From the NCBI GenBank assembly GCA_905160935.1, contig CAJHZI010000534.1:1725501-1789500 (forward strand): a stretch of 64,000 bases of DNA, read 5' to 3'. The notes under the pieces were generated by a model, which did no database searches, was not told where the DNA came from, and saw nothing but the letters and a program-made list of their open reading frames with translations. This stretch comes from Enchytraeus crypticus. Taxonomy: Eukaryota > Annelida > Clitellata > Enchytraeida > Enchytraeidae. Made by a program: the position numbers and the translations under genes. Positions within the stretch are counted from its first letter, which is position 1, and every line of letters starts with the position of its first letter. Shown here piece by piece: positions 1 through 64,000 of the stretch.

Positions 1-40
1 TATAGCTTGAACCTGCCACTTTGAAGAACACGAGAGTGTG

Positions 41-41
41 T

Positions 42-87
<46 letters not shown>

Positions 88-89
88 GA

Positions 90-129
<40 letters not shown>

Positions 130-130
130 T
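41..130. repeat. (GA)n microsatellite
   Basis: Almost pure GA dinucleotides with a few interruptions. The Arg-Glu open frame across it is only the repeat read as codons. The 131-729 stretch that follows is AT-rich and I see no gene in it. Confidence 0.95.
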
Positions 131-729
131 AAACATGCTAGCAGCTTATAATGACACAAATGAACAAAATAATGATATTTTACACTCAACACCACATGTA
201 AATAGCGTTAGATTTAAGTTCCATACAGTACTAATCCCATTAACTTACACACTACTACAAATAAACTACATACCGACTAAAAACGGTGCCTAATTTTTCA
301 ATCCGACTTCCAGCCATACCGCGATTAAATTACAATATTATTCCGATTATTTTTAATATTTAGACAAAATTACATGATAAACAGGAAACAGCTGAGTGTC
401 ATACTGTCCGGGCTTCTGTTACTTGCCTTCTGTTAATTTCGGGCACATTGCCGTAGTGTCGGGAACTAATATTTCAAATTTCTTGTACAATAATCTACGA
501 TTTAAAAACGCACGAGTCAGATTGAATCATAATTATTACATTTAAAAACATTAACCTCCAATCTGATTTATTTCATAGAAATTGAAGGCATTATAGATAT
601 ATATTTTTAAATATATATCTATATTTAAAAATTTTTCATTCTCTGTCTAAAAACTAGAGACTGCCACTAGTATTAGTACTGCTCTCGTGCAACGAAGCTG
701 GAGTACTGAAACTCCCTATTTCTAAATCT

Positions 730-1375
730 TCCCAGTTGCGAGATTGATAGATTGCAGTTCATTCAGAATTCCCTTGCACGTGCAGTCTTTCGTAGCTCCA
801 AATATTCTCATGTCACTCCAATCCTCAAGTCCTGGCACTGGCTCAAAGTTAGAGAACGCATTTTATACAAGACAGTTTCTCTAACTTTTAAGTCCATCAC
901 TATTCCCGGTAGGCCTAATAGTTACATGTCCCTTACTACAAGTGGGTCACTCTACCTCCAGGCAGTCATCTCCTAGGTCCTCTAAGTTAGTTACTCTAGA
1001 GAGACCGAGCATTCCTTCACGTAGCAAGCTGTCTAGGCGCTCCTTCCAGCATGCTGTCCCGCAGATTTGGAATTCTCTTCCTTCCACTCTGCGCACCCCC
1101 TCATATATTCCTGATCAGCCTTTCCTACTTTACGAACAGTTTCATAGACGTTTGAAAGCCTTTCTCTTTGACTTTTCCACACGTCCACGTTCGAACTGAG
1201 ACCAACACGCAAACCTCCATTCCGCTAGTACCCTTCCTTGGACTGACTACCCCGGATTTTGGCTCGCATCGTTTATGGACCTCTCACTCTGCTCATCGGC
1301 TTTGATTTGGTTCCACAGTGCTCAATGTTGTCATGGACAGCAGTAGCACCCTAATCGTTTTGTCGCTGTTGTAAA
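730..1375 (+). mobile_element. 5'-truncated CR1-like LINE copy (RT C-terminus plus 3' UTR)
   Basis: Two overlapping frames (752-976 and 942-1199) read ILKSWHWLKVRERILYKT, then SFQHAVPQIWNSLPSTLRTP, then FHRRLKAFLFDF. This is the C-terminal signature seen in many CR1/L2-type reverse transcriptases. The frame changes near 940, so the copy is broken. The 1200-1375 part is 3' UTR: the same sequence recurs in inverted orientation at 5100-5290, 6870-6950 and 38490-38640, and in direct orientation at 49420-49560, which identifies a single repeat family. No poly(A) is obvious at its 3' end. Confidence 0.8.
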
Positions 1376-1384
1376 AAAAGTAAC

Positions 1385-1560
1385 CACGCATTAAAGTGAA
1401 TCGATCAAATATAGGCCTACATGTTGATATCTATCACATTTAAAACCACATGTTTAAGTTAAATCGTTATGCAATTTAGTCAATTTTCCGTATAACAAAA
1501 TTTGTGATTGTCCGAGAGATCGTTTTACTCTCAGCTCAGAGCGGCCGAGTTTAATTCACT
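1385..1560 (-). mobile_element. SINE family B fragment
   Basis: Reverse complement of a unit seen at 11350-11510, 20590-20720, 25630-25790 and 52090-52300. In sense orientation it runs from a tRNA-like segment into gctgatctgagagyaaagtc, then cattcactggactggtaata, then a tail about gtgatagatatcaacat. Confidence 0.65.
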
Positions 1561-1717
1561 TCAAGATCTGAAGATCATTTAAAACTTCGATCATGACGTT
1601 AACTGTTTCATCTCAGTAAGGTTCTGATCAAGGGACAAGTCCCTCAGACCCCCCGAAGTTGTGGGTGCCTTCAATTGGAGTATTTGATTTACTCTAAAAT
1701 AGTTAAAGCAGTAAAAT

Positions 1718-1935
1718 AGTCTCGCGTAGACTAGTCTCGCGTAGACTATAGTCTCGTATAGACTAGTCTCGCGTAGACTAGTCTCGCGTAGACTATAGTC
1801 TCGTGTAAACTAGTCTAGCATAGACTAGTCTCGCGTAGATTAGACTCTAGTAGACCATAGTCCCATTTAGACTAGTGTTATGTAGACTACTCTCATGTAG
1901 ACTATTTCATGTAGAATAGTCTACACGAGACTACT
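1718..1935. repeat. Quasi-palindromic minisatellite
   Basis: Direct repeats of about 15-17 bp built on agtctcgcgtagacta, with decayed copies to the right (gtctcatgtagacta, gtctacacgagact). Each unit has inverted half-sites (agtcta/tagact), so the array could form cruciforms. No coding potential. Confidence 0.85.
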
Positions 1936-2390
1936 CTCAAAGATTAAAAGTCTCAATGGCATACTTTTCAGACGAAGAGACTATATCCCTGTCATCTGTC
2001 GCAAAATTCTCTACTTCCATTGAATTCACTGAATTAAATGTATGGCGTTGAAATCTACGGCAAATCATCTCTAAGGCTCCTGCGTCCACTGCACGTTTCA
2101 TGCAATAGAGTTTTGAGAACATTGCAAGGTCGAAATATATACTATAATGTGAATAGCATAACAAAATATTAGATTAGATTAGCTAATATGTGTATTTCAG
2201 CAAAGACACAAAATGCATAAACGACATACAATGCGTCAACAGCAATTCCCACATACAGTATAATGAGAGAAATATAGGTCGTCAGTGAAGATACAGAGTA
2301 TCTTATCTAGCTGACTACCGTGATAATCTTAATACTTAGAGTTCTTACCAAAGCTAGTACTTAGTAATAGTTCATAATGGAGATCATAGT

Positions 2391-3480
2391 TCATAATACA
2401 TTCAATAAAAATAACAAATCGCGTTTAATTAGACACTGGACAAGTTGATAGAAATGAGCTTGTAAATTAAATTCTATACACGTATCCTTACTTCGGCAAA
2501 ATGATAATACTGGGCACTTGTTCACTGCTAGGTTCAACTGCGATTTTGTTGACCATGCATGAATGGAGTTAAGAGATTTTTGGAGAGCAACACAATCAGA
2601 ACGCGACTTAATATCGACAAAGAATTTAGCATCATCGGCAAAAAGTAACAAGGTATTGAGCTTAGAGCAGCAGAGGTGAAAATCATTGATGTACACCCGG
2701 AAAAGTATTGGACCCAAAACACTACCCTGGGGCACACCACTGAGCACAGGAGACAATTTAGAGCAGGATTTGTTTATTCTAACCGCTTGGAATCTGTCAT
2801 TTAAAAAAGAGGAGAACCACGATAGAATTTTGCCGTTTACGTCAAATTTAGTTGATATAAAGTGTGGAAAAGAAATAGAGTTGCGTATAGTCAGGGGCGG
2901 ATCCAGGAATTTTTTAAGGGGGGGGCACAAAATTTTTTTTGAGAGTGTACATTTTTTTGCTTACGCCCCACCTTCTTCGGGACATGTGACGCAACCAGAC
3001 AAATTTGTGGGGAGGGGCTCAAAATTTGTTCACTACAGCGTTCGGATCATAGAGTGAGTGTATCCCCGTACCTTACACCCCCCCCCCCCCGCTCATACCC
3101 GTACTAAAGTCAGGGGAAAACTTCTTTCCTCCAATGCATTGGTTCAAGTGAAAATTGAGAGCTAGTGAAACGGTCAACATTTTTTGGGCCCCTTCCTTTA
3201 TACAGGGCTCCTAATATATCCTAGAAAAAAAATCGAGCTATTGGAACTGCGTTCCCTGTCGTACCCCCGCCCCCGCCTAACCACTGGCATTACTAACATA
3301 TTTACACATCGAAATTGCAATAGAAACAATGAAAATATAATTTATAAATTTTTATCGTCGGACCTAAGGGGGGGCGCCCCCCTGGATCCGCCACTGCGTA
3401 TAGTGTCGGGTAAATTATTTTTTCATAGCTTACAACCACGTAGGCTACGTTCAAGCCTTTCATACGTATATTAGTAAGTG
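2391..3480 (-). pseudogene. Truncated non-LTR reverse transcriptase, interrupted by a MITE
   Basis: The minus-strand frame encodes RT palm motifs in order: LSWFSSFLNDRFQAV, then SGVPQGSVLGPILFRVYIND, then LLLFADDAKFF (the catalytic box is F-A-D-D rather than the usual Y-A-D-D), then AWSTKSQLNLAVNKC. This order is typical of Jockey/CR1-type LINE RTs. There is no endonuclease domain in the window, so the copy is 5' truncated. Its upstream part (3405-3480) is separated from the rest by the 505-bp element at 2892-3396. The N-terminal Met-containing stretch of the open frame comes from that MITE and is not RT. Dead copy. Confidence 0.82.
2892..3396. mobile_element. hAT-type MITE with 8-bp target duplication
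   Basis: The left end reads CAGGGGCGGATCCAGG and the right end, on the other strand, CAGTGGCGGATCCAGG, giving about 16-bp terminal inverted repeats with one mismatch. The flanks carry a perfect 8-bp direct repeat, cgtatagt, at 2884-2891 and 3397-3404. An 8-bp duplication plus CAG-starting ends is the hallmark of the hAT superfamily. The 505-bp interior has no transposase, so the element is non-autonomous. Runs of G and C lie just inside both ends. Confidence 0.88.
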
Positions 3481-3544
3481 AAAAGGGAATTAAATATTAA
3501 TTTATTTAATGATCTAAAACAATAGCAACGATCATTATAGATTT

Positions 3545-3800
3545 ATTAACCGTTAAGAATTTGTTATGTAACCCCGTGTTGTGTCCGGGTTGCTCGAAGA
3601 GTAGACCAACCGTGTAGAAATGTATGTGTCGTAGAAGGCGACATAAAAACTAGATCCAAACCAACATCAGAAAGGGCATTCGGTAGGTGAGCGCCTAGGC
3701 TCCAGAAATTGCTACAAATTTAAAAGAATGGAAAAATTTAAAAAGAAGGTCTATTCGTATCCCGACCCTAGTTAAACTGGGATTTAGGGGAAGATGATGA
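3545..3800 (+). mobile_element. GAT-tailed SINE-like repeat (family D)
   Basis: Related copies lie at 23620-23917 and, in part, 27668-27800. Shared segments are gtcgtagaaggcgac, gggcattcggtaggtgagcg, agaaattgctacaaa and cgtatcccgaccctagttaa, ending in a (gat)n tail (here gatgatgatgataag). No ORF. Confidence 0.75.
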
Positions 3801-3997
3801 TGATAAGAATTGGTTATATAACGCAGGTAGAAAATTACGTCTAAATTTAAGTAAATAACATAGTACAGTAAAACTTGATATCTGACAATTTTAGCATAGA
3901 TAGACCTTTAAACATTGGAGAGGTTAAGGAGGTTATGCAGAGGAATTAAGTAGTAGCACATACAAGTATAATTGTATAGCAGCAGTAGCTTGTTATA

Positions 3998-4845
3998 TCA
4001 TTGAGGAGGACTAATGATAAGTAGACGACCTGTGTGAATCCATTCACACACAAGCAGTCGATCAGCGGATGAGTCATAGCAGAGATAATAGGGTTCCTTG
4101 AGGTCACGTGGTGTATTGACTTGACCTAGATACTTGAGGTCAGTGTCTAACAGTAGAACTCTGTTGTTATCTTGATCAGCCACAAATAAGAGTTTATTCT
4201 TATAATCGACTGCTACAGAGCTGACTTTGAGCGGCTTATCTTCATCTAATCTTTTCTCTCCAGCATAAGATTTTATGATTTCACCCTCAGCGTTTATCAA
4301 AGAGACTCCGTAGACAGATGAGCTCAACTTGTGCCAAACGATGAACTTATCACGTGACAACTGAATAGTCGGCTGCCAGGGGAAGTCTTTAACAAATCTT
4401 ATCTCACGCAGCAGTTGTCCCTCACTCGTATACAGCTCACAACCACAAGGTGATGCATTTTCATGTCTCCAGATCGTAACAAGCACATTGTGCTCGTGTG
4501 TCACTGTGATACCAAATGCCGTGTCGCTCTCGTTCATCTCCCAGCGAGTAACAGAGTCGTTGTTGTTGAGGTCAACTCTATGGATAGAGTTGAGTCTATA
4601 GTCTCTGATATAAAGAGCTTTGTTGTAGGAACAACCAGCCAAACCTCGAGGTGACGCCATAGCAGGAATGTTGATATCACGTGACGCTGTCAGACTGTGT
4701 ACGTCGTACACGTTGACTTCATCTTTATCATCTTCTAACACGAAGATCTCATCACCCACAACTGCCATTCCTATGAACTCCAGAGGCTTCTTGACTGGTA
4801 AGATCTTAACCTCAACATTAGAGCTTAGCCATGTGTCTCCAAAAG
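3998..4845 (-). CDS. NHL/six-bladed beta-propeller protein, 3'-terminal exon
   Basis: About 282 residues from the phase-1 acceptor tttgcag (4846-4852) to the stop at 3998. The frame contains repeated blades of the type x-GLAGCSYNKALYIRDY, then SIHRVDLNNN, then GITVTHEHNVLVTIW, then VSSVAVDYKNKLLFVADQDNNRVLLLDTDL. The last is a textbook NHL-repeat signature (V-A-V-D, V-A-D-x-x-N-x-R-V). Blades like these usually bind protein or other ligands. The frame stays open upstream to 4918 but has no ATG there, and the pyrimidine-rich tract before tttgcag argues that this upstream part is intron, so the N-terminus is missing. I found no convincing upstream exon between 4850 and 5980, and whether RING, B-box or signal sequences precede it cannot be seen. 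Uninterrupted frame over 848 nt supports a functional gene. Confidence 0.75.
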
Positions 4846-4904
4846 CTGCAAATAGATACAGTATGATACAGATAGGATATAATTGGAAACAATATAATCT
4901 TGTA

Positions 4905-5000
4905 CAGTGGATGTGCAAGTGCAGGGTTCAAATCCAGTGCTCTCCCAGTCACACTGCAGGCTCTAGAGCATACGGGAAACTGACGTTAAACTTGGAATTA
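4905..5000 (+). mobile_element. SINE family A-like fragment
   Basis: Contains the B-box-like gcagggttcaaatcc, a degenerate middle and the family tail gggaaactgacgttaa. Weaker match than the copies at 15453 or 19434. Confidence 0.5.
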
Positions 5001-5099
5001 ACTGTTTTTACACTGACACTACTATGCTATAATTATTTTCTGAGCGATTTTCTATTTTTTTTTAAATTATAATTCTCGACAAACATAATAATATTGATT

Positions 5100-5735
5100 G
5101 ACAAGCATAGCAACCATAATAACAACAACAGAATTAGAGTGCTACTGTCGTCCATCACAACACTGAGCATTATGGTACCAAATACAACCCAATGAGCAGC
5201 GTGTCTGGTCCGAAAACGGTGCAAGTCAAAATCCGGGAATTCAGTCCAAATAAAGAGTACTAGTGGAATGGAGGTTTAGGTATTGGTCTACATGTTAGTT
5301 CCTGTGTAATGGTTGAATAGGAGAGGTCAAAGAGAAAAGCCTTCAACCGTCTATGAAACTGTTCGTACAAAAGGAAAGGATGATCAGGAGAAGATGAGGG
5401 TGGGGGGGTGCGCAAATTGGATGGAAGAGAATTCCAGATCTATGGAGCAGTGTGCTGGAAGGAGTGCTTGGAGAGCTTTCTGTGTGAAAGAATGCTAGGT
5501 CGCTCTAAAGTGATTAACTTAAAGGACCTAGTGGATGACTGAATAGAGGATGTCAGAGAAGCTGCCTTGTAAGCAATGCGCTCTCAGACTTTGAGCCAGT
5601 GCAGAGACTTCAGAAGATGAGTCACATGAAAGTGCTTAGAGCAGCGGAAGACTGCATGTGCGAGGGAATTCTGGATGAACTACAATCTGTCGATCTCACA
5701 GCTTGGGAGATTCATTATCATCAAATTAGCAAACA
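5100..5735 (-). mobile_element. 5'-truncated CR1-like LINE copy
   Basis: Reverse-strand copy of the same family as 730-1375. Its complement reads LKSLHWLKVRERIAYKAASL, then SFQH, IWNSLPS and FHRRLKAFLFDL in interrupted frames, followed by the shared 3' UTR (5100-5290). Both copies begin at nearly the same point in the RT, suggesting related truncations. Confidence 0.78.
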
Positions 5736-6000
5736 TAGCACTATAAAATCAATTACCAAACACATTGTCCATAACATTACATAGCAAATAGGCTACAGTA
5801 TCCATAGCATTATTTAGCAAATAGAATATGCATAACGTTACATAGCAAATACAGTATCGATAGCGTAGTTCACCTATAGCATCCATAGGCCTCTTATATG
5901 AAAAATTTCTAAAAATGTTCATTAATGTCATTGGCTCCGCCTTATTGAGAAAAAAGAGCATAAGCTCTTCTCATTATGAATACTGACCGTATTTGAGATA

Positions 6001-6305
6001 TCCCAAGCTACCTTTCCTTCATCTCCTGTATTATATACAGTAATTTAATATACTGAGCTGAGGAATAATAAAGCTGAGGAAGGCAGAGGGGAAACGCCTT
6101 GTCATAAGCAGAATTCCTCAAGAACCTTGGTATGTCAATAGGAAAGTATAACTTATAGATGATTTAAAGATCCACTCGTATGTGGACATGAAGAGGAGAG
6201 CGGAAGATAGAGATGAGTGGAGGTGTTATATACCAAGGACCTGCCAGTAGGCAGTGCACTAATAGAGATAATATATACATGTATAATAATATTAAATAGG
6301 CTGCT
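6001..6305 (+). mobile_element. Short RTE-derived retroelement with 21-bp target duplication
   Basis: 305 bp flanked by a perfect 21-bp direct repeat at 5980-6000 and 6306-6326, as expected for target-primed insertion. Inside, gctgaggaaggcagaggg resembles the 5' region of the RTE copy at 58990, and 6150-6262 matches that element's 3' end (gatgatttaaaga, agtggaggygttat, acctgccagtaggcagtgca). The protein-coding middle is missing, so it is a head-plus-tail non-autonomous derivative. It sits inside the last codons of the SOCS-box gene. Confidence 0.88.
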
Positions 6306-6452
6306 ATACTGACCGTATTTGAGATACTCTTTTATCCTAGCAGGTACAGGGAGTTCATCAATAAGGTCTCTGCTCACAAGGTGTACCACCAGAGCCCGGC
6401 ACAGGTGCTGAAGTGACGGCACATCCCACGAGGGGGACATTATGTTGATCAG
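6153..6452 (-). CDS. SOCS-box protein, 3'-terminal exon, C-terminus altered by retroelement
   Basis: The minus frame reads LINIMSPSWDVPSLQHLCRA and continues to IDELPVPARIKEYLKYG. SLQHLCRALV fits the elongin B/C (BC) box consensus [APST]-L-x3-C-x3-[AILV], and ELPVP fits the LPxP core of the Cul5 box, so the product would be a substrate adaptor of a CUL5/CUL2 ubiquitin ligase, resembling SOCS, ASB or SPSB proteins. Only this exon is visible; the likely acceptor is ctatctag (6453-6460) and the substrate-binding domain is outside what I can identify. Removing the 305-bp insertion restores a frame ending KEYLKYGQYS-stop, a typical SOCS-box end. As it stands, translation runs about 57 codons into the retroelement to a stop at 6153. 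Confidence 0.75.
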   Translation of the reverse strand: MINIMSPSWDVPSLQHLCRALVVHLVSRDLIDELPVPARIKEYLKYGQYSSLFNIIIHVYIISISALPTGRSLVYNTSTHLYLPLSSSCPHTSGSLNHL

Positions 6453-6454
6453 CT

Positions 6455-7820
6455 AGATAGGGACGAAATAAAATTCTTATTTTATACAGGACATTGGCCA
6501 GAAGTTAAACTTTCCTAAGATGTTCCTGCAGCGGTTGTAAGATATTTTGGCTGCACACATGACTGATAAGATAGAGGCTGTAGGCTCAATTTCCGGAGAA
6601 ATCTATGTTATAATAGTCATATCTCCCGTGATATCTGATCAAACAAATATATCTTTATATTTCTCATACATCATTTCACATTGGAAACATTTCTACTTTA
6701 AAGACAAATGACAAAATTTATATAAATTTTCATTAAATTTATTAAATAAGGCAATGTCAATGACATCTCTTGCAGACTTTGTACAAAAAGACAACAAAAC
6801 ACCACATGATGACAACTGAATTCCACTAAAACTATTCTAATTGTTTGAGATTAGACTGACAGTTATAATGTCAATACTAATTATAACGACAATTAGAGTG
6901 CTACAGTCATCAATTACAACATCAAGCACTATATCGAGTTATGCCTGTGAGTAGACCTATGTATTATTTGGATCTGCGGCTGTCAAAGACTTGATAGAAC
7001 ACTAGAGTCTGAGTTCACCATGTTAATTTAATTCAGTTGTGAATGGAAAATTAAATCTAATGTATAATTTTGAAGTCATATGCAAGCATGTAGGTCGAAC
7101 ATCCTTCTAGTTCAGAAACTTCAGACATCGAACTTAAAGGTTTCGTTCTTTATAAGAATTACATCGCGTAAATAACTTAACTAATTTGAGAGCGTATAAA
7201 ACTTTTCTATCAAGGCATAATTTGTTTTCTTAAAAAATTCAGAGTAATCCTACTTTTACTTTCTACATTAAAGTTGGTCTACAACATTTTAGGTACTTTT
7301 TACCTTTACTTAACGCTGATAAATAGTAACTTTCGTAATACCGTTATGTGGCTCTCCCATACTAACGGGGAATTACTAACAATCGTGAGTAAATATCGAC
7401 AGCTTTTCATGCTTAATTTCAATATTTTAATACTTTAGTTTCTACCTAATACTTATTTCGAAGCAAAAAATAAACATTTGGGGATCGAATAGAGTAAAAA
7501 TTACTGGTTGTAGCTTAGATAATAATACAGGGGCTGCTGAAGGTCATCAAGCATGAACGAAACAGGTCGTTCTTTAATTGTGTACTTTAAAACGAAAATA
7601 CATAAATAGGAAATTCCAAAGTTGAAAGGCTGCGTCAAAAAAGGGCTGCTACTTTAACTTAACTTAATTATACTGGTTCATGAAGTAGTAAAGACTTGTA
7701 ACACCAGACTAGTCGTAATTTCACATCTCAATACATAGAGAATGTAAAGAAAGAACCAAGATTCACTCGTTAAGCGAACGATGGTGTGCACTTTATGGAT
7801 GACGAAAAGCCGCATGTGAA
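6455..7820. other. No gene seen; AT-rich, with a CR1 3' UTR fragment
   Basis: Only short frames. A piece near 6870-7000 (acaattagagtgctacagtc) is the inverted 3' UTR of the CR1-like family. The rest is unrecognised AT-rich sequence that may hold introns of the SOCS-box gene. Confidence 0.6.
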
Positions 7821-10800
7821 AAGGAATTCTTCTTCTTTAAGTGCCGTGCCTGTTCCAAGCCTGGGCGGTCATGGTCATATTCCTCCATATGCCTCTGTTC
7901 ATTGTTGCTCTGATCATCTCTGTTTCAGTTAACTGCATCCATTTGCTAAGACTCTTAATAAACGTCATTCGTTGTCGACCCTTGCATCTTTTTCCTTTTA
8001 TTATTCCTGTCACTACGGTATTTTCAACTATTTTGTTCCGTATAATGTGTCCGAAAAATTTCATCTGTTTTCGTCGTATTCGGTTCAAAAGGTCACGACA
8101 AGTTGACATTCTTTGTAGAACATTTTCATTTTTAATGTGGTCTTTATAAGATATAAGCAGCATTCTTCTATAGAACCACATCTCTGTTACCTCAAGTTTC
8201 GATTCCATTACAGAAGAGATTGTCCAAACTTCACTTCCATATAACAATATTGGTTGAATGTAGCATTGAAGAAGTCTTTTTTTGGTATCAATTGATAATT
8301 CATGGCTTCTAAAAATCTTTGACATTCTGTTATATGCCTCCTTAGCCATGGCTATTCTTCTGTTTATTTCCTTGTCACATTTCCCATTTTGATGAATAAG
8401 TGACCCTAAATATATGACTGATTCAACTTGTTTGACATTTTGACCTCTTACATTGATTAAGCATGGCTGTGGCATTTTTAGTTTGCTGACTGTCATGCAT
8501 TCTGTTTTCTTCATATTTATAGATAATCCACTAGCCTCACTATGATATGTTACAATATCCAACATTTCTTGAAGTTTGTCTCTCGAGTCGGCAATAAGAA
8601 CTATGTCATCAGCATAACGAATATTATTAAGATTGTATCCTCCAATTACTAATCCTTTTATTTCACTGATATTCCTCATTATATTTTCACTATATAAGTT
8701 AAAAAGATCTGGTGACATTACACAGCCTTGCCTTACTCCTCTCTTAATTTTGCAAAAGCTACTGTACTCGTTCTCATATCTCATTGCAGCTTCTTGATTC
8801 CAGTATAAATTCCTAACACTTCTTATGTCTTTGCCATCTATATCCAATTCATGAAGAAGATCAATCAATTTGCTGTGTCTAACTTTGTCAAAAGCTTTGG
8901 TATAATCAATGAAACAAAGGAATAGATCCTTATTTAATTCTATGGCTCTTTCACACAGAATTCTTAGAACGAAAATAGCATTCCTTGTACCGGAATCATC
9001 CATAAAACCATATTGCACGGGATTTATTTCAGGTCTAATTTTATTTCTCATTCTCATTAGCAGAATTCTTAAATAGATTTTAATGACTACACTCATTAGA
9101 CTTATAGTTCTGTGCAGTTCACATTCTACCGCACCAGGTTTCTTCGGTAATGCAATAAATATCGATCTCAATAGATCTTTAGGAAATTCGCCATTGTCAT
9201 AAATGTCGTTTGCTATTGACGTGATCTCTTTTACGCTAAATTCTTCCGTGGCTTGAATCATTTCTGCTGTTATGTTATCTGGTCCGCTTGCTTTGTTTCT
9301 TTTTAATTTCCTAATGGCATATCTAACTTCGTCTTCTAAGATTTTAGGACCTGCTATTTCTTTAGTTATTTCTGGAAGCTCCATTCGATTATCTTTAAAA
9401 AGGTCATCGATATACTCTGACCATCTATCAAGTATATCTTTCTTTGTCATGAGAATATCTCCATTCTTAGCCTTGATGCATTTACTATGTGAGCAATTAG
9501 ATTTCCGATTAGTTATTTCATTTATCTCTTTGTACATTTTCCTTGTGTCTGTAAATTTCATCTTTTCAATCTCATCACATCTTTTGTTTAACCACTCTTC
9601 CTTTTCATGTTTGCAAAGTTTCTTTATTGCATTGTTCGAAACTCTATACTCCATACTTTCTCTATCTTTAATCTTTTGTCGTTCTTTCATTAATTGTAAA
9701 ATGTTCTGATTTATCCATTTAGTTTTCCTTTGCATATTCTTTTCTGGGATGATTTCATTTGCTGTTACTACTAATGCATTTTTGAAATTATCCCATTTGT
9801 TGTTGATGTTATTCAGACCATCATTTTCTGCCAATACTTGGAATCTATTTTGAACTTCTACTTTATATCTATATTGAATAGTTTGATCTTTTATTAGAGT
9901 GGAGAAATCTTGTACTAATGTTCTCTCTTTTCTTTCAATCTTTTTTAATTTTATAAGTATATTGCAAATTACTGGAATATGGTCTGAGTCACAGTCTGCA
10001 CCTGGATAAGTTTTGCAATTTCTGATTGAATTACGAAATCTTTCGTTGATAGTTATGTAATCGATTTGATTTCTTATTTTATCTCCAGGACTCTTCCAAG
10101 TATATCTTCTCCTTTTGTGCTGTTTGTACCATGTGTTAGCTATTATTTGATTGTGGCTTTGGCACCAATTAATGAATCTTTCTCCTCGTTCATTCCTCTT
10201 GCCGAGGCCATATTTTCCAACTATATTTCCATATTGCTCTTCTCCAACTTTGGCATTCATATCTCCCATTATAATTAAGATTTCTTGGCTTTTGCATTGT
10301 GATTTTGCTGTTTCTAAATCGTCATAAAATCGCTCGATTTCTTCTTCCTCACATTGGGCTGTGGGAGCATATACCTGAACAATATTCATTACGAAATGGC
10401 GTGTTCTGATTTTCAACAACATCATTCGATCCGAAATAGCCCAATGGCCATCAACACATTTTGATGTGATGCTATCTGTTATTATAGCCACTCCATTAAT
10501 ATGTTGAACACCACCTGAATAATACATCGTAAAACCATCCTGATTAACCCTGCCTGATCCAATCCATCTTGTTTCACACATACCCATGATGTTCACTTTG
10601 AGTCTCTTCATTTCTTGAATTATGTTACTGAATTTTCCTGCCTGGTACAGCGTTCGTACATTCCATGTACCTAAGCGTGTGTATCTTTCTATTTTATTAC
10701 ATTTACCTACTTGGTTACTTGATTTATCCAATTCCGAGACAGCCGTTGGATGACGGTCCAGTTTCCCCTGTCTTACACAAGATTCTGTACCGAGCGAGGT

Positions 10801-11060
10801 GTCCCACCTGTATTCAGTGTGTACCCCCTTAACGCCGTTGGTATTATTTTTATTTCCTTTGACCATGATAAACTATATCAAATACAGCGGTGGGCGATTA
10901 ATCCTTCCGCCAGGTATTTTTTTCGAGACACCATCTCTATCCAGCTGGCCGTTGACTTTAATAAAAAAAGTTCGTCCGCCCAATTTCTGATGGCTGGTCA
11001 ACATAGCCTTTTACTCTCCCGAGTCATCCACAAGGCAGTGGAGATTGTTTAGGTAACATA
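7815..11060 (-). mobile_element. RTE LINE, apparently full length
   Basis: Extent set by the intact ORF plus short flanks. The 3' flank (about 7815-7836) carries cttcttctttaagtgc, and the 5' flank includes the GC-richer 10870-11050 segment. I could not fix exact ends or a target duplication. Confidence 0.65.
7837..10866 (-). CDS. Intact RTE-type LINE polyprotein (AP endonuclease + reverse transcriptase)
   Basis: A 1009-codon frame with no interruption, about the length of complete RTE ORFs. The N-terminal APE endonuclease (about residues 60-310) shows RLGTWNVRTLY, MGMCETRWIGSG, IIMGDMNAKVG, NQIDYITI and CDSDHIPVI, covering the expected catalytic Asn, Glu, Asp and His positions. The RT (about 520-830) shows NKASGPDNITAEMI, FLCFIDYTKAFDKV, KRGVRQGCVMSPDLFNLY and the catalytic YADDIVLIAD. 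The C-terminal region contains LYGSEVWTI and KFFGHIIRN, typical of RTE and related elements. The enzyme nicks target DNA and copies its own RNA there. The intact frame implies recent activity. It differs in sequence from the degenerate RTE at 59-62 kb, so at least two RTE lineages are present. The start ATG at 10866 may not be the true one because RTE 5' ends vary. Confidence 0.93.
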   Translation of the reverse strand: MVKGNKNNTNGVKGVHTEYRWDTSLGTESCVRQGKLDRHPTAVSELDKSSNQVGKCNKIERYTRLGTWNVRTLYQAGKFSNIIQEMKRLKVNIMGMCETRWIGSGRVNQDGFTMYYSGGVQHINGVAIITDSITSKCVDGHWAISDRMMLLKIRTRHFVMNIVQVYAPTAQCEEEEIERFYDDLETAKSQCKSQEILIIMGDMNAKVGEEQYGNIVGKYGLGKRNERGERFINWCQSHNQIIANTWYKQHKRRRYTWKSPGDKIRNQIDYITINERFRNSIRNCKTYPGADCDSDHIPVICNILIKLKKIERKERTLVQDFSTLIKDQTIQYRYKVEVQNRFQVLAENDGLNNINNKWDNFKNALVVTANEIIPEKNMQRKTKWINQNILQLMKERQKIKDRESMEYRVSNNAIKKLCKHEKEEWLNKRCDEIEKMKFTDTRKMYKEINEITNRKSNCSHSKCIKAKNGDILMTKKDILDRWSEYIDDLFKDNRMELPEITKEIAGPKILEDEVRYAIRKLKRNKASGPDNITAEMIQATEEFSVKEITSIANDIYDNGEFPKDLLRSIFIALPKKPGAVECELHRTISLMSVVIKIYLRILLMRMRNKIRPEINPVQYGFMDDSGTRNAIFVLRILCERAIELNKDLFLCFIDYTKAFDKVRHSKLIDLLHELDIDGKDIRSVRNLYWNQEAAMRYENEYSSFCKIKRGVRQGCVMSPDLFNLYSENIMRNISEIKGLVIGGYNLNNIRYADDIVLIADSRDKLQEMLDIVTYHSEASGLSINMKKTECMTVSKLKMPQPCLINVRGQNVKQVESVIYLGSLIHQNGKCDKEINRRIAMAKEAYNRMSKIFRSHELSIDTKKRLLQCYIQPILLYGSEVWTISSVMESKLEVTEMWFYRRMLLISYKDHIKNENVLQRMSTCRDLLNRIRRKQMKFFGHIIRNKIVENTVVTGIIKGKRCKGRQRMTFIKSLSKWMQLTETEMIRATMNRGIWRNMTMTAQAWNRHGT

Positions 11061-11349
11061 TTGTCTAGTTTGGAAATCTATAATAATAAACCATCGCAAA
11101 ATTCCGAAGATGAACAACTCGATATTTGGCGCAGTCACTAAAAATAGTTAGAGGCACGAAATAATATGAATACGGATATAAAAGTTAATGTATATCCAAA
11201 GTGAACGTTATTTTTTTGTAAATATAAACATTCGCCATTTAACGTGACGTCACCATGACGTCGTGAAAAGGAATATGAATGTCTAAATAGCTTAGGGGTA
11301 ACGTCGTGAAGCTTTAAATGTAACGTCATGAAGTTTTAAATGACAAATC

Positions 11350-11510
11350 CCGAGGTGAGTTGAACCCTCGTGGGTTTGAATCCCGGCCGCGCTGATCTGA
11401 GAGCAAAGTCTCGGACATTCACTGGACTGGTAATACGGAAAATGGTCTAAATTGCCTAACGGATTAAACATGTGGTTTTAAAAGTGATAGATATCAACAT
11501 ACTTGATTAT
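11350..11510 (+). mobile_element. SINE family B copy
   Basis: Contains a tRNA-like B box (gtgggtttgaatcccggcc), then gctgatctgagagcaaagtc, cattcactggactggtaata and a tail ending gtgatagatatcaacatact. Best-preserved copy of this family in the window. 11511-12185 is AT-rich with no gene apart from the presumed ZNHIT3 promoter. Confidence 0.75.
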
Positions 11511-12185
11511 TCACTATAAAGCGTGTTTACGTTTTTTTAAGTTCTACATTGCCAAACCTATAATGGTTACATTTGTAATACCTACAATGCATAACTGTTC
11601 ATTTCTCAACAATGAAATTCATCTGCTATAAAAACATTGAAACTCAGCGGCCAAACTATTCTGTTAAATAAATTTAGGTGTTTTGGTCGTCGGTTTGGAT
11701 TTGGCTGCATAGTAAGTACTTGATGTCAATCATATCATATTCGAAACCAAGACTTTGCAATCATTTCCTTTACATTCCTTGTGAAAATTAAAACTAGATA
11801 ACGTGATATCAAGCTGAATTTGAATGTTTGACTAGCCCTTAGATGTCGCCCTAATTTGTCAAGACCATTGATATTATAAAGTCATAAAGATCCCCCTAAA
11901 GTTATTCAATCCTACTCTAACCCAATTATAAATCCTAATTCACAATGTATCGTAGGTGTATTATTTCATAATGTAGAAAAACAATTTGAAAATCAAGATT
12001 AGTTAAGTTACAAAGATAAGAGGCCGGGATTTAATTAACTTTATTGTTTGTTTTTATTTACAAAGAGATTCACATGTTCTTGTGGATTCTTTTATTATTT
12101 ATTTAGATTTATTTAAGAATAGTTTCTCTGCTATTAGATCAGTATTGCATGATAAGAAGAATCGTTCATCGACCTGACAGTTAAA

Positions 12186-15100
12186 ATGGTTGCCACACAA
12201 CCAAAGTCGTGCGCTGTTTGTAGAGAGAAGAATCATCAATATAAGTGTCCTAAGTGCCTAATCAAATAGTAAGTTATTTTAAAGTCTATTTAGAAATAAT
12301 TTGTTTTGTTAGACATTTTATTCATCCTTACTGGATAATGTATTGTTTAATGGAACGTTATTGTCGTATTTGATATTTAATTAGGTCTTATATAATAATT
12401 ATTCTATATCGATGAAATAATTTTATTATTTGTAATAAATTATTTTTAATCCCATTTATTAGTTCGCTAATAGAGTATATCTGTATAAATAGATAGTTTT
12501 GTATTGCGTCATGCTGTTTACTTATTACTCATTTATAAGACAACTAAAACAATGAGGATTCTATTTTCAAAAACGTAGATAAATGCTGTTAGCTTATTTT
12601 TAACACTCAAGCCTTCCATCTCAAGCCCATTCTGGAACGAATTGAGGAAGAATTATGAATAGAGGAAGTTTCTGCCAACTGAATCGTTTCTGTACTGTAC
12701 ATGGTAAATGCAGAGAAAGTAAGTTCCCTTGAGGTATTTGTGATTCTCCGTTTTGTGACTGCGACCAATCTCAAACCATGAAGCATATCGTTGAGGAGTG
12801 TCTTTTAATATGACTGTCAGATGGTCTGTCTACGTTAAGCTTGCATAGAAATGGAGCAGTTCCCTGGATTAACAAATACGCTAAATAATTATTAAATTTC
12901 ATTTTACTCCTCATCCAATATTGATAGCACAGATTTTGTATATATCATCTTAGTGTAAGCCAAAACTGATACTGATTGTTAATCTTTAAACGACCTTTTT
13001 AAGCTACGATACTAAAGAATGCCAGTTTTGCTGTTTGTTTTATTTACAGCTGTTCATTGAACTGCTACAAGAAGCATAAAGGTATGGAATTGTTTGAATT
13101 TAGAATTTTCAGGATTAGGGAAGTTGATATTTTATTATCTACGGATTTGTTTGCTCTAACATCTTTGGTAATTATTTGATCTTTAGTCAAGGGACTAAAG
13201 ATACGTATTATATACGTTTATTTCCGTATTATATACATATAAATCTGCTGCCACTACATGTCAACTGTACATCCTACAATACAAAATAGGGGTGCAAACC
13301 AAGCTAACGAAAACATTTAAGAATTAGACACTTAAACTTGCTGGACGCTGAATAGTTTAGTTAAATCTAACATAATGGTACTAAGTTGTTGTCATGTGTA
13401 GTCAAGCTTAGGAAACGTCCGTTTCCTCATCCAAGGATGATGTCAGGGACATCATCAAATCATCATGTAAATCAAATAGTAAATTGAGTTTCTTGTTTTG
13501 TTTGGCTTTTTAGGCTTTTCATGTTAAATGCACGCTATAGAAACATGATGATGCATGAAAATATCTATCACATATAATACCTCTTGTTTAGGCGCTTTGC
13601 TGTTTTTAGTTGATTACAGATATAGGTTTGAATATGATAATTCATGATCAGTCCTATATAATTACTTTAGCTCTATACACAGAGCTTTATGTTCATGTGG
13701 ACTGCTAATTAATTAATCAATTAATTAGTTATTGTTGTTGTGACTTCTGTTCAGCATTAACATTGAGGTAAATCTGCTCATAGTGATTGATTGATTTATT
13801 TATTGATTGGTGACTCATTGGCTTGAAGATTTACCATGTGTTGTAATTGATTTACTCTGATGTTCTATTTTCAGATAGTAAAGAATTTAAAGGAATTTGC
13901 TCTGAAGGAAGCACATTAGTTGCTGACGCAGCTGCTGTTGACACAGCTGCTGATGAAACAGCTGCTGTCATTGACACAGCTGCTGTTGACACAGCTGCTG
14001 TTGACACAGCTGCTGTTGACACAGCTGCTGTTGATGCTACTGTCATTGACACAGCTGCTGTTGACACTACTGTCATTGACACAGCCACTGTTGACACTAC
14101 TCTCATTGACACAGCCAATGTTGACACTGCTGCTGTTGACACAGCTGTTGCTGACAGAGCTGCTTATGAAACAGCTGCTGCTGACTCAGCTAGGGTTTCA
14201 GCTAGTGTTAACAGAGATACGCTTTTAACTCTGGCCTGCTCTAAAGAAAATACTACAATATCTGACCATGTTGTGGTGCCTACAGCTGTATACACTGCCG
14301 CAGTTGCTGCTGCTTCTCATTTAGCTGCCACTGCTGCAGCCATTGCTGCTTCACCACCTACAGCATCCTATGACAGCATTACTCATTCTACAGCTGCATC
14401 TCTGGCCAGCACAACAGCAAACAGCTGTACAACTGCTGTGAATTCTTCTACAGCTGCATCTCTAGCCAGCACAGCAGCAAACAGCTGTTCAGCTGCTGTG
14501 AATTATTCTACAGCTGCATCTCTAGCCAGCATAGCAGCAAACAGCTGTACAACTGCTGTGAATTCTTCTACAGCTGCATCTCTAGCCAGCACAGCAGCAA
14601 ACAGCTGTACAACTGCAGTGAATTCTTCTACAGCTGAGAACTCTACTGACTGCTGTAATTCAGCTGCTAAATCTAGCTTCACTGGCTGCTCAGCATCTCC
14701 GTGTACCACAACGGAACCCAATGGTAGCACTGTCATGTCTACCAAAGAACCATTTGTCTCTACCACTAACTCTTCACCTAATGGTAACACTGTCATTTCT
14801 ACCACAGAACCCATTATCTCTACCACTAACTCTTCACCTAATGGTAACACTGTCATATCTACCACAGAACTCATTGTCTCTACCGCTAACTCCTCACCTA
14901 GTGGTAATACTATCATGTCTACTACAGTCGACAAAACTGCATTTAAACGAGTTGATTCGTTTGACTCTCCTGTCACATCAGCTAGGTCAGAGATGGCCCC
15001 AGTGGTTGATTCAGATGATATGGAGGATGTAATACCACTCAAGAGGCTGAAGCGACTCGGTGTGTTCTGTAGTTGTTGTATTTAATTCAATATCTGATAC

Positions 15101-15931
15101 AATTTAACACCCGATTCGTCTTCTATGTAGAACTGTTGTTATATATTTAATTCTACATCTGGTACTATTTAACACCAGATTCGTCTTCTACAGGTAGTTT
15201 TTTTGAACATATCTATGCTGCTACTTTTGTGTCTCGTTGGTGACCTCAGTTGACCTTAATCGGTTGACTTCAATCAGTTGACCTCAATCAGTTGACCTCA
15301 ATCAGTTGACCTCAGTCTGTTGACCTCAATCAGTTGACCTCAATCAGTTGACCTCAATCAGTTGACCTCAATAAGTTGACCTTAATTAGTTAACCTCAAT
15401 CAGTTGACTTCAATCAGATGACCTCAATCAGTTGACCTCTCTTATGTCTCAAGCAACGTCGGTAAGATACTCGATCGCTGATCAGTACGTGCGGGGTTCA
15501 AATCCTGGGCTCGCCCGTCACTGACATCGCTTTCGAGTGAGGAAACTGACGTTAACATTAGCTTTAACATAACATTACAGAGTCATGAAGCAATTAAATG
15601 CTTGTTTAAGACAATTATATGCTTGTTTAAGACAATTATATGCTTGTTTAAGACAATTATATGCTTGTTTAAGACAATTATATGCTTGTTTACCAGCTCT
15701 ATGTCGTTGACTGTGTTGACAGATAACTCTGAGATGATCAAGGATCTGTTGACCAATCCTCACCTGGTGGACCTGGTTCTCTCACTGGACTCATCCACAC
15801 AGCCTCACCTGGACGTGGAGACGTACATGAGAGAGCCTCTGTTCATGGAGCTAGCCACCGAGTGTCTGCGTGTCGTGGATCCACAGTCGTTCCATGAGCC
15901 GAGCAGTGGAGAACTCTTAGATACAGCTTGA
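12186..15931 (+). CDS. ZNHIT3: ZNHIT3 homologue (zinc finger HIT domain protein 3) with expanded middle
   Basis: Exons 12186-12268, 13050-13081, 13875-15059 and 15723-15931; total 1509 nt, 502 residues. Exons 1-2 form the zf-HIT motif: CAVCREKNHQYKCPKC, then YCSLNCYKKHKD, with the tyrosine codon split by a GTAAGT intron. Exon 3 ends DSDDMEDVIPLKRLKRLG, and exon 4 gives DNSEMIKDLLTNPHLVDLVL, then YMREPLFMELATECLRVVDP, matching the conserved ZNHIT3 C-terminus. The family acts with NUFIP1 in box C/D snoRNP assembly. Vertebrate ZNHIT3 is about 155 residues; the extra length is exon 3: a (V/I)DTAA pentapeptide block (about 13935-14160), a 60-bp unit repeated four times (about 14400-14640, STAASLAST type) and another 60-bp unit repeated four times (about 14720-14935, SSPNGNTVISTTE type). 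Both conserved ends are intact and in frame, so I infer a functional gene. Confidence 0.9.
12620..12860 (+). pseudogene. LINE C-terminal remnant in ZNHIT3 intron 1
   Basis: Reads FCDCDQSQTMKHIVEECLL followed by a stop and LSDGLSTLSLHRNGAVPWIN. Cysteine/histidine-rich QTMxHIVEEC is common at the C-terminus of several non-LTR RT lineages. Broken by stops. Confidence 0.6.
13935..14935 (+). repeat. Three coding tandem-repeat blocks in ZNHIT3 exon 3
   Basis: Block 1 repeats gctgctgttgacaca (15 bp, 5 residues) with variants. Blocks 2 and 3 both have 60-bp (20-residue) periods. All stay in frame, and no period breaks codon phase. Confidence 0.9.
15060..15190 (+). repeat. ~66-bp direct duplication starting at the ZNHIT3 exon 3 donor
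   Basis: Two copies of gttgttrtatttaattcwa, then atctgrtacwatttaacacc, then gattcgtcttcta, beginning within 15 bp of the donor at 15060. Confidence 0.8.
15240..15440 (+). repeat. 14-bp minisatellite (gttgacctcaatca)n
   Basis: About 14 imperfect copies within ZNHIT3 intron 3. Confidence 0.92.
15453..15568 (+). mobile_element. SINE family A copy
   Basis: tRNA-like head (gtcggtaagatactcg), B box ggttcaaatcctgggctcgc, then a conserved tail gacatcgctttcgagtgagg and aaactgacgttaacattagc. Other clear copies: 16318-16430, 19434-19562, 22218-22349 (minus), 24546-24880 (split), 38890-39018 and 55425-55537 (minus). Confidence 0.85.
15598..15695 (+). repeat. 22-bp minisatellite ending at ZNHIT3 exon 4 acceptor
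   Basis: Five copies of tgcttgtttaagacaattat plus two bases, ending 27 bp before the acceptor at 15722. Confidence 0.92.
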
Positions 15932-16260
15932 GATCTTTGTCTTACATAGAGCTTGAGATCTTACTCTTAGAGCTTGAGATCTTTCTGTTAGATAGAGCTT
16001 AAGATCTTTCTCTTAGAGCTTGAGAACTTTCTGTTAGATAAAGCTAGAGATCTTTCTGTTAGATAGAGCTTGAGATCTTTCTCTTAGAGCGTGAGATTTT
16101 CTCGTAGATAGAGCTTGAGATCTTTCTCTTAGAGTTTGAGATCTTTCTCTTAGATAGAGCTTGAGAACTTTCTGTTAGAAGATAGAGCTTGAGATCGATC
16201 TTTCTCTAATATAGAGCTTGAGATCTTTCTCATAGATAGAGCTTAAGATCTCTATAACTT
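15932..16260 (+). repeat. ~25-bp minisatellite just after the ZNHIT3 stop
   Basis: Repeats of gagatctttctcttagatag plus agctt, beginning directly at the stop codon of exon 4, so it forms the 3' UTR if transcribed. Confidence 0.9.
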
Positions 16261-16317
16261 CTGGTTCACTGTGGGTTTCATTGTGACATTTCTTTAAACT
16301 TATAGGCATCTTATGTA

Positions 16318-16430
16318 GGATGTCGCTAAGATATCTGATCACAGATCAGTATGTATGGGGTTCAAATCCTGGGCTCGCCTGTCACTGATATCGTTTTCTA
16401 AAGATGAAACTGACATTATCATAACGGCTT
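16318..16430 (+). mobile_element. SINE family A copy, diverged
   Basis: Same head and B box (ggggttcaaatcctgggctc) as 15453-15568, with a decayed tail. Confidence 0.75.
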
Positions 16431-17994
16431 TACGGCTTTGATTTTATAGGAGCTGAATATTCCCATTGTTGTAGTTTTTTGCCCCTTAGATCAGTGTGAG
16501 AGAGAAGGTGAGAGAGAAATATCAAAAGTCTTTATAGAAATTAAAATGACATCTGCCTCAGGCCAGCTTCTAGTCAGCTGGTTGTGCTGATATATATTAC
16601 TATCAAAAGTGCAAAATATTAATATAATTAGAATAAGTAACATTTATAAAGATCGTTAGATTACTAGATCATAGATTACTACCCCTCTCACACAGAGCTT
16701 TAAGTTGTGGATTTATTTACTTGCCCGAGGCGTAAATATCACTTCTCAATAGGCTTATGTCCAAACACTTTCAGTTCACTCCAAATCTTCATTAACTCTC
16801 ACTTTTAATAATTAACTCTCTTTTGGTAGCTTTTATTCTTAATTACCTAGATAACTTTGACTAAGTAATTTTTAATAGACTAGACGTAATTTAAAAATTA
16901 GACTGCACGTAATTTAAACTAGTTGTCAACTCAAAGAGGTAAAGGGTGCCTCACTCGATGGTCTGAAGGTCTAGAAGTAAAAACATAAACCCTCTCAAAG
17001 TAAGCTGCTACACGGTAACTTTTAATGTAATCTTAACGTGGCTATTGGGCATCTCCATCATTATGTTCATTGTATTATGCTTGAGTTATATTCTGTAGTT
17101 TTCAATTAATTAAACGAATAACTGACTTTCGCTATGAAGGTCTGCAGGTGACCATGTTGCAAATAAATTAATGAGTAAGCCATTTTCACTTATCCAGTGT
17201 TTATAATATCCACGGTGTTTGCTCAACTCATTTCAGCGATAGAGTCAGTGATAGAGTTAGTGATATAATTAGTGATAGAGTCAGTGATATAATTAGTGAT
17301 AGAGTTAGTGATAAAGTAAGTGATATAATTAGTGATAGAGTCAGTGATATAATTAGTGATAGAGTCAGTGATAGAGTTAACCTTGCACATGTGTATAGTC
17401 TATAAAGTCAGTCCTGTTTCGGTCTACTAAAGGACTGTCTAACACTCGTATAGAGAGAGTGGGACTGCAGTGGATTGCTTGTTAAACACTCAGTCAGGTC
17501 CTGGAGTATCAAAAGTCCCAATTACACTCCAACAATTCCACAACAAACAAATCCAACAGGTCCGCACTCTCTCGAATTCTGTCATCATGGGATAACGTGG
17601 GATTCCCTTAAAATCAGGAAGTCTTTGCGCTTAACTGTGCGGGTAATGTTGATTAGAAGAATAAGCAAAACTTCTTTCTTCTATTTGAAAGAGGACATGT
17701 GTCTAAATCAAGTTTGTCCATTTAACAAGAAATAAAAACAATTAAATGTAGATAAAGAATTGTGAACAGCGTAGGCCTACTTAATAAAATGTGAAAAAAC
17801 GACAAAATTAAGACTAAACATGCAACTAGCCTTTATAGTCAAAAAATCTATAAATACTAATCATTGTAAATAATAGATAACAAACAAATTACTTACAAAT
17901 AATAAACATCATTAGTTAATTACATTTAAAATTTATATAAATTCTTACATGTCGGGAAGAAGCTCTTAATTAGACCACTATGAGCAAAAAAATT

Positions 17995-18360
17995 CTGTTT
18001 TTATTCGTTGGCCAGTACACAGGGCATAGCCTGCCGCATGTGCAGCATTGTTTTCTCTCTTAGTTGCTGTCTTTTGTAGTTGTCATATTATTTTGTAGTT
18101 GTAATATTTTTTATATTATTTCTACCACTCCACTCCTTGGTTATTAGTAGGCCTAATCGTTAGCTTTTATCGGCGCATCAAATGTAGCCGGAGCGTAGTT
18201 AAGAATAGCCTTCAAACACATTTGTTTTGTTTTTCATTCAATGCTATCAACACTCGGTCTTCTAAGGTGGTCATCCACAAAGAATAACCGGGCGCAACGG
18301 AGCCTAACTTCGTTCAACTGAACCACGGCTTAACCGGTTTGGCGCACACTTATCAGAATT
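17995..18360 (-). mobile_element. SINE family C copy
   Basis: Parallels 22490-22795: shared ccgcatgtg, ttggttattagtaatcgt-like and ggcgcatcaa segments, then aacactcggtcttc and aaggtggtc, ending in a tRNA-like head read on the minus strand (gcgcagtcggttaagc in the other copy). Note the reverse-strand promoter orientation. Confidence 0.7.
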
Positions 18361-18714
18361 TGTCGAATTTTCTCAGAGACATTATCGATTAAGGCTACAT
18401 GGAAAAATTTATACCAGAACGATAAAACGGCTTTAGACTTGTGGTCTGCAGTATTTCAAAACAAAACTATAACAAAACTATTGGCGCGAATGACCACACC
18501 ACTAGTAAAGAGAAGTCCTGAGTTACGTGTGCAGGTGACAGGACGTGATGGGCTCTGTGGAGATTCGCTGATAACACGAGGCGTCTGTTCACGAATGTTC
18601 AAACACTAGAATCATTATCTACTCTGTATAACTGAGCTACACATTAGTTTTAAATGATAATGTCTTAATATTCATAAGGTCAGTAAAAAGTAATTAACGG
18701 CTTTCGGCTACAAA

Positions 18715-19125
18715 GTACTTTAGGCTACATTGTGCTTAAGGCTACATTGTGCTTAAGGCTACATTGTGCTTTAGGTTACACTGTGCTTAAGGCTACATTG
18801 TGCTTTAGGTTACACTGTGCTTTAGGTTACATTGTGCTTTAGGTTACACTGTGCTTTAGGTTACACTGCGCTTTAGGTTACACTGTGCTTTAGGCTACAT
18901 TGTACTTTAGGCTACATTGTACTTTAGGCTACATCTTGCTTTAGGCTACATTGTGCTTTAGGCCACATTATGCTTTAGGCTACATTGTACTTTAGGCTAC
19001 ATCTTGCTTTAGGCTACATTGTGCTTTAGGCTACATCTTGCTTTAGGCTACATTGTGCTTTAGGTTACACTGTGCTTAAGGCTACATTACGCTTTAGGCT
19101 ACATCGTGCTTTAGGCTACATTGTT
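18715..19125 (+). repeat. 17-bp minisatellite (ctttaggctacattgtg)n
   Basis: About 24 imperfect copies, with two sub-variants (ggctacatt and ggttacact) intermixed, suggesting repeated partial amplification. Confidence 0.93.
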
Positions 19126-19433
19126 CTGCCGATGCTTTGATGCCTCACAGGTCACTGTTATCATCTTCAGAGGAGGAACCTGGTGCAAAACTTTCAGCCT
19201 CTCACTCATTTGTATTAGAACAATGCATGAGCTCGCATTGTTTTGTGCAGCAGACTTTTTTGAAAAGCCTATGTAGTTTAGAAGATGATGTCAGATCCTC
19301 TCAGTCATGCTGGAAGGCAGTGCCATGTGCGTAGGAAGATATATTATAGAAGTAAACAGGTCCTGTATATGCGTGTGTAGGTTGATCGTGTCTATGCGCT
19401 GTAGTTCTTTTTTGATTACTAATTATTTATTGG

Positions 19434-19562
19434 CTGGAGCCATTGGGATATGTCGGTAAGATACTCGACCGCGGATCAGTATGTGCGGGGTTCAAATCTT
19501 GGGCTCGCCCGTCACTGACATCGCTTTCGAGCGAGGAAACTGACGTTAATATTAGCTTTACC
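19434..19562 (+). mobile_element. SINE family A copy
   Basis: Well-preserved: ggctggagccattggga, gtcggtaagatactcgaccg, ggggttcaaatcttgggctc, then the conserved gacatcgctttcgagcgagg tail. Confidence 0.85.
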
Positions 19563-20322
19563 AGGATTTTTACTATTTAGAGATCTTCTTGCTATAAGAC
19601 ATGTCTTTCCTCAGAGCGGCTAGCCAAATACTGAGACAAATGTCTCGTGATTGTCACTGTCTTTATCTCGCTCTTTCTTTAGTTTTTATGTAAAAAGTCG
19701 TCATCGTGTGATGCGTTGACGTCTGTTGATGCAGAGTCTGCCTGAGACGTCTCTGACACTTATGGCTAGGTACCGTTTGCTATAGTTTTATTGATAGATT
19801 GATAAATGATGGCCTGGTTGTCGTTGCCCTCTCAATGTTCTGCCTAGTTTCAGGTCCATTGCATATATCTACTCCACTGTCAATAACACGTTCTCTTGAT
19901 CGACTTAACACATTAGAGAACCGTCGATTAGTGGAAGACCCTGACAACCACGGCCTGGTTGGACGTGGTTTTTAGGGACTTTGTTGTAAACACTTGGGCG
20001 ACTGTTTCTTGTAACTTTTAAACTTAAGCTCTTTGTGAGCAATTCTAACCGTTGATATCTAAACCTGTGTTGAACTGAAACCATTGTGCGAGTGACAATG
20101 AGATAGCAGAATCTAAGTTTCTCATTACTGCGATCAAGTGCAGATGTATGGAGTTACCGTCACATCTGAATTGTTCTCCGCTCTGTATTACTCGCTCTTA
20201 CAACAACTTTCACTCCAATGTTTTCCTACTAAGGATGTAGCTGTATGCCTTTATATGTTAAACTTGTAGGATATCGCTCGTAACTCTTGATTCTTAATCT
20301 TGAAAAAATTAAGCTCTCCACT

Positions 20323-21303
20323 ATGACGAAAATGTCGAAATATACCGCCAATAGAGAAAGAATATGTTATATTCAAATCATACTGACCTTGAGTGTTTTA
20401 CAAGGTCATGAGGCTAGGAATGATCACGTGATAAGGGAGGAGCTAATATCAGTGGACACGCCCCTGGGTGCTCTGATGGGGAAGAGAGTAAGATTCGACT
20501 ACGGTTCAGGTTCGATTTTGTTTTTTATTATTTTTATTTGATGTCCCAGTAGCTCGGTGTCAGATAAAATATTGGTATTTTAACCGACTGTTCCTGACAG
20601 TTGTGGCTTCAACTCCCGGTAGAGCTGATAAGATAGTAAAATTTCGGAAATTCAGAGGACCGGTAATATGGACAAGTATCTATAAAATAAACTGATTATA
20701 TAAACATGGGATAGTAAAAGTACTGAATGTCTTCTCAGGCGATCTCTCTACGTTTCACTAATGAATTTAATTTTAAGTTTAACTTACAAATGCAGTTGTT
20801 GCCAAAGTTGTCTAATTTCTGTTAATTTTGATGTAATAAGTTAATAATACAGTAGGGCAAGATTTCCTGGGGGAAAATATTTCATGGTGAGGTGGGTCCC
20901 CTCTTGCTATCCTCAGCTCCTGCCTTTAGTCGCCTCTTACGTATACGCGGCAAATTGTTTGCGGTTTCCAAATTCAGCAGTGGTCCAACCACACCCGAGC
21001 ACAACACGGGCATCTGCACTGTATAATCTGTATTTTACAGAATCCCACAGAATTGTCAATGTCGCAGTAAACTGCTCAAGATTTAATCTAAACAAATAAA
21101 AGATCGCTTTACTTCTGTATAACAGAGTTTGAGGCGAACACGGTGAACATGTTTCTGGGGGTACCCTACGCCCTACCCCCCATCGGCCAATATAGATTTC
21201 AGGTTTGTTTATCACGTTCTTCCTCATTATAATGAGGAAGAACAGCTCGTACGTGTACTTCTCTGTCTGTCTGTATGTATATATATCTCTCTCTCTCTCT
21301 TAC

Positions 21304-21334
<31 letters not shown>

Positions 21335-24300
21335 CTCTCTCTTTCTCTCTCTCTCTGCCACACTCAAGTCAAAAGACGGGTTTTGGTGCAGTCGTCAACT
21401 TAACGAAGTTCAGCTACATCGAGCTCGTACAGTAAATGGTTGCGCCAAAATCTTGGAGAACAAGTGTTGACAGCTTTGAATGAAAAAACTCCCTATGTCC
21501 CAGAACATAGATTCAATGTCCAGAACTCAGGACGTGCTCAAATCTCTCACTCTCACTCTCTCTCATTCTCTCTCTCTCTCTTAGTGCAGTGCCACTTAGT
21601 ACAGGCAAAATATGACAAACTACGTACAGAGAAAGTAGCACGTTGGCAAACTGAGCACGTAGCAGTAGCACGTATGTACTACGCAGCTACAAACGTACTA
21701 CATATTTGCTCAAATATGACATGAGTATTTTAGGCAGAATAAAACCTAACAGTCGGACGAATAGCATTAGAAAGAATATCGGCTGTCTTTACAACAGCCG
21801 CGATATTTGAACGATTACGACATTAGCAAAATAGAATTCTAGACTTCTCCTCCGTAGAGGGCGCCCAATGTCTGTTTTCCAATTCACATGCAGTTTTCAC
21901 AGTAACGTAATACCTCTCATTTTATGATGCTTGCAATATTCCATTTTATTTACTATTTAATTAATAAATTCTTATTTTTCTATGATCGCTCTTGTTTGGC
22001 TGTAACGTTTTTCATAACCACATCATAGTTCATCCTAATTCTCATTCTGAGCAGAAATATTCAGAGGGATACTGACAGTTGGCATAGCCCGTGTTACGGT
22101 GCCGATATGCTGCTTTTATAATTACCAGGCTTGATGAAGTTGCGTTTATTAAAAACTCTCAATCTGTTATAATTACATCGGCTAAATTTATTTGAGCCAT
22201 CGATTCCTTGATAAAAAGCTGGTAAAGCTAAGATTAACGTCAGTTTCCTCACTCGAAAGCGATGTCATTGACTGGCGAGCCCAGGATTTGAACCCCGCAC
22301 ATAGTGATCCGCGGTCGCGCATTAAACCGACTTCGCCACTGGCTCCAGCTTGTGATTAATCTATAGATTGATTGGTTGATTGGGTAGGCCATTTATCGTT
22401 CGATGGATTGATTGATAGATACATGCTTGTTTAGGCTATTTATCGTTTGACTGATTGATTGATTATTTTTTATATTTTGTTTTGCTCCTTTAGTTACACA
22501 CATGACATACCGCATGTGCTACATGGTCTCCTTTCATGGTTGCTGTTTTTGTAGTTTTCGTTATTTCCTCCTTTCCATGGTTATTAGTAATCGTTGCCTT
22601 TTGTTGGCGCATCAATTGCAGCCGGCGCGGATTCAAGAATAACCTTCCAACACCCTCGGGATTTTTTTCTTTCAAAGCTGTCAACACTCGGTCTTCCAAG
22701 GTGGTCGCCCACAAAGTACTAACCGGCGCGATAGAGCTTAACTTCGTTCAACTGACGCGCAGCTTAACCGACTGCGCTAATCCCGCCCCCAAATTATTTG
22801 ATAGATAAGGCTACTTATCGATCGTTTGATAGACTGATTGATTGATTGACTGATTGATTGACTGATTGATTAATTGATTGACTGATTGATTGATTGACGG
22901 CACAGTCGCCACGCCCCATGAGCTCGTGGGCGGGTAGGAGGGACAGCACTAGGGTGGGGGGCGTGTGCCCCCAGGTCTCGTACAGTCACCTCACTGCTCC
23001 TCCCCTCCAGAGCGAGGATTGTCTCTATCTCAATGTATATGCGCCCCACACCGTGAGCTATTAACTATTTACTGATTGATTGATTGGATGTCAAACACTG
23101 TCAGCTATTAACTATTTACTGATTGATTCATTTGATGTCAAACACTGTGAGCTATTAACTATTTATTGATTGATTGATTAGACGTCAAACACTGTGAGCT
23201 GTTAACTATTTATTGATTGATTCATTAGATGTCAAACACTGTGAGCTGTTAACTATATATTGATTGATTGATTAGATGTCAAACACTCAGTAGCTCTATG
23301 GTCGTATCATGATACAGAATTCACTGAATTTGCTGAATTTACCGTGAAACTCACTCTGTGAAATATTGAGAAATAGACATATATTTACTGATTGCTAATT
23401 AATTCGTATAATAATTTATATACATACATTTAGCTATTTATTAATTAATATATTCATTTCTTTATTCGCCAAAAAACAGACAGGATCAAGATGCATCACA
23501 TATAAATGTATACGCACACATACACACAAAAACATAGGATCATAAAACAATCAAAAATGAAATACTAGAAACTTAATTGTATTAATGTATTAACTAATAA
23601 ATTATTTCTTAGTGATTATTGTCTTCCTCTTGTTGAGTCCGAGTTGTTTGAAGAATTGACCAACAAGTGACTGCACGTGTCGTAGAAGACGACTAAAGCA
23701 CTAAGATCCATACTATCGTCGTAAAGGGTATTCGGTTGGTGAGCGACTAGACTACAGAAATTGCTACAAAAATATAAAAGAATGGAAAAGTCTCAAATAG
23801 GGGATTGACTGATGAATGATATGATGTAGGACAGAGAGGATTTGAGACAGTCTATTCGTATCCCGACCCTAGTTAAACTGGGATTCAATGGATGATGATG
23901 ATGATGATGATGATGATTACTGTGTTACTGAGAGCGGCAGGTAGGCACTGGTATAGAGCTGTTGAGCTCTCTGATGAGGAAGAAGAGAAGAGACGCCCGC
24001 AAGTCATCCAGCCACAGAGGCTCCAGTGGATTGGCGTCATCTGCCAGACACATCGGACACCACAACAACAAAGATGATGATGATGATGTCGACGTCTACA
24101 TGATCTCAACGAATGCTGACTCAATGGCTCAGCCCGAGTCTGCATTGCTTCATCATATCAGTGATGGTGATATGAAATCCCGGAGTGATGATGATGATGC
24201 GCGTGATAAGAAAAGTGATAATCACATTTACGATGATAACTCTATGGAGAAATATGGTTACTTTCATGATGATGCTGCAGCTGTTGATGATGACGATGCT

Positions 24301-25058
24301 GATGATGATGATGATGCTGATAATGCTGATGATGCTGATGATGATGATGCAGCAGGTGATAACGTTGATGATGATGATGGTGGGGGGTACCCTGTGATGG
24401 TGTACATACACGGGGGGTCGTACGAGGAGGGCACTGGGGTGATGTATGATGGGTCAGTGCTAGCGCTACATCGGGTGGTCGTTGTGACCATCAACTACAG
24501 GCTGGGTATACTGGGTAAGAACTAGACTATGTCTATCATTATCTAATGCCTGGAGCCAGTGGCGATGTCGGTAAGGTGCTCGACCGCGGATCTGTATGTG
24601 CGAGGTTCACATCCTGGGCCCTCCCGTCACTGACTCAAACTTTTAAAATTTAAAAATCAATTTAATTAAAAATTAATTAAAATAAATAATAATTTAAATA
24701 ATAATAAAATAAATAATTAAAATAAATTTTTTATTTATTAAAAAATTAAAAAATTAAATTTTATTTAATTTCGATTCTAGTCTCTAATTGTTGTTATGTT
24801 ATATTATGTTATGTTATGACATCGCTTTCGAGTGAGGAAACTGACGTTAATATTAGCTCTTTAGCTTTAGCTTTATAGAGCGCTAAAGGCTGGGTCTGCT
24901 GGGTCAGAACTATAATATGTCTATCACTGATGTGTTTAACGTCAGGCTTACATGCCCAAGGCTTCTCTTCAAGACTCATTCGAGCTACCGTCACAAAATC
25001 AGTGATTTATATTCGATTTAAGAAGTCTCAAATAAGAGTAATGAAAATAACTGTTATA

Positions 25059-25106
<48 letters not shown>

Positions 25107-27999
25107 GATGATGATGATGATGATGTAGGTTTCCTGACTTCGGGGGATGCTCGGCTGAGCGGTAACTGGGGCCTAGAGGATCAGGTAGAGGCGTTGAGAT
25201 GGGTGCGGGACAATATTCGGGTGTTTGGCGGGAACCCTGACAGGGTTACCCTGGTGGGTAACAGTGCAGGAGCCGCTAGTATAGGGTTACTGATGACCTC
25301 ATCACTGGCTCAAGGTAACAACAACAATAAATACTAATAAAAAAACCAAAACAACAACAACAAAATTCAGTATAATTTGAAATCGTTGTATTTTGTGATT
25401 TCAAAATATTTAGATTAGATCTACAATTTCATTTTTAACCTAACTTGGAGCCTTTAAAGTCTATATAGAGCCACGTTTACGTAGAGAGATTAGAATGGCT
25501 CAGTAGCTCAGTGCGACGAGCGACAGGTAACGTCAAACAATTTTATTTGTATTTGTTTTTTTCACTGACATCGCTTTCGAGTGAGGAAACTGACGTTAAC
25601 CTTAAGCTTTATCAGCTCTACAATTTTATTTGACTGTTCCTGAGGTCCTGAGATCAATTACTGGTCAAGCTGATCAGAGAGTAAAGTCTCGGACATTCAT
25701 TGGACTGGTACCATGGATAGTAGACTATAAACTGCATAACTGTTTAAGCATGTTCTCATAAAAGTGCTAGAGATCATGATGGACAATGTTGCTTAGGCTT
25801 GTTCCACTCACTCTTAGCTATTTAAACACAGAAGTGCTAGAGATCATGATGGATGATGTTGTTGTTGCCCAGGCTTGTTCCACTCGTTCATAACTGTTTA
25901 AACATTTAAGTGCTAGATGTCATGATGGATGTTGTTGTTGTCCAGGCTTGTTCCACTCACTCTTAACTGTTTAAACATAGAAGTGCAAGAGATCATGATG
26001 GATGATTTAATGTTGTCAGGGCTGTTCCACTCGGCTGTGCTACAGAGCGGGTCGCCCCTATCGTTCTGGTCGCACTACGACCCGTCCCTGCTCTACACCG
26101 ACCACGAGACCTACCTCAGACACGTAGCTACCAGGGGGGGCTGTCCCCCCAGTAGACCCCCTAACAGGCCCATCTCCTCCTGGCCCCCAAGTTCTGCCTC
26201 TTCCTCCTTCCACCCCCCGTCGGTAGATGCGTTGGTCGCCTGCTTGAGGAACGTGTCGTACGAGACGCTCATAGAGCAGCAGTGGCAGGTGAGTGTCGTA
26301 AATTACTTAGAGATATGAATAAGTTACTTAGAGTTATGAATAAATTACTTAGAGTTATGAATATACTACTTAGAGTTATGAATAAATTACTTAGAGTTAT
26401 GAATAAATTACTTAGAGTTATGAATATACTACTTAGAGTTATGAATATATTACTTAGAGTTATGAATATATTACTTAGAGTTATGAATTAGTCACTTAGA
26501 GTTATTCATAAATTACTTCGCGTTATTCATAAATTATTATTTGACCTTATTTCTGCACGTGCTACTATTTGACCTCATTTCTGCACGTGCTACTATTTGA
26601 CCTCATTTCTGCACGTGCTACTATTTGACCTCATTTCTGCACGTGCTACTATTTGACCTCATTTCTGCACGTGCTACTATTTGACCTCATTTCTGCACGT
26701 GCTACTATTTGATCTCATTTCTGCACGTGCTACTATTTGACCCTATTTCTGCACATGCTACTATTTGACCTCATTTCTGCTCGTGCTACTTTTTGACCTC
26801 ATTTCTGCCCGTGCTACTGTTTGACCTCATTTCAGCACGTGCAACTATTTGACCTCATCTCTGCCCGTGCTACGGTTTGACCTCATTTCTGCACGTGCTA
26901 CTATTTGACCTCATTTCTGCACGTGCTATTATATGACCTAATTTATACCCAACAGCTCGATCCTCTCGTTCCCTCCTACTTCAACTTTCGACCACGTGTC
27001 GACGGCTCTAGTCTGCTGCCCCGCGCCCCTGAGCAGTCGTACCGGGAGGGCAGGTACCAGGCTGTGCCGGTGCTGCTGGGAGTGCTGGAGGACGAGTGGG
27101 CCAGGAGCCTGCCCTGGTTCCTCTCTGACATCGATGAGTCCCTTGTGGACGGTATAAGGATAATTAGTGCTAATTTATTATCTCATTAGTGCTAATTAAC
27201 TGTCTCGTTAGTGCTAATTGAATATCTCATTAGTGCTAATTTATTATCTCATTAGTGCTAATTAACTGTCTCGTTAGTGCTAATTGAATATCTCATTAGT
27301 GCTAATTTATTATCTCATTAGTGCTAATTAATTTTCTCATTAGTGCTTATTAACTGTCACACTAGTGCTTATTTACTGTCTAATTAGCGTTATTTATCTA
27401 TCTCATTAGCGTTAATTAATTATCACATTAAAGTGTTTTAATTTCCTCATTTCTGTTATTTAATAATCTAATTTGTACGAATTGATTATCTCAGTTATGG
27501 GACTTAAGTAGCTAATTTGTTTGTCTTAATTATTTCTTTATATGACTTTATTATACCAGTGTTTGACTTCATAATTGTCATCTGATATATTAATGCATCA
27601 AATATCACTTTTAGCTGATTTAATAATATCACTGTAATATTATGAACTAATCATCTAACATTTAATTGCCCGTGCTGTGTCCTGGACTCTGAAGAATAAA
27701 CAAACCGTAAACTGCACGTGACGTAAAAGGCGACTAGCAAGAACTTAGGAAGACAACGGGAAATCACCTCAGAAGCCACACTGTTCCCAAGCTATTGGCT
27801 GCCTTAAAGTGCGAATATGGCATGGCCTTTTGAGAAGAGATTAATTTGTTGATGGATGGGAAATGTGAGACAGGCTGAGAATAGGTATGTTAGATGATTT
27901 AAGACCCACTCGTGTGTGGACATAAAAAGAACAGCGGAAGGCAGAGAAGAGTGGAGGCGTTATATCCCATGGACCTGCCAGTAGGAAGTGCACTACCAG

Positions 28000-28042
<43 letters not shown>

Positions 28043-31000
28043 GGATAAGTCGCTTATGATTTCTCTATCCCCTGAAGCTACACAACCTGCAGTACCTGGA
28101 ATAAACCTATGAATAAACATCGAAATGGCAGCGTCACCGTCGGATTAATTCTCGTGTTTAACTCTCTGCTACATCTCACTCATCTTGGTTCTGCTTAGAA
28201 ATACAGTGTCCGAAAAGTTTTAATTCACACTTGTTTTGTCTTATTTAGAAATATTTGATTCGTATTAAATAATTTGTACCAATGGCCATTAATAAATGTT
28301 AACGTACATACACGCATACACACGCACACACACAAACACACACAAACACACACAAACACACACAAACACACACACACGTACAGACACAGAGCTTGACGAT
28401 GGTCTAACGAGACTGACATTTGAGGAGGCGGTGCGTCACGTGATCACAAAGAGATTTAAATGGCCGCCGGAAGTAGCAGAGGCCGCCATCTTGGAATACA
28501 CGCAATGGAGAAACATGGAGGACCCGTACGTCAATAGGCTGATGTTTAAAGAGGTCTGCTTATGAATGCTATAAGAAGATTGTTTTCTGGTTTAACATCA
28601 AGCTCTTTCATGGGTACTGAGTCCCGTTTTAATGCTAAATCTCATCATTTCAAAGTAAAGTCATTGACCTAACCTTGAAGAGCTATCAGACTCCTGTTTG
28701 TTAAATACACATTTGCTCACACTTAGCTACAGAATTTTGTATATATATTTTTTATAACTTTGAATTTATATAATTATTAACATCTGATAGAGGGTTGACT
28801 GTTATAGTTCATTAAAGTCTACAATCTACTTTAATGTCTAAAGATTAAATTATTAAGTTACAATTATGTTAGTTGCTTCGATATCAACTCAAGTAAGAAG
28901 TTTAAAATGTTACTTTTTATATCAAAATGCATAGAAATCGAAATTTCTTGCAACATTAGTGGCATATAGCTTCAAACTCTTGCCGTGTTTTTTATTTATA
29001 TTGATTTAATCATCTTGTTTCTTCATTTTGAAAAGTAAACATTTTGCAAATCTGAGATATAGTCTATGTTAAAAAGTTTGTTTAATATTTTGATAAATCG
29101 ATTACTGTTTGGTATTTAAATCGTGATATGACAGTTCATGAGCGACCTGACCATTCTCTCTGGATCAGTTAGACTCTCTAATTATCTCTCATCAGCACCC
29201 TGCACTCCGCATGTTGGTAACGTCTCTGAACGTGTTCACGACAACGATAAAAGAAGAAGAAGCAGTGCTAAAAGTGGCAGACTCGAGGGAGGGAGCTTAA
29301 GCTGCGCCTATGCTGGCAGACCACCTGTGTATCTCTATAAGTACAACTATCTACCCAGCCAGTCAGGGTCCAGGGTGAAAGATGATGATGATGTCAGGGG
29401 GGTTGTAAAAATAGAACCCAAGCCTCTCGAGTCAGGAACTGACAGTGAACCCAATAGACCAGTTAACAGTCGTGGTAGAAGAGATACCGAGCGTGACAGA
29501 GGTAAACAAAGAGCGAGACACAGTAGAAACATTAGTGATACTGAGCGTGACAGATACATACAGAGGGTGAGACACAGTAGAAACATAAGAGATACAGAAC
29601 ATGACAGAGACATACAGAGAGGAAGACACAGTAGAAATGGAGTTAAGAAACACAGAAATGTTGAATATCCTGGGGCTGAAGGTGAGTATGTTCCTAACAA
29701 AGCCAAAGTTCAGAGTAACAACAAGGAAAGTAAATCAGGTGAGCCTCAAGGAAATCTTAAGGGACAGTCAAGTTTTCCATCTTCTAAGAATGGAGAGTAT
29801 GAGACGAATGGAAGAAGAGAGGCCTATGGTTCTGAGAGAAGAAAGACTGAGACTGAAGAGCACTTGAGAAATAACAGGAACGAGCTGACGGATAGTGATA
29901 GAAACTTGCAGGTAGAAAGAAGAAGTGAGATAAAGAGAGATACAAACAAACTGGTAGAAAGAGCAAGTGAGATAGAGAGAGACACATGCATGGAGGTAGA
30001 AAGAACAAATGAGATAGAGAGAGATACAAACAAACAGGTAGAAAGATCAAGTGAGAGAGCCATCGGGGAAAGAGATAAAGAGAGGTTGAAGAAGAGAAGA
30101 ACAGAAAGAGATAACGTGGACGAGAAGCGAGAGAATGCGACAGAGAAGGAGAAATACAGTGATACAGAGCAGGAGATAGAGGAAGATAAGGAGGAGACAG
30201 ATAGTGGAATGGAGACGGGACTCAACCAGAGATCATCCAGCTGGTGGGGAGTCTACCACACGACGGAGTTGGACCTGGTGTTTGGCTCTCCATTCAGTGG
30301 ACGTAGGATCTTTGATCACCAGAGAGATGTGAGATGGAATGATGAGGATAGGCAGATGAGCAGAACTATGATGAAGCTGTGGACAAACTTCATTAAATAC
30401 GGGTTTGTTCTCCTTTCTTTAAACTATTTAAAACCTCGTCTAAAATTTTTTTCAAGACTGTAATAAGGTCTACAAGGGTACTTTACTTGTGGTTTTTCTG
30501 CTATTTTTAGTATTTTTGTGATGTCGTTGATTTGCACTGAAGCTTCAACACATCGTCTAAGTATGGACTATAGCACTTTAAACCTCAACGTAAATCTCTG
30601 CTAAACGCAACTGGAAATCTCCATTTTGTTGTCAAATCACGTAATCTTACGTAAAGTTAGTAAAACCCACTAATGTTTCCCTAAGAATACATGGTATCGC
30701 TTGTGCCATATCAGAGGATGAAAAAAATTTCAAATAAATATTTGCATATTGAATATAGAGTCAAATTGCTTAGCTCTTTTGGAATTGCACATTTTTTGGG
30801 AATTTTATTTTCGAACATTTCTATATAGATATAGGAGCTGCCAATAAGGCGATTTCAAAATTTGTAAATTAAATATTTTACTTATGACAATTAAAGTAAG
30901 TTCTGTGAAAGCACACTCTGATGACTCACACATCTTCAGTACCTCCTAGGCTGCAGAGTACAGCCTGGATTAGTCTTCGATTCTTCAATAGTTACAACTA

Positions 31001-31680
31001 GTTCTCATCTATCTCTGATCGTTACTAATATGAAGTCTCTGTTCTAACTGATTGAGTATAGTAAACAACTATTGGTTGATTCCTGTCTAATGCTTTCCAG
31101 GAATCCTACCCCTGAACCAAGCGAAGAAAATCTGGAAGGGAATAGGAATACGAGACAGAGTCGTCAGCATCATAAGAAACGTCACCATCGTAACAAGGCG
31201 TTGAGATTAGCGGCAGCTAATTCTAATGACAAACGTGCAGACTTTTCTATCACCAATGTTCGGAACTTCGTTAACGGAAGTTTAGATTCTAAGCCACTAA
31301 TAAAATGGCTTCCTACACGCCCAATTAAAACAGACTATTTGTATGTCTCACTAACCAACACAACAATGCTGCGTCATCTCAGAACTCGACAGATGTCCTT
31401 CTGGAACGCTCTCGTGCCACGCCTACTTTTGTTTTCGCGCTCTGCCGCAGCTAAGGCGAGCAGTGCGCGAGAAGAGACGTCGCGATTGGCTAGCGTGGAC
31501 GGGCGGGCGGGCAGTGGGCGGGGCGGCGCCGGGCATGCCCTGGGCGTGCTCGCTGTGGGCCTGACAGTGTTGTGCTTTGTTCTGCTGGGCATCAGCTGCG
31601 CATTAGCTTGCAAATATTCTAGACTAAAGGAGCGCCACGAAAGACACGTGTATGTAAATAAAATAACAAGAATGCTGTAA
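20323..31680 (+). CDS. Neuroligin-like transmembrane protein with large inserts
   Basis: Ten exons: 20323-20509, 21126-21202, 22906-23052, 23941-24514, 25129-25314, 26020-26288, 26956-27151, 28384-28553, 29135-30402, 31101-31680 (3654 nt, about 1217 residues; vertebrate neuroligins are near 830). Signal peptide, then [67 protein letters not shown] and [19 protein letters not shown]: close to neuroligins. VGNSAGAAS keeps the nucleophile Ser (about 374), with Glu about 527 (GVLEDEW) and His about 977 ([13 protein letters not shown]). Inserts: acidic, about 138-285; charged, about 677-966. [10 protein letters not shown] precedes a Ser/Arg-rich stalk, a membrane helix ([20 protein letters not shown]) and a tail of about 23 residues ending TRML. 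Junctions E/F match vertebrate site B. Uncertain: the exon 1 donor (alternative gtaaga at 20488) and exon 4 acceptor (24133 also keeps phase). Neuroligins are postsynaptic adhesion partners of neurexin. Confidence 0.88.
20590..20720 (+). mobile_element. SINE family B fragment in neuroligin intron 1
   Basis: Shares gagctgataagatagtaaa, attcagaggaccggtaatat and aaactgattatataaacatg with family B. Followed at 20830-21000 by another dispersed repeat (gaggtgggtcccctcttgc, gtttgcggtt, gtccaaccacac) also present at 46701-46865. Confidence 0.6.
21285..21357. repeat. (CT)n microsatellite
   Basis: CT dinucleotides with occasional tt interruptions, 80 bp after the exon 2 donor. A short second tract lies at 21540-21580. 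Confidence 0.92.
22218..22349 (-). mobile_element. SINE family A copy in neuroligin intron 2
   Basis: Inverted copy: ctaagattaacgtcagtttc tail, gcgagcccaggatttgaacc B box and ggctccagc head end. Confidence 0.82.
22490..22795 (-). mobile_element. SINE family C copy in neuroligin intron 2
   Basis: The minus strand begins gggggcgggattagcgcagt, then cggttaagctgcgcg, a tRNA-like head; the body carries aacactcggtcttccaaggt on the plus strand. A partial sense relative lies at 21364-21520. Confidence 0.72.
23053..23287 (+). repeat. 47-bp array beginning exactly at the exon 3 donor
   Basis: Five units of 47 bp starting at 23053, 23100, 23147, 23194 and 23241. Each starts with the donor sequence gtgagctattaactat (gtcagc in unit 2) and ends gatgtcaaacact, preserving a donor-like gtgagc in four of five units. 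Confidence 0.93.
23620..23917 (+). mobile_element. GAT-tailed SINE (family D) immediately upstream of neuroligin exon 4
   Basis: Matches 3545-3800 through gtcgtagaagacgact, agaaattgctacaaa and cgtatcccgaccctagttaa, and ends in (gat)n at 23888-23917, 24 bp before the proposed exon 4 acceptor. Confidence 0.78.
24546..24880 (+). mobile_element. SINE family A copy split by AT-rich insert
   Basis: The head and B box lie at 24546-24635; the tail catcgctttcgagtgaggaa resumes at 24820. The 180 bp between is nearly pure A/T with taaaataaat-like repeats. Confidence 0.75.
25061..25128 (+). repeat. (GA)n(GAT)n tract forming the exon 5 acceptor region
   Basis: GA run then seven GAT/GATG units and immediately the acceptor tag before GTTTCCTG. 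The acceptor has no pyrimidine tract on the plus strand; the repeat occupies its place. Confidence 0.9.
25630..25790 (+). mobile_element. SINE family B copy in neuroligin intron 5
   Basis: gctgatcagagagtaaagtc, cattcattggactggtacca and tgtttaagcatgttctcata, followed by three copies of a diverged ~80-bp unit (gtgctagagatcatgatgga) to 26000. A SINE A tail fragment lies just before, at 25568-25610. Confidence 0.65.
26297..26520 (+). repeat. ~20-bp minisatellite at exon 6 donor
   Basis: About ten copies of ttacttagagttatgaataa, starting 8 bp after the donor at 26289. Open in one frame only by chance of the period. Confidence 0.93.
26527..26945 (+). repeat. 28-bp E-box-containing array ending at exon 7 acceptor
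   Basis: About 15 copies of tgacctcatttctgcacgtg plus ctactatt. Most carry gcacgtgc, a CACGTG E-box, and the pyrimidine-rich cctcatttctgc. The array ends about 10 bp before the acceptor at 26955. Confidence 0.93.
27160..27430 (+). repeat. 21-22-bp array at exon 7 donor
   Basis: Units of tctcattagtgctaattwa beginning about 10 bp after the donor at 27152 and decaying toward 27430. Confidence 0.9.
27668..28000 (+). mobile_element. Short RTE-derived element with SINE-like head
   Basis: Head shares actgcacgtgacgtaaaagg with family D; the 3' part (27885-27997) matches the RTE 3' end (gatgatttaagacccactcg, agtggaggcgttatatccca, acctgccagtaggaagtgca) and runs into a (GA)n tract at 28003-28038. Confidence 0.75.
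28305..28378 (+). repeat. (CACAAA)n tract at exon 8 acceptor
   Basis: cacacacaaa repeats ending 5 bp before the acceptor at 28383. Confidence 0.9.
29480..30060 (+). repeat. Coding minisatellites in neuroligin exon 9
   Basis: An 18-residue (54-bp) unit, DTERDRxxQRxRHSRNIx, occurs three times (about 29480-29640). A 14-residue (42-bp) unit of type [13 protein letters not shown] occurs about four times (29910-30060). Strongly Arg/Glu/Ser/Asp-rich, hydrophilic, probably disordered or helical. Confidence 0.85.
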
Positions 31681-32064
31681 TGAGTAATCTACAAGTAGTA
31701 TTCTTATGATTACTACTTGTAGTCTGTACATAATATACTATTATGTAAATACTACATACGTAACATACATAAAATACTACATACGTAACATACATAAAAT
31801 ACTACATACGTAACTTGCTACATTATATGTTTTTTGCATTTCTAGTTTGTGTGTATATAAATGAAAATCAATATTTTTGTAATAGTTTATAAATGTAGGC
31901 CTACATAGGCCCTACACGTACAATACTATGTAATGCCGGGACTTAGTTTCATAGTTGGGTTGTGAATTATAGAAAATTAAGGAGTTTGACCTTATAAACG
32001 TATGTTTGTATTTTCATAAGAGTCGAATAATTTAACTGACCTTGTTATCTATCTTTCATTCTCG

Positions 32065-32110
<46 letters not shown>

Positions 32111-32885
32111 CTCTCTATGGCTCTGTATGCTCACTTGTTACTTTCCATTGTTTGGAATAGCAGAAAAATCTTCACAAAAATTTAGTTGAAACTTCTTTTC
32201 CATTTTATAATATCTTAATTTCGAAACCAGCATCCATATAATTCGCAAAGTTTTATTAACATTAGCATTTGGTTTAACACTAACTTTACTAAAGATTATT
32301 AACATTTCTTTAAGGTAAATATTAACATAAGAAGTAACATTAGCATTATCATTGGGCTAATGTTAACAATAGCACTAACAGAAGCTTTAACATAATGTTA
32401 AAGTTACTTTTTTACATTAATTACGATATAACACATTAACTTAACATTAGATTAAAATTTAAAGTTAATTTTTATATTAATATTGTCTTTACTCTTAAGG
32501 TAAAAATTAAATTTAATGTTGATGCTATTATTGATATTTAATATAGATATTAATTATGACATTTAATAACACTTGTAAAATTAACATTGAAATATTAGCA
32601 ATAACAAAATTTAATACACATTTTCATTTACATTGAACTAAAATTTAAGCGATATCTTTTAATTTTAATTTCAGTTAAAGTGATATAATTGATTAAATTA
32701 TTTGAAGTTTTTATCCTATATAATGAAATGATGTAATAAATCAGTCTCTATATTATTTTTCATAATTTCATCCTCACACGTTTCCTCTCCACCTCTCTCT
32801 CTCTCTCTCTCTCTATCTCTCTTAGTCTACTGCCTACTGGCAGGTCCATGGTATATAAATGGTCGTCTCATAGTCCTCTCTCCAC
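31681..32885. other. Between neuroligin and collagen 1; no gene seen
   Basis: AT-rich. Convergent 3' ends flank it. A triplicated tactacatacgtaacatac segment lies near 31740-31820, a taacattagcatt-rich stretch at 32240-32540, and (CT)n tracts at 32068-32104 and 32793-32822, the latter followed by a minus-strand RTE 3' tail (tactgcctactggcaggtcc). Confidence 0.65.
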
Positions 32886-34723
32886 CTAAGTAAGTACAAA
32901 AGGTGGAACACACGTGACGTTGTAGAGATCATTCTCTAATTGACTCAAATCATTTCCAGCATATGATTCAGAAAACAAAATAGCGCCTAAATCCGACACC
33001 ACATATTCAAGTTGACGTCTTAATTCATCCTTACTCTCGGTCACCGTCACTCCAAATCCAACAATCCGCACTCCAGAACTCTTCAGCTTATCCGTCACTA
33101 TCCCTACCTCCCGAGTTAATCCGGTGCTGAATCCATGCGTGATGATGACAGCAACTTGAGTCCTACTAGTGGTTCCTCTATCCCAGAACACCTGACTCTC
33201 AGAGATCCGTAGCGAGTCCTCGAGTGTCGCCCACTGGCTGGCGGTCTGGAAGTTAGCCTTGCGGAAAGCCATCTGCTTGGCCATGAGGCTTGTGTCGTTG
33301 TAGAGGTTCCAGACGATCGAGTCGTTGACTCCGCCGCTACCGAACCTGAGGAGAGCTACTCGAGAGCCGGAGGGGCTGACGTTGTAGACTGGGATAAAGT
33401 CAGCCAGGAAGTACATGAGGCTGTACCAGTTGTAGGAAGGAGTGGCTGCAGGGCTGGAGCTGAGGGTGGGGTCCATATTCACGATGAAGGCGATGTCAAG
33501 CGGGTGTTCGCAGGTCTCTATACAACAGTAGACGTAGGAAATATATTCAATCAAAAAATAAGAATTTAACGTCCGGTTCCTCGTCATTGGGCAATGTCAG
33601 GGACGTCATATTAGAGTCGTCTATCATGTTCTGTATCTTTTATATTTCTACTTTGTCTCACTCTCTCTCTCTTTGACTCTGTCATGTTCTGTGTCTCTAA
33701 TGTTTCTACAGTGTCTCACTCCTTGTAAGCCTTGTAGTCGCAGGTCTTTATAAAACAGTAAAACAGCATAAGCTGTGAAAGAGAGCTGAAAGTTAAAATT
33801 AAGGAGTTGTAAATCATATATCATATATAACCTGCTAATAAACACTGCGAGATTAATTGGAACATGACAGTGCATATAATAATCTCGCACTCTGTGGCTG
33901 TGCTGCTTTGTGAACACCTCTTCGATCAATCGATTGCTAGTTCAATCTACCTCTACCATTTTTTGATCACCGTACTGGCTTTCGTTTAGGACCCTTACTT
34001 CTCCTCAGCACATTTCTTTCGCAGATTGGTCTGGGTGAATTGATCTGTAATGATGTGTACTGTTGGGGACGTCCCTGACATCATCCCTGGATGAGGAAAC
34101 GGACGTTAAACCTTTATTATTATTATTATTATTATTTTCTTCAAAATGGACAGCATTAATATTTCTAAGCCATTACATAAACTCTTCCAGCATAGAGCTG
34201 CCAGGACTGGTTTTGTAATCGATGCTGTCTTGAACGATAAGTGTTATCGTTCAAGACAGCATCGATTACAAAACTTTAATTGTTATTATTTCTATTTTTA
34301 CTAAAATAATATAAGTGTTATATGATTTTATTGGAACTTGCTAGAACTGTGATGGCTTCTTTTCTTTAGTGCACTGCCAAGTGGCAGGTTCAAGGTACAT
34401 ATTCATACTCAAAGTCTGCTTTCTCGCTCCATAAGAGCACTCCCCAGATGAACAAGTTAATCCCCTCACAAAATCTGTGATAGCTATTTAATCAATAATC
34501 AAGTTGACAACACCATCTTCTAGCAAAGGAACGTTAAGTGAGATGTAAGATTATCTCATAGTATTAAAGATGATATCTGAGAGATCAAAAATAAAAAGGC
34601 AACGATTACTAGTAACCATGGATAGCAAAATGAGGAAATAAGGTAAACTATAAAAGCAGCCACCAAAAAAGGGAAACGTTATAGCACATGCGATTTGTTA
34701 AGTGCGTAACTCTCTCTCTTTCG

Positions 34724-34759
<36 letters not shown>

Positions 34760-36071
34760 TAGTGCCCTGACTACTGGCAGGTCCACGATATATAAAGCCT
34801 CAACTCTTCTCGGTCTTCCACTTTCTTCTTCATTTCCACATACGAGTGGATCTTAAGTGTTTAACTATACGAAATAAAGAAGATTTGGCTCACCTGACGG
34901 GACACCCCGGTCTCCCGTGGCCCCAGTTATACCACTAGGGCCACTAGGCCCCGGGCCTCCAGGACTGCCTACGGGTCCAGTTGCGCCTAATTGTCCCATA
35001 GGCCCAGCCACCCCGGTAAATCCAGTGTCCCCTGCAGGGCCCTGGGAGCCATCAAGACCACGAAATCCTACGTATCCTGCGGGGCCCGGAAATCCTGTTT
35101 CGCCGGTGAATCCTACGAGACCGGACCAGCCTGTGAACCCATCGACCCCGGTCTGACCCCTGGGCCCCGTCGAGCCAGTCTCTCCCGTCCAACCCGTGGG
35201 GCCCGGGGGTCCCGGGATGATCAGCAGCCCCGAGCCGTCCTCTGACAATATAATACAACGAGATACAACCAAATACAATACAGTGAGATACATAGAAATA
35301 CAATACAATAAGATACAACGAAATACAATGCAGCGAGATACAACGAAACACAATACAGTGAGATACAATGAGATACAGTACAGTGAGATATAATGAGATA
35401 CAATATGCTAGAGTGAACTAAGTTAATATTTCAATTAAAATATGAGGTGATTATGTTATAGTAAACTAGATTAACATTTCAATTAAAGAGTTAAATAATT
35501 ATAGATTACATTGTACTACATGAAAGTTAATAAATTAATCAAGATGGGAGGTGACAATGCTACGATGATCTAAGCATAGTGGTCTCTTAGTCGTCATCGG
35601 GCGGTACTTTGGCGCCTGGTTGTGCAGGAGACGTCCCTGACATTGCCTTATGGCGAGGAATCGGACGTTAAATTCTTATTGAGTGATTGATTGATTAAGT
35701 AGAGGTGTCAGTTAGACGTACAGACCATTCATGACTTTCCTGGGCTGATACTCTAGTTGAGCCACTCTCCTCTCTCTAGCCAGCCTTGCCTCTAACATCT
35801 CAGTCAATGCCTGCGACAGGCAGAGCCAGAAATAAGGACCCTCCTCAAACGTTAGGTCATCTTCCATCCACAACTGCCCCAGCCCATCCTGTGGCGGCTG
35901 TTGTTGTTGTTGCTGGTACAGCGATACATTCATGTATCTGTAGATGAAGGAGCAGTCAGATGGTAACACTGGTTCAGAGATGAAGGCGGAGTTAACGGTT
36001 GGTTGGGCACTGAGAGAGGTGAGAAAGAGGAGAATAAGAGAGAGAACCAAGTGGTAGAGAGTTCCAGACAT
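32886..36071 (-). CDS. Short-chain collagen with C-terminal VWA domain (collagen array gene 1)
   Basis: Exons (minus) 36071-35726, 35241-34894, 33517-32886; 1326 nt, 441 residues; both introns phase 1. Exon 1 gives a signal peptide (LVLSLILLFLTSLSAQPT), LPSDCSFIYRYMN, a Gln run and ...FWLCLSQALTEMLEARLA, an amphipathic stretch likely to trimerise. Exon 2 encodes about 35 uninterrupted Gly-X-Y triplets with no lysine. Exon 3 is a von Willebrand A domain, from CEHPLDIAFIVNMDPTLSSS through SRTQVAVIITHGFSTGL and GVRIVGFGVTV to NVTCVPPF. Terminal cysteines are in the usual place, but the MIDAS DxSxS is replaced by N-M-D-P-T, so metal-dependent ligand binding is unlikely. I chose the ATG at 36071 because a TATA box and CCAAT box lie just upstream. 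Secreted matrix protein by inference. Confidence 0.85.
33610..33730 (-). repeat. Intronic copies of the neuroligin exon 9 repeat
   Basis: Two units about 58 bp apart. On the minus strand they contain gagacactgtagaaacatta and gacacagaacatgacagag, nearly identical to neuroligin exon 9 around 29570-29610 (gacacagtagaaacataag, gatacagaacatgacagaga). Confidence 0.85.
34068..34140 (+). mobile_element. SINE tail fragment (gacgttaa type) with (ATT)n
   Basis: gacgtccctgacatcatccc, tggatgaggaaacggacgtt, aaacctttattattatt. Sister fragments: 35625-35690, 36536-36582 (minus), 53262-53330, 33575-33605 (minus) and 13415-13460 (minus). Confidence 0.75.
34210..34274. repeat. Perfect 31-bp inverted repeat with 3-bp loop
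   Basis: gttttgtaatcgatgctgtc continues to gaacgataa, loop gtg, then the exact complement. Located in intron 2 of collagen gene 1. Confidence 0.95.
34714..34862 (-). mobile_element. RTE 3'-end fragment with (CT)n end
   Basis: tagtgccctgactactggca and acatacgagtggatctt match the RTE terminus; the (CT)n tract 34714-34758 sits at the element's 3' side. A further short tail copy is at 34365-34410. Confidence 0.75.
35255..35400 (-). repeat. Minisatellite abutting the acceptor of collagen 1 exon 2
   Basis: Units of gagatacaaygaaatacaat on the plus strand, beginning about 14 bp from the acceptor at 35242-35243. Confidence 0.88.
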
Positions 36072-36107
36072 TCCAAGCAGTGAGGTAGTAGGGCACCGCA
36101 TTGACAG

Positions 36108-36138
36108 TTTATATATAATAAATCTCCTCATTGGCTGC
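36108..36138 (-). promoter_or_regulatory. Core promoter of collagen gene 1 (CCAAT + TATA)
   Basis: Minus strand reads agccaatgag, then tatatataaac, about 40-65 bp upstream of the ATG at 36071. Spacing implies transcription starting only about 10 nt before the ATG, i.e. a very short 5' UTR. Confidence 0.6.
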
Positions 36139-36427
36139 GACGAATTGGTTACACTGTACATGTATTATATCTTCAGTTCTCTACATGTTCTCACATAAAA
36201 GATCTACACAGCGTAGTCCTAATGATGATCACCTAAAGATATGAGTATACGTTTTTATTTGCAATTTATTCAATACCAATGTAATAATTTGCTGAATTTT
36301 TCTAAAGAAATAAACATATCGTATTATTGAGTCATGTTATAAACATGTAGACTTCCGTTATAATAGTTGATCAATGAATACAAGAAAGAAATTTTTATTT
36401 AACTAATTAGACACCAGGGATATTAAT

Positions 36428-36438
<11 letters not shown>

Positions 36439-36483
<45 letters not shown>

Positions 36484-36504
36484 TATATACATATATATAT
36501 ATAC

Positions 36505-36536
<32 letters not shown>

Positions 36537-36596
36537 GGTTTAACGTCCGTTTCCTCATCCAGGGATGATGTCAGGGACATATATATATATACATAC

Positions 36597-36644
<48 letters not shown>

Positions 36645-36775
36645 TTATTTATCTCTTAGTGCACTGCCTACTGGCAGGTGCATGGTATGTAACGCCACCC
36701 CATTCATCTCCATCTTCCCTTTTCCTCTTCATATCTACACACGAGTGGAACTTTAAATCATCTCTAATAGTCCTT
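36439..36775 (-). mobile_element. RTE 3'-end fragment with long (TA)n tract
   Basis: Minus-strand RTE tail at 36650-36775 (tagtgcactgcctactggca) followed on its 3' side by (TA)n at 36583-36648, a SINE tail fragment (36536-36582) and more (TA)n plus (ATA)n at 36439-36535. Confidence 0.75.
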
Positions 36776-37137
36776 TTGATGTAACATTATTTTTGGGGAT
36801 TCTGCTTATGAAGAGGTGTCCCCCTATGCCTTTCTTAGCTTCGACTAACATTTACTGGGCAAGGGCGTCATTTCCAGAGAAAACAATCCTGTTTACCCAA
36901 TATAGGCCTAGGCTATATAATCCTCAACCTCATCATCATCATCTTCCCTTGAATTCTAGTTTAACCAGAGTCGGGAAACGAATAGACTGTCTAAAATCCT
37001 CTCTGTCCTACATCACATCACCAGTCAATCCCCTATTTGAGACTTTTCCATTCGGAGAAGGCTATAGGCTATATTATAGGTAATTATTTAACCTATAATA
37101 TAGGCTATATAATACAATATATAATTTTCTACAGTGT

Positions 37138-37139
<2 letters not shown>

Positions 37140-37185
<46 letters not shown>

Positions 37186-37223
37186 TGATATATACATGTA
37201 TATATATATATACATATATATTA

Positions 37224-37254
<31 letters not shown>

Positions 37255-37258
37255 CATG

Positions 37259-37331
<73 letters not shown>

Positions 37332-37342
37332 TTATATATAAA
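37140..37342. repeat. (TA)n microsatellite, about 200 bp
   Basis: TA dinucleotides with scattered c/g interruptions (tacatgta). Ile-Tyr frames across it are artefacts. Confidence 0.95.
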
Positions 37343-38889
37343 CCTATTAATGAAAGCTGACGTAACCAAAAATAACCAAGAAGGCTGAGACAAGTTTATG
37401 AAATTGACATGCTTCACTTGACTTAATATAGTATGTAAAACTAAGCTTAGCTAATTATAATTAGTCATTCAGTGTCAGCCTTTATATGAATAAACCGTGA
37501 AAATTATTCCGTATAGAAGACTAAAAGCCAATGAAGATTAAACAAAACATCAACGAAGAAATAGAGAAATCACTACAGGAAACATTTTACATTTTGATTT
37601 TGAAACAAATAGAAATAAAATAAATCCAGTGTATATTTTTAGCCTCAATACATGGTGGAATTAAAAATATAGATACAAAAATGAGAGCTAGTGTTCTCGG
37701 CGTGATATTGTTGGGCATAGTTGGCTGAGTAGTTTTGTATGGCTCGGTGTATTGATTGAAAGGCTTTCTTGTAGGTTGTAGCCTTTCGTATTACAAGAAT
37801 TGAGAACTGCAGAGTGCCAACTAATCTACATATAGCTCTCCAATGAAAGCAGTGCTGGGCATCGGATGAACAGTAAATCCTAATTAACAAACGCTTCTAT
37901 ATAAATCTTAACAAGCCGCATAATAGTTATTAGTTTCATATCCATTCAACTGCGAAACAAATATCAATAATCTTAATGTATTTCTCTGTGTAGTAAATCT
38001 ATGATTCTGAATCAGACTTTATAAGAAAAATATCTTTTTAAAATGTCTACAGTTGTGCAGATAATATGGAAATTTGACGGAGATAAACAAAAGCAGGTTA
38101 TGTGGGCAAAGTAAAATAAACAATAAATGTCTTAGTATATAAGGCAAAAATGATGCGAGATGATTGGTTAATTTCAGAAATATGATTTCAGAAAGAGCCT
38201 ACAATTTTTATATTTATGACAGCATTAATTCATGGAATAAAGGTTATAAGAAAAGATGAGGATACACGTATTGACTGATCATTAAAGTTTTATTTCACAA
38301 TAATCTTGTTACGAATAGAGGCTAAAGCAAATTATAACAAATTTTCCATAACGCCAAAATATTTAAAGAAATTCACATAAAATGGCACACCGATCTATAC
38401 ACTGGTACACCGCTATATTGGAATTGGTATAAAATATTGACAGGTATAGAAAGCAAAAAATAAAAAAATTCATTGAATAATAGTTACATTAATAACAACA
38501 ATTAGAGTGCTACAGTCATCAATGACAACATCGAACACTATTGCATTAAAATCAAGTCGGTGAGCAAAAAGAAGGTTCAAAAACTGTGCAAATTCTAAAA
38601 TCCAGAAAATCAGTCCAAAAATGATTATCAACATAAGTACTCAAGATATTTGAACAAGTGGTAAATAAGTAAATGCTGATCTAATACAGGCAGGTTCCTA
38701 TCACCGCTAATGCCATTGACACGTGGATGATTCAGCGACGTGCACGCTTCAATGCTCCGGTGCAACAAGGCTTCTTTATTTGTTCTCTAGTTCAACTCAA
38801 ACACAAACCTCATAGACTTTCATGAATACTACAAATACACAATCGTTCTGCCAGGTCGCCCTGATACTAGCCGATATCTATGATATTTG

Positions 38890-39018
38890 CTGAAGTCAGT
38901 GGCGATGTCGGTTAGATACTCGACCGCGGATCAGTAGGTGCTGGTTCAAATCCTGGGCTCGTCCGTCACTGACATCGCTTTCGAGTGAGAAACTGACGCT
39001 AACATTAGCTGTACCAGC
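38890..39018 (+). mobile_element. SINE family A copy
   Basis: Head ggcgatgtcggttagatact, B box ctggttcaaatcctgggctc, tail gacatcgctttcgagtgaga. Confidence 0.85.
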
Positions 39019-39284
39019 TTTTTTTATTTAACGTCTATATGCGAATACTAGCTCATACTTCAACTTGTTAAGACTGATGACGAGTTGTCAGCGTGCCTGA
39101 CAATCAAGTCAGAGATCATTGATTCGAAATCTCTCTGTTTGCATTTTACTGATTCCGCAGAAACAAACGTTAAAAATAATAAAATTCTCAGTTTAATATC
39201 AGACTGGAAGACACTATTACATCGTGTGATGAAATTGCACAGTCAGTATTCGCTGCAGCCATTAAGTAGTCATTTAAGTATTCA

Positions 39285-39740
39285 TTAAGTAGTCATTACG
39301 TATTCAATAAGTAGTCAATAAGTATTCAATAAGTATTCAATAAGTAGTCATTAAGTATTCAATAAGTATTCTATAAGTATTCAATAAGTATTCTATAAGT
39401 AGTCATTAAGTATTCAATAAGTATTCTATAAGTATTCAATAAGTATTCAATAAGTAGTCATTAAGTATTCAATAAGTATTCTATAAGTATTCAATAAGTA
39501 TTCTATAAGTAGTCATTAAGTATTCAATAAGTATTCTATAAGTATTCAATAAGTATTCTATAAGTACTCATTAGGTATTCATTAAGTATTCAATAAGTAT
39601 TCAATAAGTATTCAATAAGTATTCAATAAGTATTCAATAAGTATTCATTAAGTACTCATTAAGTAGTCAGATAAAGTACTCATAAGTAGTCAGATACAGT
39701 ATTCAGATAAAGTAGTCTGATAAAGTAGTCAGATAAAGGG
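39285..39740 (+). repeat. 10-11-bp minisatellite (aagtattcaat)n
   Basis: Roughly 40 units with variants tattcaataag, tattctataag and agtcattaag, arranged in higher-order blocks (39340-39560). Confidence 0.93.
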
Positions 39741-40574
39741 AATAAATGCAGTCGTTGTGTCTATAATACGACTTCCTGATTATCATAGGCCTATTTTAAT
39801 TCAAATATCAGCTAATTAGGGTAACGACGAGCAATAAATAAACCCTAATATCGCAAATTATATTAAGCTAATAGTACACTTCCAAAGCAGACTGCATGCA
39901 CATGTATATAGTAGCTGACGATTCAATACGAACGTTTGTGTAATTGTGGTTGTTGTTGTTGTTGTTGCTATTGATTTCAGCTGTATGTTGTTCTTGTATT
40001 TGTTATTGTTGTTGATATTGATTTCAGTTGTATGTTGTTCTTATGTTTGTTGCTTTTGTTGTTGCTACTGATTTCAGTTGTATGTTGTTCTTATGTTTGT
40101 TGCTGTTGTTGTAATTGATGTGTTTTTATGTTGTTCATATCTTTGTTGTATTTGCTGTTGCCGCTGTTATTGATGTACGTGGTCGATTGCTGCTTTCGTT
40201 ATATAAGTGGTGATGTTAAATGTTGCTCTTTATCATTTTTTGCTGTTGTGTTTATTGCTGTTGTTGAGATGTTGTTTTTGCTTATTGTTGCTACCTGTTG
40301 CTGATTGCCGTCCTTGTTTGATATTGCTGTTTGATGTTGTTGTTTGATATTGTTGTTGTTTAATGTTTTTGCTGTTTGATGTTGTTGTGGTTTTTGTTTG
40401 GTGTTGTTGCTATTTGATGTTGTTTAGGTTTTTGTTGCTTGTATTTTTGATGTTGCTATTGTTGCCTGATGTTATTGTTGTTTGATACTGTTGTTGTTTT
40501 ATGTTGTTGTTGTTGTTTGATTTCTGGCACTTTGATTGTCAGAGGAGCGGTAGCTAGAGTGTCTCTGCATTCTC

Positions 40575-41784
40575 TTATGCTAGGGAAATGCCTGGGGGAC
40601 CTCGCTGTCCCTGTTGACCCTGAAGCCCAGGTTGTCCTGCTGGACCCCAAGGGCCGGTGGCTCCATTAAGTCCAGGGGCTCCATACGGACCTGTGCCACC
40701 AGTGTTTCCGGTTGCTCCAATTTGTCCAGGGGCCCCAGGAGTTCCTGATGAGCCAGAGGGTCCCGGAGCCCCCACGGGACCGGGTAGTCCCCGTGCCCCT
40801 GTAGGACCTGGGTACCCTGTGTGCCCCTGGCGCCCTGTGAACCCCTGTTGTCCCGCAGACCCCGTGGCACCTGGGGATCCAGCGGGACCTATAGGTCCTG
40901 GTGGTCCCGCTATTGGTCCACCTGAAAATAAAACAGGTAGAAATATGCAGAGGTTTATTGTTCAGACAGATTTGATTGTTTGAACATCTATTCAATGGTT
41001 CAACCTTATATATGGTTTGATATCTGGTGGATGTGATCACAAAACTGCAAATTTGTAATACATACGTTAATCGCCATCACTTGAAGTGTCTGTATATAGT
41101 AGTTTAGAGTTCTCTACACACTATAGTAGTATGTAGAGAACTCTACACACTGTAATGTGTAGTGTGTATAGCGCATTGGTACATCTCTCGCCTGAGAAAC
41201 TATGATAAGGGTTTGCGGTCAACTTAATCAGGTTCAGCGGCTACTTGGGAAAAATCGCGTGGACTGCCTTCAGTTTGAATATTAACAGGGTTACATGATT
41301 CCAAGCCTCAGTATAACGCATAGAACCAATCCATCAATCAATAAATCAATAAATCAATCAAACAATGAATCAATCAATTAATCAACCAACCAATCAACCA
41401 ATCAATCAATCAATCAATTAATCAATCAATCAATAGGAATTTAACCTTGAACAAGTAAAGCACTGTCTGCCTACCTGGAAGACTTCCCAGTCTATTCAGG
41501 ATACTCTCCAGGTTACCTATCCTCGCTTCCAGCTGCTCCGCCTGTTTCGTCTCGTCGAGGAGCTTGTAGATGGCGCATCGTCTGAGGGTGACCACGGGGC
41601 TGACCTCAGGGGCCGCCCCTTGACCACCCAGCACCGGGGCGTACATGAGGAACGAGCAGTCCCTGGGGAAGGGCGGGCCCTGAAGGAAGTTCTCCTCCGT
41701 GGTGGGCTGGGCTAGGATGTGCTCCAGCCAGGGACTCAGCAGGATTAGCAGGATTGCACGGATACGCTGTGAGGAGAGATACAT
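40575..41784 (-). CDS. Short-chain collagen (collagen array gene 2)
   Basis: Exons 41784-41475 and 40921-40575; 657 nt, 218 residues; phase-1 intron. Exon 1: signal peptide ([19 protein letters not shown]), [14 protein letters not shown], then [20 protein letters not shown] continuing as a heptad-like [18 protein letters not shown], a good coiled-coil trimeriser. Exon 2: about 36 uninterrupted Gly-X-Y triplets, no lysine or cysteine, ending GPPGISLA and a stop; there is no VWA exon before the repeat-rich spacer. The acceptor tattttcag and donor CAG/gtaggc are clean. Same DCS...C pattern and same intron position as the other four genes. Probably a secreted homotrimer; extracellular role inferred. 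Confidence 0.85.
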
Positions 41785-42339
41785 TGTGATGTGCGGATGA
41801 ATCTGGTTAAGTGAAGTAGTCCGCAGAGTTTATTATGATTTAGAGAAAAAGTCGATACTTTTGTGTGCATTCATGTATATGTATATGGACATGTTGCAGC
41901 TTGGAAATTGAAAAATAATATATTCAGTCGGATTAGTATATTTAAAATGTTCTTTCTCTAAAGTTTTATTCTCTAGATGGATTGATATTAAATTCTGCTG
42001 AATTCTCAGCCAATTTATCGCAAAAAAATTAGTAAAAATTGTGATTTAAAAAATAATTCCAGTCACGAGATTTCAAGATTCAAATAAAATTTTCTATACG
42101 ACGAATAAATAGAGAAATGCGTTTTCTTGTTAATCATCTTCTACTAATGAACGAATAGCGGTCACGCTATAATATTTTACTATGCACTGTATTACTACTG
42201 TGTTGAAATATTATGTTATAATATTTTACTATGCACTTTCTTACTATTATGATAGGCCTACAGTATCTTGCTAGTTTTTAAGATTTAAACTCCCGTGTCC
42301 TCTTCTGCCGATGATACCAGGAACTGATATAGGTAGTTC

Positions 42340-42640
42340 TAAGCTTGCTTGATCATACAAACAAGAGACCTGCCTCCGAAGTTACGAGATTTAAGATCTA
42401 ATAAAATCAAAAGCAAATCATTTGATCATACAAACAAGAGAGCTGGCTCAGAAGTGACGAGATTTAAGATCGAATAAAATCAAAGCAAATAATTTGATCA
42501 TACAAATAAGAGACCTGCCTCCGAAGTTACAAGATTTAACATCTAATAAAATCAAAGCAAATCATTTGATCATACAAACATGAGATCTGCCTCAGAAGTG
42601 ACGAGATTTAAGATGTAATAAAATTTAAGCAAATCATAAA
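42340..42640 (+). repeat. ~83-bp tandem repeat, four units
   Basis: Unit starts tttgatcatacaaacaagag, then acctgcctccgaagttac, then gagatttaagatctaataaa; alternate units carry ctcagaagtgac, implying a dimeric higher-order unit. Confidence 0.9.
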
Positions 42641-43865
42641 GAAACATCATACGGGCTTCTGATATGAGACCAGCGACATTTAACCTTAGTAACGATGCTG
42701 AACTGAAAATGTATGTGTAATAAATAGATAAATGAGTAAATAAATAAATATTTAAATAAATAAATAAATACTTAAATAAATAAATAAATATATTCATTAA
42801 TTAATAGATACATAAACAATAAATAAATAACTTAATAAAAAAGTAAATAGGTATATAATAAATCAATAAAACATAAACACATTAATAAAAATAAATAGAT
42901 GAGTAAATAAATAAATAAGTACATAAACTACTGACTTATGATTGCTATGTTTGCTACATTAGATCTCTGGTCACTTCTCTTAAACTGTACTTGTACTATT
43001 GCGACATAATCTCACTACAAACTCTGCTCTACATGTACTGTAGAATCTAACTGAGCAGATGACACGCAGCATAACCTCTGCTCGATATTGTCATAAACGA
43101 TATCGAGCAATAACTCAAACAATAACACTAACTCGTAAACATCCGCGTCTTAAAGACTAATGTAATAACTGAGTCGGTGTTTTAAGAAAGGATTTAGGAT
43201 TGCTCTAGCTACTCATACGACTGTCCCACGCTGGCACTAATGTGGTAGGCACGACTTTGCTTTATTTAGCCGTACTGTGCCGTATACAGGTCTTTGAAGG
43301 TCCTCATGAAAGAACTCTATGTTGAGTCATAGACCGTAGAGTAGTAATAGAACACATTGATCCCTGTCCGCCATCTTAGATAACGTCGACAGGTAGATGT
43401 AACAGAGTTTTACTAACCTGAAGTTCAGTTGAAAGTATATGTGTTGAGTTAAACACATGACTTGACATCGCTTTCGAGTGAGGAAACTGACGTTTATTTT
43501 AGCTTTACCAGCTTTTAAACGGCAGTGTTAGTACCAGAAGATAAGTGAACAAAGTATCGTGTGAATATGAATAACCTTCGACAAACATATGGCATAGAGA
43601 AGTTCTGTGTTCGCTTACATAACATTTAACAAATATTTCATTATGTGTAACTCAGTTTAACAATTTGAAATGATTTGCAACATCTAACAAATGTGTCGCT
43701 CACTCGCAATGATGTAGGGTCAAGCGAATGGTTCAATACATTTATAACTCATCTGTTTTTATCTCTACGGTTCTTCAAAAATCTCTACATAAGAGTGATT
43801 TAAAAATCACTGAAAATTCCAAGTTTAAGTTATCATTTACCTATTCTTATTTACCTTTCTACTTC

Positions 43866-43965
43866 TAAAATAGTGAGTGGGACGGGACTTGGCGTAACGG
43901 TTGGAGTGGTCATCTCAGATGTAAGTGTCATGGGTTCAAAGCCCAGGTCAGACAACGCACAGCCC
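43866..43965 (+). mobile_element. tRNA-headed SINE copy
   Basis: gacttggcgtaacggttgga (A-box-like) and atgggttcaaagcccaggtc (B box). Related head at 52318-52395 (cgttatggttatagtgttcg, gtgggttccaagtccagacc). No tRNA cloverleaf is formed. Confidence 0.6.
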
Positions 43966-44528
43966 ATTCCACGTGAGCACAGGTTCAAAGTATATAACTT
44001 AGGACGTGCTCAATTGTAATATTTCACTTCATTAACACGACCCATGTCGACAAAATTGAACCTAGCAGTCGACCGAATTTCACAGATCTCGGCTATACTC
44101 GTTCAACAATATCTCTTAACACAGTCATAAGTAATGTATAGTTGATGGTTAAACGAGATCGATATACTCTAGGAAGACTTCAAACATATTTAATAAAAAA
44201 TATGTTTATCAAATAATTCTCATTAGTACACTTGACATAAGTTTTTTGTTGTTGTATTTTTACGGAGTTATCAACGTGTAATTTCAAATTGATATTGAAT
44301 TATCGATATACTTCTACATTTATAATTACGGAAATATTAAAAACGCATACTCTTGTTTAACGTATATTTATAGGCGGTTTATAGGCAGTATACATGCATT
44401 TACAGCTTAATTCCAGATTCATAAGAAATTCCTTCCAGACAATATAAAATAGCGAACCACTAGTACACTGTATTGCTGAGCATGTGTAGGTAAATCCGTG
44501 ATATACGTACATTCATCAATCAATTCCT

Positions 44529-44529
44529 C

Positions 44530-44576
<47 letters not shown>

Positions 44577-44596
44577 GTATATATATATACATGTAT
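44529..44596. repeat. (TA)n microsatellite
   Basis: TA repeats with late g/c interruptions, adjoining the left side of the mariner remnant. Confidence 0.93.
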
Positions 44597-44619
44597 AATG
44601 GTGTATGCTTATAGCCATA

Positions 44620-45585
44620 GGCCTACAGTGATAACTTTTAAATGGACAATTCCTTCATTTCCAGAACACTCTTCGATGTTCAATTCTGTAGTTTTATATG
44701 AATTGATTAATATGCTTTTACCAATTAATAAAGCAATAATTTTTGATGCGGTTGCCAATTTTCATCCATTTCAATACATAGATTGGCCAATTATACAAGT
44801 TTCAACAGAGCAACCCCACATTTTTACCTAAAAATGGCGTTTGCTACAACCGTAAGGGCAGATTGCACTTCATTGACGAGAAGGTAAAGGTGAACTCTCA
44901 TTGTTACGTCAATACTTTCATTCCGGAGCTGTTTGATGATTGCTAAGCTCTTCTACCAATAGTTTTATCTTTCAGCAGAATGGTGCTCCGGTTCATGCAT
45001 CTCGTCATGCACAGGAATGGATCAGCGAGAGAATCCCGGATTTCATTAAGAATAATAATGGCCTCCAAACTCTTCTGATCTAAATCCTCTGGATTACTAT
45101 GTCTGGGAAACCATTCTGCATCTCTATCAGAAACACCAGCCGAAGCTTAAAAACATGACAGAACTGCAGGAAGTGCTACAATCAATCTGGGAGAGAGTGC
45201 CTCAAGCTGGAATCAACAAGGCTGTCCTAGCGTTCCGAAAGCGACTACAGTCCAGCACAGCAGCTGGAGGAAAGCATATCGAATAGTCAGTAATGCTAGC
45301 AGATACAACTGGTTCTTTCAGAACCACCACAACGACCATTTTCAGAGTTCAATAAAAATAAAATAAAATAAAATATTTATTTATAGTATGTTCAAAAATG
45401 GGGGGTTGCTCTGCTGAAACTTGCATAGCTGGCCAATCTATGTACCAAAATAGATGAAAAATGGACACCTCGTCCGAAATTAGTCTTTTTTTATTTTTTC
45501 ATAAACGTTTGATCTGAAAATATTTACAATAGACTGAGATATTCGAATTTTTGCAGGTGTAATAATTTTTTTACTCACCCTGTAT
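44620..45585 (+). pseudogene. Tc1/mariner-type transposon remnant with long inverted ends
   Basis: 44850-45290 reads GRLHFIDEKVKVNSHCYVNT, then QQNGAPVHASRHAQEWISER, then (after a frameshift) LNPLDYYVWE and an AVLAFRKRLQSS-type end: the C-terminal half of a mariner-superfamily transposase, with the DDE/D segments QQNGAPVH and PDLNPLDY-like. It is flanked by inverted arms at 44758-44818 and 45404-45467 (tagattggccar, agagcaacccc). The right outer end reads acagggtgagtaaaaa on the minus strand. The DNA-binding half is missing. Confidence 0.82.
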
Positions 45586-45639
45586 TTAATTTTTATACTC
45601 TATGATAGTACTATCCTGTTATATTATCCTGTTAGAATG

Positions 45640-45819
45640 TTATCCTGTTACATTTCTAGTAGGTGCTAAAGTGAATGGTAGTGGAATGTGCTGAAAACCC
45701 TGTTGCGTTGCTGTATTGAACGGATCCACGGTGCTTGTCTGAGGTGAGTCAAAGCTGACACTGTTCACAGCAGTGCTTGTATCCGGTATCCACGTTGTGC
45801 TTGATTCGGCACCGTTCGC
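45640..45819 (-). pseudogene. Open frame beyond the collagen 3 stop (possible lost C-terminus)
   Basis: Directly after the TAG at 45822-45820 the same frame stays open for 59 codons to a TAA at 45642-45640. It is Ser/Thr-rich (ESSTTWIPDTSTAVNS, then PQTSTVDPFNTATQQ) and its start repeats the SSTIV-type motif that precedes the TAG. This suggests a former or read-through C-terminal extension. Confidence 0.6.
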
Positions 45820-47294
45820 CTAAGGCACAATTGTGCTTGATATAGCACCGCTCGTCGGTGGACTTGTCAATATTTCTCCTTGAGCCCCCTGTGGACCTGT
45901 GGCTCCAATAGGTCCAGGCGGACCCGGAACTCCAGGCAATCCCGTTGGACCTCTAACCCCCACAGCGCCTTGCGCTCCCTGTGCTCCCAGAGCACCCATA
46001 GCTCCAAACGGTCCAGGTTGTCCCATTGCTCCAGGGAATCCCACAGGTCCCGTTGGTCCCGCAGGTCCTGTATCACCAGTTCCTCCACTGTCCCCCATAG
46101 CGCCTGTAGCACCCTGAGCGCCGATGAAGCCCGTGGGTCCTGGGGATCCACTGGGTCCTTGAGGACCAGGACTGCCTGTTGCTCCCGGTGAGCCTGTAGC
46201 CCCTGATGAACCAGTGGGTCCAGGTAGCAATAGAGGGTAGAATCCTCCTAAAACAAGTTCAACACCTGGTCATGACACATGTTTTAACACCTGGTCACTG
46301 ACACGTGTTTTAACACCTGGTCACTGACACATGTTTTAACACATTTAACACCTAGTCACTGACACGTGTTTTAACACATTCAACACCTAGTCACTGACAC
46401 ATGTTTTAATAGAATTAACACCTAGTCACTTACACGTGTTTTAACATACAAATTTTTATTAATGTTTCTGTATTCTACCTACTGGTTATCTATCTCTCTT
46501 CAGCGCACTGCCAAGTGGCAGGTTAAAGGTACATATTCATACTCAAAGTCTGCTTTCTCGCTCCATAAGAGCACACCTTAGATCAACAAGTTGATCCCTT
46601 GACAAAGTCTATTCCTTATTCATACCTTATGAAGCCTATAGCTTGGGAAAAGTATGGCATCTGAGGTGTTTTCCCATTGCCTTCCTCTGTTAGATAGATT
46701 TATTACCATTAATCCTGGGTGAAAATATATCAAGTTGAGGTGGGTCCCCTCTTGCCATCCTCAGCTCCTGCCTTAGTCTTTTAAGTACACGCAGCAGATT
46801 GTTTGCGGTTACCATACTCTGCAGTTGTCCAACCACACTCGAGAACAACACGAGGATAGATTTTGCAATGGTATAATAACCTCATTGGTTAAATAAATTA
46901 TATTTTCGTCTGATTACCAACTTAAAGACAATATTTTTAATTGATTTGATTAAATGTTTATTATCAGACAACCTCTAATGATAGACTCCAGTTCAACCAA
47001 TCTTCCCACTTTAGCCTCGATATTGATCATCGTTATCTTCAACTCCTCGTAGATACACATCATGTGCCCCAAACTCTCCTCTGACGTCATTTCCTTCCTA
47101 TCAGAATCCTGTAGAGTCTCATTTAACGTCAGCACGGTGTAGATATAGGAGCAGTCCTGAGGAAGATGTGGGACCTGGAAGAACTTCCTGGAGACAGAAT
47201 CTTGTGAGGTGGTCAGAGTGAACAGCCATGTTGCGCTAATGAGCAGACTTATGAGATTTTCTGACAATTTCTCCTTCAATGTTCTAATCCACAT
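45820..47294 (-). CDS. Short-chain collagen (collagen array gene 3)
   Basis: Exons 47294-46973 and 46247-45820; 750 nt, 249 residues; phase-1 intron. Exon 1: signal peptide (SLLISATWLFTLTTSQDS), PHLPQDCSYIYTVLTLN, then MMCIYEELKITMINIEAKVG and LVELESII, a heptad pattern. Exon 2: GGFYPLLLP, then about 38 uninterrupted Gly-X-Y triplets rich in GAQ, GAM and GPT and free of lysine, ending GEILTSPPTSGAISSTIVP and TAG. Unlike genes 2, 4 and 5 it has a non-collagenous Ser/Thr C-terminal tail, which would run 60 residues longer if the TAG were read. An array of aacacctggtcactgacacg units (46256-46440) fills the intron next to the acceptor. Confidence 0.83.
46256..46440 (+). repeat. ~30-45-bp minisatellite abutting collagen 3 exon 2 acceptor
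   Basis: About five units of cacctggtcactgacacgtg plus ttttaacac, starting 8 bp from the acceptor; contains cacgtg in several copies. Confidence 0.9.
46490..46865 (-). mobile_element. Composite retroelement debris in collagen 3 intron
   Basis: RTE-like tail (gcactgccaagtggcaggtt), a segment catactcaaagtctgctttc also at 34406-34430, the SINE piece aagcctatagcttgggaaaa, and the repeat gaggtgggtcccctcttgcc shared with 20890. Confidence 0.65.
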
Positions 47295-48589
47295 GTTGTA
47301 TAAATCTTAATTGTAAATACGATACATTACAAGAATCTAAATATTTGTTGCTGACCAATAGTCTACACACAACACTTCTAAAGACTGAACTGCATTAAAA
47401 CATGAGACATTCAGTAGTTTATGACCTAGAAACGCAAATTATAGTACACTGCATTCTATGTCAGGGATACTTAAACATAAAATACGGTTTGATACTACTT
47501 AAGCTTTGCATGTGTTAAGAATTGCAGCATAAAGTTCCTTTTATGTAGTTTTAAAGTTTTACTCTAAATTCGGTTAGATTTCTAATATAATGATTTCTGA
47601 ACATTAATCCCGTATTCTTTGCTAATTTGATTTCAGCAACTAATTAACTGCACTTAATCCGAAGAACAATTTAAAAGATATTAAATAACAAAATGATTTT
47701 CTATATACCACTAGTAGGCCAATGAGGTTTTTATGTGCTTAAGGTAATTACATACCTATTCATGAGCTTATTTTAAGCCATATCATATTGGGAATATGAG
47801 ACTCTGTATCTGGCTTTTAGCCGTTTGACCTCGCTGACAGGCAGATCAAGGTTCTGAAAGATTAAGTCACACCAATTTTGTTAAATATGATCGATTTTTA
47901 GATAATTTTCACTTTGTCAACTCAAACAAAAAAGATAGACTATGAGGGATCCGATATAAATATTTCAAATACAGTGGACTCCGCGCTATTCCCCCTAGGA
48001 GCTGCGTAGTCTCCAATCTCTTTTAGAAATCTCGATAAAGCTTCAGTCAGCGAATAATTACGACAACCAGCCCAATTTCTTATTATCTCAAACCATAATG
48101 TCCCAGACCACTATAGTATGCTAAGAATCCAAGTTATTCCACAAACATGATAAAACACGACTCTAATGTAAGCCTATATTAATCGTTTAGAAATTAACAA
48201 CTTGTAGAATTGATAGTTCAATTATAAATTTATTATTAGCGAAGGGTAAACAAAAATGAAAATTTGAAACTATGAATTTAAAGTCTATATATTGTCCTCG
48301 TTAACTACAAGTAGTAGGCCTACGTTCAGCAAGTAATTTATGCAGTTTTATATGCGAACCGTCATTTTCTAAAAATATACTGTCAGTTCCGGATAGTTAA
48401 TTCTTACTGGCTGTTTAGCATTACCAAGTCGCTTGCACAAACGTAGGAAGTACTTCGATAGATCAGTGAGAGCTACTATGATGCAATGCTTCGTATAATT
48501 TAAGTAAAAATGTTAAATTAATACAGGCTATTAAATTCTTACTTTTATACCTACACTATAAAATTACTAAACAATGTGTAGAGAACTAA

Positions 48590-48841
48590 AGTGATAGGAG
48601 TTTATAATGAATGAAATGAAGTCAACATTATAATAAATGGTACGAGTTTTGAACAGTACGAAATTTCAAATATCTACGTCACATCATAACAAACGCTAGG
48701 AAATGCGAGACAGAAATTTGCTGTAGGATTGCACAAACAAAACAGGCTTTCGGTATTATGAAAACACTCTAAACAAGAAGTAAAAAGAAAATCACAAAGG
48801 TAGATATATTGATATCATTGGAATGGCTTTGGAATGGACCA

Positions 48842-48900
<59 letters not shown>

Positions 48901-48909
48901 TATACATAT

Positions 48910-48989
<80 letters not shown>

Positions 48990-49175
48990 AACATGGACAT
49001 TAAGGAATAACGAAGTCAGAAAACTATATTAGAGTTTGATATGTGAAGAAAAATGGAAAAGATTACCGGGGTCCAACAAGTTACAAATGAACAAATGAAG
49101 AAGTCAGTGGGTGCAGATGTACATTTGATAAATAGGCTACTGTTAGCATTAGGAAGTAAAACTGAATAGGACATA
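48590..49175 (+). pseudogene. Decayed RTE fragment with (TA)n grown inside it
   Basis: Parallels 61360-61750 of the RTE copy: aaatgcgagacagaaatttg, gtaggattgcacaaacaaaa, then after the TA tract gaaacatggacattaaggaa and caagttacaaatga. The TA tract 48843-48985 sits where the parent has ttatatggatgtgaa. Confidence 0.75.
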
Positions 49176-49184
49176 TTCTATAAT

Positions 49185-49213
49185 ATTATATATATATACA
49201 GTATATATATATA

Positions 49214-49281
<68 letters not shown>
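49185..49281. repeat. (TA)n microsatellite
   Basis: Nearly pure TA at the 3' side of the decayed RTE fragment. Confidence 0.93.
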
Positions 49282-49283
<2 letters not shown>

Positions 49284-49583
49284 CCAATGTTAAATAAGAC
49301 ATTGTCGGGGTAGCTAAACAATCCTTGATATTCCTATATTTTGTGAACGTGTCTTGTAATGAAATAAAGATGAAGAATTTAAATGGTCACAGATAAATGG
49401 TGTTCATATAGTGTATACTTTGAAATGATTATCTGGATTTTGGAATTTGCGTTTTTGGACCTTCTTTTTGCTCGCCGGCTTGATTTGTCTCAATAGTGCT
49501 CGATGTTGTCATTGATGACTATAGCACTCTAATTGTTATTATTTTTATTCAACTGGTCATCAACTCATTGTACATCCCATCCA

Positions 49584-51218
49584 CTACGCAAACCCCGGAG
49601 GTCCAGTCGCTCCAGGGGCTCCCGTAGCTCCAATAGGACCCGGAGGTCCTGTTTCACCGGTAGGTCCCATATTTCCTGGTTGCCCTACTGGTCCACTACT
49701 ACCAGGAACTCCATCGATCCCCCGTGAACCGGGAGAACCGTTTGGTCCTTGAAGGCCCGTCTGACCTGGGGGACCCGCAGCACCCATCAGCCCAGGGGGT
49801 CCTATGAATCCTGTGGAGCCAGTGTACCCGGGGAGACCTGTTCCACCCACTGAGCCAGCAGGACCAGTTGATCCTGCGGGTCCGGGAGCACCGGTATATC
49901 CTGCTGAACCAGGACTTCCAGGGGCTCCAGGTGATCCTGGTGGTCCTACTATTGGTACACTGGCTACGTCTAAACACACACATACACACATGCACATACA
50001 CATACAAACATATAGACACATGCATATACACACATACAAACACATAAATACATGAATATACACACACACAAACACATAAACACAGGCACATTGCTCTCTT
50101 TTCAAAATACAATACAGACAGTAATTTATGCTTCAGTTTTATGAAGTCTGACTGGTGAACAGCTTTTTTGAAAACTTGTCCACAACAATTAATTCATAGT
50201 TATCTAGCAGTCTTCCCATTACAGGCAGCAAATAATTATGACTGCATTTGATTACCGTGAGTATCTTATGCATATCTACATGTATCACTAGTTCTGAACT
50301 TCTGATAACTTTTGATGACCTTTTAGATTGCAGACACGAATCTAATGATTATCTATGTGTTCTTATAATTATTAAGCTTTTGCTTGATAGGAACTTATCT
50401 ACACTTAATCGCTTCACTTGTAGTAGGCTACAGTGAAGATGGTGAATATGATGCATGTGTATGACAATCATCATACTCCTTCTCTTACAGTTCTGTCAAA
50501 TCAATTTAATCCTTCCCTTTAATTACTAATTTCTATTCAAAGTCTGTGTTAAAGTTCCATACAGGGATTTCCATCGAGCAACTCACTAATTCATTCACAA
50601 ACGACTCACTTTAGTGCAGCATGGCGGCTTGGGCGCAATGTGATCTGATGTGGATTTCCGTTTCCTTCCTCAGTTGCTGCCTAAACGTTCTTATGGCACG
50701 TGCAGTTCAAGGATAATAAGTTCTTTATCGGCCCGTATAATACAATTATGTGCTGTAAAAGTTTATCTTTTATGTTGTAATTGTTCCATTATTTAAACAA
50801 CAGACTAACTAAATTTGTGATTAGAAAAATTGATTGATTTATGGATTATTGGTTTAGTTGACTTTAGCATAGTATTATCAAACAATGTCGTATTATATAA
50901 TTATTTTAATTTGTATTCCTTTCCAACTTCATTGTCAACATATTCTGATAGGTTTGATATAATAATACTAATAGTATATTATATTATTTACCATTTATTA
51001 TGGTATGCACTATTCTACTCTACATCATCACGTCCACAATAGTACATGTAGAACTTACTGAAGAGATTTGTAACAAGTCAAAGTATTTTGCCTGTATAAT
51101 CTACAGACTGAGGCGTAAAAAATAACCCCCCATCAAATCTCAATAACTTTAGCAAAACTCCGAATATATATATATATATATATATATATATTCGGAGTTT
51201 TATTCGGAGTTTTTTCGG

Positions 51219-51256
<38 letters not shown>

Positions 51257-51952
51257 CCTGTATATATATACAAAATTTTAGTAGCATATAGAGGAGGGAT
51301 TTCTGCACATATTCTGTAAATTTGGTGAAAATATTTGCAGTATTAACAAAATTACAGCGTTTCTACGAAAAGAGTGCTAAAATCTATTTTAATTAACAAG
51401 GTTTTATTAAACAAATGTATCGGGATATTTCTTTAAATTTTAGGAATAATTTTAACCGAAGAAAGAATTTTAAGTATGTTGTTTGTTAGAGCAGCTGAAA
51501 TGTGTTGTGTGCTTAAAGCTCTTGAAGCACTGAAGCTCCAGAAATCATCTAAAAATCACGTAAAGTACAATGCACAAGAACTCACTGGATAGATTGGCCA
51601 CGAGGTCTCTGAGCTGACGTGTGCGGTCACTGAGAGATTCTTCCTCACGTTTCGTTGAGACGAGTTTTTCCATCAGACACATCGTGAACAAATAGTTGAG
51701 GCGGTTGCTCGGTTGCTTCTGGCAACCAGTCTCTTGTTTTTGTTGCTCTGCTTGTTGTTGTCTCGTGATGATGTTCATCAAAGTTGGAGAGCAGTCAAAG
51801 GTGGTCAGGATGTCGTAACTGAGGGTTTGATCCATGGTTGGCTGACAGTGCGCTAGTGCTAGCAACTGCAGAATAACCGCTATGTAGCAAGCGATTGTAC
51901 TCTTGTATGAACTATGCTGATGACCCAATGCACTGAAACCTCTTCGATACAT
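49584..51952 (-). CDS. Short-chain collagen (collagen array gene 4)
   Basis: Exons 51952-51586 and 49969-49584; 753 nt, 250 residues; phase-1 intron of about 1.6 kb. Exon 1: signal sequence (IAVILQLLALAHCQPT), TTFDCSPTLMNIITRQQQ, a Gln-rich stretch with an extra cysteine (TGCQKQ), then FTMCLMEKLVSTKREEESLS and RQLRDLVANLS, likely coiled coil. Exon 2: NVASVPIV then about 40 uninterrupted Gly-X-Y triplets ending GPPGFA and a stop. No lysine in the helix. The donor is a consensus GTGAGT. Closest paralogue is gene 5 (shared PSNRLNY, TMCLMEKLVSTKREEESLSD and PIVGPPG). A ~110-bp (acacat)n tract abuts the acceptor. Confidence 0.86.
49975..50090 (+). repeat. (ACACAT)n tract abutting collagen 4 exon 2 acceptor
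   Basis: acacacatgcacatacacat-type repeats from 6 bp beyond the acceptor. Confidence 0.9.
51160..51262. repeat. (TA)n with nested inverted repeats
   Basis: Two TA tracts; the first is bounded by actccgaa/ttcggagt and the second by ggcctata/tataggcc, so both are hairpin-capable. Inside collagen 4 intron. Confidence 0.88.
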
Positions 51953-52084
51953 ATTGGTCTCGTTGCTCTTGATATTACGAAGAATTCCAGTACTTAATGT
52001 TACTGGCAGTCTTGATCTTGTGCACTCAAGTCATGTATTTACAGACTACGCTTAATTAGATCAAGAGTGGATGTAGCGCAAAAA

Positions 52085-52395
52085 GCTAAACACGCATTAT
52101 AGTGAAACGATCAACTACGTTGATATCTGTCTCGTTTAATACCGCATTTTTAAACCGTTTTGAAATTTAGACCATTTTTCGTATATCCAGTCCAGTGAAT
52201 ATCCGAGACTTTACTCTCGGATCAACGTGGCTGGGATTCGAGCCCACGAGGGTTCAATTCACCTCAGGATGCGTCATTTAAAACTTCATGACTTTACCCC
52301 AAAGCTATTGAGACATTCTAGGGCGTTATGGTTATAGTGTTCGCCTCATATGTAAGTGGCGTGGGTTCCAAGTCCAGACCAGTCAATATCTGATA
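52085..52395 (-). mobile_element. SINE family B copy upstream of collagen 4
   Basis: Inverted family B: tgatatctgtctcgttt tail, ccagtgaatatccgagactt, gctgggattcgagcccacga B box. It runs into a second tRNA-like head at 52318-52395. Confidence 0.7.
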
Positions 52396-52719
52396 GATAG
52401 CTCCTTGAAATGTTATTCGCGCATTGGAGTTTACTTCCAAGTTACTCTGTTGATAGCAAAGTTATGTTACTCGTGGAAAAGGGTTGAACATAACTAACCA
52501 GGAATCTGTAAAGCAGTCTCAAAGACCAGTCAGCAGTCAATACAATGCTATGGAAATTGCCGGAGATTATTATAATTCGTAATGTTATTATTATTACAAT
52601 TATTATATTTATAATTCGTCAACTTTTTAACAATTTCAATATAAATTATAGTTAATGTAAATATTTTATTATTATATTGTCTTTTTACTCCGGCTGTAAA
52701 GAACCCTATGTAAGATAAA

Positions 52720-53215
52720 TATTTTGTTATTGTTATTTTTTACCCCGAGTGTAAAGAATCCGAAGTTTGATAAAAACCGATTCAAGCAATACGTGCTGAA
52801 TCTCCGCCCGGCTATTCGAGGTCATCAGTCAGCTTAAAAGAATTGTTGAAGCAGACTGCATTAGATCTTTGCAAAGTCATGAAAAGCATTTGCTAAAGGA
52901 AATATGTCTGTCGCTTTATCGCCGGTTTGCTCTGTAATACGTTTGCCTATGGCATTAATGAAGTCAACTTCATCCGGATTCATGGGGCCAATGAATTCAA
53001 TGGCCACCGGATAAACTTCGTACCCCAAGGACAGATCGCAGTACTTTTCCAAAGATTTAGAGGCGGCATGAACAGCAGCTCCACCGGCTGTGACTGAAGT
53101 TGTATTAAGGTAAGAGTTTGCCATAGTGTCGATGATCGTGACGTCCCATACGGCACATTTACCATTGTACCAGGGCACTAAGGTTATTCCGTCCGGGCGC
53201 ATGCCATCTATTATA
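52720..53215 (-). pseudogene. Repeat-element remnant with RPDG...WDVT domain
   Basis: The minus frame 53202-52861 begins MRPDGITLVPWYNGKCAVWD, then VTIIDTMANSYL, and ends in a stop after FHDFAKI. The downstream untranslated part (tagccgggcggagattcagc, atcaaacttcggattc) recurs with a decayed coding part at 62880-63235 (plus), showing it is a dispersed repeat. The R-P-D-G...V-W-D-V-T pattern resembles a PD-(D/E)XK-type endonuclease core as found at the C-terminus of some retroelements; that assignment is tentative. Confidence 0.55.
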
Positions 53216-53412
53216 TTGCCATCTATTATATTGCCATATATTATATTGCCATATATTATTTGACGTCCCTTACATCATCCCTGGATGAGGAAACGGGCGA
53301 TAAACCTTTATTATTATTATTATTGTTATTATTATTAATATTATTATTATAATTATTATAATATTATTGTTAGTATTACAATTATTATTATTTTCGCTGT
53401 TTTTGTTACATT

Positions 53413-53414
53413 AC

Positions 53415-53482
<68 letters not shown>

Positions 53483-53508
53483 ATATATATATATATATAT
53501 ATATATAT
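53413..53508. repeat. (TA)n microsatellite after SINE tail
   Basis: Follows a gacgttaa-type SINE tail (53262-53300) and a (TTA)n stretch. Confidence 0.93.
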
Positions 53509-54859
53509 CTTAAAACAACGCAGTAAATAAATGATGTAAAACTAAATTAGAATTACACGGCTACACATTTTTGAAGCTCTACGACTCTTGTAACTTAACC
53601 TCTATCGCTGCCAAAACAAGCTTTGCTGTTAGTCTTCTACACTACTCACACAACTAACTAATACACTAACTAAAAACTAATACAAGCGAGCACAATGTAA
53701 GCTAACCGTCTTGCAATAAAAGTAAATTTATTGCCGGCCTTTCTTCAGCGGTTTTCAGAAAGCAGTTAAGAGCCTATAGTGAACGTCACACGATACACTG
53801 AACATCACTGGTGTAGAACGCTATGCAGCAATTCTTTATTCTACATGCACCATTTTATCGTTATTTTCTAATCTTTAAAAATTCTTCCTAGTTTCCATTT
53901 TATTGAGTCGTTGTTCACCATTTATTATTTTAAATTGTCATTTTATTCCTGATGTAAAATATTTCAGTATATATTAAATGTATAAATTAGACTTTATTAA
54001 CATTATCTTCCTGATTGCAATTTAACTGCTTTAAATTAGCTATTTACTAGTTCAAACAAATTTTTCAGAAATGTTAATATTCCAATCATATGCAATCATA
54101 AAATTACATAATAACTAAACTCTTGCTTCTTTATAAAAATACGTTCACATTTATATATTGAATATTATTTGATGATATTGCTGCTATGCAGTTTACCAAA
54201 ATAGATTTAGGCTATATAGTATGCACAGTATATATTAACTTCTATAAAGTATGTATGTATATATTAACTTCTATAAAGTATGTGTGCATATGTTAACTTC
54301 TATAAATATTATCAATCTTTTGAAAAACATACCTAATTGTGCTTTCAGTGGTATTGTGGTTTCTGGCCCTTTGAGATACATGATATAATCATAATAAATT
54401 TAGCTTTTGGTATAAAGTAGTAATTTCAAGTACATGTAGCTTAACTGAGAATGCGGAGCTTGATAGGCCTACGGATTATGCTATACAGGCTTGAATAAAG
54501 GCTATCTATGAAAATAAAATTTTAATTGAGAGTCAAGACTTGTTATCCTGAATTTGACATAATTGTTGCAGTTTTTAAAAGACACTTACCTAATCTAACA
54601 ATAATGATAGTTGAACAAATAATCGTTTATTTAAAAAACATTAAATCGCTTTCGAGTGAGTAAACTAACGTTAACATTAGCATTAGGGGCCTACTAGCTT
54701 TGTCAGGAGTACAGTTTAGTATTTCTATTTATACACATTTACTTTGCTCTCTTTATGTTGAATCATGCTTGTTTGATGCGTGTTGTATGTTTTATATCTG
54801 AACTTTGTGAACAGAACTTATATTGAAGCAAAGGTAAAAAAGCTGGTAAAAGATAATGT

Positions 54860-55160
54860 TCTTAAGTGCATTGTCTATTCTAAGTGCAGTGTCTATTCTA
54901 AGTGCAGTGTTTATTCTCAAGTGCATTGTCTATTCTCAAGTGCATTGTCTATTCTAAAGGGCAGTGTCTACTCTCAAGTGCATTGTCTATTCTAAAGGGC
55001 AGTGTCTACTCTCAAGTGCATTGTCTATTCTAAAGTGCAGTGTCTATTCTTAAGTGCAGTGTCTATTCTTAAGTGCAGTGTCTATTCTTAAGTGCAGTGT
55101 CTATTCTTAAGTGCAGTTTCTATTCTTAAGTGCAGTTTCTATTCTTAAGTGCAGTGTCGA
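54860..55160 (+). repeat. 17-18-bp minisatellite (gtctattcttaagtgca)n
   Basis: About 17 units, with variants tctcaagtgcatt and tctaaagggcagt. An open frame over part of it is an artefact. Confidence 0.93.
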
Positions 55161-55424
55161 TTCAGTGTCCCGAACATGTCTCTGTAATATGCAAGGCTAT
55201 ATCACAATATTTGCAACGGTTAAAATCGTTTAAAATTAACAAAAAAATTGCAACAAAACTAAACCTTTGAAAAATTTTTAATGATCAAAATTTCTTCAAT
55301 TCACTTTCAAATCATGTGCCGTTATGAAATAAGTTTTATAAGTTATGACTTTGAAATATTTTTATCTTCAGAAGGTTAATTTTATATGAAGAGCTGTAGG
55401 AATCGTTGACTGAGCTAGCTTAGG

Positions 55425-55537
55425 CGCCATTTTCCTCACTCGAATGCGAAGTCAGTGACGGACGATTCCAGGATTTGAACCTCACACATACAGATCCGCG
55501 TTCGAATATCTTACCGACATCGCCATTAGCGCCAGCC
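55425..55537 (-). mobile_element. SINE family A copy
   Basis: Inverted: ccaggatttgaacctcacac B box, ttaccgacatcgcca head, tttcctcactcgaatgcgaa tail. Confidence 0.8.
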
Positions 55538-55619
55538 AGTGTAGTGTTGTGAAATGTTTTATCAATTGCTATAATTGGTATCTTAAAGTGACAATGTTTG
55601 ATGCTACGTAGATTAGGTG

Positions 55620-56505
55620 AAATACTAAATACATTACGATGTTAACTACACTGGGTATTTTGTAACTGATATCCCACATTGTTCTTACAATAAAATCATA
55701 AAGAGTTGATCGATGTTCTTGAAATTTACCGAAATTGACCACCAGCCAATTCTACCAAATATAGAGAAATTTCGTTTGAATATCTGTAATAACGTGAAAG
55801 TTATAGTTTGGCGAATAAGAGTGGGGTAAGATAAGAAATTTTCAGTACAGGATTACGGGCGTGTTGCACGCAGCGTATAATGTGCTGCTATTTTATCTCT
55901 ATAAAATAACAGCAAACACGTCACATAACTAATCTGATAATTCTATTTTGAAGAGTAATCATTTCTTTCAAAAAAAGTCAAACACGTGCTGATATGTTCT
56001 TAATTGACAAAATTATTGAACTTTTAATGCATGCATTGTATGAAGAGAAAAGAATTCAGCTCCTAGGATATCAGGCAGGTTAGATATCTGGCTACAGCTT
56101 GCAGATGCAGCTATGCATTAAAAGTTCAATAACTTTGTCAATTAAGAACATATCAGCATGTAATTTGCGTCATTTTAAAACGAAATGCTTGCTTTTCAAA
56201 ATAGCATTAGCATAAATTTAAATTGACGTGTTTGTTATTATTTTATATAGATAATTTTACGCTGCGTGTAACTCGCCCGCAATCCAGTACTAGAAATTTT
56301 TTATCTGACCCCACTCCTATTCGCAAAACTATAGATTGCAGGTTTTTAAAGATATTCGAACAAAATTTCTCTATGTTCGGTAGAATTGGCTGCTGGACAA
56401 ATGTTATAAATTTCAAGTTCATCGGTCATCTACATACGGTTGTTTTGTAAAGATAATGTAGGGTATCAGTTATAAAAAAAACACAGTGTACATTGCTACA
56501 GATAC
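55620..56505. repeat. Large foldback: ~400-bp imperfect inverted arms
   Basis: The left arm 55620-56033 and right arm 56113-56505 are complementary with small mismatches and gaps (e.g. gttcttaattgacaaaatta against taactttgtcaattaagaac; accagccaattctacc against ggtagaattggctgc), around a ~79-bp loop. No ORF and no recognised transposase. Confidence 0.87.
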
Positions 56506-57138
56506 TGTTTAAATGGCGACAATTAGCCATATTTAAGAATATTTGACAGATAGAAATGTTTAAATTCTTTTCTACTATTAGGGAATCCCGCGCCCTGTGG
56601 AAGTATCGGTAATGGTCAGCGAAACCATTTGTGATTATGTTGACGAGACACGCATTACTCTAAGGTTATATTTTATGGTCCGTTTCTGCACCTACACTAT
56701 ACCGATATATCTCTTATGAATTTTCTAAAAACAATATAATTGAAAATATATAGTTGTTTCGTTTCTCAGCAATGCGATATAACCGAATAGCAACTATTAC
56801 ACTAGAATTTTGCGGTATGTATGAGGATCAACATTAATTAAGGTAATGTGAGTCACAAGATTGGTTACTGTTAATCGTCGAAAAAACACTGTGATTTCAA
56901 TTCCTTTCTGTGTTGGGAAAGCGATTAGATTATATGTCAATTTGTAGTAAAGGTTAAATTACTATTGAATTCGGCAGGATTGTATAAAAATGATTTCGTT
57001 TAATAAATGTTAATTGAATTGTGCAGCCTGCCACTTATAGGCTACCGACTAATATCATACACTGCCGCGAGTGATATATTGCCGAAATATTATTAGAATG
57101 AAAATAATTTAATTAAACTAATATAAACAAACTAATTC

Positions 57139-57140
<2 letters not shown>

Positions 57141-57197
<57 letters not shown>

Positions 57198-57840
57198 TAG
57201 TGCACTGCCTACTGGCAGGTCCATGGTACATAACGCCTCCACTCTTCTCTGTCTTCCGACTTCCTCTTCATTTCCACATATGAGTGGGTCTTTAAATCAT
57301 CTAACATACCTAATCTCGTCCTGCCCCTGCCTCTTTTTCCATCCATTCTACCTTCTATGACCTCTTCTAATAGACCTTCCCCCCTTAGAATGTGTCCTAT
57401 CCATCTCTTCTTCCTATTTCTTAATACATTTATCAACTGTCTATCTGTGCCAACTCTCTCCGGGACTTCCTCATTTGTAACCTTTTGAAATTTGTAACCT
57501 TAAGCGAATCCTCTCCATTCTTCTCCAAATCCACATTTCCAATGCCTCCAGTTTCCTAATATCTTCCTTTCTTAAGGTCCATGTTTCACATCCATATAAT
57601 AGCGTGGTCCAAACCAAAGTTTTCACTATCCTTATCTTTGTGTCTTTCTTTAGACTTTTTGTTAATAGTTCTTTTCTACTACCAAAGGCCGCTTTTGCTT
57701 GTTCAATCCTACTGCATATTTCTGTCTCACATTTCCCATCATGGGTTATAGTTTGACCGAAATATTTGAAACTCTTTACCTGTTGCAATTTCGTACCATT
57801 TATTGTGATATTTTACCTTCACCTTTATTATTGGACACTC
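57141..57840 (-). pseudogene. 5'-truncated RTE copy with (TA)n at its 3' end
   Basis: Minus frames read FKYFGQTITHDGKCETEICS, LLYGCETWTLRKEDIRKLEA and RKKRWIGHILRGEGLLEEVI, ending VPWTCQ and a stop. Same lineage as 58940-61965. (TA)n at 57141-57195 lies at the element's 3' end. Confidence 0.85.
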
Positions 57841-58428
57841 TCATAATCTCATATATATATTCCAGAGAGAAGAATATTAGAATTATTTATATCAAAATTA
57901 TGGCCTTGATGTAGAAGAATTTAAAAGGGAAGTCATGAGCCGGAAATTTTAAAAGGGAAGCCTTTGGTGGAATTTTAAAGTTGACTCAAGTTATGCTAAT
58001 GAGTGAATCGCGTAAGAAGTTGATTGGCTGAGCTGGAAAGATACGCTGAAAGAAACAAAGAAAATTTACTTTTAGGAGAGGTCTTGAGTAGGACTTTGGA
58101 CGGGGAATGACGTGGTACGCAGCCCAGTTGAGGAAACAAAGAGAAAAGTTGAAGATGTAAGTCAGTCTTTGTTGGAAGTTTGGATGGATAGGACCGAAAG
58201 GCGTAGAAAATGAAACGTAGAAGAAAATTTAGAAGATAATAAAAAATCGGAAGAGAAGGAATTTGAAGAATGGGTCTGGTGTCCGGAGAAGCAAGAGTCG
58301 GTATGCTGTAGGTGGTGGGACAAGCGATCGCCGGGTTTAGAGGTCTAAGGGAGAGACAGAGAGAGATAGAGAAAAATAGAAATAGTAAGAAACAAAGAAA
58401 GATTCATAGGGAGCAAAAGTTAACGATA

Positions 58429-58429
<1 letters not shown>

Positions 58430-58514
<85 letters not shown>

Positions 58515-58541
58515 TGTATATGTGTATATATATATATATAC
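58430..58541. repeat. (TA)n microsatellite
   Basis: TA dinucleotides with c/g interruptions. The surrounding 57845-58940 segment has no gene; its 57880-58420 part is A/G-rich. Confidence 0.92.
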
Positions 58542-58939
58542 ATAGGTTGCTAATCAAGTTTAAGGAGTGGTATTAGGGACTGGTCATAACTGTGAAAGCA
58601 TATTGCCTGTCTAGACTAATTATATAAGAAACATTGGTGTCTTGCTAGAATTGTAATTGCTAATTAATTAATAATAATAAATCCTGTTTATATTATAAAT
58701 GACTGTTTCCTATTAATGTGTCTTTTTATCGTGCTTCACAAGTAAGAAGCAACAATACAAATAGTCGACGGACAAATAATAAAATACTACCTGTGAGTCA
58801 CTAGTTTCCCAAGTCAGAGGTTCTCAGAGATTAAGTGTTATAAGAACAACAAGAAACATAAGACAACACAACGCAATAGTCATAGCAGAACCTTTGATAT
58901 ATATATATATAGTTCGGGTAAAAAGGTTAGTTCGGGTAA

Positions 58940-61900
58940 ACAGGATAGTTTTCTCAGGGATTGACGCCCCCTGCCCGGTAAATGTCAGTCAAAGCTGAGG
59001 AAGGCATAGGGGGCCCACCTCGTCAAAAAGCACATCCCCCAAGAAAATAATGGTATATCACGACAAAAGTGAGCGCCCCCAGTCACGTGCACCCCTTAAA
59101 TGGGAAGGGAGTGGTAAGAATCTCACGGCCAGACAGCACCTTGGGTGCCCCACAGATATACCAGGAGGACATCCCATGTGCCCTAAAAGGATAAGTGTGG
59201 GCACATGGAATGTGAGAACTATGAGTGAAAGGGGAAAGTTAGAAAATGTAAAGAGGGAAATGGAGAAAGGGAAAATAAATGTCCTAGGGATGAGTGAAGT
59301 AAGATGGTTGGGAACTGGAGATTTTACAAGTGATGGGTACAGGGTTATATACTCCGGAGGAGATAAAAGGGAGAAGGGTGTGGCAATAATATTGGATAGA
59401 AATTTAAGTGAACGAGTAACAAAGATTCTTCAGTGCAGTGACAAACTGATGTTAGTGCGGATCAAAGCAGATCCAGTAGATTTGGTGTATATCCAAATCT
59501 ACATGCCTACATCAGCCTCAGAGGATGAGGAAATTGAAGCGATGTGCGAAAAAATAGAAGGAATGATTAAAGGAGAAAAAGCCACAGATCAAGTGATAGT
59601 TATGGGTGATTGGAACGCGGTGGTTGGTGAAGGGAGAGATGGAAATGAAGTTGGCGAATATGGTCTAGGAAAAAGAAATGAGAGAGGACAGAAATTGGTG
59701 GACTTTTGCAATAGAATGAGATTAGTAGTGTCCAAACTTGGTTCAAACATGAGAAGAGAAGGCGTTACATATGGAAGAAACCAGGAAACACAGGAAACGA
59801 GGGAAGATACCAGATAGGTTATATTCTGATAAAGCAACGGTACAGGAATAGTGTGAAGAATTCAAGGGCTTATCCAGGAGCCGATATTAATTCAGACCAC
59901 AATCTAGTAATGACAAAAATATGGCTTCAGCTGAAGAAAATACTTTAGAAGAAAAGCAGTAACAGATGAAATTTGAACGGATTGAACGAGAAAAGAAGTC
60001 AGTTTCAGGAAGCAGTGGAAAGAAAGGTTAAGGAAATGAAGCTAAAAAACCTTGTATCACAAGCGAGATGCTAGACAAAATGGATGAAAGGAGGAAATGG
60101 AAAAGTATTGACACCAGTCATGGCCGAAGGAAATATAGAAGCTTAAACAGTGAACTTAAAAGAATCAAAGACAAAGCAAAAGATCATTAGTGGAGTGAAA
60201 AGTGTGATTATTTAGCAGAATATTTTAGAGGAGGGAGGTCGGATCTAATATACCAGGAAGTCAGGATATTAACAAGAACCGATAAGAAAAAGAAAGGAGA
60301 TGCAAAGAACATTAGTATAATGGGTAAATATGGGGAATTGAAGACAGAGCTGGAAGAAGTAAAAGAAAGATGGAGAGAATATGTAGAGGAATTGTATGAT
60401 AAGGCTGGGAAACCAGTTCAAGAGGATTTTAAAATAGAAGAAGAGAATATCATAGAAGACGATAAAAGGGGCCCCGATTTAATGAAGGAGGAAATTTATT
60501 CTGCAATTAACAGTATGAAGGAGGGAAAGGCAGCCGGAATAGATGAAATCCCAGCAGAATTCTTGAAAATGTTGGAAGGAGAAACACTCAAAAAGTTAAT
60601 GTAAGTATGTATGGAAGTGTACAGTACCGGTATTTGGCCAGATGACTTTACCAAGTCAGTCATGATTCCAATTCCCAAAAAGCCAATGCTGTGGAGTGTT
60701 CGGATTACAGAAAAATCAGCTTAATACCTCATGCATCGAAGATCTTATTAAAGATAATAAATAATCGCATTCAGTCGAAAGCAGAGATGATACTGAGCAA
60801 GACACAATTTGGTTTTAGGAAGGGATGCGGCACAAGAGAAGCAATAGGAGTAATGCGGGTTCTTTGCGAAAGAAGCTTAGAATATGGAAATGACGTTTTT
60901 GCATGCTTTGTAGACTTCGAGAAGGCCTTTGACAAGATTGATTGGATAACGATGATGAATATCTTAAAAAGAATAGGAATTGACTGGAGAGATAGAGGAC
61001 TAATTTTGAACTTGTACATGAATCAAAGAGCAGTAATCAAAATTCAACAAGAATACTCAGAAGAAGGTGAAATAGGACGTGGAGTAAGACAAGGTTGTAG
61101 CATTTCGCCGCTGCTGTTTAACATTACGCTTAGGCAATGATGGTCGAAGCCATGGAAGACTTGGAAGAAGGAATAAAAATAGCAGGGAATTTGTTACAAG
61201 ATGTACGATTTGCAGATGACCAAGGAATGGTAGCGGGCAACGAGATTGGACTGCAGAAGATAGGCTGAATGATACGGCATTGAGATATGGCATGAAGATT
61301 AATATAAAAGGGACGAAGGTTATGAGAGTGTCCAACAATAAAGGTGAAGTTAATATCACAATGAATGGTACGAAATTGGAACAGATAAGCAGTTTCAAAT
61401 ATTTGGGTCATACCATAACCATTGATGGGAAATGTGAGACAGAAATATGCAGTAGGATTGAACAAGCAAAAGCGGCCTTTGGTAGTAGAAAACTATTAAC
61501 AAAAAGTCTAAAGAAAGACACAAAGATAAAGATAGTAAAAACTTTCGTTTGGACCACGCTATTATATGGATGTGAAACATGGACCTTAAGAAAGGAAGAT
61601 ATTAGGAAACTGGAGGCATTGGAAATGTAGATTTGGAGAAGAATGGAGAGGATTAGCTTAAGGTTACAAATTTCAAAAGGTTACAAATGAGGAAGTCCTG
61701 GAGAGAGTTAGCGCAGATAGACAGTTGATAAATGTATTAAGAAATATGAAGAAGAGATGAATAGGACACATTCTAAGGGGGGAAGGTCTATTAAAAGGAG
61801 TCACAGAAGATAGCATGGAAGGAAAAAGAGGCAGGGGCAGGCCGAGATTAGGTATGTTAGATGATTTAAAGACCCACTCATATGTGGAAATGAAGAGGAA

Positions 61901-61965
61901 GTCGGAAGACAGAGAAGAGTGGAGGCGTTATGTACCATGGACCTGCCAGTAGGCAGTGCACTAAG
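58940..61965 (+). mobile_element. Near-full-length degenerate RTE LINE
   Basis: 5' region with gctgaggaaggcataggggg, coding region, 3' end gtaccatggacctgccagta followed by (GA)n then (TA)n (61966-62040). Reference copy for the short tails scattered through the window. Confidence 0.85.
59050..61700 (+). pseudogene. Degenerate RTE endonuclease-reverse transcriptase
   Basis: 59050-59817 encodes the APE endonuclease: RISVGTWNVRTMSERGKLEN, LGMSEVRWLG, VIVMGDWNAVVGEG. Stops and frameshifts follow near 59815 and 59890 (where NSDHNLVM is still readable). The RT continues in pieces: EGKAAGIDEIPAEFLKM (to 60604), CFVDFEKAFDKIDW and GRGVRQGCSISPLLFN (60691-61140), then a frame break before VRFADDQGMVAG and FKYLGHTITIDGKCETEICS (61280-61630). 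The catalytic box is F-A-D-D. Several stops make it inactive; distinct from the intact RTE at 7.8-10.9 kb. Confidence 0.88.
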
Positions 61966-62204
61966 AGAGAGAGAGAGAATATATATATATATACATACAT
62001 GTATATATGTATATATATATATATATATACATGTATATATACTGTATCCTGCATATACACTTTTTAAGGCCAAGTTACAAGTTATTCTAACTATTAAATC
62101 GGACGAGTTCTAAGTTAGTACAAGTCTTGGCTATTCAGACATTTTGGTCGTGAAGTATGTTTTTTTAATTCGTGTAATAAGTTCACATTGTCGCAGGTAT
62201 GGAG

Positions 62205-62320
62205 TTTCAACAGGTTTACGTCAGTTCAACCGGTTTATGCCAGTTCAACTGGGTTATGCCAGTTCAATCGGTTTACGTTAGTTCAACCGGTTTACGTTAG
62301 TTCAACCGGTTTATATCAAC
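62205..62320 (-). repeat. ~20-bp minisatellite at the 3' end of collagen 5
   Basis: Five to six units of agttcaaccggtttacgtt (plus strand), starting next to the gene 5 stop codon, each with the palindrome accggt. Confidence 0.9.
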
Positions 62321-62879
62321 TCAACCGGGAATTCCTATAGGAACACCAGGCGGTCCTGTCGCTCCAGGGGGTCCTTCAGATCCAATAGGTCCTACTGGTC
62401 CTCTAACTCCCTGGTCTCCATCAACGCCTGGTGGACCAGGTTGTCCCGCTGCACCAAATGATCCAGGGGCCCCCGTTCCGCCCGGAGAACCAGCTGGACC
62501 CGATGGTCCTACCTGACCAATGGGACCATTAGGACCTATCACCCCAGGAAGTCCTGTAGATCCCGTATATCCAGTATACCCTGTGCCGCCTAGTCCACCT
62601 GATCCCCCAACTGCACCAGTGATTCCTACAGGTCCAGTAGCACCAGGAACCCCTGCAGGACCAGGACTTCCAGGAGTTCCAGGTAATCCTGGTGGTCCAA
62701 CTATGGGAATATTAGCCCCATCTAAACACACACACGCCAATTTGGCTTAATGATAACTTAGGTGACACGGCTTAACGGAGTGGAGAGCAAGATTAAAAGA
62801 TAAAAAATAAAATAAAAATAAAAATAATAGTATTATTAATATTAGTAATTAAATACAACTCAACGCAACTTCAGTTACT

Positions 62880-63235
62880 GCCGGTGGAGCGGCTGATCTA
62901 GCCGTCTGTAAGAAAATGGATAAATACCGAGATATGTCGTTAGGGTATGAAGTTATTCCGGTTGCCATTTAAACCATGGGCCTCATGAATCCCGATGGAG
63001 TTGACTTTATTAATGGCATAGGAAAGCTAAATTGCAGAACAGACCGGTCATTAGCGAGAGAACTCTTTCCTTTGGTAAATTCTTTCCATAACTTTGTAAA
63101 GATTTAATGCAGTCTGGTTCAGAAATTCTCCTAAGTCGCTAGATGACCTCGAGTAGCCGGGCGGCGATTCAGCAAATATTGCTGGAATCATTTTTATCAA
63201 ACTTCGGGTTCTGTACGACCGGGCGTATCAAATAT
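62880..63235 (+). pseudogene. Second copy of the 52.7-kb repeat element, decayed
   Basis: Reads MDKYRDMSLGYEVIPVAI, stop, TMGLMNPDGVDFINGIGK and FPLVNSFHNFVKI then a stop, matching LSLGYEVYPVAIEFIGPMNP of the 52.8-kb copy; the 3' part shares agccgggcggcgattcagc. Inside collagen 5 intron, opposite strand. Confidence 0.75.
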
Positions 63236-63384
63236 AAAACATAGTTAATAATAATTATAAAATTTATAATGTCCTAAAAATTAGGGAGTGATATTACGTA
63301 GAGATTCATATTACATTATGCAACAACTGAAATGGTGCTTATTTTAATATAGAGAATAATCTATATCTTCAAATATAAAGAACT

Positions 63385-63545
63385 CACTGGATAGATTGGT
63401 CACAAGTCTTAGTACTTTGCCTTCATAATCTACATAACTTAATATACAATACAAGGAACTCGCTTTATAGATTGGCCACAAGTCTTAGTACTTTACCTGC
63501 ATAATCTACATCACCTAATATACAATACAAATAACTCACTAGATA
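63385..63545 (-). repeat. Tandem copies of the collagen 5 exon 1 end and donor
   Basis: Three partial copies of aactcactggatagattggy plus cac(a/g)ag at 63388, 63459 and 63534. Each is the last coding bases plus GTGAGT donor of exon 1 in minus orientation (the middle one is decayed to ctcgct). Spacer cataatctacat is also repeated. Confidence 0.85.
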
Positions 63546-64000
63546 GATTGGCCACGAGGTCGCTGAGCTGATGAACGGGGTCACTGAGAGATTCTTCCTC
63601 ACGTTTCGTCGAGACGAGTTTTTCCATCAGACACATCGTGAAAAAATAGTTGAGGCGGTTACTCGGTTGCTCCTGACTATCAGTCTCTAGTTGTTGTTAC
63701 TCTGTTTCTTGTTGTCTCGTGATGATATTAGTCAGAATTAAGGAGCAATCAAAGGTTACCGTGTTAGAGTAACTAAGGGTTTCATCCATGGTTGGCTGAC
63801 AGTGTGCTAGAGCTAGCAACTGCAGACTAAACACTATGTAGCAAGACATGACTGACTCTGCAATCAGTCACATACTTGAGAGTTTATGTGTTTAGCTAGT
63901 CACAGAGACGATCCGATCACTGAACTCTTTGTAAGACATTTTAAATTCGATTTCCTAAAATTACAAAGCATTTAAATGCTCAATGTAATCAGCAGTCTGA

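Follow-up and report, generated by a model that had tools for sequence, protein, structure and literature searches.

Neuroligins are known from the PDB chains of NLGN1-4 and are represented in the genome analyzed here by C631, C376 and other genes; loss of the catalytic Ser is typical of them. In human neuroligin 1, the segment directly after the loop bearing the catalytic His (the His loop) is part of the neurexin/MDGA site, and Phe496-Pro499 lies in Site I (PMC5563082). In honeybee neuroligin 3, one insertion of 16 residues precedes the 395-402 interface loop and not the His loop, another has 9 residues, and the fold is called insertion-tolerant (PMC2570956). One loop of the same fold carries a hydrophilic insertion in insect acetylcholinesterase 2; in Diptera it measures 31 residues (PMC2784812), and it is far shorter than the one described here. 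Exitrons, i.e., optional introns within coding exons, are stop-free stretches bounded by splice sites and recognized by their alternative splicing. They are described as having weak splice sites, an increased proportion of lengths that are multiples of three, and an enrichment of disordered regions (PMC4484396).

The predicted gene of the annelid Enchytraeus crypticus analyzed here shares with the neuroligins the esterase-like ectodomain, the intron phases at exon 5 and at the 3' end of exon 9, and, apparently, an anchor in the membrane. It differs from them in having 306 residues where their loop before the catalytic His has 18, in carrying a Ser in GNSAG, and in all four core residues of Site I.

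Gene model and relationship to the neuroligins

The window, i.e., the whole analyzed stretch of 64,000 nucleotides (contig CAJHZI010000534.1, positions 1,725,501 to 1,789,500), contains a predicted gene at 20323-31680 on the forward strand, as do all features given below on that strand. Its prediction is based on the joined open frame, the Pfam match and the splice ends. Exons 1-5 were placed at 20323-20509 (or 20503), 21126-21202, 22906-23052, 23941-24514 and 25129-25314, and exons 6-10 at 26020-26288, 26956-27151, 28390-28553, 29135-30402 and 31101-31680; the joined frame of this ten-exon model is open throughout and encodes 1215 residues. The whole protein matches Pfam COesterase in three stretches (E value 7.4e-114; 382 bits vs. 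a cut-off of 27), and the predicted product is a member of the carboxylesterase/cholinesterase family. By eye, the translation includes an apparent transmembrane segment followed by a short tail ending in TRML (31534-31677). This C-terminus does not fit the PDZ-binding ending rule.

The preliminary description had labeled the product neuroligin-like, and part of the evidence agrees with this. With the whole protein as query, the 11 best-ranked PDB entries are neuroligins, and intron positions are shared at the start of exon 5 (12 of 12 loci), at its end (11 of 12, the twelfth not being aligned there) and at the end of exon 9 (all four loci read). Against the label, exon 9 alone gave 24 weak matches (E value 0.14 and above), all to cholinesterases or a carboxylic ester hydrolase and none to a neuroligin. 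A tree of exon 5 groups the gene with C417, C382 and C593 (support 87/86), a two-exon FastTree splits these four genes from the rest (0.98), and the position of the group is beside the neuroligins and not inside them, with modest support. The product also retains the Ser-Glu-His triad as Ser311, Glu464 and His912 (1152-residue numbering), with the Ser in GNSAG of exon 5, the Glu in EDEW of exon 7, and the His codon at 30257-30259. The paralogues C417, C382 and C593 keep the Ser as well, in GNSAG or GHSVG, whereas six annelid neuroligin-like sequences have GxGxG at this position. None of the four core neurexin-contact residues of Site I is kept in this protein; the bee neuroligin is likewise very divergent at Site I (PMC2570956). 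In toto, the comparisons place the gene in a group of four annelid genes beside the neuroligins; they support the label only in part, and the term "neuroligin" needs qualifying.

The insert in exon 9 and its surroundings

Exon 9 (29135-30402; 1268 nt) is preceded by AG and followed by GT. It codes for parts of the esterase fold before the insert (VYLYKYNYL) as well as after it (SSWWGVYH), as had been stated previously; the strand before the insert, then placed near residue 670, lies near residue 665 of the ten-exon model. Between them, the insert occupies 29354-30235 (882 nt, 294 codons), in good agreement with the roughly 290 Arg/Glu/Ser/Asp-rich residues first reported. It includes R 45, E 44, S 26, K 23, D 23 and N 22, with 67 acidic and 68 basic residues (charged fraction 0.459, net charge 0.003). 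Likeliest, the insert is a net-neutral polyampholyte loop that is exposed at the surface and, judging from this composition, disordered. No known domain was matched by it in Pfam, NCBIfam or the PDB sequences. A single 33-base junction that was checked for copies occurs once at up to 3 mismatches. The insert contains the furin-type motif RGRR, and exon 4 an RKKR; these were considered and set aside, because an Arg-rich insert of this kind would hold one or two by chance.

The frame of the insert contains no stop where 19.7 are expected, and was open in 0 of 4000 dinucleotide shuffles; the two remaining forward frames carry 16 and 45 stops. The same holds outside the repeats (542 nt; 10.7 stops expected; 0 of 4000 shuffles open), where base use also depends on codon position (P = 2.8e-7). 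The open frame thus exceeds what composition would give. The results from these analyses confirm that the insert is predicted coding sequence, and that the signal is real and unusual.

Two tandem arrays lie in frame within the insert and correspond to the 18- and 14-residue repeats originally noticed, i.e., three 54-bp units at 29468-29629 and four 42-bp units at 29891-30058. The units are purine-rich, and each of the two periods is divisible by three. Every pair of 54-bp units has a dN below its dS (0.26/1.21, 0.21/1.56 and 0.10/0.85), with Monte Carlo P values of 0.013, 0.035 and 0.065 for pairs that are not independent. For the 42-bp units, no protein-level constraint was detected (six pairs; P values of 0.38-1.0 for seeing as few changes). 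Constraint at the protein level is therefore indicated in only part of the insert. The introns of the same gene are full of minisatellites.

From the strand motif VYLY to the triad His there are 306 residues in this protein vs. 8-20 in ten other genes of the same genome, among them 20, 15 and 8 in the paralogues C417, C382 and C593, respectively, which fall in the same group of the exon 5 tree and also share the Ser. The insert is missing from all 11 same-genome genes whose sequence was read across the loop, which bears out the expectation that relatives carry only a short loop at this site. The intron phase at the 3' end of exon 9 (GG/GT) is common to the homologous exons of C417, C593, C631 and C376. 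Because the insert is absent from these relatives and the 3' intron phase is shared by four of them, the comparison shows the predicted exon 9 to be an old exon that has become larger from within, in frame.

Three further loops, which the preliminary description had missed, are expanded in the same protein. Exon 9 itself encodes about 39 extra residues between the helix-end region VRLSNYL and GRPPVYLY (29168-29311). An Asp-rich expansion in exon 4 (23941-24378) amounts to 146 residues, or to about 43 with use of the last frame-compatible acceptor, and none of comparable size is found in C417, C382 and C593; we take its loop to be the counterpart of neuroligin splice site A, and presumably this expansion, rather than the insert preceding the His loop, corresponds to the insertion site of insect acetylcholinesterase 2. 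In exon 6 (26020-26288), a Pro/Ser-rich stretch of 33 residues lies between two cysteines which in neuroligins are about 12 residues apart. The predicted 294-residue insert is thus the extreme of a trend.

Alternative readings of the insert

That an ordinary intron has been wrongly read as coding is extremely unlikely. Weak splice sites are a general feature of this gene (model introns -7.1 to 8.3), so that site strength alone is not decisive, and the insert is rich in purines and, like some of the introns, repetitive. However, the 294 codons without a stop and the codon-position bias of the non-repeat part argue against this reading, and all 11 relatives that were read lack an intron at the insert point, so that this reading would require the gain of an intron. 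Removal of the insert as an intron from every transcript was set aside on these grounds. The frame evidence, which had been offered as proof that the insert is not an intron, argues strongly for coding sequence, but a lack of stops would be expected of an exitron too. The hypothetical exitron runs from 29362 to 30240 (GT-AG; 879 nt, 293 codons), and its removal would leave a normal-size loop of 13 residues, such that splicing would set the loop length. Like described exitrons, the stretch is stop-free, a multiple of three in length, and encodes a probably disordered segment inside a long coding exon, with weak GT-AG ends (PMC4484396). The candidate sites, however, are no better than chance. 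The pair scores -4.0, whereas eight out of nine model introns score higher, and an equal or better pair arose in 784 of 2000 shuffles; the 879-nt excision is therefore not supported, and we hold this reading to be quite improbable. A switch of this kind, in which a surface protein with a Ser-Glu-His triad would alternate between a loop of 13 residues and a charged one of 306, next to the His and to the face where neuroligins bind partners, seems very improbable, and no such splicing-toggled loop was noticed among the neuroligin papers surveyed. Partial internal splicing is conceivable; two strong donor-like sites lie inside the insert at 29682 and 29739 (8.3 each), and an internal frame-keeping pair 222 nt apart has a score (4.2) that falls among those of the model introns.

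Another reading accepts translation and denies function. A minisatellite-prone locus would keep extending tolerated loops of the fold by in-frame repeats, and the gene may itself be on the way to being lost. Such neutral growth is consistent with the presence of four expanded loops in a single protein, the unconstrained 42-bp array, the minisatellite-filled introns and the loss of all core Site I residues, but the ten exons all remain open and join in frame, the triad residues and fold motifs are retained, and the 54-bp array is constrained. We consider it rather unlikely. Our preferred reading, held with moderate confidence, is that the product is an annelid membrane-anchored cholinesterase-like protein from the group beside the neuroligins, with a loop before the His loop that is probably translated and disordered. 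Translation is favored because of the missing stops, the codon-position bias and the low dN of the 54-bp units. In-frame tandem duplication would have made the insert grow, yielding a disordered, net-neutral polyampholyte tethered at both ends on the fold surface; this loop may act as a bulky spacer which limits or tunes access to the nearby face, the core fold remaining intact. The unconstrained 42-bp units, the changes at Site I and the internal donor-like sites weigh against this explanation.

Implications for the cholinesterase fold

If the insert is translated, the cholinesterase fold can accommodate, directly ahead of the His loop, a disordered loop nearly 300 residues long, and the gene would offer a natural test of how loop growth tunes adhesion or catalysis. 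An annelid group that lies beside the neuroligins and has a possible catalytic triad would also be useful for establishing when and how the neuroligins gave up catalysis.

Layout and coding signal of the insert

The window spans positions 1725501–1789500 of contig C441. The neuroligin-like gene under study occupies positions 20323–31680 (+) of the window and consists of ten exons that join in a single open frame of 1215 residues; a frame at 32889–33596 (-) that encodes a von Willebrand factor A domain is convergent with it. Exon 9 (29135–30402, +) contains the insert (29354–30235, +), which adds 294 residues before the His loop, of which 67 are acidic and 68 are basic. The insert frame has no stops, against an average of 19.7 in dinucleotide shuffles, which were stop-free in 0 of 4000; when only the 542 nt of non-repeat sequence were shuffled, the mean was 10.7 stops, again with 0 of 4000 stop-free. 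The purine share of the insert is 72%, and dinucleotide shuffling allows for the scarcity of stops that this causes. In the other two forward frames 16 and 45 stops occur, and in the three reverse ones 6, 3 and 8. Base use in the non-repeat insert differs between codon positions (P = 2.8e-7). The three 54-bp units have dN below dS (pairs 0.26/1.21, 0.21/1.56 and 0.10/0.85) and fewer amino-acid changes than under random placement (P = 0.013, 0.035 and 0.065, the pairs not being independent), but no such constraint was found in the six pairs of the four 42-bp units (P of as few changes 0.38–1.0). Thus, the open frame is kept across the insert, while the protein-level signal is present in only part of it.

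Elsewhere, the window has a LINE-like frame of 1011 residues with endonuclease and reverse-transcriptase domains (7840–10872, -), an endonuclease match in a 272-residue frame (58999–59814, +), and an Ala/Thr/Ser-rich repetitive open frame of 412 residues without a Pfam match (13847–15082, +). The tRNA-like box GGTTCAAATCC occurs with up to 3 mismatches at 15494, 16358, 19488, 22265 (-) and 38942 (shuffle expectation 0), and this dispersed element is perhaps a SINE. Between 58000 and 62000 the + strand has a strong G/A excess (GC skew 0.33–0.38, AT skew 0.22–0.28).

Family membership and relatives in the genome

Pfam recognizes COesterase in three stretches of the protein, and a Ser-Glu-His triad is located at 311, 464 and 912 (1152-residue numbering). 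Among the best 60 of 155 PDB sequences matching the whole protein at 1e-10 or below, neuroligins take the top 11 places (best 2.3e-64), ahead of carboxylesterases and cholinesterases. Exon 9 alone gave 24 weak matches to E = 1 (best 0.14), each labelled cholinesterase or carboxylic ester hydrolase. In a midpoint-rooted exon 5 tree (18 rows, 62 columns), firm on only 3 of 15 inner branches, the gene groups with those on contigs C417, C382 and C593 (support 87/86); this group adjoins seven neuroligin rows (75/74), and together they are separate from seven other esterase rows (94/90). A FastTree of exons 5 and 9 (12 rows) split off the same four genes at 0.98, with the place of the window gene inside the group weak (0.38). 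The motif GNSAG is present in the window gene, C417 and C382, GHSVG in C593, and GxGxG in six annelid neuroligin-like rows, which we take to be neuroligins from that motif. C631 and C376 are called neuroligins because of GxGxG and because their exon 9 matches the human neuroligin best among five queries tried. His, Tyr, Asp and Glu are four core residues of Site I, the neurexin/MDGA contact site of human neuroligin 1 (PMC5563082); none of the four is kept in the window gene (Ser, Leu, Arg, Arg). A bee neuroligin is also described as strongly diverged at this site (PMC2570956), so the loss of these residues does not by itself place the gene outside the neuroligin family.

A six-frame core search of the genome (524 Mb, 802 contigs) gave 85 matches, with 88 of 114 candidates scored. 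The insert is absent from all 11 relatives examined at the site (C417, C382, C593, C631, C376, two on C332, C628, C333, C452 and C166); further matches that appear to span or touch the site, C211 and C126 among them, lie outside this set. Ten of the 11 have 8–20 residues from the strand motif to the His position, where C631 has Arg, and C166 aligned over the site without a comparable gap. The end phase of exon 9, GG|GT, is shared with C417, C593, C631 and C376; the C417 exon starts at the same codon, and that of C382 ends sooner, past the His loop. Judged by eye, the exon 5 start phase is shared by 12 of 12 loci, and GT is present at the matching end in 11, C319 being unaligned there. A 33-base insert junction has one genome copy at up to 3 mismatches, which gives no sign of a second haplotype carrying it.

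On the mitochondrial contig, cox1 was identified by Pfam and the other genes by eye from translations. The order on a single strand (cox1, cox2, cox3, nad6, cob, atp6, nad5, nad4L, nad4, gap, nad1, nad3, nad2) is the usual one of annelids, with rRNAs expected in the gap after nad4, and on this basis the animal is taken to be an annelid. Stop-bearing cox1-like fragments on nuclear contigs C361, C424, C796 and C373 are perhaps mitochondrial insertions.

Possible splicing within exon 9, and loop growth

Splice sites were scored with general consensus frequencies. The scores of the nine introns in the gene model range from -7.1 to 8.3, and a weak site is therefore nothing unusual in this gene. A less likely reading is that the insert is switchable, as an exitron, i.e., an optional intron within a coding exon. 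The best of 135 pairs excising most of it while sparing the His loop, 29362–30240, scores -4.0 and would leave a 13-residue loop, but an equal or better pair occurred in 784 of 2000 shuffles. The highest-scoring frame-keeping pair within the exon (29567–29788, 222 nt) scores 4.2, and strong donor-like sites lie at 29682 and 29739 (8.3 each), so partial internal splicing is conceivable.

Read as coding, the insert is the extreme of a loop-expansion trend in the protein. This follows from an Asp-rich expansion in exon 4 (146 residues, or ~43 with the last frame-compatible acceptor, exon 3 ending at 23052; by eye, at most about 8, 20 and 9 same-exon residues precede the strand in C417, C382 and C593), from ~39 extra residues upstream of GRPPVYLY in exon 9, and from a cysteine pair in exon 6 spaced by 33 residues, against about 12 in neuroligins. 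The introns of the gene between 23048 and 27493 contain several minisatellites, among them units of 28, 21, 66 and 47 bp in 14.5, 11.3, 4.1 and 5.1 copies, respectively. Loop growth recurs in this genome, as the esterase-family genes L021 (C370) and L013 (C333) have their own insertions before AVMVWIFGGGF and VYSYYF.

Predicted nature of the insert

The charged fraction of 0.459, the net charge of 0.003 and the unpatterned charges suggest that the insert is disordered. It would lie outside the cell and may have expanded via tandem duplication. The fold is described as taking insertions in bee neuroligins (PMC2570956), and insect AChE2 has one as well (PMC2784812). From its sequence, the insert is a predicted coding expansion, real and unusual, in a protein adjoining the neuroligins, where it might act as a spacer or tune access near the face used by neuroligin partners.
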